64,000 bases of DNA from Virgisporangium aliadipatigenens (lineage in GTDB: Bacteria; Actinomycetota; Actinomycetes; Mycobacteriales; Micromonosporaceae), in NCBI RefSeq assembly GCF_016863615.1, contig NZ_BOPF01000022.1, positions 124,001 through 188,000 of the forward strand, in the 5' to 3' direction. Under the pieces are notes generated by a model, which was not told the origin of the DNA, searched no databases, and saw nothing but the letters and a program-made list of their open reading frames with translations. Of this stretch, positions 1-64,000 are shown one piece after another; positions within the stretch are counted from its first letter, which is position 1, and every line of letters begins with the position of its first letter. A program made the position numbers and the translations under genes.

Positions 1-1884
1 GTGCACGGTCCGGGTCAGCACCGCGCCGTCCACGCCCAGGTGGGTCGCCTCGTAGTACGGGAAACCGGCGAGCCAGTCGGCGTCGGCGCGGGGGCCGTTC
101 ACGCCGTCGTCGACCGTGCTCGCGCGCCGGCCGTCGCGGGGCAGCGTGTCGCCGTCCATGCCGCGGTAGTACTTCGTCTCGGCCATGGTGACCGGTCCGC
201 CCTGGTCGCCGTCGGCGCCGCGGAGCACCCGTACCCGGCCGAAGCCACGGAACTCGTTCCAGGTGCGCTTGGCGTCCTCGGTGAGTTCCGAGGTGTCGTA
301 GTGCCAGGCGGCGCCGTCGTGGTACTCGTACCGGGTCGTGACCGGCACGCCGGTGCCCAGCCGATCCAGTTCGTCCACCTGGGACACCACGTACCGCCGG
401 AACCAGTCGGTGCGTTCGGTCGTGGCGCCCGGCGGGGTCCAGCGCACCGGGTAGCAGAGTGTGGTGTTGGACTCCGCGCTCGCCGGCAGGTTCGACGGGT
501 CGCAGTCCGGGTCCCGGTACTTCACGTCGATGACGCCACCGCTCTCGGAGACCACCGCGCTGACCCGGTACCGGTTCAGCGGCGCCAGTTCGTCGGCCAG
601 CGGCACCCGGTTGCCCAACCGCCGGCCCTCGAACGTCACGGCGGGAAGTTTGGCCTCGCCGCCGACGTGACCGGTGTGCGCGACGGAACGCAGCCACAAC
701 GCCGCCCGGGTGGCGTCGTCGCCGGAGTAGGGGAAGCTGTGCTCCAGCGTCCACGAGTCGACCGGCTCGTGCTTGCCGTTCTTGAGCACGCTGGTGGTGA
801 CCCGTTCCAGCCGCTTGGTGATCCAGAACGACGGTGCCGCCCGGTCGGCGTTCCACGGGACGTCCGGCCAGTTCTGGGGCTTGGTGCTGACGCACTCGCT
901 ACCCGGCACGCACCGGTCGGCGACGGCGAAGTCCACCCGGGCGGACCAGGCGCCGCCCACCGGTGGGCCGTACTCCGCGCTACGCAGGTACCCGCCGCGC
1001 ACATAGTTCGCCGCCGGGGTGCCGTAGGAGGCGGTCTCCGTCGTATAGCCGTACAGGACGGTGTTGCCGTGCCGGTCGACGACCTTGTCCAGGTTCCATC
1101 GCCACGCCTGGTCGCATCGGGTGCCCTCGCAGGGCTCCTGGCTGTCGTCGCCGCGCACCGGCACGGTCCAGGTCGACCCGGCCTCCGGGCGCGAGCCGTA
1201 GAAGTACCTCGTGCCGTCGACCTTGGTCACGACCCAGTGCTCGCCGTCGTTGTCGCCGTTGGCCACCCCGGTACGACGTTCGATCCGGCTGCCGTCGTCG
1301 AACTTGAGACGCCAGTAACCCTCGCCGTCCTTGACCAACGGACCGCCACCGCCCCCACCGAACACCGCGGTCGCGTTGTCGGTGCGCCAGCACAGGTCGG
1401 GACCCTGCTTGCACGGCAGATAGGCACGGTCGAGATGGCCGACGGAGAGGTCCCAGCCGTCGCCCACCCACGACGCCTGGTTGTTGGTGACGCTGGTCCG
1501 CCCGTCCACCGCGCCCGACGAGTACGTCAGCGCCAGGCTCGGCGCGAGCCCACCCGGCACCGGCGGCACCCGCAACGGGTACGACCAGGTGAACTGGCCC
1601 AACTGCGGAGAGACCTGCCAGGTGCCCGACGGCGTCAGCGGAGTGGCGGTCGGGGCGCCGGCACCGCCCTTGTCGCCCGCACCCGGCTGGTTCCTGGTCA
1701 GCGCGTTGAGCGCCGCCTCGTCGAGCGCGCGGCCCGTCATGCCGACCTTGGTGACCGGCACCGACCCGACGGTCTCCGGTCGGCCCGACGGCTCGGCCGC
1801 CGCGGCCGTGGGCAGCGTGGCGACGATGCCGGTCGCGGCGATCGTCCCGACCCAGAACGCGGCCATCATCCTTCGAGGTTTCAT
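1..1884 (-). CDS. SpvB/RHS-type secreted protein, partial
   Basis: Large secreted protein; only the N-terminal 628 codons are in the window and the reading frame is open to the left edge. The start (MKPRRMMAAFWV) is followed by a hydrophobic stretch ending in an Ala-rich TAAAAEP cleavage-like site, so a signal peptide is likely. Further on is the pattern QLGQFTWSYPLRVPPVPGG, then LTYSSGAVDGR and WVGDGWDLSVG, typical of the SpvB-like N-terminus of actinobacterial RHS and polymorphic-toxin proteins. RHS/YD repeats and any toxin tip would lie outside the window. The ATG lies 2 bases after the stop of the LamG gene, so the two are probably translationally coupled and secreted together. Function as toxin, adhesin or wall-associated protein is inference. 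Confidence 0.85.
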   Translation of the reverse strand, partial: MKPRRMMAAFWVGTIAATGIVATLPTAAAAEPSGRPETVGSVPVTKVGMTGRALDEAALNALTRNQPGAGDKGGAGAPTATPLTPSGTWQVSPQLGQFTWSYPLRVPPVPGGLAPSLALTYSSGAVDGRTSVTNNQASWVGDGWDLSVGHLDRAYLPCKQGPDLCWRTDNATAVFGGGGGGPLVKDGEGYWRLKFDDGSRIERRTGVANGDNDGEHWVVTKVDGTRYFYGSRPEAGSTWTVPVRGDDSQEPCEGTRCDQAWRWNLDKVVDRHGNTVLYGYTTETASYGTPAANYVRGGYLRSAEYGPPVGGAWSARVDFAVADRCVPGSECVSTKPQNWPDVPWNADRAAPSFWITKRLERVTTSVLKNGKHEPVDSWTLEHSFPYSGDDATRAALWLRSVAHTGHVGGEAKLPAVTFEGRRLGNRVPLADELAPLNRYRVSAVVSESGGVIDVKYRDPDCDPSNLPASAESNTTLCYPVRWTPPGATTERTDWFRRYVVSQVDELDRLGTGVPVTTRYEYHDGAAWHYDTSELTEDAKRTWNEFRGFGRVRVLRGADGDQGGPVTMAETKYYRGMDGDTLPRDGRRASTVDDGVNGPRADADWLAGFPYYEATHLGVDGAVLTRTVH

Positions 1885-1886
1885 GC

Positions 1887-4800
1887 TCAGAACTCCGCGG
1901 TCGTGGTCGGCGGGTTGACGAGGACGTACCCGAGCAGGCCCTCCACCGTGAAGCCCTCACAGGTGGCCGAGTTGGAGGTGAAACGCTGCCCGTTGATCGC
2001 GCAGCGGTACAGCGGTCTGCTCTCCGCTCCGGTCGGCGCCTGCGCCCACAGCCGGCCGAGTTGGCCCGTCACCGTCCTGCCGCCGCAGGCGGCGTCGGTC
2101 GCGACGAACTGGTCGCCGCCGTCGAGGCAGGCGTACAGCGGCACCGTGCCGTTCACCGGAGTAAGCGCGAGGAACCCGTGCGGGCCCTCCAGCCGGTAGC
2201 CGGGTGGGGCCGCGGCCGTCGTGGTGTGGTGTTCGGCGACGTCCTGGTGGTAGTAGCGACTCAGCGCCGTGTAGGCGACGGCGTACCCGAGGGTGGCCTG
2301 TTTGCCGGCGCCGCCGCAGTCCGCGGCCCGGGAGTCGAACCGGTCGCCGCCGTTCACGCATCGGTACAGCGCGACGGTGGGGATGTTGGTCGGCGGGACG
2401 GTGTAGACGAGACCGGTCTCGCCCACGTTCGTGGCGCCCTCGCACGCTTGGTCGGTGGAGCTGAAGTAGTCGCCGCCCGATCGGCAGGCGTACAGCATCG
2501 CGGTGTTCGGCCCGCTCGCCGCGGGGCGGCCGAGCACCTCCTCGACCCGGTACCCGTCGCGCGGCGTCGTCCCGGTGCCGGCGGTGTAGTGCTCGCCGGC
2601 GGCGTTGACGTAGCGGCCGAACTGATCCTTGTGCGCGCCCGGCCAACCGGCCCGGGCGGCGCTGCGTTCCTCGGTCGGCAGCCCGTACCCGATCCGCACC
2701 TCGTCGATGCCGCCGACGAGGTGCTGCGCCGGCGCCCCGTCGACCTTCGCGCGGCCCAGCACCAGCTTGCCGGTGGCCGTCCACAGCACGACGTCGTCAC
2801 GGGTACCGACGAGCTTGCCGTCCACGTAGAGGCGCAGCTGTCTCGCCGCGTGGTCGTACACGCCGGCGACGTGGCTCCACTGGTTCACCACCGGTGCCTG
2901 CTGGGCGGCGACGTACACCATCGGCGCGCCGTCGGCGTCGGAGCCGGCCTGCCCGAAGACCCACCGCTTGAGACCGGCGCGGTACTGCAGCACGAACCCG
3001 CTGTTGCGGCTGCCGTCCTGACTCACGGCCGTTCCCGTCACGTCGTCGCGGGCGAGACTGACCCAGGCGCTCACGCTGAAGCTGTCGCGCATGTTCACGC
3101 CGCTGTACGCCGCCGTCGCCGCGCCGGTGCCGTCGAGCCGCGCCGCCCGACCCGTGATGCCGGGACCGTAGGTCACACCGCCCGACGCCGTCGCGTCGTT
3201 GCGGCGCCACGAGGTGTCGCGGGTCGTGTCGTCGTCGAACCGGTACATCTCGTAGGTCACGTCGGTGGCCTGGTCGTGCATCCGCCGCAGCTGCCCGGCG
3301 GAGAGGACCTGCTGGTACAGGCGCACGTCGTCGACGCCCCGGGCCAGCAGGCCGGTGGCGGCGCCGTTCCACCTGGCCCGGCCGATCGACACCGGTCCGG
3401 TCGAGCGCGGCACGACCACCCCGACCTGGACGGCGGACAGGACCCCGTTGACGTACAGGCGCAGCTGCCCGAGGTCGGCGTCGTAGGTGACCGCGAGCTG
3501 GGTCCACTCGCCGACCGCGACCGGCTCGGTCGACAGCAGCGTGACGACCTGCGGGTTGTCCTGGTCGGCGCGCGGCACGACCACGGCCCACCGTTTGACG
3601 TCGCCCTGGTAGCGCAGCTGGAAGGCGCTCACCCGTTGGCCGTCCTGGCCCAGCACCGCGCGGTTCGCCCCGTCGTCGGTGGTCTGGTAGACCCAGGCCG
3701 TCGCGGTGAAGCTGCGAGCGGTGTCGAGGGCCGCGCTGCCGGTCTCGGCATATCCGGTCGAACCGTCGAGCAGCACGCCGTAGCCGTCCCGCCCACCGAC
3801 CCACGACCAGCCGCCCTTGAGCGTCGCCGGGTGGCCCTTGCCGCTCGAGTCGGCGAGTGTCGCACCGGTGTTCTCGTCGAGCTTCCAGTGGCCGGCGTCC
3901 GGCGCGGGCACCGCGGTCGAACCCTGCTGCGCCGGGTAGGCGGCGTAGACGCCCGCGACCCGCTTGGCGTCCAGCGCACCGGTGTACAGGCGCACCTCGT
4001 CGACGTCGCCGGTCCAGTACCCGTTCGGCTGGCCGCCGGACTCGCCGCGCCCGATGACGAGTCCGCCGGTCGCCTGCCATGGGGTGTTGAGGGTGCCCTC
4101 GTCGTGGCGGCTGCCGTTGACGTACAGCACCACCAGCTTGGCGGCCGGGTCGTACACCCCGACCAGGTGCACCCAGTCGCCGACCTCGTCGAGGCGGGTG
4201 GCGATCGACGCCTTCGTCACGGTCACCTGGTCGGCCTCCGGCATCTCGAAGAACCAGGCGCCGCACTGGTACTGGTCGTCGTCGACGAGGTGACCGAGCC
4301 GGAACTTGCTGCCGGTACCGCCGTCGACCGTGACCGCGGCCATCGTGGCCGGCCGGGCCGCGCAGTCGGTGGGCGCCACCTTCACCCAGGCGGCGACGGT
4401 GAACGCCTTGTCGGTGCGCACGTCCACGCCCGGCGTGGTGACCGCTCCGCCGCCGCCGTCCAGGTGCACGGCGTTGCCGATCCGCCCGGCGGTGGGGCCG
4501 ACGTCGCCGGAACGGGTGCCGCCGCGCGCGCCCACCGAGTCGGCCGCGTTGCCACCGCTCGGCTCGTCGAGTTTCCACTCGTGCACCAGGCTCAGGTCGC
4601 GCCCGGCCATCGTGACGATTTCGTCGGCGAACAGCGGACGGGACCACACCGACACGTCGTCGATCGCGCCGGGGAAGAAGCCCGTCCGGTTCCCGGCCCA
4701 CTTGGCGGCGCCGATCTGCAGGTCCCCGTCGGTCGACGCGAACACGTTCACCCCGTCCCGCGCTCCCACCAGAATCCCGTTCACGTACAACTCCACGCGA

Positions 4801-7800
4801 CGGCTCACCGCGTTGTAGGTCATCGCCAGGTGCGTCCACGCGCCGATCTGCGCCGGCGACCCGGCGACCTCGACGGGAACCGCGGCGGACTCGTCGTCGC
4901 GGTCGAACACCGCGACCGACCAGGTGCCGTCGGGTCGGGCCTGGAGCCGGAACGGAGCGATCCGGCCGCCGTCCTGCGACACCACCGTCGCCTGCGCGCC
5001 CGCGCGGTCCAGCCGCGCCCAGGCCGCGACGGAGAAGCTGCGACCGGTGTCCACCGCGTGCTTCGCGCTGACGTAGGTCGTGCCGCCGTCGAGGCGCACC
5101 GCCAGGTCGTTCGGCTGCGGGAAGGTGGACTGGCCCCCGGCGTAGTCGACCGCCGGGCCACCGTGCCGACCGCTGAAGGCGGTCGGGTCCGCCACCAGAT
5201 TGCCGTCGAACGACCAGCGCGCCACCGCGACCGCGTCCCGACTCACCAGGCCCTGCAACTCCGCCTCGGACACCACGCGGTTGTAGGTGCGCACCTCGTC
5301 GACCGTGCCGAACCACGGGTTGGTGCGCTGTCCCTCCCACAGCCCACCACCGACGCGGAACGCCCCCGTGGCGTTGAACCCGCCGGTGCGGGTCGTGGTG
5401 CCGGCCAACCGGCCGTCGACGTACAGCGACACCGTGCCGGTCGACGCGTCGTGAACGCCCGCGACGTGCACCGACCGGCCGACCACCGCCGAGCCCGCAC
5501 CGCTTCGCAGCACGGTGTCGCCGGGACGGCCGGGACCCGCGTCGGCGGACGGCAGGTGGAACTCCCACACGCCGCCGTCGACGTTGCGGTACCCGAGGAA
5601 GAAGCCGCTGTTGACCTCGCCGTCCTGCGAGATCGCGGTGTGGTTGTTACCGCTCGACGGCGCCCGGTCGGGCGTCAGCCAACCGGCCACGGTGAAGCTC
5701 TGGTCGGTACGCACGACCGGACCGTTCATGGTGACGTGGTCGTCACCGCCGGCCAGGCGCACCGCACCGGCGACCGGGCCGGGCACGAAGGAGGCGTTGC
5801 CGTTACGCACCCCCGCCGCGCCGCCCGGGACCGCGTTGGCCGCCGTCCGCGACGCCGCGTCGTCGTCGAACTTCCAGTAGCCGGTCTGCACGTTGTCGGT
5901 GCCGACCTGCGCCCGCACCTCCTCGGCCGACAGCGGCCGGTCGTACAGCTTGACCTCGTCGATCATCCCGGGGAACGGGCCGGCGGTGGCGCCACCGTTC
6001 GTGTAGTGCCCGATCCGCAGAGGTCCGTTCGCGGTCCAGGTCGGGTTGCGCGGCGCCGAACCGGCCAGCACCCCGTTGACGTAGAAGAAGATCCGCTTCT
6101 GGTTCGCGTCGTACACCCCGGCGAAATGGGTCCACTCGCCGGCGACCGGCCGGGCGGGTGCGCGAACGAAGTCGGCCGGCGCCTGCGCCGCGTCGGTTCG
6201 CGGCAGCACGAAGACGAAGCGGTCGTTCCACTTCTCGTACTGCACGGAGAAGCCGACGTTGTTCGCGCCGCTCTGGCTGACGACCGTGGCGCTGGTGGGG
6301 TCCAACGAACTGATCTTCGCCCACGCCGAGACCGAGAAGCTCGCGTCGGTGCGGGTGCCGTTCGGCACGACGACCCCACCCGACGAGCCGTCCAGGCTCA
6401 CCCCCGTGCCCACCGCGCCGGCCGCGTAGGTCGCGCCGCCGAGCAGGTTGCCGTCACGCCAGCCGAGATACGCGCTGTCCTCGGCGTCGCCCTCGAACGA
6501 CCACTGCGCCAGCGGGCCGTTGCCGGGCCGCACGTAGACGTGGTGGATCCGCTTCTCGCTGCGGTTGCCGCCCCGGTCGACGCTCTGCACGTAGAGGTCG
6601 CGTGGCCCGTCCCCGGGCGGGGTGAGCGTGACCGTCGCCGAACCGCCCAACGCGTCCGCGTCGACGGGTGTGCCCGGCGAGTCGCCCCAGCCGTACAGGT
6701 AATGGTCGACGTCGGTGACGCCGTTCGCGCCGAAGGTGAACGAGCCGGGTACGGCCGCGCCGCCGTGCCAGCGGTCGTCGGCCGGGTACGCGGCGCTCGT
6801 CACGGTCGGTTCCGCGGCGGGCCGGGTCACGTCGACCACGAACGGGCCGGGTCCGAGGCGCCACGGTCCCTCGCCGCCCGGCAGCCCGTCGCGGGGGCGT
6901 ACGTACCAGGCGATGGTCTGCCCGTCCCAGTTCCTCAGGTCGACCCGGTGGGTGTGCCAGTTGCCCGAACCCAGGGTGCCACCCGGCCGGTACTCCTCCT
7001 TCTTGCCGTCGTGGTAGACGTCCCAGTCGGCGTAGAGCTGTTCCCCCTGATCCGGGTCGGTGAGCGCGGCCTGCAGGGCGATCGTCGAGTCGTCGACGTA
7101 CGGCACCCCGCCGCACCACCGGCACGGTGCCGGCAGTCCGGGGTCGACGCGCACGTCGTCGGGGAGATTCGGCGGGGTGTTGAACTTCACGTACAGCCAC
7201 GCAGCGTGCGCGTACTTGCGCCAGTGCAGCTGCCCGTCTCTGGTGTCGTTCTCGTTGTCGGCGATGACCGCGTACGAGGTGTAGCCGCCGAGCCGGACCC
7301 CGGTGCCGAGCTTCCACACCGCGTCACCGGAACATCCGACGTTCGTGCCGGCGACCCGGCTCATCCCGGGCTGGCTGTTCCACGTCATGGACGGCCAGAT
7401 ATTGCCGTCGTACCGGTAGAGGGACTGGCCGCGGGCCGTGCAGTCGGCGCCGGCGTTGATGTTGATCGACAGCTTGGTGTAGTCCGAGTCGATGATGGTG
7501 CGGCCGGCCAGGAACGACGTGTCGAAGCTGTAGTAGGCGCGCGCCACGCCGATACCCCGGCAGTCGCCGCCCAGCAGCGTCGGACAACGGCCGACCTTGC
7601 CCAGGCCGTCGCCGTCTCCGTACCAGTAACTCTGATCCGCTTTGCCGCTGAACACGATCGCCCAGTCCGACCTTCCCGCCAGATGTTCGCTCGGATCGAT
7701 GACGACGGGATAGCGCACCGCCGGATCGTCGAAGAAGTCGGGTGCCGGTTCCAGGGAAAGACTCTCGGCGTCCGCGACCGCCTTGACCGGGGCCCGCTTG

Positions 7801-8540
7801 GCCCCCTCCCCCGGACCCTGCGCCCCGGATCCGCTGTGCTCCCACATCAGCGGTGACGAACTCCCCAGCACGACGTCGCCGCCCCCCGCACGCACCTCGG
7901 TCCCGCCGTCGGAGCGCACCTTCAGCGAAAGGCCCGTCGTCTCCACACCGAAACGGATGCTGCGCAGCGCCGGATTGCGCGCCGCCTCGGCGCTGTGCAC
8001 GACCAACTGCTTGGCATATCCGGTCGGATCGGCGCGCAGCGTCAGATCCACCCCGGGAAACACGTCCCGGTAGACGGCCAGCGTGCCGACCAACTCCGGC
8101 TCCGGCAACGCGCCCGGCCACCGGTAACCGAGGGAACCACCGGCCACCGAGGAGCGCACCAGCGGTTGCTCCGACCCGCCGCCGGAGAACACATAGTCGG
8201 CGTCGACGGCGCGCGGCGCGACGGTACCGTCCGCGCGCCGCTCCAGGGTCGCGTCGACATCCACCCAGCGACCCGCCCGCCGGACGCGTACCGGCACATT
8301 GGTCACCGCCGCCGTCATCGAGCCGTCCGGCATGGCCTTGACCAGCCGGGTCTGCGTCGTCTGGTCCGCCGCGACCACCGGGATCCGCTGCTTGCGGGCC
8401 AGTTCGCGGGCGGTGGCCTGGTCCGGCGCCGTGGTCAGGACCGGTCCGGTCGGCGCCTGCGGCGCGGACCGCGTGATCACCACCATGGACGAGGCGACAA
8501 TGGCTACGGCTAAGGCGACCCGGTACCACAGTGTTCGCAC
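1887..8540 (-). CDS. Secreted multi-LamG-domain protein
   Basis: About 2217 residues. I chose GTG at 8540 because GGGGGAT sits 5 bases upstream; an in-frame GTG at 8564 has no such site. Residues 1-30 form a basic plus hydrophobic export signal. Residues about 250-450 carry a Cys-containing region of the type found before LamG arrays (YYSFDTS, GYTSYAVIADNEND). From about residue 673 to 1950 there are six consecutive concanavalin A-like/LamG jellyroll repeats, each opening with W-(S/K)-(F/L)-D/E and holding a W(T/V)H(F/L)AGVYD strand, a Y-V-N/D-G hairpin and a closing (I/V)DEV motif. The C-terminus (about 1985-2217) has four short repeats of the type LYxC-xxGGDxF with paired cysteines. LamG domains bind glycans or proteins; the ligand is unknown. 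It is coupled to the RHS-type gene downstream. Confidence 0.88.
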   Translation of the reverse strand: MRTLWYRVALAVAIVASSMVVITRSAPQAPTGPVLTTAPDQATARELARKQRIPVVAADQTTQTRLVKAMPDGSMTAAVTNVPVRVRRAGRWVDVDATLERRADGTVAPRAVDADYVFSGGGSEQPLVRSSVAGGSLGYRWPGALPEPELVGTLAVYRDVFPGVDLTLRADPTGYAKQLVVHSAEAARNPALRSIRFGVETTGLSLKVRSDGGTEVRAGGGDVVLGSSSPLMWEHSGSGAQGPGEGAKRAPVKAVADAESLSLEPAPDFFDDPAVRYPVVIDPSEHLAGRSDWAIVFSGKADQSYWYGDGDGLGKVGRCPTLLGGDCRGIGVARAYYSFDTSFLAGRTIIDSDYTKLSININAGADCTARGQSLYRYDGNIWPSMTWNSQPGMSRVAGTNVGCSGDAVWKLGTGVRLGGYTSYAVIADNENDTRDGQLHWRKYAHAAWLYVKFNTPPNLPDDVRVDPGLPAPCRWCGGVPYVDDSTIALQAALTDPDQGEQLYADWDVYHDGKKEEYRPGGTLGSGNWHTHRVDLRNWDGQTIAWYVRPRDGLPGGEGPWRLGPGPFVVDVTRPAAEPTVTSAAYPADDRWHGGAAVPGSFTFGANGVTDVDHYLYGWGDSPGTPVDADALGGSATVTLTPPGDGPRDLYVQSVDRGGNRSEKRIHHVYVRPGNGPLAQWSFEGDAEDSAYLGWRDGNLLGGATYAAGAVGTGVSLDGSSGGVVVPNGTRTDASFSVSAWAKISSLDPTSATVVSQSGANNVGFSVQYEKWNDRFVFVLPRTDAAQAPADFVRAPARPVAGEWTHFAGVYDANQKRIFFYVNGVLAGSAPRNPTWTANGPLRIGHYTNGGATAGPFPGMIDEVKLYDRPLSAEEVRAQVGTDNVQTGYWKFDDDAASRTAANAVPGGAAGVRNGNASFVPGPVAGAVRLAGGDDHVTMNGPVVRTDQSFTVAGWLTPDRAPSSGNNHTAISQDGEVNSGFFLGYRNVDGGVWEFHLPSADAGPGRPGDTVLRSGAGSAVVGRSVHVAGVHDASTGTVSLYVDGRLAGTTTRTGGFNATGAFRVGGGLWEGQRTNPWFGTVDEVRTYNRVVSEAELQGLVSRDAVAVARWSFDGNLVADPTAFSGRHGGPAVDYAGGQSTFPQPNDLAVRLDGGTTYVSAKHAVDTGRSFSVAAWARLDRAGAQATVVSQDGGRIAPFRLQARPDGTWSVAVFDRDDESAAVPVEVAGSPAQIGAWTHLAMTYNAVSRRVELYVNGILVGARDGVNVFASTDGDLQIGAAKWAGNRTGFFPGAIDDVSVWSRPLFADEIVTMAGRDLSLVHEWKLDEPSGGNAADSVGARGGTRSGDVGPTAGRIGNAVHLDGGGGAVTTPGVDVRTDKAFTVAAWVKVAPTDCAARPATMAAVTVDGGTGSKFRLGHLVDDDQYQCGAWFFEMPEADQVTVTKASIATRLDEVGDWVHLVGVYDPAAKLVVLYVNGSRHDEGTLNTPWQATGGLVIGRGESGGQPNGYWTGDVDEVRLYTGALDAKRVAGVYAAYPAQQGSTAVPAPDAGHWKLDENTGATLADSSGKGHPATLKGGWSWVGGRDGYGVLLDGSTGYAETGSAALDTARSFTATAWVYQTTDDGANRAVLGQDGQRVSAFQLRYQGDVKRWAVVVPRADQDNPQVVTLLSTEPVAVGEWTQLAVTYDADLGQLRLYVNGVLSAVQVGVVVPRSTGPVSIGRARWNGAATGLLARGVDDVRLYQQVLSAGQLRRMHDQATDVTYEMYRFDDDTTRDTSWRRNDATASGGVTYGPGITGRAARLDGTGAATAAYSGVNMRDSFSVSAWVSLARDDVTGTAVSQDGSRNSGFVLQYRAGLKRWVFGQAGSDADGAPMVYVAAQQAPVVNQWSHVAGVYDHAARQLRLYVDGKLVGTRDDVVLWTATGKLVLGRAKVDGAPAQHLVGGIDEVRIGYGLPTEERSAARAGWPGAHKDQFGRYVNAAGEHYTAGTGTTPRDGYRVEEVLGRPAASGPNTAMLYACRSGGDYFSSTDQACEGATNVGETGLVYTVPPTNIPTVALYRCVNGGDRFDSRAADCGGAGKQATLGYAVAYTALSRYYHQDVAEHHTTTAAAPPGYRLEGPHGFLALTPVNGTVPLYACLDGGDQFVATDAACGGRTVTGQLGRLWAQAPTGAESRPLYRCAINGQRFTSNSATCEGFTVEGLLGYVLVNPPTTTAEF

Positions 8541-8669
8541 TTGTATCCCCCGATGGCGCGTCACATGAGGCGGCGTCCCGTCAGCTGGCGGCCGCCGCCC
8601 GCGCAGTCTGGTTCACCGCGCTGACGTCCTGCTGACGCGTTGCTGTCGCCCCGCTGTCGGCGCCACCGT

Positions 8670-11252
8670 TCAGGTGGTCGGTCGGAACTCCTCGACCAGG
8701 TAGGCGCGGATCTCCTCGGCCTCGGGCGTGCCGACGGCTTCGTAGTGCTCCAGGGCGGCCTGGAAGTGCCGATACGCGTCGGACAGCTCGCCGCGACCCT
8801 GGTGAACGTGGCCCAGCCCGGCCTGCGCCCGCGCCTGCTGATAGCGCGCGCCGATGTCCTCCGCGATGGCGTGCGCGGCGGTGTAGTGCGCGAGCGCGGT
8901 CGAGAACTGGCCGCCGGCCCGCGCGGTGTCGCCGAGACTGTTGAGTACGTGCGCCTCGCCGTGCGGCTCTCCGATGTCGCGCAGGATCGCCAAGGCCTGC
9001 TGGTACTGCTCGGTCGCCTCGACCAGCTGACCGAGTTCGGCGTGCAGGATGCCGAGGGTGTCCAATGTGGACGCCTCGCCGTAGCGGTCACCGACCTGCC
9101 GGGACAGCGTCAGAGCCTGTCGAAGGTAGTCGACGGCCTGTTCGGGTCGACCCAGGTGCACCGAGACCTCGCCCAGAACGTTGAGCGCGTTGGCCTCGCC
9201 GACCCGGTCCCCGATCTGCCGGTAGATCTCCAGCGCCTGCCGGTAGAGGGCGACGGCCTGCGTGTGCCGCCCCAGCCGGGCCTGCACCATGCCCAGGGAG
9301 TTGAGCGCGTTGGCCTCGCCGAGGCTGTCCCCGGCCCGTTCGAACATCTCCAGCGCCAGCCGGTAGTGCTCGGTGGCCGCCTGGTAGGCGCCCCGGCGTT
9401 CCTCGATCAGGCCGAGCAGCCCGAGCACGCGCGCCTGGCCGGCCAGATCGCCGGCCTGACGGAAGAGCGTCAGCGCCTCGCCGTAGCGTTCGATGGCGGG
9501 GTCGAAGCCGCCGAGCTGCCGTTGCGCGGTGGCGAGGTTGGTCAGCGCGTGCGCGTACCCGACGGGGTCGCCGATGCGGCGGGCGGCGTCACACGCGTAC
9601 GTGTGGACGGTGTGAGCGTCGCTGCGGTGCACACCGTCGAGGTAGTTGAACAGGACCCGCGAGAGCATGACGGTGTGGGTCGGCCAGCCGTGCGCCGCGG
9701 CGTGCGCGACGACCGAGACCAGGATCGGCCGTTCCGTGTTGAGCCATTCCAGAGCGGCGTCCGGGGAATCCAGCGGCGGCGCCGGGGTGGTCGGCGGCGG
9801 GACCGTCGGCCGGCGGTGCGCCTCGGCGGGATGCAGCAGGTCCATGGCCCTGGCCGAGACGGCGAGGTAGTGGTCCAACAGCCGTTCCGTCGCGGCTCTG
9901 CGCCGTTTGGGAGCGTCCTCGTCGCCGGCGCGCCCGACGGCGTACGCGCGCACGAGGTCGTGAAGGGTGTACCGGTCCGGTGCGCCGCGCTGGATCAGGT
10001 GGTTGTCGCACAGGTGGTCGATCGCCACCCGGGTCGTTTCCAGGTCGGTGTCGGCGACGGCCGCGGCGGCGTAGACGTCGAAGTCCTGGCCGGGATGCAG
10101 CGCCACGAGCCGCAGCAGCCGCTTTTCGGCCTCGGGCAGATCCCGGTAGGACAGGTGCAGCGCTAGTTCGACGCCGCTGTCGAGGCGCCGGTCGCGGTGG
10201 CACTCGTCGAGGCGTTCGGCGTGATCGCTCAGCGTCCAGTGCGGCGTGCTGCGGATCCGCCCGACGATGAGGCTCAGGGCCAGCGGCAGATAACCGCAGC
10301 GGAGTGCGATGCGCTCCACCGCGTCGGCGTCCGTACCCACGACGGCGTCCGGGACGGCCCGGTTCAGGAAGGACACCGCCTCGGAGGGGCTGAACACGTT
10401 GACGGTCAGCCGGGTCGCCGTGGGCAGTTCGGCCAGTTCCCGCCGGCTCGTGATGAGGGCCAGGCAGCCCGACACGGCGGGCACCAGCGGGCGAACCTGG
10501 TCGGCGTCGGCCGCGTCGTCGAGGACGACGAGGGTGCGGGTGCCGGTCAACTGTTCCTGGAACATGGCCGCGCGCGCCTCGAGTTCGTGCGGAATCTGCT
10601 GGCCGGGCACCCCGAGAACCCGCAGGAACCCCTCCAGCGCGGCGGACGGATCGGCGGGCGGCTGCGTCTCGTCGGAGTGGAAGCCGCGGAGGTTGACGAA
10701 GAGCACCCGGTCGTACACCTCGGCGCGCAGCAGCAGGTGGCCGGCGTGGACGGCGAGCTGGGTCTTGCCCACCCCGGCCATCCCCGCGAGCGCGGACACG
10801 ACCACGGCAGAGGCGTCGCGGGCGAGCCGGTGCAGCCGGTCGAGTTCGAAGGCGCGGCCGGTGAAGTCGGCGACGTCCGGCGGCAGCGCGTCGAGCACCC
10901 GCACCTGCGACACCGCGTTGCGCCCCTCCCCGACGACGCGCAGCGCCTGCCGCCACTGGGCGAGGTACCCCTTGTCGGGGTGCAGCACCTCGACGATGGC
11001 GAGGAAGAGGTCGTGGTTGAGCCGCCGCCGCCCGGGGCGGAAGCAGTCGGCGACCGTGGTCCGCTTGGTGAGTTCGCTCGCCGGCCGACCCGCCGCGGTC
11101 CAGGCCGCGTTGATCCGGGTGGTGATCGTGCCGTAGGACGGATCGCCGGCCCAGAGCTTCAACAAGCGCAGCATCTCGATGAGATCGTCGAGCGTGCGGG
11201 CCTGTCCCGGATCGGCGGGGTCGGACGCCGGTCGTGGGGGTGTCCCGCTCAT
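8670..11252 (-). CDS. NB-ARC ATPase with TPR repeats, regulator
   Basis: 860 residues. ATG at 11252 follows GGAGGAC with good spacing; the frame is open another 50 codons upstream but without a comparable site. Residues about 20-125 form a small helical domain like that at the front of actinobacterial NB-ARC/TPR proteins (TITTRINAAW, KRTTVADCF). The P-loop GMAGVGKTQLA lies near residue 157 and the Walker B-like TLVVLDDAADA about 75 residues later, so this is a STAND-class ATPase. From about residue 560 to the end there are at least seven TPR units (for example YRQALEIYRQIGDRVGEAN). The family includes signal-dependent switches related to AfsR/SARP proteins, but no SARP OmpR-type DNA-binding domain is seen. 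The LamG/RHS pair lies downstream on the same strand after a 129-base gap, so it may control them; that is inference. Confidence 0.88.
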   Translation of the reverse strand: MSGTPPRPASDPADPGQARTLDDLIEMLRLLKLWAGDPSYGTITTRINAAWTAAGRPASELTKRTTVADCFRPGRRRLNHDLFLAIVEVLHPDKGYLAQWRQALRVVGEGRNAVSQVRVLDALPPDVADFTGRAFELDRLHRLARDASAVVVSALAGMAGVGKTQLAVHAGHLLLRAEVYDRVLFVNLRGFHSDETQPPADPSAALEGFLRVLGVPGQQIPHELEARAAMFQEQLTGTRTLVVLDDAADADQVRPLVPAVSGCLALITSRRELAELPTATRLTVNVFSPSEAVSFLNRAVPDAVVGTDADAVERIALRCGYLPLALSLIVGRIRSTPHWTLSDHAERLDECHRDRRLDSGVELALHLSYRDLPEAEKRLLRLVALHPGQDFDVYAAAAVADTDLETTRVAIDHLCDNHLIQRGAPDRYTLHDLVRAYAVGRAGDEDAPKRRRAATERLLDHYLAVSARAMDLLHPAEAHRRPTVPPPTTPAPPLDSPDAALEWLNTERPILVSVVAHAAAHGWPTHTVMLSRVLFNYLDGVHRSDAHTVHTYACDAARRIGDPVGYAHALTNLATAQRQLGGFDPAIERYGEALTLFRQAGDLAGQARVLGLLGLIEERRGAYQAATEHYRLALEMFERAGDSLGEANALNSLGMVQARLGRHTQAVALYRQALEIYRQIGDRVGEANALNVLGEVSVHLGRPEQAVDYLRQALTLSRQVGDRYGEASTLDTLGILHAELGQLVEATEQYQQALAILRDIGEPHGEAHVLNSLGDTARAGGQFSTALAHYTAAHAIAEDIGARYQQARAQAGLGHVHQGRGELSDAYRHFQAALEHYEAVGTPEAEEIRAYLVEEFRPTT
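9060..9072. repeat. 13-bp palindromic motif, copy 1
   Basis: GTCCAATGTGGAC, inside the TPR region of the NB-ARC gene (Ser-Thr-Leu-Asp in the reading frame). One of seven perfect members of the family GTCCAC-W-GTGGAC / GTCCAATGTGGAC. Confidence 0.6.
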
Positions 11253-11460
11253 GTGTCCTCCACGATCCGGCCGGGTGGCGATCGGGTCCGCCGATATCGA
11301 CGCGTCCGGAGTTGTCCGGGATCCGTCCGTCAGGCCGACCGATGCGCGACAGTCCTTCCTGAGTCGGCTCCAGGCTACCCAGGTCGGATCGACGCACGGC
11401 AACGAGTTCGGCGGAACTCATGGCGCAGCCCGTCACGGGGGCGTGGCTTCGTGAGGTGTG

Positions 11461-11480
11461 CCGGGCGGGTCCTCGCCCGG
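11461..11480. terminator. Hairpin in the 323-bp gap 11253-11575
   Basis: The gap between the start of the NB-ARC gene and the end of the histidine kinase gene (both on the minus strand) holds no convincing gene. It contains a perfect 7-bp stem, CCGGGCG/CGCCCGG, with a 6-base loop. There is no T-run, so a role as terminator of the kinase transcript is only a guess. Confidence 0.3.
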
Positions 11481-11575
11481 CGCGCTGGCCGTTCGGACCC
11501 GGACCGCCGGAACCGGGACGGCCTCGCGGCACGTACTCCCGGCGCCGAACGACGGGCAACATGAGGTCAGCCGCC

Positions 11576-12862
11576 TCAGGTCGGCGGCCCGCCGAGCACC
11601 ACCGTCACCCGGGTACCGCCGGCGGGTCCGCGTTCGAACGTCAGCGTGCCGCCCGAGGCGGTCGCCGCCCGCCGGGCGATGTCCAGTCCCAGGCCGGAGG
11701 AGCCGGCGCCGCTGACCCCGCGCCGCGTGCCGTCGTCGCTCTGCGGACCCGGCCCGCTGTCCTCGATCACCAGCACCGCGCCGCCGCCGTCGACCGCTTC
11801 CAGCCGCACCGCGAACGGCGTGCCGTCGGGCGTGTGCGCGAAGACGTTGCCCAGCAGCGCGTCGACGCACGCGGCCAGGTCGGCGGCGCCGATTCCCACC
11901 GGCACCGGCCCCGGCGGCACCGACACCTCCATCGGCCGCTGCTGGTCGTCGGCGAGCACCGCCCAGAACCCGGTCCGGGTGCCGACCACGCGGGCCGCGT
12001 CGGCCGAGGTCTCCGCGGTGTCCGTCGCGGAGTCGCCGAGGCGCATGTTCTCGATCACCCGGGTCAACGCGTGGTCCAGCGTCACGATCTGGTGTTCGAT
12101 GCGGGCCGCCTCGTCCGGGTCGCGCAGCGACGCCGCTTCCAGCCGCAGCGCCGTCAACGGCGTGCGCAGCCGGTGCGACAGGTCGGCGGCGTACTCCCGT
12201 TCGGCGTCCAGCAGGTGCTGGATGCGGTCGGCGAGATGGTGGAGCGACAGCGCGACGGCGTCGACCTCCGAGATGTGCGAGGCCGGGGCGCGCGCGTCGA
12301 GATCGCCGGCGGCCAGCCGGTGCGACAACCGCGCCAGTTGCCGGATCGGGCGGACCAGCGACACGGCGAGCCGGTCGGCGACGAGTACCCCGATGAGCAG
12401 CAGCCCCAGGCCGACCAGGGTCAGCAGCACGGCGACCCGGGTCGCACCGCGCGTCATCTCGGCGTCGGAGACGAACGAACGGATCACCGCCGTGCCGCCC
12501 GGCAGCCCCTGCACCGCGACCACGATCTCCCGGCCGGAGGCCGTCGCGACCGAGAAGCTCTCCCCGCGGGCCGCGAGCCGCACGGCCGGGCTCAGCGGTG
12601 CCGGTTCGCCGACGACGGTGCCGTCGGGCAGGAACACCGTCAGCGGGTGCGTCGTCGAGGCGTTCGCGCGAGCCATCCCCAGCCGCAGCGTCTCCGGATC
12701 GCTCGTGGCGACCAGCACGCTCAGCGACTGCGCCTCCTCCACCGCGCGGCTGACCGCCTGCATCTCGGTGACCCGCCGGACCACCAGCGCCAGCGGCACG
12801 ATGAACGCCACCAGCACCAGCGTCATCGTCGCCGCGACCATGACCGCCAGGCGGTGCCTCAC
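11576..12862 (-). CDS. Two-component sensor histidine kinase
   Basis: 428 residues, GTG start overlapping the response-regulator stop as GTGA. A membrane segment at about 7-30 and a second at about 146-169 flank a roughly 115-residue extracytoplasmic sensor region. A HAMP linker follows (RPIRQLARLSHRLAAGDLD). The phospho-acceptor His lies in DLSHRLRTPLTAL near residue 229. The ATPase domain has the N box (LLGNVFAHTPDG), G1 (DSGPG) and G2 (GSSGLGLDIA). The likely partner is the OmpR-type regulator encoded directly upstream. The pair is divergent from the ferric-reductase/FMN-binding operon, which is the natural candidate target. The stimulus is unknown; redox or metal stress would fit the neighbours but is inference. 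Confidence 0.93.
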   Translation of the reverse strand: MRHRLAVMVAATMTLVLVAFIVPLALVVRRVTEMQAVSRAVEEAQSLSVLVATSDPETLRLGMARANASTTHPLTVFLPDGTVVGEPAPLSPAVRLAARGESFSVATASGREIVVAVQGLPGGTAVIRSFVSDAEMTRGATRVAVLLTLVGLGLLLIGVLVADRLAVSLVRPIRQLARLSHRLAAGDLDARAPASHISEVDAVALSLHHLADRIQHLLDAEREYAADLSHRLRTPLTALRLEAASLRDPDEAARIEHQIVTLDHALTRVIENMRLGDSATDTAETSADAARVVGTRTGFWAVLADDQQRPMEVSVPPGPVPVGIGAADLAACVDALLGNVFAHTPDGTPFAVRLEAVDGGGAVLVIEDSGPGPQSDDGTRRGVSGAGSSGLGLDIARRAATASGGTLTFERGPAGGTRVTVVLGGPPT

Positions 12863-13548
12863 GGGGCCGCCAGCCGTACGCCGACCCGCCGCACGGTGTG
12901 CAGGTACCGCGGTTCCTGCGCGGTCTCGCCGAGCTTGCGGCGCAGCCACGACAGGTGCACGTCGACCGTCTTGTCCGCGCCCCGGTACGGCAGCTGCCAC
13001 ACCTCGGCCAGCAGGTCCCGCTTGCTGACCACCTCGCCCTGCCGCACGGCGAGGAAGTACAGCAGGTCGAACTCGCGCGGCGTCAGGTCCAGCGGGACGC
13101 CGTCGAGGGTGCTCTGCCGCGTGCGCGGGTCGATGCGCAGCCCGCCGACACTCACAGCGGCGTCGCGGTCGGGAACGGGGGCGCCGGTGCCGAAGCGGCG
13201 CAGCACGGCCCGGATCCGCGCGTCGATCTGGTCGGCGCCGTACGGCTTGACCACGTAGTCGTCGGCGCCTGCGTCGAGGGCCTGCACGATTTCGCGTTCG
13301 GCGCGGCGGGCCGTGACGACGATCACCGGCACTTGGCTGACCGCCCGCAGCATCCGCAGCATCTCCCGGCCGTCGGCGTCCGGCAGCCCCAGATCGAGCA
13401 GCAGAACGTCCGGTTTCTCCGACACCGCCTGCTTGAGTCCTTCCATCGCGGTCGCCGCGGACACCACGGTGTGTCCACGCTCCGTGAGCGCGCGCACCAC
13501 TCCGGTACGGATGGTGGAGTCGTCCTCCACGATCAAGACCTTCGGCAT
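12859..13548 (-). CDS. OmpR/PhoB-family response regulator
   Basis: 229 residues. The receiver domain (about 1-115) has the acidic pair in VEDD at 8-10, the phospho-acceptor Asp52 in LLLDLGLPD, a Thr in VIVVTAR and a Lys in VVKPYGADQ. The C-terminal winged-helix domain (about 125-229) carries LTPREFDLLYFLA and the YRGADKTVDVHLSWLRRKL recognition region, typical of OmpR/PhoB DNA-binding regulators. It is the first gene of the two-gene regulator-kinase operon (GTGA overlap with the kinase). The start codon is 51 bases from the start of the divergent operon, so the short intergenic region is the expected binding site for it. Confidence 0.95.
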   Translation of the reverse strand: MPKVLIVEDDSTIRTGVVRALTERGHTVVSAATAMEGLKQAVSEKPDVLLLDLGLPDADGREMLRMLRAVSQVPVIVVTARRAEREIVQALDAGADDYVVKPYGADQIDARIRAVLRRFGTGAPVPDRDAAVSVGGLRIDPRTRQSTLDGVPLDLTPREFDLLYFLAVRQGEVVSKRDLLAEVWQLPYRGADKTVDVHLSWLRRKLGETAQEPRYLHTVRRVGVRLAAP

Positions 13549-13599
13549 AGCGCCACGTTAACCGTGCTTTATCCAATGGTCGGCCACGCTGTGGGTGTG
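13549..13599. promoter_or_regulatory. Divergent promoter region
   Basis: This 51-bp gap separates the two-component operon (leftward) from the ferric-reductase-like operon (rightward), so both promoters must lie in or around it. It is locally AT-richer (CTTTATCC near 13567) than the flanking genes. I could not identify a clear -35/-10 pair or direct repeats for the OmpR-type regulator. Confidence 0.35.
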
Positions 13600-14169
13600 A
13601 TGAGAAAACACTGGGCGATCGGTGCCGGGCTGTGGTTGGCGGCGGCCGGGCTCACCACCGCCGCCGGCGTCGCCGCGATCAACACGGTCGGTGACAACAT
13701 CGCCGGTTCACCCACCCGGCCGCTGAGCGAGGCCGACGTGGCCGGTCGCCTCAGTGTCGACGGCTCCCCCACCGCCTCCGCGCCGGCGGCCGACGGTGCG
13801 CCGTCGGCGGGCGCCACCTCGCCGACGCCGAGCGCGGCTGCCGCGGCACCGTCGACAGCGGCCGCGGTGCCGACCACGCGCACGGCCGCCTTCGCCGGCC
13901 CCGGCGGCACCGTCTTCGCCTCCTGCGCCGGCGACCTGGCGAGCCTGCTCAGCGCCACCCCGCAGCAGGGCTGGACGGCGACGACGATCGCCCGCGGGCC
14001 GGCGGCGGTCGTGTCGGTGCGCTTCGCCCGCTCCGACGGCGGCAACTCCCAATGGGGCGGCGCCCCGTCGTCGTTCCGCACCGACATCCGCTGCGTCAAC
14101 GGCACGCCCGAGGGCACCGTCGACCGCGAGGACACCGGAGGCGGATACCCGAACGGGCCGCGCCGGTGA
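13600..14169 (+). CDS. Small exported protein of unknown function
   Basis: 189 residues from the ATG at 13600 (MRKHWAIGAGLWL); in-frame GTG and ATG codons at 13576, 13591 and 13597 are alternatives. A basic N-terminus followed by a hydrophobic segment (about 6-28) indicates a signal anchor or signal peptide. Residues about 40-95 are a low-complexity Ala/Pro/Ser/Thr linker. The C-terminal part (about 100-189) is compact with two cysteines (FASCAGDLASLL and DIRCVNGTPEG), which could form a disulfide. It is the first gene of an operon with a flavohaem reductase and an FMN-binding protein and overlaps the next gene as GTGA. I do not recognise a named family. Confidence 0.75.
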   Translation: MRKHWAIGAGLWLAAAGLTTAAGVAAINTVGDNIAGSPTRPLSEADVAGRLSVDGSPTASAPAADGAPSAGATSPTPSAAAAAPSTAAAVPTTRTAAFAGPGGTVFASCAGDLASLLSATPQQGWTATTIARGPAAVVSVRFARSDGGNSQWGGAPSSFRTDIRCVNGTPEGTVDREDTGGGYPNGPRR

Positions 14170-15572
14170 CCGCCGCGCCGGCGGGGACGCACCGGCCCGT
14201 ACCGGCGCCGGCCCGGCCCGCCGCGACCCCGGCGTGGTGGGCCGACGTGGTCGGGTTCGCCATCGGCGCCAGTGCGCTCGTCGTGACCACGCTGTGGGTG
14301 CGCAACGGCGGCGTGCAGGCGCTGCTGGCCGGCGGGCCGGCGCTGGCGGCGTCGGTCGGCCGGCTGACCGGGCTGCTCGCCGCCGACCTGATGCTCCTGC
14401 AGGTGCTGCTGATGGCGCGGGTGCCGATGGTGGAGCGGGCGTTCGGGCAGGACCGGCTGGTGCGCTGGCACCGCGTCGTGGGCTTCGTGTCGTTCAACCT
14501 GATGCTGGTGCACATCCAGTGGACCGTCTTCGGCGCGGTCGGTGTCTCCGGCGACGGCTTCGGTGCCGTGCTCTCCGGCATTGTGCTGACCTATCCGGGG
14601 CTGCTGCCGGCCGCCGCCGGTTCGGTGCTGCTCGTGGTCGTGGTCGTCGTCTCGGTGCGGGCCGCCCGGCGCCGCCTGCGCTACGAGTCGTGGCACCTCG
14701 TTCACCTGTACGCGTACGCCGGCGTCGGGCTGGCCCTGCCGCACCAGGTGTGGAACGGCCGCGACTTCACCGGTTCGCCGGCGGCGCGCGCCTACTGGTG
14801 GAGCCTGTACGCGCTGTGCGCCGGCGCGGTCGTCGTGTTCCGGTTGGGGGTGCCGCTGTGGCGCAATCTGTTGCACCGGCTGCGGGTGAGCGACGTCGTC
14901 GACGAAGGAGCCGGGATCACCTCGGTGTACCTGTCCGGGAAGCATCTGGAGCGGTTGCCGGTGCGCGCCGGCCAGTACTTCACGTGGCGTTTCCTCGACG
15001 GCAACGGCTGGACGTGGGGCAACCCGTTCTCCCTGTCGGCGACCCCGGACCGCGACCGGCTGCGCATCTCGGTCAAGAACGTCGGCGACGCCACCGCCCG
15101 CGTCGCCCGCCTGCGTCCCGGTACGCGGGTGCTGATCGAGGGGCCGTTCGGCAAGCTGACCGGCGAGAGCTACGACGGCGGGCCGGTGGTGCTGCTGGCC
15201 TGCGGCATCGGGATCACCCCGATGCTGTCGCTGCTCGGCGAACTGCCCTACGGCCCGGACGAGGCGACCCTGCTGTACCGGGTGCGCAACGAGGCCGAGG
15301 CCGTGTTCCGGGAGGAACTCGCGTGGTACGCCGCCCACCGCGGGGTCCGGGTCGTGTACCTCGTCGGCCCGCGCGCCGAGCGGCCGTCGTGGCTGCCGCG
15401 CGACCTGGCCGACGACGGCGACGTCACGGGGCTGACCCGGGTGGTGCCGGGCATCGCCGGCGCGCGGGTGTACGTCTGCGGCCCCGAGGCGTGGGCCGAC
15501 CGGGTGGCCGCGGCCGCCGGGGTGGCGGGGGTGCCGGCCGAGTGCCTGCACACCGAGAAGTTCTCCTGGTGA
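14166..15572 (+). CDS. Ferric reductase-like flavohaem membrane oxidoreductase
   Basis: 468 residues; GTG start overlapping the previous stop by 4 bases. The first 240 residues hold about six membrane segments with candidate haem-ligand histidines: His102 and His116 in one segment pair, His177, His180 and His193 in the other. The cytosolic part has an FAD-binding barrel (GQYFTWRF, NPFSLSATPD) and an NAD(P)H-binding domain (LLACGIGITPMLSLL and YVCGPEAWADRV). This is the layout of ferric-reductase-like transmembrane/ferredoxin reductase fusions that move electrons from NAD(P)H across the membrane. The next gene encodes an extracytoplasmic FMN-binding protein, a likely electron acceptor. The terminal substrate (ferric iron, oxidised thiols or a quinone) cannot be told from sequence. 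Confidence 0.9.
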   Translation: MTAAPAGTHRPVPAPARPAATPAWWADVVGFAIGASALVVTTLWVRNGGVQALLAGGPALAASVGRLTGLLAADLMLLQVLLMARVPMVERAFGQDRLVRWHRVVGFVSFNLMLVHIQWTVFGAVGVSGDGFGAVLSGIVLTYPGLLPAAAGSVLLVVVVVVSVRAARRRLRYESWHLVHLYAYAGVGLALPHQVWNGRDFTGSPAARAYWWSLYALCAGAVVVFRLGVPLWRNLLHRLRVSDVVDEGAGITSVYLSGKHLERLPVRAGQYFTWRFLDGNGWTWGNPFSLSATPDRDRLRISVKNVGDATARVARLRPGTRVLIEGPFGKLTGESYDGGPVVLLACGIGITPMLSLLGELPYGPDEATLLYRVRNEAEAVFREELAWYAAHRGVRVVYLVGPRAERPSWLPRDLADDGDVTGLTRVVPGIAGARVYVCGPEAWADRVAAAAGVAGVPAECLHTEKFSW

Positions 15573-15588
15573 GGGCGCGAAGGGATCG

Positions 15589-15987
15589 ATGATGCGACGG
15601 TTCACCACGCTGCTGCTGTGTGCGGTGTCGGGCGCGGTGCTGACGGCGGGCTACCGGGCCAGCGGCGCCCCGGTGCAGGACCTGCGGCGGGCCACCGCGG
15701 CGGCGCAGGTCGCCCGCACGTTCGACGGGCGGGTCGCGCGGATCCCGTCGGGGACCATCCAGGTGGTCATCACCGTCGAGGACGGCTTCATCACCCTGGT
15801 GACGGTGCCGGTCTATCCGGACGCGACCGGGGTCAGCCAGCAGATCAACCAAGATGCGTTGCCGACCCTGATGCGGGCCACCCTCGAAACGCAGAGCGCC
15901 GACGTCGACACGGTCTCCGGCGCCACGGCCACGAGCGAGGGCTACCGCGAGTCGCTGCAGTCGGCGATCGACGAGGCGCGCCGGTGA
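15589..15987 (+). CDS. FMN-binding domain protein
   Basis: 132 residues with an N-terminal hydrophobic export segment (about 4-22). The rest is a single FMN-binding domain of the NqrC/RnfG type. The motif SGAT at 110-113 is the site at which this family carries FMN covalently through the threonine phosphodiester, normally attached by an ApbE flavin transferase; no apbE gene is in the window. AAGGGATCG precedes the ATG. It follows the ferric-reductase-like gene by 16 bases and probably shuttles electrons on the outer face of the membrane. Confidence 0.9.
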   Translation: MMRRFTTLLLCAVSGAVLTAGYRASGAPVQDLRRATAAAQVARTFDGRVARIPSGTIQVVITVEDGFITLVTVPVYPDATGVSQQINQDALPTLMRATLETQSADVDTVSGATATSEGYRESLQSAIDEARR

Positions 15988-16014
15988 CCTGTCGTCACGG
16001 GTGCGGCGTGCGCG

Positions 16015-16028
16015 CCCCGGCGCCGGGG
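16015..16028. terminator. Palindrome between convergent genes
   Basis: A perfect 14-bp palindrome (CCCCGGCGCCGGGG) lies in the 55-bp gap between the stop codons of two convergent genes. It could act as a bidirectional transcription stop, but it has no T-tract. Confidence 0.3.
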
Positions 16029-16042
16029 TCGCGCGGCCGGCG

Positions 16043-19000
16043 TCACCCCGACGGCTCCTCCCCGCCGCGGACCAGATCCCGGCCGTCCCGCTTCGCCCGG
16101 TACAGCGCGGCGTCGGCGGAGGCGATCAGCTCGTCGACACCCGCGCCCGTCGACGCGACGGCAGCGGCGACTCCGACGCTGACGGTGACGATCCCCGCCG
16201 TGCCGGCGGCGTGCGGCGCCGCCAGGTTCCGGACGGCGGCCCGGGCGCGCTCGCCGACCTTCAGCATCGTCGAGCCGCCGGTCTCCGGCACGATGATGGC
16301 GAACTCCTCCCCGCCGTAGCGGCACACCAGGTCGGTGGCGTCACGGGCGCTGCTCTGCAACGCCGACGCGACCTGCCGCAGGCACTCGTCACCGGCGAGG
16401 TGCCCGTAATGATCGTTGTAGCCCTTGAAGTGATCGACGTCGATCATCGCGATACCGAGCGGTCGCGCGGTACGGACCGTACGTCTCCACTCCGCGTGGA
16501 GCACCTCGTTGAAACGGCGCCGGTTCGCCAGCTTCGTCAGCGGATCGGTGATGCTCAAGGTCTCCAACTGCCGGTTGGCCTCCTCGAGCGACGCGGTACG
16601 CTCCGCGACCCGTTCCTCCAGCGAGCCGTACAGCAGGGCGTTGCGCAACGACACCGCCAGTTGACCGGCGATGAGCATGACCGCGTCCAGCCGTTCGACG
16701 GTGAACGCCCCGCTGCTCAGATCGTTGGCGAGGATCAGGACGGCCTGGACCGACCCCTGGTGGAGGATCGGAACCGCGAGGAGCGAGCACCGGTCGCGGC
16801 CGACGAGGTACGCGTCGCGGGCGAACCGGTCGTCGCGGGTCGCGTCCTCCACCACCACCGGCTCACCCACGCGTGTCGCGTATCTGAACGCGGTGATCGG
16901 CAGCAGGCCGGCGGCACCGGCCTCCTCGACCGGAACGGCCGCCCGCCCGCTGTCGTCCGTGCGCGGCAGGAACCACTCGTCCGTGTCGTCGTTGTGCAGC
17001 ACGACCACCACGTCGGTGGCGCCGGTGAGGGCGGTCAGCTGTTGGACCACCTCGGTGCGCAGCCGGTCGAGGTCGGTCTCGGAACTCAGCGCCTGGGAGG
17101 CGCGCAGGATCGCCAGCATGTCGACCGTCTCCGCGCGGACGGTACCGCTGCGCCGATGACCGCTCGACGACTCCACCGGATCGACGAACGGTTCGGCTCC
17201 CAGGTGCGGATGGGCACGTTCCAATTGCTGAACCTTGGCGGTTGCGCCCCACGCCCGGTAGTGCCGCCGCGCCTCGGCCAGCAGCCGGCGTCCGGCCCGC
17301 TCCAGTCCGTGCGCCAGCTGGAATTCGCCGGCACGTTCGACGGCCAGGGCCAGATGCCAGGGACGCTTGCGCCGTTCGATCTCGCGGACGGCCGTGTCGA
17401 ACGCGTGCGCGGCCGCGCGGAAGTCGTCCACCGCCCAGGCACGTTCGGCGTCGACCAGCCACAGCAGGTGCCGGAAGTTGTCGGGGGCGTCCACGGCACG
17501 CTGCGCGAGCCAGTCCCGGGACTCGTCGAACTCCGCGAGCAGGGCCGTCCGCTCGGGCGGTGGCGCCTGCCGGATCTCCTCGGCCAGCGCGAGGGCCCGC
17601 AGCAGGCGCGCCAGCGCGACCGGATAGCCGGGAACGAACCGCAGCATCGGCATCGCCTGCGCCGTGTGCGCGCTCAGCGCCGACTGGTCGCCCAACAGGG
17701 CCGCCGCGAGGGCGCGGTAGATCCGGTAGGTCCCGGCCGCGAGCGGGTTCGCCGCCACGGCGGCGAGGTGCAGGTTCTCGTCGAACGGCGCGTCGCCGAA
17801 GGCATCCGTGGCCGTGCTCTCGCCGCACAGCGCGCCGATCAGTCGGCGGTGCGCGAGCACGTACTGCCGCACATGTTCGCTGCCGATGCGCACCGCGAAC
17901 ATCGCGGAAGATCGGATCTCGGCGGCGTAGGCACCGAGCGACTCGGCGCATTCGAGCACCGCGGGTAGGGAGGTGTGGCAGGTGTGGCTCGCCAGCTGCA
18001 GTTCGCCGCCCCGGACCAGCCCCTCGTGGGCGGAGCGCGCCTGGTCGATGCAGCGTTCGATCGGTTCGTTCCAGGTCATGTGGATGAGGGTGTGCCGGTG
18101 GCGCAGGATCGATGTCTCGGGTTCGTATCCTCTGGCCTCGCCGACCGCCAACATGTGACGCCCCACCATGTGCCCGAGCCGGTAGTCGCCGCGGACCTGC
18201 ACGGCCACCGCGCCGATGCCGCTCAGGTTGGCCACCAGCCCGGCGGAAGGGCCGTACTCGGCCCAGATCCGCTGGCTCTCCGACACTGTCCACGCGACGG
18301 TCTGCCGGTCGCCGAGGAAGAACGCCGTCGGCATCAACCGGTTGAAGAGCCTGACGACGGCCAGTATCCGAAGGTTGTCGATCTCCGGCCGCTGGATGTC
18401 CTCGGCCAGGTCCAGGTGCGCGGCCCAGCGGGCCAGTTCGTCGAGGCGGGCGGGAATCTCGGCGCCGAAGCTCTCGTCCGGCGCGGTGAACCCGAGCCGG
18501 CGAAGCAGTTCCAGGCTCAGGTCCGCTGCCTCGCGGTGCCGGCCGCGTTGGCTCAAGCTGCTGACCTGAACGCACGCCGCCGGCGCCAACCGGACCGCGT
18601 CGGGGCAACGGCGTTCGACCGAGGTGTAGGTCACGTCGGCCTCGTCGAGGCGACCGAGGCTGTAGAGACCGGCATGCCGTTCGATCTCCAGTTCCACGGT
18701 CTCCGGGTCGTCGCCGTGACCCAGCCCGTCGCGGATCGCGATCGCCGCGGCCAGGAAGCGCTCCGCGGCACCGTGGTTACTCGTCCGCGTCGCGTTCATG
18801 GCGGCGACCCGGAACAGGTCGGCGGCGCGGCGGCGCTCCTCGGCCGCGGTTACCCCCTCCATGGCCGGCAGGTACTGCACAGCCGCTTCCACGCTGTACT
18901 CGGTCGACGCCAGCCGGCGCGCCATGGCCAACCGCAGCGCCAGCCGATCCGGGGTGTCGAGCATGTCGTGGACGGCCTGCTGCACCCGGTCGTGCCGGAA

Positions 19001-20980
19001 CCGCACCGCGTCCCGTCCCCCGTCGCCGTCGCGCCCGGCGTCCCGGTCCATCACGAGCAGCCCGTCCTCCAGCGGCGGAGCGAGCCGTTCGCGCAGCACC
19101 GCATCCGACACGCCCGCGGCGACGGCGAGCAGGCCGACCCGCACCTCGCCGCCGATGCACGCCATCGTCTGCAGCGACGCGCGCGACGCCGCCGGCAGCC
19201 GCGCAATGCGGTCCCGGAGCAGGTCGACGACGTCGCCGCGACCGACATAGTGCCGGATCGACTCGCTGTCCCAGGACCAGCCCGCCTCGCCCAGCACCAG
19301 CACGCCGTCGCGGCGTAGCGCATTGATCATCTCTACCGTGTCGTACGGGTTGCCGCCGGTCCACTCCGTTACGCGGGCGGCCAGGTCGAGCGCCCGGTCG
19401 AGCGGCAGCCGAAGCATCTCGGCCAGCAGGTGGCCCAGTTCGGCCGAGGGCAGGTTCTCCAGGTGCAGCAGCGGGGGCGCGACGCCGAGCCGGTCCCAGC
19501 GCGACAGCATGGCCGACAGCGGATGCGTGAGGTCCACCTCCTTCGCCCGGTACGCCCCCACCAAAAGCAGTCCGGACGGGCCGCCGCCCGTGAGCACCGC
19601 GTCGAGCAGGCCGAGCGCGGCCGGATCCGCCCACTGAAGGTCGTCTATGACCATGACCACCGGGTGGTCGGTCGACACGACGGCGTCGAGGATGTCCAGC
19701 ATGGCCTGCCGCAGCCGGACCTCCACGTCGGTGACGCCGATCGTCGGGGTCTCCGGCGTCAGGCGAAGTGCCCTCGCGAACTCCGGCAGGACGGCGGCGA
19801 CCAGATCGGCGTTCGTGCCGAGGACCCGGCTGATCCGTTCGCGCTGTGCCACCAGTCGCGTCTCCGCCTCGGCGAGCAGCAACCGGCCGAGCCCACGCAT
19901 GGCCTGCACGACGGCACCCCCGGCCGCCTCGGGCCGGTACTGGTCGAACTTGCCCGCGACGAACCAGCCGTGGCGCGCGGCCACGGTCGGCCGCAAGCCG
20001 TTGATCAATGCCGACTTGCCGACACCCGGCGCGCCGGCCACGAGTGCGACGCGGGTCCTGCCGGTGAGCGCATCCTCGAACAGATCGCGCAGCGCGTCGA
20101 TCTCCCGACCACGGCCGATCAGCCGCGACGGTGCGGCCAATCGCGGCGGGAAGTCCCGCTCCCCCAGCGCGAACCGGCCGGCCCGTGGGTCGAGCAGGCG
20201 GCGAAGGTCGTGGACGAGGCCGTCGGCGCTCTGGTAGCGACGGTCGGGCTCCTTCTCCAGCAGGCGCGCGACGATGTCCGACAGCGGCTGCGGAACGTTC
20301 CCGTCCAGTTCGGCCAGCGGCGTGGGCACACGCACGAGAATGTCGTGGACCATCTGGAGTTCGTCGCCGCGCTCGAACGGCGCGCGTGCCGCGACCAACT
20401 CGTACAGCACGGCTCCCAACGCGTACAGATCGGCGCGTTGATCCACCGGCATACCGGTGCGGCCGGTCTGCTCGGGGGCCAGGTAGGGCAGCGTGCCGAC
20501 GATGTCCCGGTGGTGCGTGAACTGCGGCCGTTCCTCGGCGAAGGTCGACGCGAGGTCGAAGTCGATGATCACCGGGCGGTGATCCCGCGCCACGAGCAGG
20601 ATGTTCGACGGGCTGAGGTCCTTGTGGACCACCCCGCGCCGGTGGATGGCCGCGACGATCGAGGCCAGTTCGACGGCGAGCCGCGCGACCTCCGGGATCG
20701 CCGGCGGCCGGGTGCACAGCGTCTCCGCGACCGGTAAACCGCCCTCATCCTCCAGCACCAGCATGCTGTGATGCGTGCGGGTGGCGAGCCGGGAGACACC
20801 GGCGACACCCGCCAATCGCCGCAGGATGTGCGCCTCGTGCAGCATCCGCGCCAGCGAACCCGGCCCGAGCGGCTGCTTGCAGATGACGCTTTCCCCGTCG
20901 GACAGCCGCACCCGACGCACTCTCGTGTCGCCGTCCTCGTAGATCAGCACGCCACCGTCGTCGTCCACCGTCAGCGCCAT
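16043..20980 (-). CDS. Ser/Thr kinase-ATPase-TPR-GAF-GGDEF hybrid
   Basis: About 1645 residues from ATG at 20980; an in-frame ATG at 21109 would add 43 residues and neither has a strong ribosome site. Domain order: an Hanks-type Ser/Thr kinase (about 15-290; VVHKDLSPSNILL catalytic loop near 117, DFD in place of DFG, and a substituted glycine loop); an AAA-type ATPase (P-loop GAPGVGKSALING near 315, Walker B VVMVIDDLQWADP); a long helical TPR-like region (about 650-1280); a GAF domain (about 1307-1446); and a diguanylate cyclase domain with YGGEEFAIIVPE near 1554. The GGEEF active site is intact, but the usual upstream inhibitory RxxD is DATD. The front half matches large PknB/AAA signalling proteins; ending in a cyclase links protein kinase and c-di-GMP signalling. 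The target is unknown. Confidence 0.9.
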   Translation of the reverse strand: MALTVDDDGGVLIYEDGDTRVRRVRLSDGESVICKQPLGPGSLARMLHEAHILRRLAGVAGVSRLATRTHHSMLVLEDEGGLPVAETLCTRPPAIPEVARLAVELASIVAAIHRRGVVHKDLSPSNILLVARDHRPVIIDFDLASTFAEERPQFTHHRDIVGTLPYLAPEQTGRTGMPVDQRADLYALGAVLYELVAARAPFERGDELQMVHDILVRVPTPLAELDGNVPQPLSDIVARLLEKEPDRRYQSADGLVHDLRRLLDPRAGRFALGERDFPPRLAAPSRLIGRGREIDALRDLFEDALTGRTRVALVAGAPGVGKSALINGLRPTVAARHGWFVAGKFDQYRPEAAGGAVVQAMRGLGRLLLAEAETRLVAQRERISRVLGTNADLVAAVLPEFARALRLTPETPTIGVTDVEVRLRQAMLDILDAVVSTDHPVVMVIDDLQWADPAALGLLDAVLTGGGPSGLLLVGAYRAKEVDLTHPLSAMLSRWDRLGVAPPLLHLENLPSAELGHLLAEMLRLPLDRALDLAARVTEWTGGNPYDTVEMINALRRDGVLVLGEAGWSWDSESIRHYVGRGDVVDLLRDRIARLPAASRASLQTMACIGGEVRVGLLAVAAGVSDAVLRERLAPPLEDGLLVMDRDAGRDGDGGRDAVRFRHDRVQQAVHDMLDTPDRLALRLAMARRLASTEYSVEAAVQYLPAMEGVTAAEERRRAADLFRVAAMNATRTSNHGAAERFLAAAIAIRDGLGHGDDPETVELEIERHAGLYSLGRLDEADVTYTSVERRCPDAVRLAPAACVQVSSLSQRGRHREAADLSLELLRRLGFTAPDESFGAEIPARLDELARWAAHLDLAEDIQRPEIDNLRILAVVRLFNRLMPTAFFLGDRQTVAWTVSESQRIWAEYGPSAGLVANLSGIGAVAVQVRGDYRLGHMVGRHMLAVGEARGYEPETSILRHRHTLIHMTWNEPIERCIDQARSAHEGLVRGGELQLASHTCHTSLPAVLECAESLGAYAAEIRSSAMFAVRIGSEHVRQYVLAHRRLIGALCGESTATDAFGDAPFDENLHLAAVAANPLAAGTYRIYRALAAALLGDQSALSAHTAQAMPMLRFVPGYPVALARLLRALALAEEIRQAPPPERTALLAEFDESRDWLAQRAVDAPDNFRHLLWLVDAERAWAVDDFRAAAHAFDTAVREIERRKRPWHLALAVERAGEFQLAHGLERAGRRLLAEARRHYRAWGATAKVQQLERAHPHLGAEPFVDPVESSSGHRRSGTVRAETVDMLAILRASQALSSETDLDRLRTEVVQQLTALTGATDVVVVLHNDDTDEWFLPRTDDSGRAAVPVEEAGAAGLLPITAFRYATRVGEPVVVEDATRDDRFARDAYLVGRDRCSLLAVPILHQGSVQAVLILANDLSSGAFTVERLDAVMLIAGQLAVSLRNALLYGSLEERVAERTASLEEANRQLETLSITDPLTKLANRRRFNEVLHAEWRRTVRTARPLGIAMIDVDHFKGYNDHYGHLAGDECLRQVASALQSSARDATDLVCRYGGEEFAIIVPETGGSTMLKVGERARAAVRNLAAPHAAGTAGIVTVSVGVAAAVASTGAGVDELIASADAALYRAKRDGRDLVRGGEEPSG

Positions 20981-21161
20981 CCGAACGTCGCCGTCTCGTT
21001 CCGGACCCCTCGGTCCCGTGAACGCCGTCGAGGCGCTCGGGCCGTGTCCCGGTCGACCCCATGATGGTCGAGTGTGCCCGTCGGGGGGACGGTTGCACCC
21101 GGTCCGCAACCAAGAGGCCCCACGCAGGAGATGCGCGGAACATCGTCGTTACGCTGCGCGC

Positions 21162-21824
21162 GTGAACGAGGATGCGTGGCGTGGGATTCGTGATCGCGTA
21201 CTCCGCCTGGCCGGTGCTGCGAGCGAGGATCAGGTGTTCGCGAGCGGTGCTCACGGCTTCGCCTTGGAGTCTCCCATGACAGAGGACGAGATCGCGGGCG
21301 TGGAGAGCGCCCTGCAGGTTCGGTTACCGGAGGAGTACCGCAGCTTCCTGCGGCAGGTGGGTGCGGGTGGCGCGGGCCCGGCCTATGGGGTGTTCCCGCT
21401 GCGTCAGGTGCCTGAAGGCTGGGAGTGGGCGGCTGATGAGACCCACCGTACCGATCCGGACCGGCTACGCGAACCGTTCACGCCGCATCATGTCAACGGC
21501 AGGCTCATCGATCCTCTTGAACTTCGCATGCCTTATCAGTACGACTTCGAGTACCGCGACGACTATGAGGCGCAGCGCCGGCGATGGCACGAGACGCTCT
21601 GGCATCCCGACCGCACCGCGGGCGCTGTCTGCTTGTGCGACGAGGGCTGTCTGCGCCGCTACTGGTTGGTGGTCACCGGTGACGAGCGCGGCATGATCTG
21701 GCGGGACCACCGGGTCGACGGTGTGGACCTGGCGCCGCTGTTCGACCCGTACGGCAAGCGGCTCACGTTCGGCCGCTGGTATCTGAACTGGCTCGTTGAC
21801 GCGGAAACACAAGCGCAGCGGTGA
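21162..21824 (+). CDS. SMI1/KNR4 (SUKH) family protein
   Basis: 220 residues from GTG at 21162 (NEDAWRGIRDRV); the frame is open upstream but that part is low-complexity. The SUKH-fold signature is at about 45-85: MTEDEIAGVESALQVRLPEE then YRSFLRQVGAGGAGPAYGVFPL. The C-terminal part contains a CxCDEGC-type segment (VCLCDEGCLRRYWLVVTG). SUKH proteins are often immunity proteins for polymorphic toxins but also occur as general scaffolds. No toxin gene is adjacent; the nearest RHS-type gene is about 19 kb away. It is convergent with the MMPL gene, with 8 bases between the stops. Confidence 0.78.
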   Translation: MNEDAWRGIRDRVLRLAGAASEDQVFASGAHGFALESPMTEDEIAGVESALQVRLPEEYRSFLRQVGAGGAGPAYGVFPLRQVPEGWEWAADETHRTDPDRLREPFTPHHVNGRLIDPLELRMPYQYDFEYRDDYEAQRRRWHETLWHPDRTAGAVCLCDEGCLRRYWLVVTGDERGMIWRDHRVDGVDLAPLFDPYGKRLTFGRWYLNWLVDAETQAQR

Positions 21825-21832
21825 TCCGGCGG

Positions 21833-24022
21833 TCAGTCGCGCGAGTCGGCGAGGACGGTGGGCATGGTGGGCGTCGGTGCCGGCAGGATCGTCTCCCGCA
21901 GCCCGATCCGTGCGTGCAGCCACGCGAGCGGGCGGGGCGCCCACCAGTTCCGCCGGCCGAGCAGCACCATCGTTGCCGGCACGAGGAGGCAACGCACCAC
22001 CGTCGCGTCGATCAGCACGGCGACGGCCAGGCCCAGGCCGACCTGTTCGATCTCGCCCATCTCCGCGGTGGCGAAACAGCTGAACACGACGAGCATCAGC
22101 AGCGCCGCGGAGGTGATGATGCGTCCGGTGTGCTGCAGTCCCAGCCGGACGGCGGTGTGGCTGTCATGCCCGGCGTCGACGTATTCCTTGACCCTGCTGA
22201 GCAGGAACAGTTCGTAGTCCATCGACAGGCCGAAGGCGAACGCGAACACGACGATTACGATGAACGGCGACAGTCCGCCGACGGTGAGTGTGTGCAGCAC
22301 ATTTGCGCCGTGCCCGCGTTCGAAGACGAGCACCAGGACTCCGAGGGTTGCCCCGAGCGAGACCACGTTGGCCAGTACCGCTTTGACCGGCACCACCACC
22401 GATCCGGTCATGAGGAAGATGAGGACCAGCATCGCGAAGAGGGTCACGCCCAGCGCGGCGGGCAGCCCGGCGCGCATGGTGTCCAGAACGTCGACCAGGA
22501 CGGCCGCGTCGCCGCCGATCCAGGAGGGCCCGTTCGGCGGCCGGTCGGTCCGGATCCGGTCGACGAGGGCGCGGGCGGCCGCATCCTGCGCCGTGCCGCG
22601 CAGTGCCAGTTCCACGACGGCGACGTTGTCCACCGGGCGGGCCGGGCGGACCTCGGCCACCGCCGGGTCGCCGCGCCAGCGCGCGGCCCACTCGGTCAGT
22701 TCCGCCGGGTCGATGTCGGCCACCACGATCACCGTCGGCGTGGAGTGGGCGGCGAACCGGTTCGACTCCGCCCGCGCCACCTGGACCGGTTCGAGCCGGG
22801 ACGGCAGTACTTCCAGGTCGGGCAGCACCGGCGTGGCCGACAGCAACGGCAGCCCGGCGGCGAGCAGTCCGGCGACCGTCAGCAGCGCCACCGGCGCGGC
22901 GAAGCGCTGCACGATCCTGGCGAGGCCGGCGAAAAACCCGCCGTCTCCCTCGGAGCGCAGCGAGTGCTGCGGCCGGCGCTGTTTCGCCGGGCGGATCCGC
23001 GAACGGGCCAGGCCCAGCAGCGCGGCGGTGAGGGTGAGCGCCACCAGCATGGCGACCAGCGCGATCGACACGCCGGCGGCGCCCATCGCGTTCAGTTCCG
23101 AAAGGTCGAACAGCAGCAGCCCGGACAGGGCCACGGCCACCGTGAGCGCGCTGAACACGATCGTGCGTCCAGCGGTCGCCCAGGCCCGACCGAGCGCCAC
23201 CTCCGGCGTGAAGCCGTGACCGAGTTCCTCCCGGTAACGCGCGACCAGCAGCAGACCGTAATCGATGGACAGCCCGAGTCCCAGCAGCGTCACGACCGTG
23301 ACCGTGTTGCTGTCCAGGTCGGTCACGTAGGAGAAAGCGAGCAGGACCGGCATCGCGGCGAGCACCGAGGCGATCGCGGCGAGCACCGGCAGTCCGGCGG
23401 CTATCAGCCCGCCGAAGACGAAGACCAGCACCAGGAGCGTCAGCGGCAGGGACAGCAGTTCCGAGCGTTGGAGATCCTGCTCGGACAGGTCTCCGGCCTG
23501 CTCGTCACGGAGGTCGCTGCCACCGAGGCGGACCACCGCGTCCGGCTGGCCGGTCGCGCGCAGTTCACCGGCCAGGGCGCGCAGCCGGCTGCCCGCCGCG
23601 CTCATCGCGGCTTCCTCGGTGTCGTCGCTGCCCGGCGCGAGGCGCACGGTGACCAGCAGGGCCCGGCCGTCGTCGGCGATCAGGTTGCCCCGTTCCGGCG
23701 TCGTGTAGGGGAAGTCGACGCCGCGCACGTCGGGTCGGGCCGCAAGCTCCGCGGCGGCGGCCGTAACCTGCCGGCGGACGGCCTCGTCCCTCGGGTCCAC
23801 CCCGTCGACGAGCGCGGTCAACTCGCCCTCGTCGACCACGCCGAGCTGCCGGTACGCCTCGATCGACTCGAATCCGGCCGCGTCGTTCTCCGCCACCAGC
23901 CGGTCGAAGACCGGACCGGCCGCGAACCCGCCGCCGACGAGCACTCCGAGCGACAGCATCGCGACGATGAACCGGTGGCGGAAACACCACCGGCCCACCG
24001 TTGCGATCAGGCCTTCGGGCAT
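21833..24022 (-). CDS. MMPL-family lipid transporter
   Basis: 729 residues. ATG at 24022 follows GGGAGGG with good spacing. The protein has two repeats, each one membrane helix, an extracytoplasmic domain of 150-200 residues and a block of five more helices, giving about 12 helices as in RND/MMPL transporters. Typical motifs are the helix-4 segment GLGLSIDYGLLLVARYREEL in the first half and FGLSMDYELFLLSRVKEY in the second, with the conserved Asp-Tyr pairs of the proton relay. It is the last gene of the biosynthetic operon, 14 bases after the thioesterase gene. MMPL proteins in mycobacteria export polyketide lipids, so export of this pathway's lipid product is the likely role. Confidence 0.92.
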   Translation of the reverse strand: MPEGLIATVGRWCFRHRFIVAMLSLGVLVGGGFAAGPVFDRLVAENDAAGFESIEAYRQLGVVDEGELTALVDGVDPRDEAVRRQVTAAAAELAARPDVRGVDFPYTTPERGNLIADDGRALLVTVRLAPGSDDTEEAAMSAAGSRLRALAGELRATGQPDAVVRLGGSDLRDEQAGDLSEQDLQRSELLSLPLTLLVLVFVFGGLIAAGLPVLAAIASVLAAMPVLLAFSYVTDLDSNTVTVVTLLGLGLSIDYGLLLVARYREELGHGFTPEVALGRAWATAGRTIVFSALTVAVALSGLLLFDLSELNAMGAAGVSIALVAMLVALTLTAALLGLARSRIRPAKQRRPQHSLRSEGDGGFFAGLARIVQRFAAPVALLTVAGLLAAGLPLLSATPVLPDLEVLPSRLEPVQVARAESNRFAAHSTPTVIVVADIDPAELTEWAARWRGDPAVAEVRPARPVDNVAVVELALRGTAQDAAARALVDRIRTDRPPNGPSWIGGDAAVLVDVLDTMRAGLPAALGVTLFAMLVLIFLMTGSVVVPVKAVLANVVSLGATLGVLVLVFERGHGANVLHTLTVGGLSPFIVIVVFAFAFGLSMDYELFLLSRVKEYVDAGHDSHTAVRLGLQHTGRIITSAALLMLVVFSCFATAEMGEIEQVGLGLAVAVLIDATVVRCLLVPATMVLLGRRNWWAPRPLAWLHARIGLRETILPAPTPTMPTVLADSRD

Positions 24023-24036
24023 CGACCCTCCCGATG

Positions 24037-24798
24037 TCAACGCGTTACGGAACCGAGGCCGGCGGCCAGGTCGAGGCCGAGCATCGTCAGCATCGCCTCC
24101 CGGGCGTTCTGCGTGAAGAAATGTCCGCCGGGGAACGTCCGTTGCCGGAATTCGGCGGCGGTCTGCGACGACCACGCCGACAGTTCCGTGGCGTCGACCT
24201 TCGGGTCGTCGGCGCCGCCGTAGGCGCTCAACCGCACCGGCAACGGCGGCTCCGCGACGTACCGGTACGTCTCGTTCAGCTCCAGGTCGGCCCGCACCAG
24301 GGGAAGCGCGACGGCGAGCAGTTCGGGCGCGGCGCGCAGCGCGTCGGGAATGCCCCCGAGCGCGTGGAGCCGCTTCAGCAGGACGTCGTCGGGCAGGTCG
24401 TGCAGCGTCGGCCGCGGGTCGACCAGGTGCGGGGCGATCCGGCCGGAGACGACGAGGTGCGCCGGCGGCGGCGCGCCCTCCCGGCGCAGCGCCCGGGCCA
24501 GTTCGAACGCCACGATCGCGCCCATGCTGTGCCCGTACAGCGCGTACGGCCGGTCCAGGTACGGTTCGAGCACCGCGCGCACCCGCGGCACGAGAAGGTC
24601 GACCCGGCGAAACGGTTCCTCCCGGAAGCGGTCCTCCCTGCCCGGCAGCTGGACCGGGCACGACTCGATCCCGACGCGGGCCAGGGGCGCCGTCCACGGC
24701 CGGAAAAGGGCGGCACCGCCACCCGCGTGCGGGAAGCAGAACAGCGACAGCGGTGCCGCCCGGCTCGGCACCACCGGCAACCAACGTCCGGCGTTCAT
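24037..24798 (-). CDS. Type II thioesterase
   Basis: 253 residues, alpha/beta-hydrolase fold. The nucleophile elbow is GHSMG with Ser91; the oxyanion-side motif FPHAGGG is at 22-28; the catalytic His is His226 in FPGGHFF and the acidic residue is probably Asp197 or Asp198 in GGADDPKV. This is the stand-alone (type II) thioesterase family of PKS/NRPS clusters, which hydrolyses stalled or mis-primed acyl groups from carrier proteins. Because none of the three PKS proteins ends in a thioesterase domain, this enzyme may also release the final chain; that is inference. The ATG overlaps the upstream stop as ATGA. Confidence 0.93.
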   Translation of the reverse strand: MNAGRWLPVVPSRAAPLSLFCFPHAGGGAALFRPWTAPLARVGIESCPVQLPGREDRFREEPFRRVDLLVPRVRAVLEPYLDRPYALYGHSMGAIVAFELARALRREGAPPPAHLVVSGRIAPHLVDPRPTLHDLPDDVLLKRLHALGGIPDALRAAPELLAVALPLVRADLELNETYRYVAEPPLPVRLSAYGGADDPKVDATELSAWSSQTAAEFRQRTFPGGHFFTQNAREAMLTMLGLDLAAGLGSVTR

Positions 24799-25475
24799 CC
24801 GGCGACCCCCGTGGCGGTGGGCACGGCGCGGGCGCCGACCTCTTCCCCGACGATTTCGCGCAGTCGGCGCACCATCACCACGATCGAGCCGGCGAGCAGC
24901 GGCAGCACCACCGGCGCGTCCACCGCGACCCGCACCGCCAGGAACCCGTCGGTGTGCCAGAGCGCCAGGGCCCAGAGGCAGACAACGGCGCGCGCGGTGA
25001 AGTAGGTGCCCCACACCACGGTCAGCCACAGGGTGAGCCGCCGGACGCGAGGCAGTTCGTAGACCGCGTCGGGGAGCACCACCATCTCGCTGGCGAGCAC
25101 CCGACCCAACGGCCGCCGGGTCGCGCACGAGGCGTAGCAGCTCAATCCCTGGACCAGGTCCATCAGCACCGCCGGCAGGAAGAACAGGGCAGCGCTGTGG
25201 AACACGATCCCGATCACCACGCTCAGCGTCAGCTCGCCGAGCGAGATCCAGGCCAGCAGGCCCGGCCGGGACTTACGCCGTTCCCACAAAAAGAGGCCGA
25301 GGGACAGCGACGCCGCGGCGGCGATACCACCGACCAGGCCGCCCAGGGCGCGGCCGGCGAGGAACGCCATCGGCGGACCGAGACCGTTGAGCAGGATGCG
25401 CGGCACGCCGCCGACCAGCACTCGGCGGGCGTCCAGTCCGTCGAGCAGCTTGGCGGCGACCGCGAGGTCGGTCAC
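24795..25475 (-). CDS. VC0807-like integral membrane protein
   Basis: 226 residues, GTG start overlapping the FkbH-type gene's stop as GTGA. About five or six hydrophobic segments are seen, for example FLAGRALGGLVGGIAAAASL, ELTLSVVIGIVFHSAALFFL and VDAPVVLPLLAGSIVVMV. The pattern ILLNGLGPPMAFLAGR followed by LFLWERRKSRPGLL resembles VC0807/DUF3159-type membrane proteins of unknown function. Its place inside the chain of overlapping biosynthetic genes argues for a dedicated role in the pathway, such as product handling at the membrane or helping the MMPL exporter. No catalytic motif is seen. Confidence 0.75.
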   Translation of the reverse strand: MTDLAVAAKLLDGLDARRVLVGGVPRILLNGLGPPMAFLAGRALGGLVGGIAAAASLSLGLFLWERRKSRPGLLAWISLGELTLSVVIGIVFHSAALFFLPAVLMDLVQGLSCYASCATRRPLGRVLASEMVVLPDAVYELPRVRRLTLWLTVVWGTYFTARAVVCLWALALWHTDGFLAVRVAVDAPVVLPLLAGSIVVMVRRLREIVGEEVGARAVPTATGVAG

Positions 25476-26512
25476 GACCGGGCCCCGTACTCCACGGTCA
25501 GGTATGCCGGCGGTTCCGGCACGCGGTCGAGGTCGGCCCGCAGCACCACGCTCTGACCTTCCCGGCGCACCTCCCGGAATCCGGCGAAGCGGTAGGTGAT
25601 GAGCATCAGCCGGTTGCGGCCGGTTTCCACGAGATCCGCCTCCAGCTGCCGGCCGGCGTCGCGGGCCAGTCCCAGGATGTGTCCGAGCAGGACGTTTCCG
25701 ACTCCGCGCGACATCACCCGGCAGGACATCAGCAGCAGCTTCAGCCGCCAGGCCTCCCCCGCGGTCTCCACCAGCGCCAGGCCGATCTTGCCGTAGCCGC
25801 CGAACCGGTCGGTCAGACCGGCGACGAGCAACAGGTGATCCGGCGAGGTGCGGTACCGGTCGAGATCCGCGTAGGAGTAGGTGACGCCGGTGGAGTTGAG
25901 CTGGTTGGTGCGCACGGTCAGTTCCTCGGCGCGGCGCAGGTCCTCCTCGGCGGCCGGGGCGATGGTCATCCGCATGTCCAATGTGGACAGGAACGCCTCG
26001 TTGGCGCCGTCGTACTCCTCTTCGGCCCGGTCGCGTTCGATCGCGCTGCGGTACATCTCGCGACGCAGCCGGGACTCGTCGGTGATGAACCGGGGCGTGA
26101 ACTCCGGGGTCGCCAACCGGGCCCCGATCTCGGCGTCCGGCACGCACAGCACCTGCGGCAGCGCGAAGCCCACCTCGGCCAGTTCGAACGGCTGGTCGTC
26201 GACGAAGGCGATCGTGTCGAGGCCGATGTTCACCAGCTTCGCGACCGCGGAGATCGAGTGCGACTTGTCGTTCCAGGAGATCTGCGGGTAGATGAAGTAG
26301 TCGGCGACGCCGAAGTCGGCCAGCTGGCGCATCGCGACGTCGTGGTCGTTGCGGCTGGCGATCGAGTTGAGGATGCCGCGCTCGTCGAGACGGCGCACCA
26401 CCTCGACCATCTCCGGACGCAGCCGCACCCGCTCGTCCTCCAGCAGGATGCCGTCCCAGAGGGTGTTGTCGAGGTCCCACACCACGCACTTGATCCGGCC
26501 CTGGGCGCTCAT
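25472..26512 (-). CDS. FkbH-type HAD protein (glyceryl transfer to ACP)
   Basis: 346 residues. The HAD nucleophile motif is WDLDNTLWDG with Asp13 and Asp15 (DxDxT), followed by the Ser/Lys motifs (SIASRNDHD, WNDKSHSI) and the acidic motif FVDDQPFE. The C-terminal half (about 170-346) is the acyltransferase-like domain typical of FkbH proteins (RTNQLNSTG, VMSRGVGNVLLGHI). In the established pathway, FkbH-type enzymes take 1,3-bisphosphoglycerate, remove phosphate and load the glyceryl group on a free ACP. All four glycerate-unit genes (dehydrogenase, ACP, acyl-CoA dehydrogenase, this gene) are adjacent and nearly overlapping, so the same job is expected here. The start overlaps the previous stop as ATGA. 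Confidence 0.92.
   Translation of the reverse strand: MSAQGRIKCVVWDLDNTLWDGILLEDERVRLRPEMVEVVRRLDERGILNSIASRNDHDVAMRQLADFGVADYFIYPQISWNDKSHSISAVAKLVNIGLDTIAFVDDQPFELAEVGFALPQVLCVPDAEIGARLATPEFTPRFITDESRLRREMYRSAIERDRAEEEYDGANEAFLSTLDMRMTIAPAAEEDLRRAEELTVRTNQLNSTGVTYSYADLDRYRTSPDHLLLVAGLTDRFGGYGKIGLALVETAGEAWRLKLLLMSCRVMSRGVGNVLLGHILGLARDAGRQLEADLVETGRNRLMLITYRFAGFREVRREGQSVVLRADLDRVPEPPAYLTVEYGARS
25976..25988. repeat. 13-bp palindromic motif, copy 2
   Basis: GTCCAATGTGGAC inside the FkbH-type gene, again read as Ser-Thr-Leu-Asp. Confidence 0.6.
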
Positions 26513-27645
26513 CGCGCACCGCCCGAGGCGTTCGCCGCGGGGACCCGCCGGTAGGCGTGTTCGGCGATGGTGACCTGCTGGATCTGCGTACTGCCTTCGA
26601 TGATCTCCATGACCTTCGCGTCCCGGAAGTAGCGGTTGACCGGATGTCCGTCGGCGCAGCCGAGTGCCCCGTGCAGTTGCACGGCGTCGGTCGCCGCGCG
26701 CATCGCCGCCGTCGAGGCGTGATACTTGGCGACCCAGGTCGCGTTGATGGTCTCGGGGTCGCCGGCGTCCTTGAGCCGGGCCGCCCGGCTGACCAGTTCC
26801 CGGGCCGCGTAGAGGTCGGTGAGCATGTCGCTGACCTTCGCCCGGACCAGTTGGTGGTCGCGCAACAGGCCGCCGCCCTGAACCCGGCCGGCGGTGTGCG
26901 CCACCGTGGCGTCCAGGCAGGCGTCGATGATGCCGCAGCTGCCGGCCGCCACGCTGAGCCGGCCGAGGTCCAGCGCGCCGGTGGCGACCAGCATCCCGGC
27001 ACCGGCCGCACCGACCAGGGCGGTGCCGGGCACCCGGCAACCGGTGAGGCGCACCTCGGCGAGCATGCTCGCGCGGGTGCCGAGCACGTTACTGATCGGG
27101 CTGCGGCTCACCCCCGGGTTCCGCGCGTCGACGAGGAACGCCGCCGGCCCGCGCGGCGTGCGGGCGAAGACCAGGAAGAGGTCCGCGACCTGCCCGCCGG
27201 TGATCCACCGCTTGACGCCGTCGAGCACGAAGTCGGACCCGTCGGGGGTGGCCGTCGTGGCCACCATCGTGGCGTCGCTGCCGGCCTGCGGTTCGGTGAG
27301 GCAGAACGCCATCCGCGCCGCGCCGGTGACGACGTCCGGCAGCCACTGTTCCCGGGCCGCGGCGCTGCCCCAGCGGTACAGCGCGTAGGCGCCCATCGTG
27401 TGCACCGTCAGCAGGCTGCGCAGCGACGAGCAGCCGCGGCCGATCTCCTCGTGCAGTGCGGCCAGGGTGCGCATGTCGAACCCGGTGCCACCGGCCGAGG
27501 CCGGCACCACCGCACCCCACCATCCGTGTGCGCCGACCGCCTTGTAAACGTCGTCGGGAATCCGTTCGTCGCGCTCGAACTCGTCGGCCCGCGGCGCCAC
27601 GGTCTCGTCGACGAACGCGCGGAACGCCGAGCGTTCCGGCGTCAT
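26509..27645 (-). CDS. Acyl-CoA dehydrogenase-like oxidase (FkbI type)
   Basis: 378 residues with the normal acyl-CoA dehydrogenase layout: N-terminal helical domain, central beta domain (FCLTEPQAGSDATMV, KRWITGGQVADLFLV) that binds FAD, and a C-terminal helical domain (GALGCADGHPVNRYFRDAKV, IIEGSTQIQQ). In glycerate-derived extender-unit cassettes the FkbI-type enzyme works with an FkbK-type dehydrogenase to oxidise glyceryl-ACP via tartronate semialdehyde-ACP to hydroxymalonyl-ACP. Gene order here is dehydrogenase, ACP, this enzyme, FkbH, matching that cassette. It overlaps the ACP gene's stop and the FkbH start as ATGA. Confidence 0.92.
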   Translation of the reverse strand: MTPERSAFRAFVDETVAPRADEFERDERIPDDVYKAVGAHGWWGAVVPASAGGTGFDMRTLAALHEEIGRGCSSLRSLLTVHTMGAYALYRWGSAAAREQWLPDVVTGAARMAFCLTEPQAGSDATMVATTATPDGSDFVLDGVKRWITGGQVADLFLVFARTPRGPAAFLVDARNPGVSRSPISNVLGTRASMLAEVRLTGCRVPGTALVGAAGAGMLVATGALDLGRLSVAAGSCGIIDACLDATVAHTAGRVQGGGLLRDHQLVRAKVSDMLTDLYAARELVSRAARLKDAGDPETINATWVAKYHASTAAMRAATDAVQLHGALGCADGHPVNRYFRDAKVMEIIEGSTQIQQVTIAEHAYRRVPAANASGGAR

Positions 27646-27902
27646 CCGGTGCCGCCCGCCACCGTGGCCGACTGGCGCGCCACCAGTGCGGCGATCGCCT
27701 CCACGCTGCGGAAGTTCGCCATCTCCAGTTCCTCGTTGGGGACCTGGAAGCCGAAGGTGTTCTCCACGAAGATCACCAGCTCCATGGCGAAGAGGGAGGT
27801 CGCCACGCCGATCGCGAAGATGTCGTCGGTGTCCGAGATGGACACCGAAGGAAACCGGCCGCAGATGAACTGCCTGATCGTCGCCCGCGTATCGTCTGAC
27901 AT
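27642..27902 (-). CDS. Stand-alone acyl carrier protein (FkbJ type)
   Basis: 86 residues. ATG at 27902 is 8 bases after GGAGG. The phosphopantetheine-attachment serine is Ser36 in IGVATSLFAMELV; the usual Asp before the serine is Thr, as in other extender-unit ACPs that end their motif in TSLFA. A second acidic helix (NEELEMANFRSVEAIAALV) is the docking helix II-III region. In this pathway the free ACP carries the glyceryl group while it is oxidised to a malonyl-type extender. It lies 23 bases after the dehydrogenase gene and overlaps the acyl-CoA dehydrogenase gene. Confidence 0.92.
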   Translation of the reverse strand: MSDDTRATIRQFICGRFPSVSISDTDDIFAIGVATSLFAMELVIFVENTFGFQVPNEELEMANFRSVEAIAALVARQSATVAGGTG

Positions 27903-27925
27903 GTATCGGTCCTCCGGGTGAATGG

Positions 27926-28780
27926 TCAGCTGTAGGTGTAGAAGCCCTGCCCGGACTTGCGCCCGTACAGGCCGGCGTCGACCATCTTGCGCAGCAGTGG
28001 GCACGGCCGGTATTTGCTGTCGTTGAAGCTCTCGTACAGGACCTCGACGCTGTGCAGGATCGTGTCGAGGCCGATCAGGTCCGCGGTCTCCAGCGGGCCC
28101 ATCGGGTGGCCGAAGCACGACTTGAACACCCGGTCGACGTCAGCGGCCGGTGCGACGCCGTCCTGCACCAGATACACCGCCTCGTTGACGGTCAGCATCA
28201 GCACCCGGTTGGAGACGAAGCCGGGCGCGTCCGCGACGACGATCCCTTCCTTGCCCATGCGGGCGAGAAGCTCCTGCGCGGTCCGCACGGTCTCGTCGGA
28301 GGTGTGCCAGCCGCGAATCACCTCCACCGCCGGCTTCATCGGCACCGGGTTCATGAAGTGCATGCCCAGCACCCGTTCCGGCCGGGTGGTGAGGCTCGCC
28401 AGCCGGGTGATGGAGATCGCCGAGGTGTTGGCCGCGAAGACCACGCCGGGTGCGCAGATCGCGTCCAGGCGCGGGTAGATCGCGCTCTTGAGGTCCCACT
28501 TCTCGGTGATGTTCTCGACGACGAAATCGACGTCACCGAGTTCGGTGTAGTCCGTGGTGTAGTGGATCAGGTCGAGGTTCGGCTCCGGGCTGCGCGCACC
28601 GTTGGCGCCGGCCGGGGAGAGCAGGCGGCTCATCCGCGCGCCGCGCTGGATCTGCTGCCGCGCCCGTTCGAGGGTCGCGTCGTCGACGTCGACGAGCACC
28701 GATTCCAGGCCGACGGCGGCCAAGTTCTGCGCCACGCCGGTGCCCATCACGCCGGCACCGATCACCCCGATCCGCTTCAC
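27926..28780 (-). CDS. 3-hydroxyacyl-CoA dehydrogenase-like (FkbK type)
   Basis: 284 residues from GTG at 28780, which overlaps the PKS3 stop as GTGA. The NAD-binding motif GVIGAGVMGTGVAQ is at the N-terminus and the C-terminal helical domain starts near NRVLMLTVNEA. The central LGMHFMNPVPMKPAVEVI is the signature of 3-hydroxyacyl-CoA/3-hydroxybutyryl-CoA dehydrogenases. In glycerate-unit cassettes the homologue oxidises glyceryl-ACP to the aldehyde level. An FkbG-type O-methyltransferase, which would turn hydroxymalonyl-ACP into methoxymalonyl-ACP, is not present anywhere in the window, so the predicted extender is hydroxymalonyl-ACP. Confidence 0.92.
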   Translation of the reverse strand: MKRIGVIGAGVMGTGVAQNLAAVGLESVLVDVDDATLERARQQIQRGARMSRLLSPAGANGARSPEPNLDLIHYTTDYTELGDVDFVVENITEKWDLKSAIYPRLDAICAPGVVFAANTSAISITRLASLTTRPERVLGMHFMNPVPMKPAVEVIRGWHTSDETVRTAQELLARMGKEGIVVADAPGFVSNRVLMLTVNEAVYLVQDGVAPAADVDRVFKSCFGHPMGPLETADLIGLDTILHSVEVLYESFNDSKYRPCPLLRKMVDAGLYGRKSGQGFYTYS

Positions 28781-31700
28781 CGGGCACCCGCCTGGATCCG
28801 TTCGGCCATCTGGCGCACGGTCGGGCACTCGCCCAGCACCGCCAGCGGCACGTTCACCCCGAGCGCCGCCCGGATCCGTCCGATCACCTGTACCGCCATC
28901 AACGAATGCCCACCCAGTTCGAAGAAGTTGTCCAACACGCCCACCTCCACCAGGCCCATGACTTCTTGCCAGACCTCGGCGATCTTCGTTTCCACCTCGT
29001 CGGCCGGGGGCACGTACGCCGTGGCCAGCGCCGGACGCGGATGCCGTTCACCGCCGCCGACCGCCGTGTCGCCGACGACCCAGTCCGACAACCTCGTGTG
29101 CAGGTCGCCGGTTGAGTTGACCAGCAGGGGCAGCGCGCCGACGGCGGTCAGCGCGCGCTCGAAAGCGGCGCAGCCCTCCGCGTAGGTCGAGGAGTACGGC
29201 GAGACCGTGGCGGCGCCGCCGAGTTGCTCCCCCCGCTCGATGCTGTTCTGCCAGGCGTCCCAGTCGACGGTGATGAGCCGGCGCCGGCCCCCGCCGGCCA
29301 TCGCGACCACCAGCGCGTCCAACGCGGCGTTGGCGGCGGCGTAGGCACCGTGTCCGATCCCGCCGAGCACCAGCGACAGCGAAGACATCGACAGGCAGAA
29401 GTCCAGCCGGTCGAGGTCGATTTCCTGGGCGAGTGCCGCCATCCCGTGGACCTTGCCGCGGAAGTGCTCGTCGCACGCCTGGCGGGCGAGGTCATGCGTG
29501 ATGCCGAAGTACTCCTCGCCGCTGAGGCCGGCGCCGTGGATGACCCCGTTCAGCGGGCCGAAGCGCGCCGTCGCCTCGGCCACGGCGGCCGCCACCCGGG
29601 CGCGGTCGGCGACGTCGACGGCCAGCACCAGCACCTGTGCCCCGGCCGCCTCCAGGGCGCGGACCCGACGGATCCGCCCGGCCGTGCGGGCGTCCGCGGA
29701 CGGGTCGGCGAGGACCGCGTCCCACTCCTGCACCGGTGGCAGGCCGGTGCGGTTGAACAGCACCAGCCTGGCCCGGTACCGGACGGCCAGGTGCTCGGCG
29801 AGCGCCAGCGGCACCTGGCCGAGCCCGCCGGTGATCAAGTACACCCCGCCCTCGCGCAGCCCGGCGGAGAGCGGGCCGTCGGTGGGATCCGGTTCGGGGA
29901 GCCGCTGCTGGACGTAGTCCAACGCCCACCGGGCACCGCCCCGGTACGCCACGGCGGTCGGGTCGTCCTCCAGCACGTCGGCCAGCAGCGCGTCCAGCGT
30001 GTCGCTGGAGAGCGTGGCGTCCACGTCCACGGTGCGGCAGCTGATCCCCGGGTTCTCCTGCGGCGCCACCCGGCACAGCGCCGCTACGGCCGCGTCGGCC
30101 GGTGACAGCGGGTCGGCCGGGTGCACCGCGACCCCGCCCCGGGTGACCGCCACGATGCGCACCTGCTCCGATCCGGGCTCGTCGGCGAGCGCGCCGAGCA
30201 GCCGCCGGATGCCGTAGAAGCCCGCGTCGAGGCGTTCGTCGAAGTCGGCGAGCGCCTCCGCCGGCTGCCCGCTCGGGGTGCCGGCGAGCCCGCGCAGGTA
30301 GACGATCGTGCGCGGTCGGGGGCGCATCCACTCCGCGGCGAGTTCGGCGTCCAGCGCCGTTCCGGGTGCCCACTCGGCCGCGCGGACCGTGGCGCCGGCC
30401 GCCTCCAACCGGTCGGCGACCGCCTTGGTCGTCGGCGAGTCGGTGCCGAGCACCAGCCACGGGCCGGCCTCGACCAAGCGGCGGCCGAACCCGGGGGTGG
30501 TCAGCCGCGGCGCCTGGCGCCAGGCGGGAACGTAGAACCAGTCCGCCACGTCGTCGTAGCGTTCGCGGGAGCGCCGCCCACCGGTGCCGCGCGGCACCGG
30601 ATCGATCCAGCAGGTCCGCCGCTCGAACGGATAGGTGGGCAGCCGCACCCGCCGCCGCGGCCCGCGGTACAGCTCCGTCCACTGTGGACTGACGCCGGCC
30701 AGCCAGAGCCGGCCCAGCAGTTCCCGCAGGGCGCGCGACGCGTCCCCGCCCGCGTGCGGGTCGGGCAGCGCGGCCAGCCGCAGCGCCGAGTCGTTCGCGC
30801 CGCCCGGGTCGGTCGCCCGCAGCAGCCGGCCGTCGCCCAGTTCCACGATGACGCTGTGCGGGTCCAGCGCGCCGAGGTCGGCGTCCTGCGGCCGGGAGGA
30901 GGCGCCATCGGCGAGCGCGGCCAGCGGCAGCGTTCCCGCCAGGACGCCGGCCACCACGGCCCCGGTGCCGACCCCGACGGTGTTCGCCGGTGTGATCCCC
31001 CAGCCGTGCAGGAGACGGCCGGCGGCGTACCCGACGAGCGCCTCGAAGGCCGGCGAGCCGAACGGGTCGGCGGCGCCGATCGCGGTCGCCGCGGCGTCGA
31101 ACGCCTCCCGGAACAGCGGTTCGGTGGCGCACAGCGCACGCGCGTCCGCCGCGGTGACCGGGATTCGCTCGGGCACGACCAGCGTGACCCGGCGGTCGCG
31201 GTGGTCCTGGTCGGCCGTCCAGGTCCGGCCCGCCGCGTCGTCGAGGGCGGCGACGGCCTCCGACACGCTCGCCGCCGTCAGCACCCGCCGGTGGTTGAAG
31301 CCGGTGCGCCCGGTCTGCAACGTGAACGCCACGTCCGCCAGGTCGAGGTCCGGGCGTTCGGCCAGGAACGACGAGAGGTTGCCGGTGGCCGCCTCCAGCG
31401 CCGCCGGGGTCCGCGCCGACAGCACGAGCACCTGCGCGCGCCCGCTCTCGTCGGTGACGTCCAGCGCGGCCGGCGCCTCGGCCACCACCGCCGCGGCGTT
31501 CGTGCCGCCCAGGCCGAACGAGTCGATCACGGCCCGCCGCCCGCCGTTGACCTCCGGCCACGGCACCAGTTCGGTGTTGACCCGGAACAGGTCGGCGGGC
31601 ATTCCCGGGTTGGGCGAGGTGAAGTTGACCTGCGGCAACAGGGTGCGGTGCTTGAGCATCAGCGCGGTGCGGATCAGCCCGGTGACGCCGGAGGCGCGAT

Positions 31701-32766
31701 CCACGTGGCCGAGGTTGGACTTGACCGAACCGATGGTGCACGGCGGACCGCTCCGGTCCCGGGCGTCGAACGCCTTGCTGAGCGCCTCCAGTTCGATGGC
31801 GTCGCCGAGCAGCGTGCCGGTGCCGTGCGCCTCGACGTAGGAGATGTCGTCCGGACCCACCCCGGCGACGGCCATCGCCTCGGTGATCACCTCACGCTGG
31901 CCGCGCAACCCGGGTGCGGCGTACCCGGCGCGGGCGATCCCGTCGTTGTTCGACGCGGTACCGAGGATCACCGCGTAGATCTGGTCGCGGTCGCGCAACG
32001 CCTCGGAGGTCCGCTTGAGCAGCACCACCCCGACGCCGTTGCTGAACACGCCGCCCTTGGCGGAGGCGTCCAGCGCCCGGCACACGCCGTCGCGGGCCGC
32101 GATCCCGCCGTCCTCGTACACGTAGCCGGAGGCCTGCGGCGTGGTGATCGACACGCCGCCGGCCAGCATCATGTCCGTCTCGTAGCTGAGCAGGCTCTGG
32201 CACGCCAGATGCACGGCGAGCATCGAGGTGGAGCAGGAGGTCTGCACCGCCATGCTCGGGCCGCGCAGGTCCATCTTGTAACTGACCAATGTGGACAGTC
32301 CGTCGCGGTCGTTGCGGATCGCGATCGGCAGGTGCCCGACCTCGGCGATCAGCTCGTCGTGCCCGGCGATGTTGTTCTGCAGGTACGTGGGGAAGTTGCA
32401 GCCGGAGATGACACCGACCACACCCGGCACGTTGCGCGGGTCGTAGCCGGCGTTCTCCACCGCCTCCCAGGAACACTCCAGGAACAGCCGCTGCTGCGGA
32501 TCGGTGTAGGCCGCTTCGCGCGGGCTGAAGCCGAAGAAGGCCGCGTCCCACTGGTCGACGTCCGGCACGGTCGCGCCGACGGCGACGTAGTCCGGGTGCC
32601 GTCGCACCTGCGGGTCGACGGCCGCGAGTTCGTCCTCGGTCAGCGGCCGTACCGCGCCCCGGCCCTCGCGCAGGTTGCGCCACAGCGCCCCCACGTCGGG
32701 CGCGTCCGGGAACCGCCCGGCCAGCCCGACGATCGCGATCGACTCGGGAGCCTGCTCGCCGTTCAT
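28777..32766 (-). CDS. PKS3: KS - ruined AT - KR - ACP
   Basis: 1329 residues, ATG after AGGAGGAC, overlapping PKS2 as ATGA. The KS (about 8-430) is intact: Cys in VQTSCSTSML near 176, VEAHGTGT and KSNLGHVDRASG. After it, the AT region is only about 113 residues long between its normal end points (about 270 in the sister modules). The active-site GYSxGEY reads GVGTGAV, and the half containing the HAFH-type motif is missing. The KR (Rossmann motif TGGLGQVPLA near 975; SMSSLSL, GAYAAANAALD) looks active and an ACP ends the protein (GGHSLMAVQ, Ser near 1288). There is no thioesterase or reductase. How its ACP is charged is the main open point; the hydroxymalonyl-ACP genes follow directly. Confidence 0.93.
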   Translation of the reverse strand: MNGEQAPESIAIVGLAGRFPDAPDVGALWRNLREGRGAVRPLTEDELAAVDPQVRRHPDYVAVGATVPDVDQWDAAFFGFSPREAAYTDPQQRLFLECSWEAVENAGYDPRNVPGVVGVISGCNFPTYLQNNIAGHDELIAEVGHLPIAIRNDRDGLSTLVSYKMDLRGPSMAVQTSCSTSMLAVHLACQSLLSYETDMMLAGGVSITTPQASGYVYEDGGIAARDGVCRALDASAKGGVFSNGVGVVLLKRTSEALRDRDQIYAVILGTASNNDGIARAGYAAPGLRGQREVITEAMAVAGVGPDDISYVEAHGTGTLLGDAIELEALSKAFDARDRSGPPCTIGSVKSNLGHVDRASGVTGLIRTALMLKHRTLLPQVNFTSPNPGMPADLFRVNTELVPWPEVNGGRRAVIDSFGLGGTNAAAVVAEAPAALDVTDESGRAQVLVLSARTPAALEAATGNLSSFLAERPDLDLADVAFTLQTGRTGFNHRRVLTAASVSEAVAALDDAAGRTWTADQDHRDRRVTLVVPERIPVTAADARALCATEPLFREAFDAAATAIGAADPFGSPAFEALVGYAAGRLLHGWGITPANTVGVGTGAVVAGVLAGTLPLAALADGASSRPQDADLGALDPHSVIVELGDGRLLRATDPGGANDSALRLAALPDPHAGGDASRALRELLGRLWLAGVSPQWTELYRGPRRRVRLPTYPFERRTCWIDPVPRGTGGRRSRERYDDVADWFYVPAWRQAPRLTTPGFGRRLVEAGPWLVLGTDSPTTKAVADRLEAAGATVRAAEWAPGTALDAELAAEWMRPRPRTIVYLRGLAGTPSGQPAEALADFDERLDAGFYGIRRLLGALADEPGSEQVRIVAVTRGGVAVHPADPLSPADAAVAALCRVAPQENPGISCRTVDVDATLSSDTLDALLADVLEDDPTAVAYRGGARWALDYVQQRLPEPDPTDGPLSAGLREGGVYLITGGLGQVPLALAEHLAVRYRARLVLFNRTGLPPVQEWDAVLADPSADARTAGRIRRVRALEAAGAQVLVLAVDVADRARVAAAVAEATARFGPLNGVIHGAGLSGEEYFGITHDLARQACDEHFRGKVHGMAALAQEIDLDRLDFCLSMSSLSLVLGGIGHGAYAAANAALDALVVAMAGGGRRRLITVDWDAWQNSIERGEQLGGAATVSPYSSTYAEGCAAFERALTAVGALPLLVNSTGDLHTRLSDWVVGDTAVGGGERHPRPALATAYVPPADEVETKIAEVWQEVMGLVEVGVLDNFFELGGHSLMAVQVIGRIRAALGVNVPLAVLGECPTVRQMAERIQAGAR
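30677..30689. repeat. 13-bp palindromic motif, copy 3
   Basis: GTCCACTGTGGAC inside PKS3, read in another frame (Pro-Gln-Trp-Thr). Confidence 0.6.
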
Positions 32767-35700
32767 GATGTCCTCCTCGTACGCAGGTTCCGGCGCCGCA
32801 ACTCGCCCCGGGCGCGCCGGTCGTCGACCGGCTCCGCCTGGGCATCGCTGACCAGTTGGGCCAGCGCATGAACGGTCGGGGCGAGATAGAGAGCGTGTGG
32901 TGTCAACGCGTCGTGTCGTAGCTCGTGGCGTAGCCGTGCGATCAGGTCGACGCCGAGCAGCGAGTTGCCGCCCAGTTCGAAGAAGTTGTCGTGGATGCCG
33001 ACCCGTTCGATGCCGAGCGCCTCGGCCCACAGCTTCTCGACCACCCGCTCGGTGTCGGTGCCCGGCGCCACGTAGGAGGTGCCGAGTTCCGGGCGGGCGT
33101 GCCGGGACGCGAGTTCCTGGCTCAGCGACAGGACGGTGTCGATGGTGAACGTGCGGCTCAGGTCGGCCAGGACCCGGAAGTCCTGGGTGGAGACGATGAC
33201 CTGCGGCTCGCCGTGCGATCCGGCCTGCAGCAGCGTGTGCAGCGCCTGCCAGCCCTCCTCGAAGGTGATCCCGAAGTGGCGGCGGTTGTCGTCGAAGAAC
33301 TGCCGGACCGCGGGGGCGTAGCCGGACAGGCCCGCGCCCCAGGCGTTCCACCGCCACTCGCCCCAGTTGACGCTGCGCACCGGCAGGCCGTCGGCGCCGG
33401 CCCGTTGCGCGACCGCGTCGAGGTAGGCGTTGGCGGCGCAGTAGTCGACCTGGCCCGGTCCGCCGCCGGTGATCGACGAGATCGAGGAGAACAGCACGAC
33501 GAAGTCGGGCCGGTCGGCGGCGAGACGCTCCAGCAGTACCCGCGTTCCGGTCACCTTGGGCCCGAAGGCGATCGCGGCGTTGTCGGTCGTCTTGAACTGC
33601 AGCAGGCCCATTCCCGGGGCACCGGCGAGGTGGAACACCCCGTCGATGCGGCCGAACTGCTGCCGGACGGCGTCCAGCGCGGTGCCGACGGCGTCGGCGT
33701 CGGCAACGTCGGCGGCGTACACGCGCACCTGGGCACCGTCGCCGGCGAGGTCGCTGACGACCTGCACGCGCCGGCGCAGTTCCGGGTCGGCCACCGGGTC
33801 GCCCAGCACCTGCGGCCAGTGCTCCGGTTCGGGCAGCGCGGTCCGCCCGAGCAGGGCGATCCGCGCACCCGGGGCGGTGGCGGCGATCCCGCGGGCCACC
33901 GCCGCGCCGATCCCGCCCAGTCCGCCGGTGAGCACGTACACGCCGTCGGGGCGCAGCGCTGGTGTGCCGGCCGGTGCCGGCGCCGCGATCCGGCGGATCT
34001 CGGGCAGCCAGCGGTGCCGTCCGCGCCAGGCCACGGTGACGTCGGCCGGGTCCGCGGACAGTTCGCCGAGGAGTCGTCCCGCCACCGCCCGCGCCGCTCC
34101 GGTTCCGTTCGGGGGAACGACGTCGAGTTGGCGCACCGCCAGGCGGGGCAGTTCCAGCGGGATCACCCGGCAGGGGCCGGCACTGGTGGCCGCGGCCGGA
34201 CGCACCTCGTCGGTGCCGGTCACGTCGACGGCCCCGGCGGTGACGACCAGTACGTCGGCGGCGGTCACCCCCGACGCGCCGAGCGCCTGCGCCGTCCACA
34301 GTGGACTGAAGTAGGCGCGGTCGAGCAGCCACTGTTCGGCCGCCTCGGGATCGAGCTCCGGCGGCGTCCGGCCCACCGACCACAGGTGCACCACCCCGCG
34401 CGGGGCGGGCACCGACGCGAGCAGCCGGGCGTGGTCGTCGCGGTCGCCGGAACGGATCGTGAACCCGTGCGCGTGCTCGGCGAACGCGACCCCCGCCTCG
34501 ACCGTGACCGTCGTGGCGCCCCGCTCGGCCAGTGCCGCCACGACGGCGTCGGTGAGGTCGCCGCCGTCGGCGAAGACGAGCCAGGTGCCGGTGAGGTCGG
34601 CCGGCGGCCCGGCCGGTACCGCGGCGCGCCGCCACGACGGCACGAAGAACCAGCGCTCCGGACTCTCCCGCGGCAGCGACGTGAGCATCTCCCGCGGGTT
34701 GCCGCTGAGTACCGGCGGCGCGTCGTCGCCCGGGCCGCTCGGCAGCGCCCGGCCCGCCACCCAGTACCGCTCGCGCTGGAACGGGTACCCGGGCAGCGGA
34801 ACCCGTCGGCGTCCGGCTCCGTCGTGGTGTGCGGCCCAGTCCACCGGCACCCCGAGCAGCCACAGCCGGCCCAGTGCGGCGGTGAGGCCGGCGACCGCGG
34901 AGGCCGGTTCGTGGCGTCCGGGCAGGGTCGGCACGAGCAGTCCGCCGCGCTGCGGGGTACACGCCGGGTGCTGGCGGGCGAACGCCCCCAGCGACTGCCC
35001 CGGGCCGACCTCGACCAGCACCCGCTCCGGTTCGGCGAGCAACCGGCCGAGAACGTCGGCGAAGCGCACGGTGCCGCACATGTGCCGGGCCCAGTAGCCG
35101 GGGTCGACCGCCTCCTCGGGGCGGATCCAGTCGCCGGTCACGTTGGAGACGTAGGGAACGCGCGGCGGATGCAGGGTGATCTGCGCGGCGATCCACGCGG
35201 TGAGCCGCTCGGCGACCGGGACCAGTGCCCGGGAGTGGAACGCGTGCGTGGTGGCGAGCCGGCGGCAGGCGACCTCCCGGGCGGCGAGCCGCCGTTCCAG
35301 GTCGGCGACGGCCTCGGCCGGACCGGCCACGACCGACATGCCCGGGGCGTTGACCGCGGCGACGTCGAGCGCCTCGCCGATCAGCGGGGCGAGGCGCTCC
35401 GGCGCCATCGGGACCGCCAGCATCGCCCCGGCCGGCAGCGCGTCGATGAGCGTCGCCCGGTAGGCGACGAGTTTCAGCGCGTCCGGCAGGCTGAGCACGC
35501 CGGCCAGGGTCGCCGCGACGTACTCGCCGAGGCTGTAGCCGGCCAGGCTCTCCGGGACCGCGCCCCACGACATCAGCAGCCGGGCCACCGCGTACTCGAC
35601 GACGAAGACCGTGGGCTGGGCGAGGGCGGTGGCGGTGACGTCGTCCGCGGGCCGGTCGGCGGCGTGCGTCGTACCCGCCCGGCCCAGCATGGCGCGCAGG

Positions 35701-38700
35701 TCCATCGCCGGGACGGCGGCGGCCGGTTCGGTCAGCGCCGTCCTGATCCGCGGGCCCAGCAGCGGTTCCAGCACCGCGAGGCACTCGTCGACGACCGCCC
35801 GGTACACCGGCTCCGACCCGTAGAGGTCCACGGCCATCCCCGGGTACTGCTCGCCGACGCCGGCGAAGACCATCGCCAGCGGCCGGTTGTCGACCGGATC
35901 GTGCCGGGTGAGCACCCGCGCCGGATCGTCGCCGGACAGGGCGCGCACCGCCTCGTCCACGGTGGAACAGGCGACCGTGCGCCGGTGGGCGAAGCGGCGG
36001 CGCCCCACCTGGAGCGTGTACGCCACGTCGGCCAGCGCCTCGTCGTCGACGCCGCGCAGGTGTGCGGCGAGGTTCGCGCCGGCCTCCTCCAGCGCCTCGA
36101 CGGTGCGTGCCGACAGCACCAGCGACTGCGGCGTGCGGCCGGGCCGGCCCGGTTCGGTGGCGGGTGGCTCCTCCACGATGACGTGGACGTTGGTGCCGCC
36201 CATGCCGAGGGAGTTGATGCCGGCCCGGAGCGGTGCCCCCGGCGCCGGCTGCCACTGCGCCAGCCGGGTGTTGACGTGGAACGGGCCGTTGGCGAAGTCG
36301 ATCTCGGGGTTCGGCTCGGTGTAGTGCAGGCTCGGCGGCAGCTGCCGGTGCCGCAGCGCGAGCACGGTCTTGATCAGTCCGGAGACCCCGGCCGCCCGGT
36401 CCAGGTGGCCGACGTTCGTCTTCACCGAACCGATCGGGCAGGAACGCTCCGGCGGCCGCGTCCCGTAGGCCCGGCTCAACGCCAGCATCTCGATCGGGTC
36501 ACCGAGTTCGGTCGCCGTGCCGTGGGCCTCGACGTAGGAGACCGTGTCCGGCTCGACCCGCGCCGCCGCCAGTGCCGCAGCGATCACCTGGGCCTGCCCA
36601 CCGACGCTGGGCGCGGTGAAGCCCACCTTCAGCGCGCCGTCGTTGTTGACCGCCGACCCGCGGATCACCGCGTGCACCGTGTCCCCGTCGGCGAGCGCGT
36701 CGGTGAGCCGCTTGAGCACCACCACGCCGACCCCGTCGCCGAACATCGAACCGCGCGCCCGCGCGTCGAAGGTGCGCACGTGGCCGTCCGGCGACTCCAT
36801 CCCGCCTGGGGTGTAACGGTGCCCGACCCGGTCGGGTACCCGGACCGACACGCCACCGGCGAGGGCCAGTTCGCACTCCCCGGCCCGCAGGCTCTGCGCC
36901 GCCAGGTGCACGGCGACGAGCGAGGTCGAGCAGAACGTCTGCACCGCCATGCTCGGCCCGGTCAGGTTGAGCTTGTAGGAGACGGTGGTGGCGAGCGCGT
37001 CCTTGTCGTTGCCGATCACCGCCTGGTAGTCGTTGACCTGGTCGGTGAGGTGGCCGGCGCGGTACAGGCCGGCCAGGTAGGTGCTGATGTTGGTGCCGGC
37101 GAAGACCCCGACGGGGGCCGCGGCGTCTCCGGCGTAACCGGAGTTCTCCAGCGCGTGCCACGCGCATTCGAGGAAGATCCGGTGCTGCGGGTCGGTCAGT
37201 TCGGCCTCGCGGGGGCTGTAGCCGAAGAAGCCCGCGTCGAACAGGTCGATGCCGTCGAGGACCGGCCGGGCCGGCACGTACGCCGGATCGTGCACCTGCT
37301 CGGCGGGTACACCGGCGGCGATCAGCTCGTCCGGGGTGAACCGGGCGATCGACTCGACGCCGTCGCGCAGGTTCGCCCAGAACCGTTCGACGTCGGCGGC
37401 GCCGGGGAACCGACCGGCCATGCCGACCACCGCGATCAGGTCGTCGGCGCCGCCCTCGGGGGCCGGGCGGCGCGGCGCGGCCGCCGGCGCGCTTTCCTGG
37501 CCGGTGGACGCGCCCGCGAGATGCCTCGCCAGCGCGGCGACCGTGGGCGCCTCGAACAGCACGAGGGTGGGCACCGCGACGTCGAACTCGTCGGTGACGC
37601 GGCGCAGCAGTTGCAGGCCGATCAGCGAGGTGCCGCCGAGGTCGAAGAAGTTGTCGTTGACGCCGACCGACCCGACGCCGAGCACGTCCTGCCACAGCGC
37701 GGTGAGCCGGCGCTCGATGTCGCTCGTCGCGGGCACGTACGCCACCGGCAACGCCGGACGCTCATGGGCCGGCGGACCGGCCTCGGCCGGCGATGCCGTG
37801 CCCCATTGCCGGATCCGCTCGTCCAGGTCGCCGACGGAGACCACCACCTGCGGCAGGGCGCAGCGCAGCACCCGGTCGAAGACGACCAGCCCCTCGGCGA
37901 CGCTCATCGAGTGCGCGGACATCGTCGCGCCGAGCGGCCCGGTCGCCGGCTCGCCGGTGCGCCAGGTGTCCCAGTTGACGGTGAGCCACGGCCGGCCGCG
38001 TGCGGCCCGCGCCCGCACGTGCGCGTCGAGCAGTGCGTTCGCGGCGGCGTACGCGCCGAAGCCGAGGCCGCCGAGCACGGAACTGATCGAGGACTGGACG
38101 ACGCAGAAGTCGATCGGCGCGTCGCCGAGTGCCTCCTCGACCGCGAGGATCGCCTCCACCTTGGCGGCCAGGTGCGCCGCGACGTCCGCCTCGGACATGG
38201 TCTCGATCGGGCCGAACGCCTCGGGCTCGGTCACCCCGGCGCAGTGCACCACGCCGTCGACGCTGCCGAACAGGGCGCGGGCCTGCGCGACGACCCGGGC
38301 CATCGCACCGGGCGTGGTGGCGTCGGCGGCGAGCACGAGGACCCGCGCTCCGGCCTCCTCCAGTGCCGTGACCGCCCGGATCCGCGTCGCGAGCACACCG
38401 TCCCCGGCCCGCAGCTGTGGCCACTGCGCGCGGGGCGGCAACCCGCTGCGTCCGGTGAGGACGAGCCGCGGCGCGGTGACTGTCGCCGCGATGTGTCCGG
38501 CGATCGCGAGCCCGATCGCGCCCAACCCACCGGTGATCAGGTAGGTGCCGCCGTCGCGCAGCGGGTCCGCCCGGTGCGGCAGGTTCGCCACCGGCCGGAA
38601 CCACCGGACGCGGCGCACGCCGTCGCGATAGGCCACCGTCTCCGTGCCCGGCCGGCCCAGTTCGGCCGCCAGGTGTGCCGCGCCGGCCGCCGGGTCGGTG

Positions 38701-41700
38701 CCGGCGGGCAGGTCGACGACCCGGCACTCCAGGCCCGGGTACTCCTGTCCGAGGACCGCCGCCGCGCCGTGACCGATCGCCTTCTCCGGGGTCGGCACGT
38801 CGCCCGGCACCACGTCGAGCGCGCCGTCGGTGACCAGCAGGATCCGGCACTGCCGGACGCCCTGCGCGGCGAGTGCACGAGCGAGGTACAGCAGGCTCAT
38901 CAGGCCGAGGTCGCGGCGCGCCGGATCGGTGCCGGGCGCCGTTCCCGTCCCCCACAGGTGCACCACGGCCGTCGGCGCGCGGCCGGCGGCGACCAGGGCG
39001 GCGACCGCGCGGGCGTAGTCCTCGGGACGGTCGGGGCGGACCGCGGTGGCATCCGCGCCGGCGACGAGCACGGTGGACGGTGTCGCAAGCCGTTGCGCCA
39101 GCGCCGGTGCCAGTCCGCTGCGGTGCCCGAGGATCAGCACCTCACCGGGCGGCTCGCCGGTCGGCCCGTCCTCGACCTCCCGCCAGGACGGTTCGTGCAG
39201 CCACCGCTCCGGGTCCCGCGCGGGTGCGGCGGCGGCGCGCGCCGGCGCGTCGATCCAGTACCGCTCCCCCTGGAACGGATAGGTGGGCAGGGTGACGCGG
39301 CGCGGCCGATCGGGCGCGTGGTAGGCGGCCCAGTCGACGTCCACACCGGCGAGCCACAGCCCGGCGATCGCGGTGTGCAGCACCTGTGCGCCACCGGGTT
39401 CGTGCCGGCCGGGCAGCGTGGCGACGACGCGGGCGGCCATCGCCGGCCGGTACGCGGGGTGCTGGCGCACCAGTGCCCCCAGCGACCGGCCCGGACCGAC
39501 CTCGACCAGCGCCCGGTCGGAGCCGGTGAGCAGGTCGCCGACGGCGTCGGCGAAACGCACCGTTGCGCACATGTGCCGGGCCCAGTACCCCGGGTCGGTG
39601 ACCTCCTCCGGCCGGATCCAGGTGCCGGTCACGTTGGACAGGTAGGGGATCCGCGGCGCGCGGGCCTCGACGTGCCGGGCGACCCACGCGGTGAGCGCGT
39701 CCGCCGCCGGGGCGAGCATCCGCGAGTGGTACGCGTGGGTGGTCGTCAGGCGCCGGTAGGAGATCTCCGCCGCGTCCAACCGCCGACACAGGGCGTCGAC
39801 CGCCTCGGCCGTGCCGGCGAGCACCCGCACCTCGGGGGCGTTGACCGCGGCGGTGTCGAGGTCGGCGAGCAGCGGCCCGGCGATGCGCTCCAGTCGCGCG
39901 GCCGAGGCGCCCACGGCCACCATCGCCCCCGCCGGCAGCGCGGCGATGAGTTCGGCCCGGTGCACCAGCAGGCGCAGGGCGCTCGGCAGGTCGAGCACGC
40001 CGGCCAGGGTCGCCGCCACGTACTCGCCGACGCTGTACCCGGCGATCGCGTCGGGCACGACGCCCCACTCCATCAGCAGCCGGCTCATCGCGTAGCCGAC
40101 GGCGAACGCGGCCGGCTGCGCGGTCTCCGGGCGCAGCAGCACGTCGCCGGCCAGCCCGTCGGCCGGGAAGAGTTCGGCGGCCAGGTCGATGCCGAGCAGG
40201 TCGTCGAGGACGGCGGCGCACTCGGCGACGAGTTCGCGCATGCGTGGCTCGGTGCGGTACACCTCGGCGGCCAGCCCCGGATACTGTTCGCCGACCCCGG
40301 CGACGAGCAGCCCGACCGGCCGGCCGGGGGCCACGTCCGCGGCGGAGAGCACCCGCGGCGTACCGGGTTCGGCCAGCGCCGCTGCCGCGTCCGGCAGGTC
40401 GCCCACCACCACCGCCCGGCGGTGCTCGAACGCCGTCCGTCCACTGTGGAGCGTGTGGGCGAGGTCGGCGAGGTCGCCCCCGACGCCGGTGCGCGTCGCG
40501 GCGGCGAGGTCGGCGACCCGGGCGTCGGCGGCGGCCGCGCTGCGCGCCGACAGCACCAGCACCGCCGGCCGCGCACGGGTGGTACGGGGCGGCAACGGCG
40601 GCGCCTGTTCCAGGACGACGTGCGCGTTGGTGCCGCCGATACCGAAGGCGCTGACCCCGGCCCGGCGCGGGTGGGCCCGCTCCGGCCATGCGGTCAGCGC
40701 AGTCGGCACGGTGAACGGCGTGCGCTCCAGCCGCAGTTCGGGGTTGGCGGTGCTGAAGTGCAACGTCGGCGGGATGGTGGCGTGGTGCAGCGCCAGCGCG
40801 GTCTTGATCAGTCCGGCGACCCCGGCGGCCCGGTCGAGATGGCCGATGTTCGTCTTGACCGATCCGAGCGCGCACGAGCCGGGCGCCTCCACGTCGGCGA
40901 AGGCACCGGCCAGCGCGGCCACCTCGGCGGCGTCGCCCAACGCCGTACCGGTGCCGTGCGCCTCGATGTAGTCGATCGTCGCGGGCGGGACACCGGCGTT
41001 CGCCAGCGCCTCCACCACGACCTCGCGTTGCCCGCGAACGCCCGGTGCGGTGAAGCCGGCCTTGCCGGCCCCGTCGTTGTTCACCGCCCAGCCGCGGATG
41101 ACCGCGTACACCCGGTCGCCGTCGGCGAGCGCGTCGTCGAGGCGGCGCAGCACCACGACGCCGACGCCGTTGCCGAGCGGGGCGCCGGCCGCCGCGGCGT
41201 CGAAGGCCCGGCACCGCCCGTCCGGGGAGGCGATGCCGCCCTCCTGGTAGTGGTAGCCGACCCGGTGCGGCACGCTGAGCGCCACTCCCCCGGCCAGCGC
41301 GACGTCACATTCGCCGCTGACGAGGGAGGTCGCCGCGGCGCAGACCGCCACGAGCGAGGTCGAACAGTAGCTCTGCACGCTGTAGGCCGGCCCGTTGAGG
41401 TTCAACGCATGCGCCACCCGGGTGGCCAGGGAGTCCTTGTCGTTGCCGAGCGCCACCTGCATGGTGTTCGCCCACCGGCCCAGGTCGGGGTGCGGGGCCA
41501 GGTTGTTGAGGAGGTACGTGCTCAGCGCCGAGCCGGCGAAGACACCGATCGAACCGTCGAAGGTCGCCGGGTCGCAGGCCGCCGACTCCAGCGCGTTCCA
41601 CGCGGTCTCCAGGAACAACCGCTGCTGCGGGTCGGTGATCTGGGCCTCCTTCGGGCTGAACCCGAAGAACCCGGCGTCGAAGCGGTCGATGTCGGCGAGC

Positions 41701-41900
41701 ACCGCCCCGCGTCGCACGTACCGGGGGTCGTCGAGGTCGGCGGGGTCCACCCCGGCCGCCCGCAGTTCCGCCTCGGTGAGGTCCACGATGGACTCCCGGC
41801 CGGCACAGAGGTTCTCCCAGAAGCGGTCCACGTCGGCCGCGCCCGGAAACCGGCCGGCCATCCCGACAATGGCGATCATCCCGCCGGTGTCCTCGTTCAC
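32763..41900 (-). CDS. PKS2: bimodular KS-AT-KR-ACP x2
   Basis: 3045 residues; GTG at 41900 overlaps the PKS1 stop as GTGA. Module A: KS Cys near 178 (QSYCSTSLV), AT Ser near 622 (AGYSVGEYV with HAYHS later), KR near 1120 (TGGLGAIGLA; QSSISSVLGG, GAYAAANALLD), ACP Ser near 1423 (LGGTSLIGL). Module B: KS Cys near 1657 (QTFCSTSLV), AT Ser near 2122 (AGYSLGEYV with HAFHS), KR near 2657 (TGGLGGIGAAV; FSSISSITGG, VDYCAANAYLD), ACP Ser near 2978 (LGGNSLLGV). Both KS domains have the two histidine motifs. HAFHS-type sites suggest malonyl units, but these ATs are of the GYSxGEY class, where prediction is weaker. No dehydratase or enoylreductase is present, so each module should leave a hydroxyl. Confidence 0.95.
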   Translation of the reverse strand: MNEDTGGMIAIVGMAGRFPGAADVDRFWENLCAGRESIVDLTEAELRAAGVDPADLDDPRYVRRGAVLADIDRFDAGFFGFSPKEAQITDPQQRLFLETAWNALESAACDPATFDGSIGVFAGSALSTYLLNNLAPHPDLGRWANTMQVALGNDKDSLATRVAHALNLNGPAYSVQSYCSTSLVAVCAAATSLVSGECDVALAGGVALSVPHRVGYHYQEGGIASPDGRCRAFDAAAAGAPLGNGVGVVVLRRLDDALADGDRVYAVIRGWAVNNDGAGKAGFTAPGVRGQREVVVEALANAGVPPATIDYIEAHGTGTALGDAAEVAALAGAFADVEAPGSCALGSVKTNIGHLDRAAGVAGLIKTALALHHATIPPTLHFSTANPELRLERTPFTVPTALTAWPERAHPRRAGVSAFGIGGTNAHVVLEQAPPLPPRTTRARPAVLVLSARSAAAADARVADLAAATRTGVGGDLADLAHTLHSGRTAFEHRRAVVVGDLPDAAAALAEPGTPRVLSAADVAPGRPVGLLVAGVGEQYPGLAAEVYRTEPRMRELVAECAAVLDDLLGIDLAAELFPADGLAGDVLLRPETAQPAAFAVGYAMSRLLMEWGVVPDAIAGYSVGEYVAATLAGVLDLPSALRLLVHRAELIAALPAGAMVAVGASAARLERIAGPLLADLDTAAVNAPEVRVLAGTAEAVDALCRRLDAAEISYRRLTTTHAYHSRMLAPAADALTAWVARHVEARAPRIPYLSNVTGTWIRPEEVTDPGYWARHMCATVRFADAVGDLLTGSDRALVEVGPGRSLGALVRQHPAYRPAMAARVVATLPGRHEPGGAQVLHTAIAGLWLAGVDVDWAAYHAPDRPRRVTLPTYPFQGERYWIDAPARAAAAPARDPERWLHEPSWREVEDGPTGEPPGEVLILGHRSGLAPALAQRLATPSTVLVAGADATAVRPDRPEDYARAVAALVAAGRAPTAVVHLWGTGTAPGTDPARRDLGLMSLLYLARALAAQGVRQCRILLVTDGALDVVPGDVPTPEKAIGHGAAAVLGQEYPGLECRVVDLPAGTDPAAGAAHLAAELGRPGTETVAYRDGVRRVRWFRPVANLPHRADPLRDGGTYLITGGLGAIGLAIAGHIAATVTAPRLVLTGRSGLPPRAQWPQLRAGDGVLATRIRAVTALEEAGARVLVLAADATTPGAMARVVAQARALFGSVDGVVHCAGVTEPEAFGPIETMSEADVAAHLAAKVEAILAVEEALGDAPIDFCVVQSSISSVLGGLGFGAYAAANALLDAHVRARAARGRPWLTVNWDTWRTGEPATGPLGATMSAHSMSVAEGLVVFDRVLRCALPQVVVSVGDLDERIRQWGTASPAEAGPPAHERPALPVAYVPATSDIERRLTALWQDVLGVGSVGVNDNFFDLGGTSLIGLQLLRRVTDEFDVAVPTLVLFEAPTVAALARHLAGASTGQESAPAAAPRRPAPEGGADDLIAVVGMAGRFPGAADVERFWANLRDGVESIARFTPDELIAAGVPAEQVHDPAYVPARPVLDGIDLFDAGFFGYSPREAELTDPQHRIFLECAWHALENSGYAGDAAAPVGVFAGTNISTYLAGLYRAGHLTDQVNDYQAVIGNDKDALATTVSYKLNLTGPSMAVQTFCSTSLVAVHLAAQSLRAGECELALAGGVSVRVPDRVGHRYTPGGMESPDGHVRTFDARARGSMFGDGVGVVVLKRLTDALADGDTVHAVIRGSAVNNDGALKVGFTAPSVGGQAQVIAAALAAARVEPDTVSYVEAHGTATELGDPIEMLALSRAYGTRPPERSCPIGSVKTNVGHLDRAAGVSGLIKTVLALRHRQLPPSLHYTEPNPEIDFANGPFHVNTRLAQWQPAPGAPLRAGINSLGMGGTNVHVIVEEPPATEPGRPGRTPQSLVLSARTVEALEEAGANLAAHLRGVDDEALADVAYTLQVGRRRFAHRRTVACSTVDEAVRALSGDDPARVLTRHDPVDNRPLAMVFAGVGEQYPGMAVDLYGSEPVYRAVVDECLAVLEPLLGPRIRTALTEPAAAVPAMDLRAMLGRAGTTHAADRPADDVTATALAQPTVFVVEYAVARLLMSWGAVPESLAGYSLGEYVAATLAGVLSLPDALKLVAYRATLIDALPAGAMLAVPMAPERLAPLIGEALDVAAVNAPGMSVVAGPAEAVADLERRLAAREVACRRLATTHAFHSRALVPVAERLTAWIAAQITLHPPRVPYVSNVTGDWIRPEEAVDPGYWARHMCGTVRFADVLGRLLAEPERVLVEVGPGQSLGAFARQHPACTPQRGGLLVPTLPGRHEPASAVAGLTAALGRLWLLGVPVDWAAHHDGAGRRRVPLPGYPFQRERYWVAGRALPSGPGDDAPPVLSGNPREMLTSLPRESPERWFFVPSWRRAAVPAGPPADLTGTWLVFADGGDLTDAVVAALAERGATTVTVEAGVAFAEHAHGFTIRSGDRDDHARLLASVPAPRGVVHLWSVGRTPPELDPEAAEQWLLDRAYFSPLWTAQALGASGVTAADVLVVTAGAVDVTGTDEVRPAAATSAGPCRVIPLELPRLAVRQLDVVPPNGTGAARAVAGRLLGELSADPADVTVAWRGRHRWLPEIRRIAAPAPAGTPALRPDGVYVLTGGLGGIGAAVARGIAATAPGARIALLGRTALPEPEHWPQVLGDPVADPELRRRVQVVSDLAGDGAQVRVYAADVADADAVGTALDAVRQQFGRIDGVFHLAGAPGMGLLQFKTTDNAAIAFGPKVTGTRVLLERLAADRPDFVVLFSSISSITGGGPGQVDYCAANAYLDAVAQRAGADGLPVRSVNWGEWRWNAWGAGLSGYAPAVRQFFDDNRRHFGITFEEGWQALHTLLQAGSHGEPQVIVSTQDFRVLADLSRTFTIDTVLSLSQELASRHARPELGTSYVAPGTDTERVVEKLWAEALGIERVGIHDNFFELGGNSLLGVDLIARLRHELRHDALTPHALYLAPTVHALAQLVSDAQAEPVDDRRARGELRRRNLRTRRTS
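34294..34306. repeat. 13-bp palindromic motif, copy 4
   Basis: GTCCACAGTGGAC inside PKS2, read as Pro-Leu-Trp-Thr. Confidence 0.6.
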
Positions 41901-44900
41901 GTGCTGCTCTCTTTCCGCGATTGGCGCCGTGCCGCCGCCCGCGCCAGGGTGCGGCGGCGCTGGCCACGGGTGGTGCTGTCCACTGTGGATCCGTCGGGGT
42001 CCGGGGCCGGAGGGACGGATCCGCCGGCCCGGGCCGAGGCCAGCTCGGCGAGTTCGCGCGGCGTCGGTGCGGCGAACAGGTCCGCCGCCGACACCGGCGC
42101 CCCGAGCCGCCGGTTCAGTTCGGCGACGATGCTCAGGCCGACCAGCGACGTGCCGCCCAGTTCGAAGAACGGGTCGTCGAGACCGACCCGCTCGACGCCC
42201 AGGAAGCGTTCCCACGTCTCGGTGACCTGCCGCTGAACGTCGGTGCGCGGCGCGGCGTAGGGCACGCGCAGCATCGGCCGCGGGTAGCGGCGGGCCGGCT
42301 CCGGCGCGCGCATCAGCTCGGCGGAGACCTCCCGCCACCGGGCGGCGAGTTCCCGCGGCGGCCGCGGCAGCAGCAGCACCTGGGGCAGCGCCCCGGCGAG
42401 CACCCGGTCCGACAGTCGCGTGCCGACCGGGTCGGTGATGCCGTACTGCCGGCGCAGCGCACTCAGCCGGGCGGCGGCCGGGCTGTCACCGGCGCTCCAC
42501 GCGTCCCGCTGCCACGGGCCCCAGTCGATGCTGGTGACCGGCATCCCCCGCTCCCGGGCGTACCACGCGAACGCGTCGAGGAACGCGTTCGCCGCGCAGT
42601 AGTCGCTCTCGCCCATGCCGCCGAGGACCACCACCGCCGAGGAGTACAGCGCGAACACCTCCGGCGGGTCGTCGCGCAGCGCCGCGTACAGGGCGAGGGT
42701 GCCGGCGACCTTCGGGGCGAGGACCCGTTCCACGTCGTGACGGCTCTTGGTCTGGATGAGCCCGCCGGCCGGTACGCCCGCCGCGTGTAGCACGCCGTGC
42801 AGCGCCCCGAACCGTTTGCGGGCCTGCGCGACGGCCGCCGACACCGCGGCGGGGTCGGCGACGTCGGCCGCGACCGGCAGCACCTCGGCGCCGAGTGCTT
42901 CGAGTTCGCGCACGAACGCGACCCGGTCGTCCGTGGCCGCCGCGTCGTCCCACCGCGCTCGGGGCGGCAGCGGGGTTCGGCCGAGCAGCACCAGCCGGGC
43001 GCGGTGGGCGCGCGCCAGTTCCCGGGCGGCCACCCGGCCCAGCCCGCCGAAGCCTCCCGTGATCAGGTACACGCCGCCGCTGCGCCACGGCGGTTGCGGC
43101 GTCGCCGGCAACGCGACCGGTTCCCAGTCCCGCACCCAGCGCCGGCCGTTGCGGTAGGCGACGAGCGGTTCGTCTCCGTCGCCGGCCAGCTCGGCGCCGA
43201 GCGCGCGCACACTGGCCGCCACCGGGCCGGCGTCCACGTCGATGCCGGTGCAGCGCAGGCCGGGAAGTTCGAGGTCGAGGCAGCCGTCGAAGCCGTGCAC
43301 GGTGGCGCCGAGCGGCGCGCCGCCGTCGCCGCCGACGATGTCGTACGCGCCCGTGGTGACGGCGTACATCCGGACCGACGCGGCGGCGAGCGCCTGCACG
43401 GTGTACATCACGCTCAGGAAGCCGGCCTCGGTGCGTTCCGGTGTCGACAGCGGCGACCAGCAGTGCAGGACGTGTGTCGGCGCGCGCCCGGCGGCGCTCA
43501 GGCGCGCGAACAGGTCGCGGTACCCGGCCGCGTCGTCCGGGTCCAGCCGGTAGCCGTCGGTCTCCGCCACCAGCGCCTGCCCCGGCCCGGCGATGCGCAC
43601 CACGACCGGGTCGATGCCGCCCGCGGTCGGGCGCAGTTCCGGCAGCACCGCGTCGGCGAGGCCGGAATCGTCGGCGAAGACCAGCCAGCGTCGCGGCCGG
43701 GCGGCCGCGGGCGGCGGTGCCGGCGAGCGCTTCCACACCGGTGCGTACGCCCATCGGTCCGCGTCCGGGTCCGACACCGATGTGTCCACAGTGGAACGAG
43801 TCGGCGCAGGATCGGCGCCGTCCGGCCAGAAGCGCACGTGTTCGAACGGATATGTCGGCAGGGCCGCGCTGCGACCGTGTGCGGAGCCGGGGACCGTGGA
43901 CCAGTCCACGTCGACGCCGTGGGCCCAGACCCGGCCGAGGGCGTCCAGGGCACTGTGCCGGTCGTGTCCCCGCATGCCCGGCCGCAGCGTCGGCACCAGC
44001 AGCGGGTCGGCCACGTCTTCGGCCCGCAGGATCTGGCCGGCGAGGCTCGTCAGGCTCGCGCCCGGCCCCAGTTCGACCAGAACCGCGCCGGGCCCCGTCG
44101 TCCCGTCGGCGGAGCGCTCCGCGGCGCTGCGTACCCCGTCGGCGAACCGGATCGGGGCGGTGAGCTGTTCCGCCCAGTACCGCGGATCGGCGACCTGTTC
44201 CGCGGTGATCCACGTGCCGGTGACCGACGAGATCAGCGGCACCGTCGGCGCCCGGCGGGGCACCTCGGCGACGAGGGCGGCGATCCGGTCGGCGAGGGGT
44301 TCCAGCAGCGGCGTGTGCAACGCGTGGCCGGTCTCCACCCGGCGCCAGGCCAGCCCCGCTGCGTCGAGAGCCCGGACGTATCCCTCGAGCGCCTCGGCGG
44401 TACCGGCGACGACCGTCATCGCCGGGCCGTTGTAGCCGGCCACGGTCGCGTCGTGCGGCAGCGGCGGCAGACGGCCGGCGTCCGAGGCGACGGCGAGCAT
44501 CCCGCCGGGCGGCATCGCGTCGAGCAGCTGCGCACGGCGGGCGACCAGTACCGCCGCGTCGGCGAGGTCGAACACCCCCGCGACGCAGGCGGCCGCGTAC
44601 TCGCCGAGGCTGTAGCCGAGTACGGCGTGCACGGGGACGCCGCGGTGGCGCCACAACGCGGCCAGTGCGCAACCCACGGCGAAGAGCGCACTGTGCGCCA
44701 CGTCGGTCCGCCGCATCGCCCGCGCCGCGTCCGAGAGCACCGGCACCGGGCCCGTCACCCGACGCATCAACCCGGCCAGGTCCGGCGCGGGATCCGTCTC
44801 GGCCGTGTCGAGGACGGTCGTGATGTCCAGGCCGAGAACCGGGCGTAACACCTGCGCGCACCGGTCGATCACCGCCCGGTAGACCGGTTCGGCGGCGTAC

Positions 44901-46831
44901 AGTCCGGCGCCCATCCCGGCGTAGTGGTCACCCATCCCGGGCAACAGGAACGTCACCGCCGCTGGGGCGCCGGGCGCGACCCTGCCGACGTCGAGGCTCG
45001 CCGCCCGTTCCAGCGCCGCTATCGCGTCGTCACCGTCCACACAGGACAGTGGTAGCCGGAACGGCAACGCCGAGCGACCGGTCCGTAACGTGTGCGCCAG
45101 GTCGGCCAGCGGCACCGGGTTCTCCCGCAGGTGTCGGTGCAGTGCCTCGGCACCGGCGCGCAACGCCGCCTCGGATGCCGCGCTCAGCGGCAGCAGCACC
45201 GGTTCCCCGTTCTGCGCCGCGCTCGCCCGTTCCTCGACCGGCGCCCCGGCGGCGACCAGCACATGGGCATTCGTTCCCGACCATCCGAACGAACTGACCC
45301 CGACCACCGCGCGATCCGGGTACCCGACCGGCGAGTCCGGCAGCAACATGGGGCAGCGCGCCCAGTCCACCGCGGTACTGCGGTTGCGCAGGTGCAGGTT
45401 GGGCGGGACGGTGCCGTGCCGCACCGCCAGCACGGCCTTGATCAGCCCGGCGATGCCCGCCGCGCCGAGCAGGTGCCCGATGCTCGTCTTGACCGCCCCG
45501 ACCACGAGCGGCCGGTCGACAGGCCGGTCGAGGCCGAAAACCTCCTGCAGGGCCGCCAGTTCGATTGCGTCGCCGAGGCGGGTACCGGAACCGTGCGCCT
45601 CCACGTATCCGACCTGTCCCGGTGCGACGCCGGCCCGCTCCAGCGCCCGCCGGATCACCGCGACCTGCGCCGGGCCGCTCGGCGCGGTCATCCCGTTGGT
45701 CCGCCCGTCGGAGTTGACCGCCGAGCCGAGCAGCACCGCCTGGACCCGGTGCCCGCGGGCTCGTGCGTCGCCGCGGCGTTGCAGCACCACCACGCCGCAG
45801 CCCTCGCCCATCAGGAAGCCGTCGGCAGCGTCGTCGAACGTCTTGCAGTGCCCGTCCGGAGCGAGCATGTGCGCGCGGCACGCCTGCACCATCGCGGCCG
45901 GGTGGCTGAGCGCGCTCACCCCGGCGACGATCGCGAGGTCGCACTCGCCCCGCTGCAGGCTCTCCGCCGCCAAGTGCACCGCGACCAGCGACGAGGAGCA
46001 CGCGGTGTCCACGCACAGGTTCGGCCCGCGCAGGTTCCACAGGTACGACAGCCGACCGGCCGCCACGCTGGGCGCGGTGCCGTAGCCGAAGAACGGGTCG
46101 TCGAGACAGGCGTCGCCCTGGCGGTCGATTTGCAGCCGCGCGTACTCCTGGTTACCCATCATGCCGACGAAGACCCCGGTGCGGCTGCCGGCGAGCCGAT
46201 CCACCGCGATTCCCGCGTCCTCCAACGCCGACCAGGCCACCTCCAGCAGCAGCCGCTGCTGCGGGTCGGTACGCAGCGCCTCGGCGGGGGGCATCCCGAA
46301 GAACGCCGCGTCGAACCCGGCCAGGTCGCTCAGGAACCCGCCGCGGTCGGTGTAGGCGGTACCGGGTGTGCTCGGATCGGGGTCGTGGTAACGCGCGGCG
46401 TCCCACCGGTCGGCCGGCACCTGCACAGATCCGTCGACTCCGGCGCAGAGGTTGCGCCAGAACAGTTCCGGGGTGTCCGCTCCGCCGGGGAACCGGCATG
46501 CCATCCCGACCACGCAGATCGCGTCGTCCGGGTCCGGTGGTGCCGCGGCCGTCCACTGTGGACCCGCCGCCTGCGGGCCGCCGGCCGTGTCAGCGGCCAG
46601 CGCCCGGGACAGTTCGTCGATCGTCGGGTACTCGTACAGCATCGTCGCCGGCACCGGCCGGTCGAGTTCCTCCTCCAACGCCCCGACCAGGCTGAGTCCC
46701 TGCACGGAGCTGAGGCCGAGATTCGCGAACGGCGTGTCGCCGCCGACCGACGACGGTTCCACGTCCAGTGCGTCGGCCACCGCGCGGACCAGCAGCTGCC
46801 GTACCCGCGCCGGCGGCCATGCGTCGCTCAC
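41897..46831 (-). CDS. PKS1: ACP-KS-AT-KR-ACP loading/first module
   Basis: 1644 residues; GTG at 46831 overlaps the acyl-AMP ligase stop as GTGA. It begins with an ACP (Ser near 41 in LGLSSVQGL), as in PKSs primed by fatty acyl-AMP ligases. Then KS (Cys near 278 in VDTACSSSLVAV, VEAHGSGT, KTSIGHLLGAAG), AT (Ser near 740 in GYSLGEYAAA; the second motif reads GHALHTP rather than HAFH), KR (TGGFGGLGRVA near 1257; SSAVVVLGG and SDYCAANAFLD) and a C-terminal ACP (LGGTSLVGL, Ser near 1560). It should accept the activated acyl chain on the first ACP, extend it once and reduce the beta-keto group. A short basic Ser-rich tail closes the protein. Confidence 0.95.
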   Translation of the reverse strand: MSDAWPPARVRQLLVRAVADALDVEPSSVGGDTPFANLGLSSVQGLSLVGALEEELDRPVPATMLYEYPTIDELSRALAADTAGGPQAAGPQWTAAAPPDPDDAICVVGMACRFPGGADTPELFWRNLCAGVDGSVQVPADRWDAARYHDPDPSTPGTAYTDRGGFLSDLAGFDAAFFGMPPAEALRTDPQQRLLLEVAWSALEDAGIAVDRLAGSRTGVFVGMMGNQEYARLQIDRQGDACLDDPFFGYGTAPSVAAGRLSYLWNLRGPNLCVDTACSSSLVAVHLAAESLQRGECDLAIVAGVSALSHPAAMVQACRAHMLAPDGHCKTFDDAADGFLMGEGCGVVVLQRRGDARARGHRVQAVLLGSAVNSDGRTNGMTAPSGPAQVAVIRRALERAGVAPGQVGYVEAHGSGTRLGDAIELAALQEVFGLDRPVDRPLVVGAVKTSIGHLLGAAGIAGLIKAVLAVRHGTVPPNLHLRNRSTAVDWARCPMLLPDSPVGYPDRAVVGVSSFGWSGTNAHVLVAAGAPVEERASAAQNGEPVLLPLSAASEAALRAGAEALHRHLRENPVPLADLAHTLRTGRSALPFRLPLSCVDGDDAIAALERAASLDVGRVAPGAPAAVTFLLPGMGDHYAGMGAGLYAAEPVYRAVIDRCAQVLRPVLGLDITTVLDTAETDPAPDLAGLMRRVTGPVPVLSDAARAMRRTDVAHSALFAVGCALAALWRHRGVPVHAVLGYSLGEYAAACVAGVFDLADAAVLVARRAQLLDAMPPGGMLAVASDAGRLPPLPHDATVAGYNGPAMTVVAGTAEALEGYVRALDAAGLAWRRVETGHALHTPLLEPLADRIAALVAEVPRRAPTVPLISSVTGTWITAEQVADPRYWAEQLTAPIRFADGVRSAAERSADGTTGPGAVLVELGPGASLTSLAGQILRAEDVADPLLVPTLRPGMRGHDRHSALDALGRVWAHGVDVDWSTVPGSAHGRSAALPTYPFEHVRFWPDGADPAPTRSTVDTSVSDPDADRWAYAPVWKRSPAPPPAAARPRRWLVFADDSGLADAVLPELRPTAGGIDPVVVRIAGPGQALVAETDGYRLDPDDAAGYRDLFARLSAAGRAPTHVLHCWSPLSTPERTEAGFLSVMYTVQALAAASVRMYAVTTGAYDIVGGDGGAPLGATVHGFDGCLDLELPGLRCTGIDVDAGPVAASVRALGAELAGDGDEPLVAYRNGRRWVRDWEPVALPATPQPPWRSGGVYLITGGFGGLGRVAARELARAHRARLVLLGRTPLPPRARWDDAAATDDRVAFVRELEALGAEVLPVAADVADPAAVSAAVAQARKRFGALHGVLHAAGVPAGGLIQTKSRHDVERVLAPKVAGTLALYAALRDDPPEVFALYSSAVVVLGGMGESDYCAANAFLDAFAWYARERGMPVTSIDWGPWQRDAWSAGDSPAAARLSALRRQYGITDPVGTRLSDRVLAGALPQVLLLPRPPRELAARWREVSAELMRAPEPARRYPRPMLRVPYAAPRTDVQRQVTETWERFLGVERVGLDDPFFELGGTSLVGLSIVAELNRRLGAPVSAADLFAAPTPRELAELASARAGGSVPPAPDPDGSTVDSTTRGQRRRTLARAAARRQSRKESST
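46551..46563. repeat. 13-bp palindromic motif, copy 5
   Basis: GTCCACTGTGGAC in the linker after the first ACP of PKS1. Near-copies with one change lie at 32284, 40439, 41978 and 43784. Confidence 0.6.
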
Positions 46832-48603
46832 GTGGACGACTCGGCGGGTGCGGGCGACGCGTCGAGCACCCGGTACAGCGTCAACTCGCCGTCGAGGTAG
46901 CCGCGCCGGCACTCGTCACGCCGGATCTTCCCGCTGGTGGTGAACGGCAGGGAGCCGGGCCGCAGCACCATCACCTCGGCGACCGGTATCCCGTGCCGGG
47001 CCGACACCGCCTGTGTCACCCGGGTGGCCACCTCGTCGGCCACGCCGTCGCTCCGCCGGGCCGCCGCGTCGACCTCGAGCAGGATCACGACCCGTTCCCG
47101 CCGGCCGTCGTCGACCGCGACCGCCGCACAGTAACCGGCGCGAATGCGCGGGTGCGCGGCCTCGGCGGTGGCCTCCACGTCGGCCGGGTGATGGTTGGCA
47201 CCGTCGACGATGATGAGGTCCTTCACCCGGCCGGTGACGAAGAGTTCCCCGTCGATCGAGACACCCAGGTCACCGGTGCGCAGAAAGGTCCCGTCGATCC
47301 CGTCGACCGGCAGACCGAAGCTTTGTGCGGTCCGGGCCGGGTCGTCGAAATACCCGTCGGCCATGCTCGGCCCGGCTACCAGGATCTCGCCGACCTCGCC
47401 GGGCGCGCACCGCCGCGACGAGCCCCGCTCCACGATCACGACCCGCGTGTCGTCCGTCGGCCGGCCGTTGCCCACGAGTTCGACGGAATCCTCGCCGTCG
47501 GCGGGGGTGCGCGCGATACCGCGGTTCAACGCCGCCAGATCGAACCGGGCGGTGCGGATCGGGCGGGCAGGCGGCCCACCGGTGACCATGAGCGTGTACT
47601 CGGCCAGGCCGTAACAGGGGACGAAGGACTCCGAGCGGAAACCGCGCACCGCGAACCGTTCGGCGAACCCGCGCAGGGTCTCCGCCCGTACCCGTTCCGC
47701 GCCGACCAGCGCCAGCCGCAACCGACTCATGTCCAATGTGGACAGTTGCCGGTCGGTGATTCGCCTGCGGCACAGCTCGAACGCGAAGTTCGGCGCCACG
47801 ATGCCGGCGTCCGCCGCATCCACCTGGCGCAGCCAGTGGTACGGGTGCTTGATGAACGCCATGGGCGACATGAGCTGGATGCGGGACCCGCCGACGAGCG
47901 TCACCGACAGCGTCGAGACGAGCCCCATGTCGTGAAAGAGCGGTAGCCACGTAGGCACCACGGTCTCCGGCCGGAACGCGCAGAGCCGGTCGATGGCGCG
48001 CATGTTGTGCAACAGGTTGCCGTGCCTGATGGCGATGCCCTTGGGCGAACCGGTGGAACCCGAGGAGTACTGGAGATACGCCAGCGTCGTGGCCCCGATC
48101 GGCGGTAACTGCCAACGGGACGCCGCGGTGGAGTCCAGTTCGTCGACGGTGACGACGGTGGGCCGCAGCGCACCGGCCGTGAGCCCGGCGAGTTGCGGGC
48201 CGCCGGCGAGTGCCGACGTGGTGAGCACCAGGCGGGGTGTGGCACCGCGCATGATCGCCGAACCGCGTTGTGCCGCCGCCGATGCGGTGGCAGCGTCAGC
48301 CGTGGAGGCCGGCACCGCGACGATTCCGGCATAGAGGCAACCGAAGAAGCCGACGAAGAAGTCGAGCCCCTGGGGCAGGTGCAGCAACGCGCGCTCACCG
48401 GTCGGCGCCAGGCCGGACAGAGTCACCGCGAGCGCGCGGGCCCGCCGGTCCAGTTCGCCGTAGGTCAGCTCGGCGGCAACCTCGACGCCGTCCCGCAGAA
48501 ATGTCCACGCGATCTCGTCCGGCTGACTTTCCGCACGTATCCGACAAGCGTCGACCACCGTATTCGCGGTCGAAATTCCGTCCACAGATTTTCCGACAAG
48601 CAT
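46828..48603 (-). CDS. Fatty acyl-AMP ligase (FAAL)
   Basis: 591 residues from ATG at 48603; an in-frame GTG at 48681 would add 26 residues and has GGGGA upstream, so the start is uncertain. Adenylate-forming motifs: LQYSSGSTGSPKG (179-189), YGLAEYTLMV, YFDDP, LRTGDLGV and the C-terminal Lys in TTSGKIRRDEC near 558. The QYSSGSTGSPKG form, the WLPLFHDMGLV motif and the IVAPNFAFELC segment are those of FAALs linked to PKS, such as the mycobacterial FadD group. FAALs make acyl-AMP and pass the acyl chain to an ACP, here the N-terminal ACP of PKS1. It is the first gene of the operon, so its upstream region should hold the promoter. Confidence 0.93.
   Translation of the reverse strand: MLVGKSVDGISTANTVVDACRIRAESQPDEIAWTFLRDGVEVAAELTYGELDRRARALAVTLSGLAPTGERALLHLPQGLDFFVGFFGCLYAGIVAVPASTADAATASAAAQRGSAIMRGATPRLVLTTSALAGGPQLAGLTAGALRPTVVTVDELDSTAASRWQLPPIGATTLAYLQYSSGSTGSPKGIAIRHGNLLHNMRAIDRLCAFRPETVVPTWLPLFHDMGLVSTLSVTLVGGSRIQLMSPMAFIKHPYHWLRQVDAADAGIVAPNFAFELCRRRITDRQLSTLDMSRLRLALVGAERVRAETLRGFAERFAVRGFRSESFVPCYGLAEYTLMVTGGPPARPIRTARFDLAALNRGIARTPADGEDSVELVGNGRPTDDTRVVIVERGSSRRCAPGEVGEILVAGPSMADGYFDDPARTAQSFGLPVDGIDGTFLRTGDLGVSIDGELFVTGRVKDLIIVDGANHHPADVEATAEAAHPRIRAGYCAAVAVDDGRRERVVILLEVDAAARRSDGVADEVATRVTQAVSARHGIPVAEVMVLRPGSLPFTTSGKIRRDECRRGYLDGELTLYRVLDASPAPAESST
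47731..47743. repeat. 13-bp palindromic motif, copy 6
   Basis: GTCCAATGTGGAC inside the acyl-AMP ligase gene, read as Ser-Thr-Leu-Asp. Confidence 0.6.
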
Positions 48604-48757
48604 GGGCCCGCCCGTTGGATGAAGCAGCCAAGGCCTTTCGACCGGAACCCGAACAGCATCTGTGCGGACCGTCACAGACACAACGTCCCCGTCTGGGTAC
48701 CACTGCGCGGGCCGGCGTCCCCGTTGCTACGACAGAAGCCCGTGACCTTGACATTTG

Positions 48758-48773
48758 GCTACCGAGGGGTAGC
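48758..48773. promoter_or_regulatory. Inverted repeat upstream of the biosynthetic operon
   Basis: GCTACC and GGTAGC form a perfect 6-bp inverted repeat with a 4-base spacer, 155 bases before the ATG of the acyl-AMP ligase. Reading toward the gene it is CTACC-CCTC-GGTAG, which resembles operators of LuxR-type activators in actinomycetes. No regulator gene for the pathway is seen inside the operon. Operator function is inference. Confidence 0.4.
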
Positions 48774-48813
48774 GCCAGGAGAATCAATAGCGATTCCCAC
48801 CCCGTGCCGGCAT

Positions 48814-48838
48814 TTCCCGTGTTGAACACACTCGGGAA
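48814..48838. promoter_or_regulatory. Nested palindrome upstream of the operon
   Basis: TTCCCG (48814-48819) pairs with CGGGAA (48833-48838), and between them GTGTTGAACAC (48819-48829) is itself near-palindromic. GTTGAAC at 48821 is also repeated inverted as GTTCAAC at 48841-48847. Such dyads suit a dimeric repressor of the TetR or GntR kind. The stretch 48604-49129 contains no gene I can support; apart from these two dyads I see nothing in it. Confidence 0.35.
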
Positions 48839-49129
48839 GGGTTCAACGTGATCGCCAGGGAAACCGAGATACGACCTGAAGGATGGCCCCGTTCGCGGAT
48901 CAGGCGAGGTAGCCGGATTGACTCAGGAACGGCGCACGTTCGGTCGTGCGGGAACCCACGCATTGGTTGCTTCCGCGACGCGACAATTGGCAACAGGCTG
49001 CGCGGCTTCGATTCTGCGACAGCGGTCTCGCGCGCTGTCACGCCCGCGCCTCTGCGCGGCGAGCGTTACGCGGCCCGCGCGCACCGTGCACGAGATTGTT
49101 GCTGCCCCTCTTCCGTCGGTCCGTCATCG

Positions 49130-49471
49130 CCGCACCCCGCCGCGAGGATCAGGCAGGGCGCGGCCGAACGCGCAGCCGGCGAGTTGGCCGGTGCGCGGTG
49201 GCGGGACTTCGGCCTGGTGTTCAGCACCACGCACGGGACACCGATCGAACCGTGCGACCTCGACCGGCACTTCACCGGCCTGCGGCGCATCCGGTTTCGT
49301 GACCTGCGGCGCTCGTGCGCGTCGCTGCGCGACGTCCAGGGCGTGACGATCGGGCACATCCAAGACGTGCTTGGGCGCAGCTTCCCCACCACCACCATCG
49401 GCTATCTGTTCGGCAGGGCGTTGCAGGGGTCGCAGGAAGGGGTCAGGGCCGGTCTCATCGACCGGCCCTGA
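49130..49471 (+). pseudogene. Decayed tyrosine recombinase (integrase) 3' fragment
   Basis: The frame upstream is open but only the last 115 or so codons look like an integrase C-terminus: GLVFSTTHGTPIEPCDLDRHF, RRIRFRDLRRSCASL, GHIQDVLGRSFPTTTIGYLF. Key catalytic residues are gone. The HxLRH box reads RDLRR, with both histidines changed, and the GHS box reads GRS. The first-arginine region is missing. The fragment ends 15 bases from the tRNA-like repeat at 49487, the usual position of int relative to an attachment site in actinomycete integrative elements. It therefore marks an old element that extended to the left, on the side of the biosynthetic operon. Confidence 0.75.
49443..49471 (+). 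terminator. Strong hairpin at the integrase remnant's stop
   Basis: TCAGGGCCGGT and ACCGGCCCTGA form a perfect 11-bp stem around a 7-base loop, with the stop codon inside the second arm. No T-run follows. It may be a transcription stop for the old integrase or part of the attachment-site architecture. Confidence 0.5.
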
Positions 49472-49486
49472 GTGTGTTGCTGCTGG

Positions 49487-49528
49487 TGCGCCGCCAGGGG
49501 CTCGAACCCCGAACCCGCGGATCAAGAG
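49487..49528 (-). other. att site: 3' end of tRNA-Lys(CTT), left copy
   Basis: On the minus strand this 42-bp block reads as the end of the anticodon loop, the variable region, the T arm (GGGGTTCGAGCCCC) and the acceptor 3' half GGCGGCGCA, followed by CCA. The D arm and the 5' half of a tRNA are absent, so it is an attachment-site remnant and not a functional gene. It matches 62271-62312 at 40 of 42 positions in the same orientation. Anticodon-loop bases CTCTT identify lysine tRNA (CTT). Confidence 0.75.
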
Positions 49529-49756
49529 ATTGATCTTGAAAGTCGATGCGCGCCGACCCGTCCCAGCGGTCCAACGGTTGCCAATTTCGGCTCGGCCCTC
49601 GGGACTCCGCAGTCCAGGCAATCCAGCCGGCACAGCGGCCGTCCATGGCGGTCGAGCACCCAATTCGCGCAATTGTCGAACGCTTGATCGAGCCTGGCTA
49701 ATGGACTCGGTTGCCTTACGCGGCGGTACCAGCACACCCATCACACTCGATGTGCC

Positions 49757-50194
49757 TTGCTTTGCATGGATGCTCATGCCATCGACCGAGTCTGCACGCG
49801 CCGTTGGCGCAGGCGGGCGCTGGTCGCGAACGGCGACCGTAAGGTCCTGCCCAACCTGATCGTGCACAACCGGGCCGGCTCCTCGGCAGAGCAGAACATG
49901 CTGGTCCTAGAAGCGAAGCACTGCCCTACCGTTGATCATCGAGCCTTCGACTACCGCAAGCTCGCGGCCTTCCGCACCCAATTTCACTACCGCCAGGCCG
50001 TCTTCCTGGAATTCCCACCGGGCGAGCAACCACCTTGCTGGCAGTGGATCACCGACGAGAACGCCGACCCGACCCTGCGCCCGGCCGGCGTGTCCACGTC
50101 GCCAGATGTCCCGCGAGGCAACATCTCGGTCTTAAAGCGTCAAATGCTGGTCTGGCCGACGCCAAGGTCGCAGCGCGGTGATCTCTCAAGTTGA
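49757..50194 (+). CDS. Nuclease-like hypothetical fragment
   Basis: Up to 145 residues; the start is unsure. The part from about residue 18 to 110 has the look of a small PD-(D/E)xK-type protein: LPNLIVHNR, then NMLVLEAKHC with a Glu-x-Lys, then FDYRKLAAFRTQFHYRQAVF. The Asp that normally precedes the Glu-x-Lys is Asn here (LPNLIVH). The N-terminal 17 residues and the last 35 look non-conserved. It may be an intact small gene or a remnant; function is not known. It lies just inside the left attachment repeat and next to other decayed genes. Confidence 0.4.
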   Translation: MLCMDAHAIDRVCTRRWRRRALVANGDRKVLPNLIVHNRAGSSAEQNMLVLEAKHCPTVDHRAFDYRKLAAFRTQFHYRQAVFLEFPPGEQPPCWQWITDENADPTLRPAGVSTSPDVPRGNISVLKRQMLVWPTPRSQRGDLSS

Positions 50195-50683
50195 GATCCT
50201 CGCGGACTCCGTAGCGCTCGCGATGGGCCGCGAAACCGAGCTGAGAAAATTGCCCGAAGCCTCGCCCAACGGCAAACATGTCGGTTGTTGTCCGTGTCGG
50301 CTACGCCTCTGGGGCGACCGGCCACGCACGCGGCGTCGTCCCGCCGTTGCAATGGGACGTCCGCGCTCGCCGGGCGGTGAACGCCAGCCAGGTACGACCC
50401 GAGGCGTTCGAGCCAACCCCAAGCGATGCGTTTGTGCTTGGTGCGACAATATTTGTATTTGAGCGGCCGCGGATGGCATGCGCCGAGGTCGACGCAGACT
50501 TGTGCGCCATTAGGGTGCCTGGCCAGGCTGAGCTCTACTCGCTAGGCGCCGTCACGAGGCACAGCCCAACGAGCGAGGCGTCTTCCAGCCTCCGCGATAC
50601 CTACTGCCGCTCCCGTATGACGCGCCGCCGGCCGTCGGAAACGTCGACCCAGCTAGTTCCGGTCATCGCGGCGCTACTGTAAG
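50195..50683. other. 489-bp stretch with no supported gene
   Basis: Open frames here on both strands give low-complexity or unrecognisable proteins (for example 50278-50682 on the plus strand). No RNA gene, repeat or clear promoter is evident. It is probably debris between two decayed genes. Confidence 0.5.
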
Positions 50684-51040
50684 TCAGTTCCCATCTGATC
50701 TCAAAGAATGGGACCGATATGCGGAAAGCGTCCGGAGGACGTGGATGGTGCGGTAGTACCGCTTCGACGCGGCGGTGATGGCAAGACCGGCCGTGACCGC
50801 TTCGGTCAGATGGGGCGTGGCCAGCCCGACGTTGTGCCAGGTGTTCGCGGACGCGTCCTCGACACGGATGGCGGAGGCGGGAACTCCATGTTCTTCGAGC
50901 TGGCGCGCGAATAAGCGACCTTCAACGATGCCGTTGTGGCGGTTGACGCCGCCCGGCAACTGGGGCAAGTAGTCGCTGCTGTCGGCGAGCGCTTGTATGG
51001 AGGCGAGCGCACTTGCCGCGCGCGCATATCCATCACGCAC
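50684..51040 (-). pseudogene. YdcF/SanA-like (DUF218) fragment
   Basis: The 118-codon frame contains GGVNRHNGIVEGRLFARQL, VPASAIRVEDASANTWHNV and TAGLAITAASKRYYRTIHVLRTL. This is the central and C-terminal pattern of YdcF/ElyC/SanA family proteins: the ASANTxxN motif is the family's hallmark. The N-terminal beta strand and nucleotide-like loop that should precede GGVNRHNG are missing and the last 15 residues do not fit, so it looks truncated at both ends. Family members act in cell-envelope or nucleotide-related metabolism; no function is expected from this fragment. Confidence 0.55.
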
Positions 51041-51122
51041 CGCCCGGCGCGCTGGGGTTCGTGCCTCTCAGACGGGAGGGAGTCATAGGATCGCGGAAGG
51101 CGACCCGAAGCGGAGGACAACG

Positions 51123-51746
51123 GTGACGCAGGTGGGGCAGGACCGGTGGGTCGAAGTCTCGCCCTTCCGATTCCCCTACGGGGCTGAGGGCCTCGCCCCG
51201 CTCCGCAAGACCATGTCCGACGAGACGCCGCTCCGTACGTGGTCGAACTTCGTATTCCGAAACTCCCAGGGCCGCTGGCACAAGGTCTACCTGGCGCTCG
51301 GACGGGGTCGACTGCACCTGATCGGACCAAAGTACTACTCGGGCGCTCTCGACGTCGACGACCAGCGCCGCGCCCGTGCCAGGTGGCGTCCGGAGGACTC
51401 GCCGTTGAAGTTCACCCTGTGTAAGGCTCAGGACTTCGGGAGCAAGTTGCAGGTCTGGGTCCATAAGCAGCGTGTCCGGATCCTCGATGAGCGCGCCGTG
51501 GTCCAGTTCCTCGGCCAAGGGTCTACGGCTGTCGGTTTACTCGTCCACGACCAGCTCTCTGACGGCGTGGACGCCGAATGCGCGCTGAAGATCGCCCATG
51601 ACGCGGACGCCGTGGGCCGCCTGAAAAACGAGGCCGAGGTGCTACGCCAGCTGGGCTCCCTGCAGGTCAAGGTGCTGCAGGATCGCCTGGGTATGTCGCG
51701 TGATCCCGTTCGCGTTGCTCGCCTTACCCCGCCGCCGTGGCCTTGA
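51123..51746 (+). pseudogene. PglW-type NERD-kinase N-terminal remnant
   Basis: GTG at 51123 follows GGAGGACAAC. The 207 residues begin like PglW, the large Ser/Thr kinase of Pgl/BREX phage-defence systems: DRWVEVSPFRFPYGAEGL and RTWSNFVFRNSQGRWHKVYL, a NERD nuclease-like domain. The expected metal-binding Asp is Tyr56 and the Glu-x-Lys is Gly68-Pro-Lys70, so that domain is dead. A shortened linker leads to a kinase N-lobe with GQGSTA at 131-136, the ALK lysine at 156 and a helix-C Glu, then the frame ends. The catalytic loop and the rest of a protein that is normally well over 1000 residues are gone. No other pgl/brx genes are next to it. Confidence 0.65.
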
Positions 51747-51931
51747 GCTGCGGCAACGCGGAGTTAGGCTCGGTTTCCCCAGGTACGAAAGGACGATCAC
51801 GCGACCCTAGTCATCCGGGGAGGGCGGGCGTTGCTACTAGAAGAGCGCCGGATCGCCGACGCTCACCGACGTAGTTGGGTATCAGCGGAGCCGCTGGGCG
51901 CGATGGGAAGAAGAAGGGTGAGTCGGGACGA

Positions 51932-54900
51932 GTGCATATCATCGATAACCTCAATGAGCCCCTTGGTGATGATTTAAAAGAATCGATCCGTCCGGGCTCG
52001 AAGCTGCGCATTGCCGCGAGCACGTTCTCGATCTTCGCGTTCGAGGCACTGAAGGCCGAGTTGCAGCAGCTTGATGCATTGCACTTCATCTTCACAGCAC
52101 CATCCTTCACCGCCGAAACAGCAACCAGCAAGCCATTGCCGGAGAAGCGGCAGTTCTTTATCCCGCGCGACAAGGGCAGCGATGCTGCACTTTACGGCAC
52201 TGAATTTGAGATTCGGCTGCGAAACAAATTGACGCAGCGGGCCATCGCGCGCGAGTGTGCCGAGTGGGTGCGGCAGAAAGTCACTTTTCGCTCGAATCGC
52301 ACCGGCGCGCCGATGCAGTCGTTTGCAATCGTCGACGACACTGCCACCTATGCGCCGCTTCAGGGGTTCACCACTGCGGACCTTGGGTACGAGCGGGGTC
52401 CTGCGGTGTCGAACATGGTTCACAAGATCGATAATCTCCTATTCACGCAGCAGTACCTTCAGCTTTTTAACCAGATTTGGTACAACGCCGACCAGCTTGA
52501 TGATGTGACCGATGCAGTGCGCGAGCATATCGCAAGCGTGTATGCGGAGAACTCGCCGCAGCGGGTGTACTTCCTGATCCTCTACAACCTGTTCAGCGAG
52601 TTCCTCAACGACATCAGCGAGGACGTACTGCCTAACGACCTGACCGGGTATCAGGACACCGAGGTCTGGAAGGCGCTGTTCAACTTCCAGAAGGATGCCG
52701 CGACCGGCGTGATCAACAAGCTGGAGACCTACAACGGTTGCATCCTCGCCGATAGCGTCGGGCTGGGGAAAACGTTCACGGCTCTGGCCGTGATCAAGTA
52801 TTACGAGCTGCGCAACAAAACTGTGCTGGTGCTGGCCCCCAAGAAGCTCGCGGAAAACTGGACAAACTACAATTCGAACTACACCACGAACATCTTCGCC
52901 AAGGACCGCTTCAACTACGACGTGCTCGCCCACACCGACCTGTCGCGCGACGCCGGCGAGTCGCTGGGCAAGCGGCTGGACCTGATCAACTGGGGCAATT
53001 ACGACCTGGTTGTGATTGACGAGTCGCACAACTTCCGCAACGCCGACTACGTGCAGGAGCGCGAGACTCGATACCAGCGCCTGATGCGCAAGGTCATCCG
53101 CGAGGGCGTGAAGACCAAGGTGCTTATGCTCTCAGCAACACCCGTGAACAACCGGTTCAACGACCTCCGCAATCAGCTCGCTCTCGCGTACGAGGGCGAC
53201 TCGGCGCAGCTCGCTGTGAAGCTGAACATCCGCACCTCGATCGAGGAGGTCTTCCGGCAGGCGCAGCGGGTATTCAACGAGTGGTCCGACCTGCAGCCGG
53301 AAGACCGCACGACCGATGCGATCCTTGCGCGGCTGGACTTCGACTTCTTCGAGCTGCTCGACGCCGTCACCATCGCCCGCTCGCGCAAGCACATCCAGGC
53401 GTTCTATGACACTGCGCACGTCGGCGCGTTCCCCGAGCGGATGAAGCCCAAGTCGCTCCGTCCACCGCTGACCGACCTCGCCGATTCACCGACGTTCAAC
53501 GAGATTTTCGAGCAGCTTCAGCTCCTGACCTTGGCGGTCTACACGCCGTTGGCGTACATCTTCCCGAGCCGCCGCGACAAGTACGAGCAGCTATACGGAG
53601 CAGGCTCGGGGCAGAACTACATGGGTGGGCAGACGGCCAACCTCGGCGCGGCCAGTCGCGAACAGGGTATCCGCAAGCTAATGACGGTGAACCTGCTCAA
53701 GCGGCTGGAATCGAGTGTCGAGGCGTTTCGGCTCACGCTGAAAAGGCTGGAGTCCACGGTCGCCGAGGCGGTCGAAGCGGTCACCAACCACGCGGCGAAC
53801 ATGGCAGACGTCGTCTCGGCCTTCGCCGACATGGACGCGGACGATGACGACTTCGAGTTCCCCGCAAGCGGCACGGTGGGCCGGAAGGTACAGATCGACC
53901 TTGCCGACATTGATGTCGAGTCGTGGAACCGCGACCTCGTCAACGACGGCAAGGTCATCGAGCAGCTCCTGGCTTCGATCAGCGGTATCACGCCCGAGCA
54001 CGACTCGAAGCTGGGCGCGCTGCGTGACCTCATTGCGGGAAAGTTCCAGCAGCCCCTGAACCCCGGCAATCGCAAGGTGCTGATTTTCTCGGCATTCGCC
54101 GACACCGCTGAGTACCTCTATAAGAACATCGCTCCTGGACTGAAGCAGCGCGGCTACGACAGTGCGCTCGTCATTGGACAGGGTAACCCTTCCACCACTC
54201 TCGGCAAAGGATACGGCTTCCAGCAGACGCTGACGCTGTTCTCGCCGCGGTCGAAGCAGCGGCACTTGGTCATGCCGAAGGATTCGTCAGAGATCGACGT
54301 GCTCATCGGTACGGACTGCATCAGCGAGGGTCAGAACCTTCAGGACTGCGATTTCCTCGTCAACTACGACATCCACTGGAACCCGGTGAGGATTATCCAG
54401 CGGTTCGGCCGCATCGACCGCATCGGATCGACCAACAATCGCATCCAGCTCGTGAACTTCTGGCCAGACATCTCGCTCGACGAGTACATCAACCTTAAGG
54501 AACGCGTTGAGAACCGCATGGTGATCGCCGACCTCGCTGCGACCGCCGACGACAACATGCTTACCCAAGAGGCAAGCGACGCCGCGTTCCGCAAAGAGCA
54601 GCTCCGCAAGCTCCAGGATGAGGTGATCGAACTTGAAGACGTCCGCACCGGCGTCTCGATCACCGATCTGGGCCTGAATGACTTCCGCATGGACCTACTC
54701 GGGTACATCAAGGAGTACGGCGACCTGGCCGGCACGCCGAAGGGCCTGCACGCGGTCGTGCCCGCCGACCGCGACACGGGCCTGAAGCCTGGAGCGCTCT
54801 TCGTGCTCCGCAACATCAACGCCGACGAACAGCTCAACCGTGGCAACCGCCTGCACCCGTACTACCTCGTCTACCTCGACGATCAGGGGCAGATCATTAC

Positions 54901-55204
54901 GGATCACACCGAAGTCAAGCACCTGCTCGACCTGATCCGGGCCGGATGCCACAACCGTGACCAACCCGTCTGGGAAGTGTGCCGCGTTTTCAACGCCGTC
55001 ACCCGCGACGGGGCCGAGATGGGTCACTATAGTCACCTGCTCACGGAGGCGATCCGCTTCATGATCGGTGCCAACGAGCAACGCGACATCGACAGTCTTT
55101 TCAGCCCCGGCCACACCACCGCGCTGGTGCAGACCATTGCCGGGCTCGACGACTTCGAGCTTATCGCCTTCCTCGCCATCGTGGAGGAGCCTGTCGATGA
55201 GTGA
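51932..55204 (+). CDS. SNF2-family helicase of a type III-like defence operon
   Basis: 1090 residues from GTG at 51932; earlier in-frame starts would add a short basic tail. Residues 1-200 resemble the N-terminal region of PLD-associated bacterial helicases (LRIAASTFSIFAFEALKAEL), but no HKD motif is visible. Helicase motifs: I DSVGLGKTFTAL near 276, II DESHNF near 363, III LSATPVNN, and VI QRFGRIDRIGS near 824, so it is an SF2 Swi2/Snf2 (HepA-like) translocase. Codon 15 is TTA, rare in high-GC actinomycetes and read by the bldA tRNA in Streptomyces. It is the first gene of the four-gene operon and overlaps the DUF4391 gene by 8 bases. Role in defence is inferred from its partners. Confidence 0.88.
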   Translation: MHIIDNLNEPLGDDLKESIRPGSKLRIAASTFSIFAFEALKAELQQLDALHFIFTAPSFTAETATSKPLPEKRQFFIPRDKGSDAALYGTEFEIRLRNKLTQRAIARECAEWVRQKVTFRSNRTGAPMQSFAIVDDTATYAPLQGFTTADLGYERGPAVSNMVHKIDNLLFTQQYLQLFNQIWYNADQLDDVTDAVREHIASVYAENSPQRVYFLILYNLFSEFLNDISEDVLPNDLTGYQDTEVWKALFNFQKDAATGVINKLETYNGCILADSVGLGKTFTALAVIKYYELRNKTVLVLAPKKLAENWTNYNSNYTTNIFAKDRFNYDVLAHTDLSRDAGESLGKRLDLINWGNYDLVVIDESHNFRNADYVQERETRYQRLMRKVIREGVKTKVLMLSATPVNNRFNDLRNQLALAYEGDSAQLAVKLNIRTSIEEVFRQAQRVFNEWSDLQPEDRTTDAILARLDFDFFELLDAVTIARSRKHIQAFYDTAHVGAFPERMKPKSLRPPLTDLADSPTFNEIFEQLQLLTLAVYTPLAYIFPSRRDKYEQLYGAGSGQNYMGGQTANLGAASREQGIRKLMTVNLLKRLESSVEAFRLTLKRLESTVAEAVEAVTNHAANMADVVSAFADMDADDDDFEFPASGTVGRKVQIDLADIDVESWNRDLVNDGKVIEQLLASISGITPEHDSKLGALRDLIAGKFQQPLNPGNRKVLIFSAFADTAEYLYKNIAPGLKQRGYDSALVIGQGNPSTTLGKGYGFQQTLTLFSPRSKQRHLVMPKDSSEIDVLIGTDCISEGQNLQDCDFLVNYDIHWNPVRIIQRFGRIDRIGSTNNRIQLVNFWPDISLDEYINLKERVENRMVIADLAATADDNMLTQEASDAAFRKEQLRKLQDEVIELEDVRTGVSITDLGLNDFRMDLLGYIKEYGDLAGTPKGLHAVVPADRDTGLKPGALFVLRNINADEQLNRGNRLHPYYLVYLDDQGQIITDHTEVKHLLDLIRAGCHNRDQPVWEVCRVFNAVTRDGAEMGHYSHLLTEAIRFMIGANEQRDIDSLFSPGHTTALVQTIAGLDDFELIAFLAIVEEPVDE

Positions 55205-55877
55205 AACCGTCCTCTACCGCTGGCCTCCGAACGCTGGATTCCACCGCGCCGTGCCGAAGACGAAGTTCTACGAGCACGGCAACGTCCGCACCGCGCTGCG
55301 CGAGAAGTTCGTCGACGAGGTACGGCGCATCACCTGGGCCTACAAGCTCGCCGACGACACCATCCGCCTACGCGGCACGACGGCCGTGCCGGAGATCCAG
55401 GTCTTCACCGTCGAGACGAAGGGCGAGAACGTCTCCGACGACGTGCTTACCGCCATCGACAAGTCCGTGCACTTCCCAATCATCTTCGAGATCGTCAGTA
55501 ATGGCCATGTGCGCACCGTCGCCGCCCACAAGTCGCTCCAGGGCAAGGCCGTGATGATCGGCGCGTACTTCACTACCGTGTGGCAGGTCGCTGATGCCCC
55601 ACGCCGACCGCTGCCCGCAGCGCTGGACCTGCCGAGCCTGTACGAGGCAATCCTCACAGCTCTCTTGCCGATCGAGACGCGCGCCGGCGAGACCGTGGCA
55701 GAGGCGACCGACAGAATCGCCCGCGCCCGAAGACTTCAGCGCGAGATCGGCGGACTGGAGAGAAAGCTGCACACCGAATCACAACTCAACCGCAAGATCG
55801 TACTCCGCAGACAGATCCGGGAACGGACTGCAGTGCTGACGGAGCTGACCGATCCCCTACCGCGCGACAGGGAATGA
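55197..55877 (+). CDS. DUF4391 protein
   Basis: 226 residues. ATG at 55197 follows GTGGAGGAGC. The N-terminal half has a mixed alpha/beta pattern (TKFYEHGNVRTALREKF, ITWAYKLADDTIRL, EIQVFTVETKG) and the C-terminal 70 residues form a charged helix, probably a coiled coil (RARRLQREIGGLERKLHTE). This matches DUF4391, a family of 220-250 residue proteins that I know mainly from operons with type III-like methyltransferases and helicases. Its biochemical role is unknown. It overlaps both neighbours (8 bases with the helicase, ATGA with mod), so fixed stoichiometry with them is likely. The VETKG pattern may hint at a PD-(D/E)xK-like fold, but this is weak. Confidence 0.82.
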   Translation: MSETVLYRWPPNAGFHRAVPKTKFYEHGNVRTALREKFVDEVRRITWAYKLADDTIRLRGTTAVPEIQVFTVETKGENVSDDVLTAIDKSVHFPIIFEIVSNGHVRTVAAHKSLQGKAVMIGAYFTTVWQVADAPRRPLPAALDLPSLYEAILTALLPIETRAGETVAEATDRIARARRLQREIGGLERKLHTESQLNRKIVLRRQIRERTAVLTELTDPLPRDRE

Positions 55878-57817
55878 CCGTGGACAAGCTCAAGATGCAC
55901 TCACCGGATCTCATCCGGCGCAACACCGACGCCGTCGCCCAGTTGTTCCCTTCGGTTGTCACCGAAACCCTCGACGCCGAGGGCAACCCCGTGCGCGCCA
56001 TCGACTTCGACCTGCTCCGCCAGGAACTCTCTGACCACGTCGTCGACGGGCCGCAGGAGCGCTACCATCTCGACTGGCCCGGCAAGCGCGCCGCAGCCTT
56101 CGCTGCCAACGCACCGATCGCCAAGACGCTCCGCCCGGTGCGCGAAGAGTCGGTCAACTTCGACACTACGAAGAACCTCTTCATTGAGGGCGACAACCTC
56201 GACGCCCTCAAGCTGCTCCAGGAGTCATACCTCGGCAAGGTCAAGCTGATCTACATCGACCCGCCCTACAACACAGGCAACGACTTCGTGTACAAGGACG
56301 ACTTCGCAGAGTCCAGTGCCGAGTACCTGGAGCGTTCCGGTCAGAAGTCAGAGTCCGGCGAACGGCTCGTCGCCAACCCTGAGTCGAAGGGACGGTTCCA
56401 CTCGGACTGGCTCTCGATGATGTACCCGCGGCTCAAACTCGCTCGGTCGCTGCTCAGCCCAGAGGGGATCTTTGCCGCGAGCATCGACAGCCACGAGACA
56501 CACAACCTTCGCAAACTCTGCGATGAAGTCTTCGGCGAGGGCAACTTCATCGCCGAGGCGATCGTCGTTGCCTCCCCGAGGGGTCGACAGTCGGACTCGT
56601 TCCTAGCAGGAGTTCACGACTCCCTTCTCATCTACGCCCGGGATCGGTCTTCGGCGGTCGTGGGTGGTCGTCCGCTGGACGATGAGCAGCGTGGCGAGTT
56701 CAAGCTGAACGATCCGGAGCTCGGCCCCTACCGGCTTCTGGGGCTCCGCCAACGCGGCACCGCGTCCAAGCGAAGCGATCGACCAGACATGTATTTTCCG
56801 ATCTACGTGTCTCCAGATGGCGACCAGGTCTCGCTTCAGCGACATGGGAACTGGGCGGAAGTGCTCCCGCGGAAATCCGATGGCACCGACGGCCGCTGGG
56901 CATGGGGCAAGGAACGCTGCGAGAAAATGCAGCATCTCCTCGTCGCGCGGTGGATTGACCGTCGCGGCGAGTATGACATCTTTACGAAGGATCTCCTCTT
57001 CCGCGGTGGGGCAGAGCGCGTCCGCAAGTTCAAGACGTTGTGGGATGCGAGCGGCTTCGACAACCAGAACGGCACACAAGAGACGAAAGCCCTACTCGAG
57101 GGCGACTTCATGAGTTACCCGAAGCCTGTGGCACTCCTACGCGAGATCTGCCTGCTCGGTGCGCCGCACGGCGGAATCGTCGTGGACCTCTTCGCGGGTT
57201 CAGGCACGACAGCACACGCAGTGCTTGAGGCATCCGCAGCCGATGGTAAGCCCCGCAGGTTCCTGATGGTTCAGATGGACGAACCGCTTCCTGACGGGTC
57301 CGCAGGCCGTCGTGCCGGGTACACGACGATTGCCGAAATGAGCCGCGAGCGGATAAGGCGCGCAGGCAAGAAAATCAAAGAAGCCAGCGGCCTCCTGGCC
57401 GACGATCGCGACTTCGGGTTCCGCGCGCTGAGGGTCGACACAACCAACATGGTGGACCTAAACGTCACCGCCGACAACCTCGCCCAATCGATGCTCATGC
57501 ATGCTATCTACAGTGTGAAGCCTGACCGCACCGATGAAGATCTGCTCTTCCAGGTGTTGCTCGACTGGGGACTCGACCTCTCCGAGCCGATCATGGTCGA
57601 GGAGGTCGGTGCCCAACGAGTTTTTTCGGTCGCCGATGGCGCTCTGATCGCATGCTTCGCCGACAAAGTAACCGACACGATCGTGCAGGAGGTCGCCAAG
57701 CGACACCCGCTGCGTGCCGTGTTCCTCGATGCCGGCTTCGCATCCGACGCCGCGCGCATCAACGCCGAGCAGATCTTCCGCGAGGTGTCACCCCAGACCG
57801 AGGTAAGGGCGATCTGA
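55874..57817 (+). CDS. mod: Type III restriction-modification methyltransferase (Mod)
   Basis: 647 residues. Motif IV DPPYNTGND is at 129-137 and the SAM-binding motif I (DLFAGSGTTAHA) near 438, so the order is that of a beta-class N6-adenine methyltransferase. The region between (about 210-420) would be the target-recognition domain; LFIEGDNLDALKLL precedes motif IV as in type III Mod proteins. It should methylate one strand of an asymmetric recognition site and also supply sequence recognition for the Res subunit. The start overlaps the DUF4391 stop as ATGA and res follows after 4 bases. The recognition sequence cannot be predicted here. Confidence 0.94.
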   Translation: MTVDKLKMHSPDLIRRNTDAVAQLFPSVVTETLDAEGNPVRAIDFDLLRQELSDHVVDGPQERYHLDWPGKRAAAFAANAPIAKTLRPVREESVNFDTTKNLFIEGDNLDALKLLQESYLGKVKLIYIDPPYNTGNDFVYKDDFAESSAEYLERSGQKSESGERLVANPESKGRFHSDWLSMMYPRLKLARSLLSPEGIFAASIDSHETHNLRKLCDEVFGEGNFIAEAIVVASPRGRQSDSFLAGVHDSLLIYARDRSSAVVGGRPLDDEQRGEFKLNDPELGPYRLLGLRQRGTASKRSDRPDMYFPIYVSPDGDQVSLQRHGNWAEVLPRKSDGTDGRWAWGKERCEKMQHLLVARWIDRRGEYDIFTKDLLFRGGAERVRKFKTLWDASGFDNQNGTQETKALLEGDFMSYPKPVALLREICLLGAPHGGIVVDLFAGSGTTAHAVLEASAADGKPRRFLMVQMDEPLPDGSAGRRAGYTTIAEMSRERIRRAGKKIKEASGLLADDRDFGFRALRVDTTNMVDLNVTADNLAQSMLMHAIYSVKPDRTDEDLLFQVLLDWGLDLSEPIMVEEVGAQRVFSVADGALIACFADKVTDTIVQEVAKRHPLRAVFLDAGFASDAARINAEQIFREVSPQTEVRAI

Positions 57818-57821
57818 CCCG

Positions 57822-60800
57822 ATGAAGCTCCAGTTCAAGGTCCAGCAGTACCAGTCCGAGGCCGTCGATGCCGTGGTCGACGTGTTTTCCGGTCAGCCTT
57901 ACGCCGATGGGGTGAAGTACCGCATCGACCCCGGCAAAGACGCCGCGGTGATGCTGCTGGATTACGCCGGTCTGCGTAACGCCGAGATCACGCTGACGCC
58001 GCCGCAGCTCCTGACGAACGTGCACCGGGTGCAGCAGGCCCGTGGGCTGGAGCCGTCGAGGGACCTGACGGACCCGGTCAAGAAGTCCGCCGCCCCTCTC
58101 AATCTCGACGTCGAGATGGAGACCGGCACCGGCAAGACCTACGTGTACATCAAGACGATCATGGAGCTGCACAGGCGGTACGGGTGGTCGAAGTACATCG
58201 TGGTCGTGCCGTCGATCGCGATCCGCGAGGGCGTGAAGAAGTCCTTCGACATCACCGCCGAGCACTTCCAGCAGCTCTACGGCACGAAGCCGCGCACCTT
58301 CGTCTACAACTCCTCGCGGCTGCACGAGCTAGAGCGATTCTCGTCCGACTCCGGCGTACAGGTAATGATCATAAACATCCAGGCGTTCAACGCTACCGGT
58401 CAGGACGCCCGCCGCATGTACGAGGTGCTCGACGACTTCCAGTCCCGCAAGCCCATCGACGTGATCGCCGCAAACCGGCCGATCCTCATCATCGACGAGC
58501 CGCAGAAGATCGAGGGCGACGCCAGGAAGCCGTCCAAGTCCCTGGAAGCACTCGGGAAGTTCAACGCCCTCTTCGCGCTGCGCTACTCGGCCACCCACAA
58601 AGTCGAGCGCACCAAGGTGCACCGCCTCGACGCAGTCGACGCCTACAACCAGAAGCTCGTCAAGAAGATCGCGGTACGCGGCATAACCGTCAAGCATCTG
58701 GCCGGCAGCACCGCATACCTGTACGTCGACGGGATGGAGATCGGCAAGGGCACGGACTTTCCGAAGGCCCGGGTCGAACTGGAAGTGCAGACCGCGCAGG
58801 GTATTCGGCGGCAGGTGAAGCGCCTGAGCCAGGGCATGAACCTGCATGACATCTCGGGCGGTATCGAGGCATACAAGGGCCTGTTCATCCGGGACGTCGA
58901 CGCAAACCGCGACATCATCGAGCTGAGCAACGGCGACATCATCGGCGCCGGCGAAGTGACCCAGGACGTGGCCGAGGACCAGAAGCGCCGCATCCAGATC
59001 CGCGAGGTCATCCGCGCCCACCTCGACAAGGAGCGCGAGCTGTTCGCGCAAGGTATCAAAACGCTGTCGCTGTTCTTCATCGACGAGGTCGCCAAGTACC
59101 GCGACTACGACCGCGAAGACACTCTCGGCGAATACGCCCGCGTGTTCGAGGAGGAGTACGCGTCAGTGCTTGCCGACTACCTCGGCCAGCTCGACCTCGA
59201 CGAGGCCGCCGAGCGGTACCGCAAGCACGTAGAGGCGATCCCGGTCCGATCGACGCACGAGGGCTACTTTTCAATCGACAAGAAGACCGGCCGCTCCGTC
59301 GACGGCAAGATCGCCGCGCGTGGCGACTTCGCGGGCCAGTCGGACGACGTGGATGCCTACGACCTGATCTTGAAGGACAAGGAGCGGCTGCTGTCGTTTG
59401 AGGAGCCGGTGCGGTTCATCTGGTCACACTCGGCGCTGCGCGAGGGCTGGGACAACCCGAACGTGTTCGTCATGGGCATGCTCAAGAAGAGCGACAACAC
59501 CACCACTCGGCGACAGGAGATCGGCCGCGGCCTGCGCCTATCGGTCGACCAGCACGGCGAGCGCATGGACAACCCCGTCACCGTCCACGACATCAATGAG
59601 CTGACCGTCGTGACCGACGAGTCGTACACAGACTTCGTCACCGCCCTGCAGAAGGAGATCATCGAGTCGCTGTCGGCTCGCCCGCGCAAGGCGAGCGTCG
59701 AATACTTCATCGGCAAGCAGATCATGCTCGCCGACGGCTCGAAGAGCGTGCTGGAGAAGACGCTCGCGCAGGCTCTGTACAACCACCTCATCCGGCACGA
59801 CTACATCGACGACGATGGCCTGGTGACACAGACGTACAAGGACGCCCGTGCCGACGGAACGCTCGCTGCGCCCACGGCCGACGTGCTCAAGCAAGTCATT
59901 GACTTCGTGTGGCCACTCGTCGATGCGCTGTACCTCGACGTACCCAAGCCAACCGACGGCCGAAAGCCCAAGAAGATCCCCTTCAACGAGGCGAACTTCA
60001 AGAAGCGTGAGTTCCAGGAGCTGTGGGACCGCATCAACCACAAGGCCGTCTACCAGGTCGAGTTCGACTCCTCCGAGCTGATCAAGAACTGCATCCACAC
60101 GCTCGACAAGTCGCTCAACGTGTCGGTCATGCAGTACCTCGTCGAGGCCGGCAAGCAGGTCGTGGGACTTGAAGTGGAGCAGCTCGAAGCGGGTACCGGA
60201 TTCAAGGTGTCAGAGACGAAGGTCGAGCACTCTGCCGCCTCAGCAGGATCGACCGTCCCGTACGACCTGCTCGGCGAGATCGCTGAGAAGACGCAACTTA
60301 CGCGCCGCACCTGCGCGGCGATCCTCACCGGCATCAATCCCGGCACGTTCGCGAAGTTCAAGCAGAACCCCGAGCACTTCATTACCGAGGCCGCCCGGCT
60401 CATCAACGAGCAGAAGGCCACGGTGATTGTCGAGCACTTGAGCTACGATCCGCTCGATAACCGGTACGACTCCTCGATCTTCACCGAGAACCAGACCGCT
60501 AAGGACCTGTCGAAGGCTGGCGACAAACTGAAGAAGAGCGTCTACGAGTACGTCGTCACCGACTCGAAAGTCGAGCGATCGTTCGTGGATCAGCTCGACG
60601 TCAGCGACGAGGTGGTCGTCTACTCGAAGCTACCGCGCGGGTTCTTCATCCCGACTCCGGTTGGCGACTACAGGCCCGACTGGGCCATCGCGTTCCGCGA
60701 CGACACTACGAAGATCAGGCACGTCTACTTCGTGGCCGAAACCAAGGGCTCCATGTCGACCCTCCAGCTCAAGGGTGTGGAGATGGCAAAGATTGAGTGC

Positions 60801-60905
60801 GCTCGCAAGTTCTTTGCGGCGCTGAGCGAAAAAACTGACGACGGCGGCGTGAAGTACGACGTCGTTGACAGTTACGACTCGCTGCTCCAGCTCGTGGGAG
60901 CGTAG
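57822..60905 (+). CDS. res: Type III restriction endonuclease subunit (Res)
   Basis: 1027 residues. SF2 helicase motifs: I METGTGKT (GTGKT at 102-106), Ia VVVPSIAIREG, II DEPQ near 225, III RYSATHK, VI RRQEIGRGLR. A C-terminal PD-(D/E)xK nuclease site is seen as YRPDWAIAF near 950 and VAETKG near 973, so both the translocation and cleavage parts look intact. Family length (about 1000 residues) is normal. It pairs with Mod, 4 bases upstream. The extra helicase and DUF4391 proteins in the same operon are not part of the classic two-gene type III system. Gene order and tight spacing suggest one functional unit. Confidence 0.94.
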   Translation: MKLQFKVQQYQSEAVDAVVDVFSGQPYADGVKYRIDPGKDAAVMLLDYAGLRNAEITLTPPQLLTNVHRVQQARGLEPSRDLTDPVKKSAAPLNLDVEMETGTGKTYVYIKTIMELHRRYGWSKYIVVVPSIAIREGVKKSFDITAEHFQQLYGTKPRTFVYNSSRLHELERFSSDSGVQVMIINIQAFNATGQDARRMYEVLDDFQSRKPIDVIAANRPILIIDEPQKIEGDARKPSKSLEALGKFNALFALRYSATHKVERTKVHRLDAVDAYNQKLVKKIAVRGITVKHLAGSTAYLYVDGMEIGKGTDFPKARVELEVQTAQGIRRQVKRLSQGMNLHDISGGIEAYKGLFIRDVDANRDIIELSNGDIIGAGEVTQDVAEDQKRRIQIREVIRAHLDKERELFAQGIKTLSLFFIDEVAKYRDYDREDTLGEYARVFEEEYASVLADYLGQLDLDEAAERYRKHVEAIPVRSTHEGYFSIDKKTGRSVDGKIAARGDFAGQSDDVDAYDLILKDKERLLSFEEPVRFIWSHSALREGWDNPNVFVMGMLKKSDNTTTRRQEIGRGLRLSVDQHGERMDNPVTVHDINELTVVTDESYTDFVTALQKEIIESLSARPRKASVEYFIGKQIMLADGSKSVLEKTLAQALYNHLIRHDYIDDDGLVTQTYKDARADGTLAAPTADVLKQVIDFVWPLVDALYLDVPKPTDGRKPKKIPFNEANFKKREFQELWDRINHKAVYQVEFDSSELIKNCIHTLDKSLNVSVMQYLVEAGKQVVGLEVEQLEAGTGFKVSETKVEHSAASAGSTVPYDLLGEIAEKTQLTRRTCAAILTGINPGTFAKFKQNPEHFITEAARLINEQKATVIVEHLSYDPLDNRYDSSIFTENQTAKDLSKAGDKLKKSVYEYVVTDSKVERSFVDQLDVSDEVVVYSKLPRGFFIPTPVGDYRPDWAIAFRDDTTKIRHVYFVAETKGSMSTLQLKGVEMAKIECARKFFAALSEKTDDGGVKYDVVDSYDSLLQLVGA

Positions 60906-61144
60906 GGGACAGTAAGCCTTTTCCGACCAGCAGCATCACACCTCGGCACCGGCGGGAAGCCGGCGTCGCAGCTCGGCGAGCTGGATCAAGGTTTCAGCCG
61001 CCAGGGCATTACACCGAGTCGAGTTGGTGACCTCCAAACCGGGCACGACAGCGAGGCGACGGGCGCGTGTGGTCTTGCTGGAGCTGCCGCAACCGATGAT
61101 GGGCGATCCGTTGACGGTCGAGCACTGACGCACGACGCTGCTGC

Positions 61145-61612
61145 CTATTCGGTCAAGCCATATGCCAGGCGGTTCGGATGGTTGCGACGCGGCACGATGG
61201 CGGCGGTAGCTTCGGCTGCTGCGTGGGAGAGTTCGGGGAGGACGTCGCCGTAGTACCTGGCGGTGAAGTGTGGGCTGGAGTGCCGGAGTCGGCTGGAGAT
61301 GACTTTCATCTGGACGCCGGCGGCGAGTCCCATGGTGGCGGCGCCGTGGCGTAGGTCGTGCAGACGGATCGGCGGCAGTTCCGCCTGGGCAGTCAGATGC
61401 CGGTAGTGGTCGGTGACGTCGGCTGCGTGAAGCCGGCCGCCGGTCTCGGTGGTGAAGGCGAGCCCGGTCCGTTCCCATGCTGGTCCGGCGGCGAGTCGTT
61501 CGCGGTGTTGCCGGGCGCGGTGCGTGCGGAGGACGGCGACGGTTTCGATGTCGAGCGCGACGGGTGCTTCGCTGTCGCGGTCGATCCACGCCGACCGCCT
61601 TGGCACGCCCAA
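61145..61612 (-). pseudogene. Tyrosine recombinase C-terminal fragment
   Basis: About 155 codons corresponding to the C-terminal catalytic part of an integrase: TGLAFTTETGGRL, IRLHDLRHGAAT (HxLRH intact), SSRLRHSSPHFTARYYGDVL with the Tyr nucleophile, and an Ala-rich tail. The core-binding domain and the first catalytic Arg are absent, and the frame stops where the ribosome site of the divergent small ORF at 61628 begins. This looks like a deletion junction between two elements. The gap 60906-61144 between res and this fragment holds no gene I recognise. Confidence 0.75.
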
Positions 61613-61627
61613 CCGGAGGAACTAATC

Positions 61628-61714
61628 ATGCTGATCAACGTCGCCACGATCCTCGCCGCGACACTCCTCGGCTACCTCGCCGGACTGCTCACCTTCAAAC
61701 GCAGCCTGCGCTGA
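61628..61714 (+). CDS. Very small membrane protein (28 aa)
   Basis: MLINVATILAATLLGYLAGL followed by LTFKRSLR: one hydrophobic helix with a basic C-terminus. GGAGGA lies 7 bases before the ATG, which is strong support for translation. Small single-helix proteins of this type are common in actinomycete integrative elements ahead of the Cys-rich gene seen next. Function is unknown. It is below the size limit of most gene finders. Confidence 0.6.
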   Translation: MLINVATILAATLLGYLAGLLTFKRSLR

Positions 61715-61808
61715 TGTGCGTGGTGCGGGCAGATTCTGTCCTGCGGCGATTGAGCCGGCCGGCCGCCGGTCATGGTGCCGCCGTCCCTCGAACCTCACCG
61801 CCGCGCCG

Positions 61809-62132
61809 ATGACGGGCCATCGACCGCACCGGCCGGACTGGACTTGTCGCGCCTGCGATCACTTGTGGCCGTGCCGGCCCGCCCGAGCAGCGCTTCTCAA
61901 CGGCTACCCGGACCGCGAGCAACTCGCCGCCGACCTCACCCGACTCACCGGGGTCGCCGCCGCCGACCTCGGCGTACAGCCGCCGCCCACGCTCTACCGT
62001 CTATTCGTCGGCTGGGCCCTCGACCCCGACCGCGCCTGCCGGATCTGCGGCAAGCCCGGCCACGACGCCACGCCCGGCCTCCCACCGCGGCTCATCCCGT
62101 GCGACAAGATGCGGGATGTGATGGCTCATTGA
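61809..62132 (+). CDS. Cys-rich small protein of actinomycete integrative elements
   Basis: 107 residues from ATG at 61809; an in-frame start at 61716 is possible but the extra part is non-conserved. The front has WTCRACDHLWPCRPARAALL and the rear has CRICGKPGHD, two Cys-x-x-Cys sites likely to bind zinc. Proteins with the WTCRxCxxxWPC opening are frequent accessory genes in actinomycete integrative and conjugative elements. I infer that it belongs to the right end of the defence island. Its role is not known. Confidence 0.65.
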   Translation: MTGHRPHRPDWTCRACDHLWPCRPARAALLNGYPDREQLAADLTRLTGVAAADLGVQPPPTLYRLFVGWALDPDRACRICGKPGHDATPGLPPRLIPCDKMRDVMAH

Positions 62133-62206
62133 GACCGACCGGCCCCGAGCCTCATCAACCGGGGGCATCCGTCCCACTGGTGACAACCGCTCCGGAGCAC
62201 CCAACG

Positions 62207-62219
62207 GTCCACAGTGGAC
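62207..62219. repeat. 13-bp palindromic motif, copy 7
   Basis: GTCCACAGTGGAC in non-coding DNA 51 bases left of the right attachment repeat; the only perfect copy outside a gene. Confidence 0.6.
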
Positions 62220-62270
62220 ACAAAAATGACCCCAACCCGGCAACTAAAGCCAGGTCAGGGCCATCAAATG

Positions 62271-62312
62271 TGCGCCGCCAGGGACTCGAACCCCGAACCC
62301 GCGGATTAAGAG
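62271..62312 (-). other. att site: 3' end of tRNA-Lys(CTT), right copy
   Basis: Same 42-bp block as 49487-49528 with two substitutions. The anticodon-loop part here reads CTCTTAATC, as in intact lysine tRNA genes, so this copy is closer to the ancestral sequence. On the minus strand the T arm and acceptor 3' half are present, but CCA does not follow and the 5' half of a tRNA is absent. An intact integrase gene starts 87 bases to the right. Confidence 0.75.
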
Positions 62313-62398
62313 TATGAAACGGGTGATATCAGGGCACCCCATTTAGGGCTGTTACGTGCCAGCTTAAACCACTTCGTGGTACCCACCGACGCGCCCGC

Positions 62399-63526
62399 GT
62401 GTCGGTGAGTGTCCTACGGTGTCGCACCGTGCCGGAACCGTCGATCACCCACGGATCACCCGCCTACACCCCCGAACGGCGGCGCCCAGCAACCGGACGG
62501 CCACGGGCGGCGGCGATCATATTCCCTGCCTACGCGGCCCGCTGGCATGCCTCACGCGCGTTCATGTGGTCGGTCGAGACCCGCCGGCGCGTCCCCGGCA
62601 ACCTCGCCCACCACCTGAACCCCGCGTTCCCGGGACCGATCGCCGCGATCACCACGACCGACGTCCTCGAGTGGATCTCCCACCGGCTCACCGGCACTCC
62701 CCCGACGCCGAAGTCGTCGATGAAGCTGTACTTCGACCTGCTGTCCACCATCCTCGCCAGCGCCCACACCGACGGTGTCATCCCCGCCAACCCGTGCGGG
62801 CCGATCAAGGTGAATGCCGCGTTCCGCGGACTGTCCGGCACACCGCGCTGGATACCCACCGAAGCACAGGTTCTCGACCTACTCGACATGGTGCCCGAGC
62901 GCTACCACGCGGCGCTGTGGCTCGGCGCCGGCCAAGGCTGCCGCATCGGCGAAGTCCTCGCCATGGAAGACAGCCCTCACTGCCTCGACCTGAACCGCGG
63001 TGAGCTGCACGTCGTCCAACAGCTGCAGTACGACAACCCGGAGCACGGCGGCTTCTACCTCAAAGAGCCCAAGAGCGGCTCCGTCGGCACCATCACGCTC
63101 GACACCCACGTGCGACAGGTCGTCGCGCACCATCTCCGCACGTTCGGATCCACCGCGGTCGAGCTTGTCGACGCCACGACCGACCGGCCCCACCCACGCG
63201 TCGCCAAGCTGCTGTTCGTCGACAGTCGGCAGCGGCCTTTTCATGACCGGCGGTGGTCGGAGCACTGGACACGGTGGCGTGACGCTGCCGGGTGGCCTGT
63301 CCGGCACGGGACTTTCCATGCGCTGCGGCACTTCTGCGCCACGACCATGCTCACCAACGGCGTCGACCCGCAGCACGTCCAGCGGACCCTCCGGCACGGG
63401 AGCCTGCCGTTCACCCTCCGGACATATGTGCAATGGCTTCCCCACCACCAGCGGCCCACGAACGTCGTCAGCACGGCACTCCACCAGGCCCGCCGCCTTC
63501 GCCAGTCCTGGTCGCGCTCCAGCTAA
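62399..63526 (+). CDS. Tyrosine recombinase (site-specific integrase)
   Basis: 375 residues from GTG at 62399; the start is uncertain because the first 42 residues do not look like the usual arm-binding domain and the gene may be truncated at the front. The core-binding domain starts at YAARWHASRAFMWSVETRRR. All catalytic residues are seen: Arg182 (GCRIGEVLA), a Lys in KEPKSG, His307/Arg310/His311 (HALRH), His333 (LRHGS) and Tyr343 (LRTYVQW). It lies 87 bases right of the second tRNA-like repeat, as expected for an element integrated at that site. It could act on the repeats described here. Confidence 0.85.
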   Translation: MSVSVLRCRTVPEPSITHGSPAYTPERRRPATGRPRAAAIIFPAYAARWHASRAFMWSVETRRRVPGNLAHHLNPAFPGPIAAITTTDVLEWISHRLTGTPPTPKSSMKLYFDLLSTILASAHTDGVIPANPCGPIKVNAAFRGLSGTPRWIPTEAQVLDLLDMVPERYHAALWLGAGQGCRIGEVLAMEDSPHCLDLNRGELHVVQQLQYDNPEHGGFYLKEPKSGSVGTITLDTHVRQVVAHHLRTFGSTAVELVDATTDRPHPRVAKLLFVDSRQRPFHDRRWSEHWTRWRDAAGWPVRHGTFHALRHFCATTMLTNGVDPQHVQRTLRHGSLPFTLRTYVQWLPHHQRPTNVVSTALHQARRLRQSWSRSS

Positions 63527-63670
63527 CAGTGCCGTGACCGCTGCCAACGACGCCGCACCCCTGACACCGCGACCAGGCTGGCCTGCATGGCCGCCGTTGC
63601 TATGGGGGGTCGTACCTGGCATGCCGCGCCGGTCGTTTCCGATGTGTCGGTATTCAAAGTCGGAGGGTGC

Positions 63671-64000
63671 ATGCACGTTGTCCTGGTCGGATCAGACGGT
63701 GCGGTCCTCAAAGTAGAGAGCCGTCTTCCCGTGGCCGAGCTTGCGCGATTCGTCCACGACGCAGCGGCGACCTTGCCGGCGGGCAACCCGACCCCACCAG
63801 AAACCGTTTCAGTCACGGAAGTGGTGGAGCGATATCTGGAGTTCAAGGTGTCGCTGACCCGCTCGCCCGAGACTCGGACGCTGCGCGACTACCAGCAATA
63901 CCTTCGCCAGCATGTACGCCCACACGCCTTCGGAGGACTGCCGGTAGCCACGGCGACGCGCGCCCAAGCCCGGCAATGGCAGAACGAACTTCTGGTCAAG
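63671..64000 (+). CDS. Tyrosine recombinase N-terminus, partial
   Basis: The first 110 residues of a gene that continues past the window. GGAGGG precedes the ATG closely. After a short beta-rich start (MHVVLVGSDGAVLKVESRLP) comes the core-binding (SAM-like) domain of integrases: VTEVVERYLEFKVSLTRSPE, TLRDYQQYLRQHVRPHAFGG, and ARQWQNELLV. It is a different protein from the integrase just upstream, so at least two elements meet here. Confidence 0.75.
   Translation, partial: MHVVLVGSDGAVLKVESRLPVAELARFVHDAAATLPAGNPTPPETVSVTEVVERYLEFKVSLTRSPETRTLRDYQQYLRQHVRPHAFGGLPVATATRAQARQWQNELLVK

Follow-up and report, generated by a model that had tools for sequence, protein, structure and literature searches.

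The DNA analysed here is a 64,000-nucleotide stretch of the Virgisporangium aliadipatigenens genome (the window), and all the window features given below with coordinates lie on its reverse strand. The 5' part of the operon of interest encodes a fatty acyl-AMP ligase-like protein (46828..48681, start codon uncertain), which likely activates the starter, and two polyketide synthases, PKS1 (41897..46831; ACP-KS-AT-KR-ACP) and PKS2 (32763..41900; two KS-AT-KR-ACP modules). Downstream of these lies PKS3 (28777..32766), a protein of 1329 aa arranged as ketosynthase (KS), truncated AT, ketoreductase (KR) and acyl carrier protein (ACP); three of the four modules of the operon carry an AT, PKS3 being the AT-less one. 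The next genes encode an FkbK-type 3-hydroxyacyl dehydrogenase (27926..28780), an FkbJ-type free ACP (27642..27902), an FkbI-type acyl dehydrogenase (26509..27645) and an FkbH of the glyceryl-ACP forming kind (25472..26512, above the TIGR01686 cut-off). A sequence-only reading of the window had already placed these four types directly after PKS3, and they form one operon with it: the genes overlap by 4 bases, with a short gap only between FkbK and FkbJ. The set for a hydroxymalonyl-ACP pathway (FkbH, ACP, 3-hydroxyacyl dehydrogenase and acyl dehydrogenase) is complete and stands side by side, and no O-methyltransferase was found among the genes from 21833 to 28780. Further down are a DUF3159/VC0807-like membrane protein (24795..25475, below the NCBIfam cut-off and above that of Pfam), a discrete thioesterase (24037..24798) and an MMPL-family transporter (21833..23998). 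Actinophytocola clusters have the DUF3159 gene at the same position.

What is left of the AT in PKS3? Pfam recognises the KS (residues 8-256 and 264-382), the KR (974-1173) and the ACP (1261-1324), and returns no Acyl_transf_1 match. The KS domain (31477..32745) has its catalytic Cys/His/Lys/His, the KR (29248..29847) its Ser/Tyr/Asn and the ACP (28795..28986) its Ser, in agreement with the earlier claim that these three domains are intact. The stretch from the KS-AT linker to the post-AT linker (30562..30669, with LPTYPF retained) measures 217 aa; its counterparts in the operon's three intact modules have 378, 397 and 401 aa. Within the AT remnant (30697..31230), the one-time GxSxG site reads GVGTGAV (30955..30975, residues 598-604) and aligns with the GYSxGEY of the sister ATs, Gly standing at the Ser position, and the deletion has removed the small subdomain that bears the catalytic His (HAFH). 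The analysis confirms that PKS3 has no working AT. The cut-down AT and its altered Ser motif had been described correctly in the sequence-only reading; the remnant, put there at about 113 residues, is somewhat longer, with some 130-180 homologous aa depending on the borders chosen. Structure prediction (one modelling job, 12 rows; five models, mean pLDDT 61 to 75) gives a fold resembling the AT linkers and part of the AT core. The top two Foldseek matches are ZmaA-AT (4qbu) and OzmQ KS1 (4oqj), the latter also being the best sequence match of the remnant. DEBS module 1 scores level with ZmaA-AT in the structure comparison, so the predicted fold does not point to ACP-type ATs alone.

Could a sequencing or assembly error have cut a normal AT? 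The genome is a draft in 112 contigs, but the frame of PKS3 is intact, the Ser is substituted and not merely cut away, and the same lesion is found in Goodfellowiella coeruleoviolacea DSM 43935 (L103, L172, L173). The locus of this organism runs acyl-AMP ligase-PKS1-PKS2-PKS3-FkbK-J-I-H, in the order of the window, and its PKS3 ortholog, 65% identical to PKS3 in the KS and 45% in the remnant, has GAGRG at the lesion site. We regard the probability of such an error as negligible. The loss of the AT is thus old and shared: the ortholog carries the same lesion in the same gene order.

Which AT, then, would load PKS3? A PF00698 scan of the draft genome (E 0.001), which likewise passes PKS3 over, returned six AT domains. 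Three belong to the operon and two to a PKS encoded on contig 18; the sixth is FabD-like and sits some 2 kb away from a FabF-like KS. The 112 contigs yielded no dedicated trans-AT, a candidate dropped on the strength of this census, and no discrete AT gene turned up in the window, as had been noted before. The ATs of the operon belong to PKS1 (43988..44962; GYSLGEY at 44597-44617), PKS2 module 1 (39450..40319; GYSVGEY at 40020-40040), whose best PDB sequence match is ZmaA-AT, and PKS2 module 2 (34953..35882; GYSLGEY at 35520-35540). All three have Tyr for the His of GHSxG. In Table 2 of PMC4207774 the GYSxG form belongs to ZmaA-AT, which uses hydroxymalonyl-ACP, and to ZmaF, which uses aminomalonyl-ACP; the CoA-type ATs there have GHSxG.

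How closely does this motif follow the Fkb genes? Across 354 family genomes the pattern GYSxGEY[V/A]AA occurs 19 times, in 15 genomes in all, and 17 of the 19 lie in loci with FkbK-J-I genes. For the other two, G630 (on a 6.2-kb contig) and G073, the sequence examined shows no Fkb genes, and both fall far off in the AT tree. The control pattern GHSxGEY[V/A]AA, run on 121 of the 354 genomes, gave 56 matches in 42, of which two (G606 and G049) are less than 20 kb from a listed FkbH match, both next to weak FkbH matches; the control was scored by distance to FkbH matches alone and the GYSxGEY set by gene annotation. Many of the loci compared in this work were selected through FkbH or PKS3-like queries, which biases the sampling, and only the 354-genome GYSxGEY scan is unbiased for the link between AT and Fkb genes. 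In a tree of 75 ATs (three of 78 rows were left out), all 37 GYS ATs of FkbK-J-I loci form one clade (98/98) that takes in the three window ATs, those from Goodfellowiella and from S. cattleyicolor, as well as discrete ATs from G589, G695 and f663; ZmaA-AT falls just outside. At the YASH motif the window ATs are malonyl-like (HAFH, HAYH, HALH) and ZmaA-AT has GAAH. At the RXR motif they read SYR, ACR and AWR, with a non-basic first residue and Arg in third place, and ZmaA-AT reads MCM; this motif was rejected as a marker of ACP use, as the first basic residue is missing from several GHSIGEY ATs too. From motif, tree and gene neighbourhood we infer that the window ATs are of the type that takes ACP-bound extenders.

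The earlier option of an AT encoded elsewhere would have PKS3 loaded, perhaps with malonate, by the FabD-like protein or by one of the contig 18 PKS ATs. Trans loading is common for AT-less modules, and in two relatives, G589 and f663, such modules are accompanied by a discrete GYSLGEY AT. Here, however, the genome scan shows nothing outside the operon beyond the single FabD-like AT and the two that sit in modules of another cluster, the GYS pattern of this genome is confined to the operon, and the hydroxymalonyl genes adjoin PKS3. We consider this source unlikely.

Is PKS3 an isolated case? Searches with the PKS3 protein region and with FkbH brought out a family of similar modules. FkbH matches (E 1e-30) occur in 90 of the 354 family genomes. 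Among 15 loci examined from the 17 best matches outside the own genome (G720 and G667 were left out), five have a PKS3-like AT-less KS-KR-ACP protein, and f663 has a KS-KR protein with the AT deleted. A scan of named genomes added 80 loci, 23 of them annotated and the others judged by match length alone; 14 match the PKS3 region with no space for an AT, two of which were already among the FkbH loci. With the duplicates L099 (f728) and L100 (f797) counted once each, there are 18 distinct PKS3-type AT-less loci besides the window, namely Goodfellowiella and 17 others, S. cattleyicolor among them. FkbK-J-I-H genes are present in 16 of the 18 within the sequence stretch examined for each. Fifteen show a GYSxG AT; of the other three, L091 and L097 end at contig ends and the AT of L096 is cut off by the edge of the examined stretch. 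In one relative of the 18, f011, there is a discrete AT of 486 aa, which is of the GHS type (GHSHGET). A single PKS3 stretch compared with genome contigs found no relative, and the remnant used as a query against 396 phylum genomes (E 1e-15) matched two, the own genome and one with partial PKS matches. A single origin for the AT-less KSs of several clusters was also considered, and a KS tree of 23 rows did not resolve it. KS proteins with a truncated AT were seen as well in G049, G590, G055, G064, G056 and G689, and in NRPS clusters of G718, G665, G735 and G752.

The window, the 18 loci and three mid-chain modules give a comparison set of 22 AT-less modules. The AT active-site GxSxG is absent from all 22 (in one row GTSAG occurs by chance at another place), while the KS Cys/His/Lys/His and the KR Ser survive in every one of the 22 and the KR Tyr/Asn in 21. 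The Ser of the module's own ACP is likewise retained in every one, and this bears on the most novel of the earlier options, in which a PKS3-type KS would use hydroxymalonyl directly from free FkbJ with no AT step; a KS-FkbJ-ACP relay would be another form of it. FkbJ genes do go with AT-less modules, and PKS3 has no AT in cis. Direct use would leave the chain on FkbJ, though, and make the in-cis ACP dispensable; since its Ser is kept throughout the set, and with a GYSxG AT in most of the other loci, we find this route highly improbable.

Loading by a sister AT, the remaining option of the sequence-only reading, has the best support. The PKS1 and PKS2 ATs are the likeliest source for PKS3 because they are of the GYSxG type, belong to the Fkb-linked clade and the genome scan found no dedicated trans-AT beside them. 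We therefore favour, as the probable reading, that PKS3 still elongates, as part of a butyrolactol-type polyol line, and is loaded in trans by these ATs with hydroxymalonyl from FkbJ. FkbH would charge FkbJ with a glyceryl unit, which FkbK and FkbI would turn into hydroxymalonyl by oxidation. From FkbJ, the ATs of PKS1 and PKS2 would then pass hydroxymalonyl to their own ACPs and, in trans, to that of PKS3, whose own AT was lost long ago and whose KS, KR and ACP would function normally once loaded. The acyl-AMP ligase would activate a fatty acid, to which the four KR-bearing modules could add their units. If all four use hydroxymalonyl, the product would be a lipid with eight contiguous oxygenated carbons, probably a fatty chain ending in a row of hydroxyl groups. 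Release might involve the discrete thioesterase or lactonisation, and the MMPL protein would be the candidate exporter.

Does a module of this kind elongate at all? The butyrolactol A cluster of Streptomyces TP-A0882 offers a test case. Its end shows the same series as the window, Orf10-17 and Orf10-18 followed by FkbK, ACP, FkbI, FkbH and thioesterase (PMC5355916). Orf10-17 is a two-module PKS and Orf10-18 a protein of 1,169 aa listed as KS/DH/KR/ACP, with no AT (PMC5355916, PMC5932044). The domain table (PMC5932044) has 11 extension modules. Labelling traced six units to acetate and one to propionate; the remaining four pairs, C1 to C8, derive from glucose independently of acetate and were assigned to hydroxymalonyl-ACP (PMC5355916). 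By our own count, four hydroxymalonyl units fall to the last four modules, two of which are listed without AT (PMC5355916, PMC5932044); the sum of units and the colinear reading of the last four modules onto C1-C8 are those of the present analysis. AT-less modules of the PKS3 kind therefore elongate, and do so with hydroxymalonyl. The domain table of PMC5932044 predicts malonyl for both Orf10-17 ATs, which contradicts the authors' own labelling. No discrete AT is found among the listed Orfs 10-8 to 10-33 (PMC5355916), and neither the main text of PMC5355916 nor the available passages of PMC5932044 discuss how the AT-less modules are loaded. Since only two of the four hydroxymalonyl modules in this line have an AT, borrowing from a neighbour is further favoured. 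A non-elongating PKS3, a pass-through or dead module after a line that ends with PKS2, would fit the loss of the AT and its catalytic residues; the catalytic residues of KS, KR and ACP are nevertheless intact and conserved across genera, and the butyrolactol module count needs AT-less modules to elongate, which leaves it improbable.

The class of AT-less hydroxymalonyl modules into which PKS3 falls is already represented in a published cluster; the line of the window, which would start from an activated fatty acid, is a variant. The earlier suggestion of a new loading logic is weakened accordingly, the more so as the butyrolactol labelling supports hydroxymalonyl; a discussion of such modules as a class was not found in the open-licence literature searched. 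More broadly, modules of ordinary cis-AT lines that use an ACP-bound extender are repeatedly found without AT, apparently served by sister ATs of one clade, a pattern already implicit in a published domain table. GYSxGEY/F near FkbK-J-I could be a genome-mining marker for contiguous-polyol compounds, and the PKS3 operon is a tractable case for AT sharing between modules and its use in PKS engineering.

How does the line compare with known systems? It has the AT-less module of a trans-AT PKS. It is not a mostly AT-less line, and no discrete AT serving it was found in the genome scan, the sole short-frame AT being FabD-like. With the butyrolactol A PKS (PMC5355916, PMC5932044) it shares the two-module PKS, the AT-less terminal PKS and the FkbK/ACP/FkbI/FkbH/thioesterase order, together with GYSxG ATs of the Fkb-linked clade, in which both S. 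cattleyicolor GYS ATs stand in for the TP-A0882 sequence. The AT/ACP loader at the start, the DH-bearing polyene modules and an AT-less first hydroxymalonyl module in mid-line are found only in butyrolactol. The acyl-AMP ligase and ACP start, the AT in PKS1, the MMPL transporter and the DUF3159 protein, inserted between FkbH and thioesterase, are found only in the window. The S. cattleyicolor cluster matches butyrolactol in gene order, gene sizes and AT-less pattern: its mid module has GHGVG in place of GHSxG, its terminal AT is wholly absent, whereas PKS3 keeps a longer remnant, and the two modules between carry GYSVGEF and GYSLGEY. Goodfellowiella has, in the stretch seen, an ABC-transporter ATP-binding-like gene after FkbH, where the window has DUF3159, thioesterase and MMPL genes. 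Zwittermicin ZmaA-AT and ZmaF share GYSxG with the window ATs, and the two zwittermicin enzymes take ACP-bound hydroxymalonyl or aminomalonyl (PMC4207774); ZmaF is a discrete AT (PMC6164871), and the window ATs lie in cis in sister modules. Oxazolomycin OzmQ KS1 (PDB 4oqj) resembles PKS3 in that the KS runs on into a shortened AT-like stretch and a post-AT linker; there, according to PMC6164871, the discrete AT OzmC loads methoxymalonyl-ACP, in contrast to PKS3, for which no discrete AT was found in the genome scan and the sister ATs are the likeliest source.

Is the GYS motif of an AT enough to identify it as an ACP-type enzyme? By itself it is no proof, because the GYSLGEY ATs of loci L088 (genome G073) and L085 (G630) are placed in the AT tree far from the Fkb-linked clade, the group of GYS ATs from FkbK-J-I loci, and no Fkb genes were found near them within the locus stretch examined. 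Both sit in KS-AT-KR-ACP proteins.

PKS3-like AT-less modules are encoded on the strand opposite FkbK-J-I-H in f718 (L055-L056), f728 (L061), f800 (L063-L064), L094 and L098. An adenylation gene lies no more than about 10 kb away in each case, and thus these modules are perhaps early rather than terminal in their lines. V. aliadipatigenens itself has an open frame of 571 aa (G000:C35:69919-71439) that encodes an additional KS and linker, 37% identical to PKS3, and gives no AT match.

The PKS gene cluster adjoins a stretch (window 51875-63526, + strand) that resembles a mobile island for restriction or defence. It is annotated as an SNF2-like helicase, DUF4391, an N6/N4 DNA methylase and a type III restriction-like protein that includes an endonuclease domain; a tyrosine integrase gene comes next. 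Elsewhere in the window (16043-20980, - strand), domain annotation places a Ser/Thr kinase, an AAA_16 ATPase, GAF and GGDEF in a single protein.

In G718, G665, G735 and G752 (L035-L042), a large NRPS cluster contains a conserved protein of 814-827 aa with the layout KS-truncated AT-ACP, and no AT match was present in the 40 kb examined. A protein with this layout is additionally encoded by G589. Loci L045-L046 of this genome and L086 of G695 have FkbK-J-I genes and a discrete GYSxGEY AT, the place of FkbH being taken by a protein that we read, from its sequence, as seryl-tRNA-synthetase-like; judged by gene content, they look like an aminomalonyl-ACP pathway.
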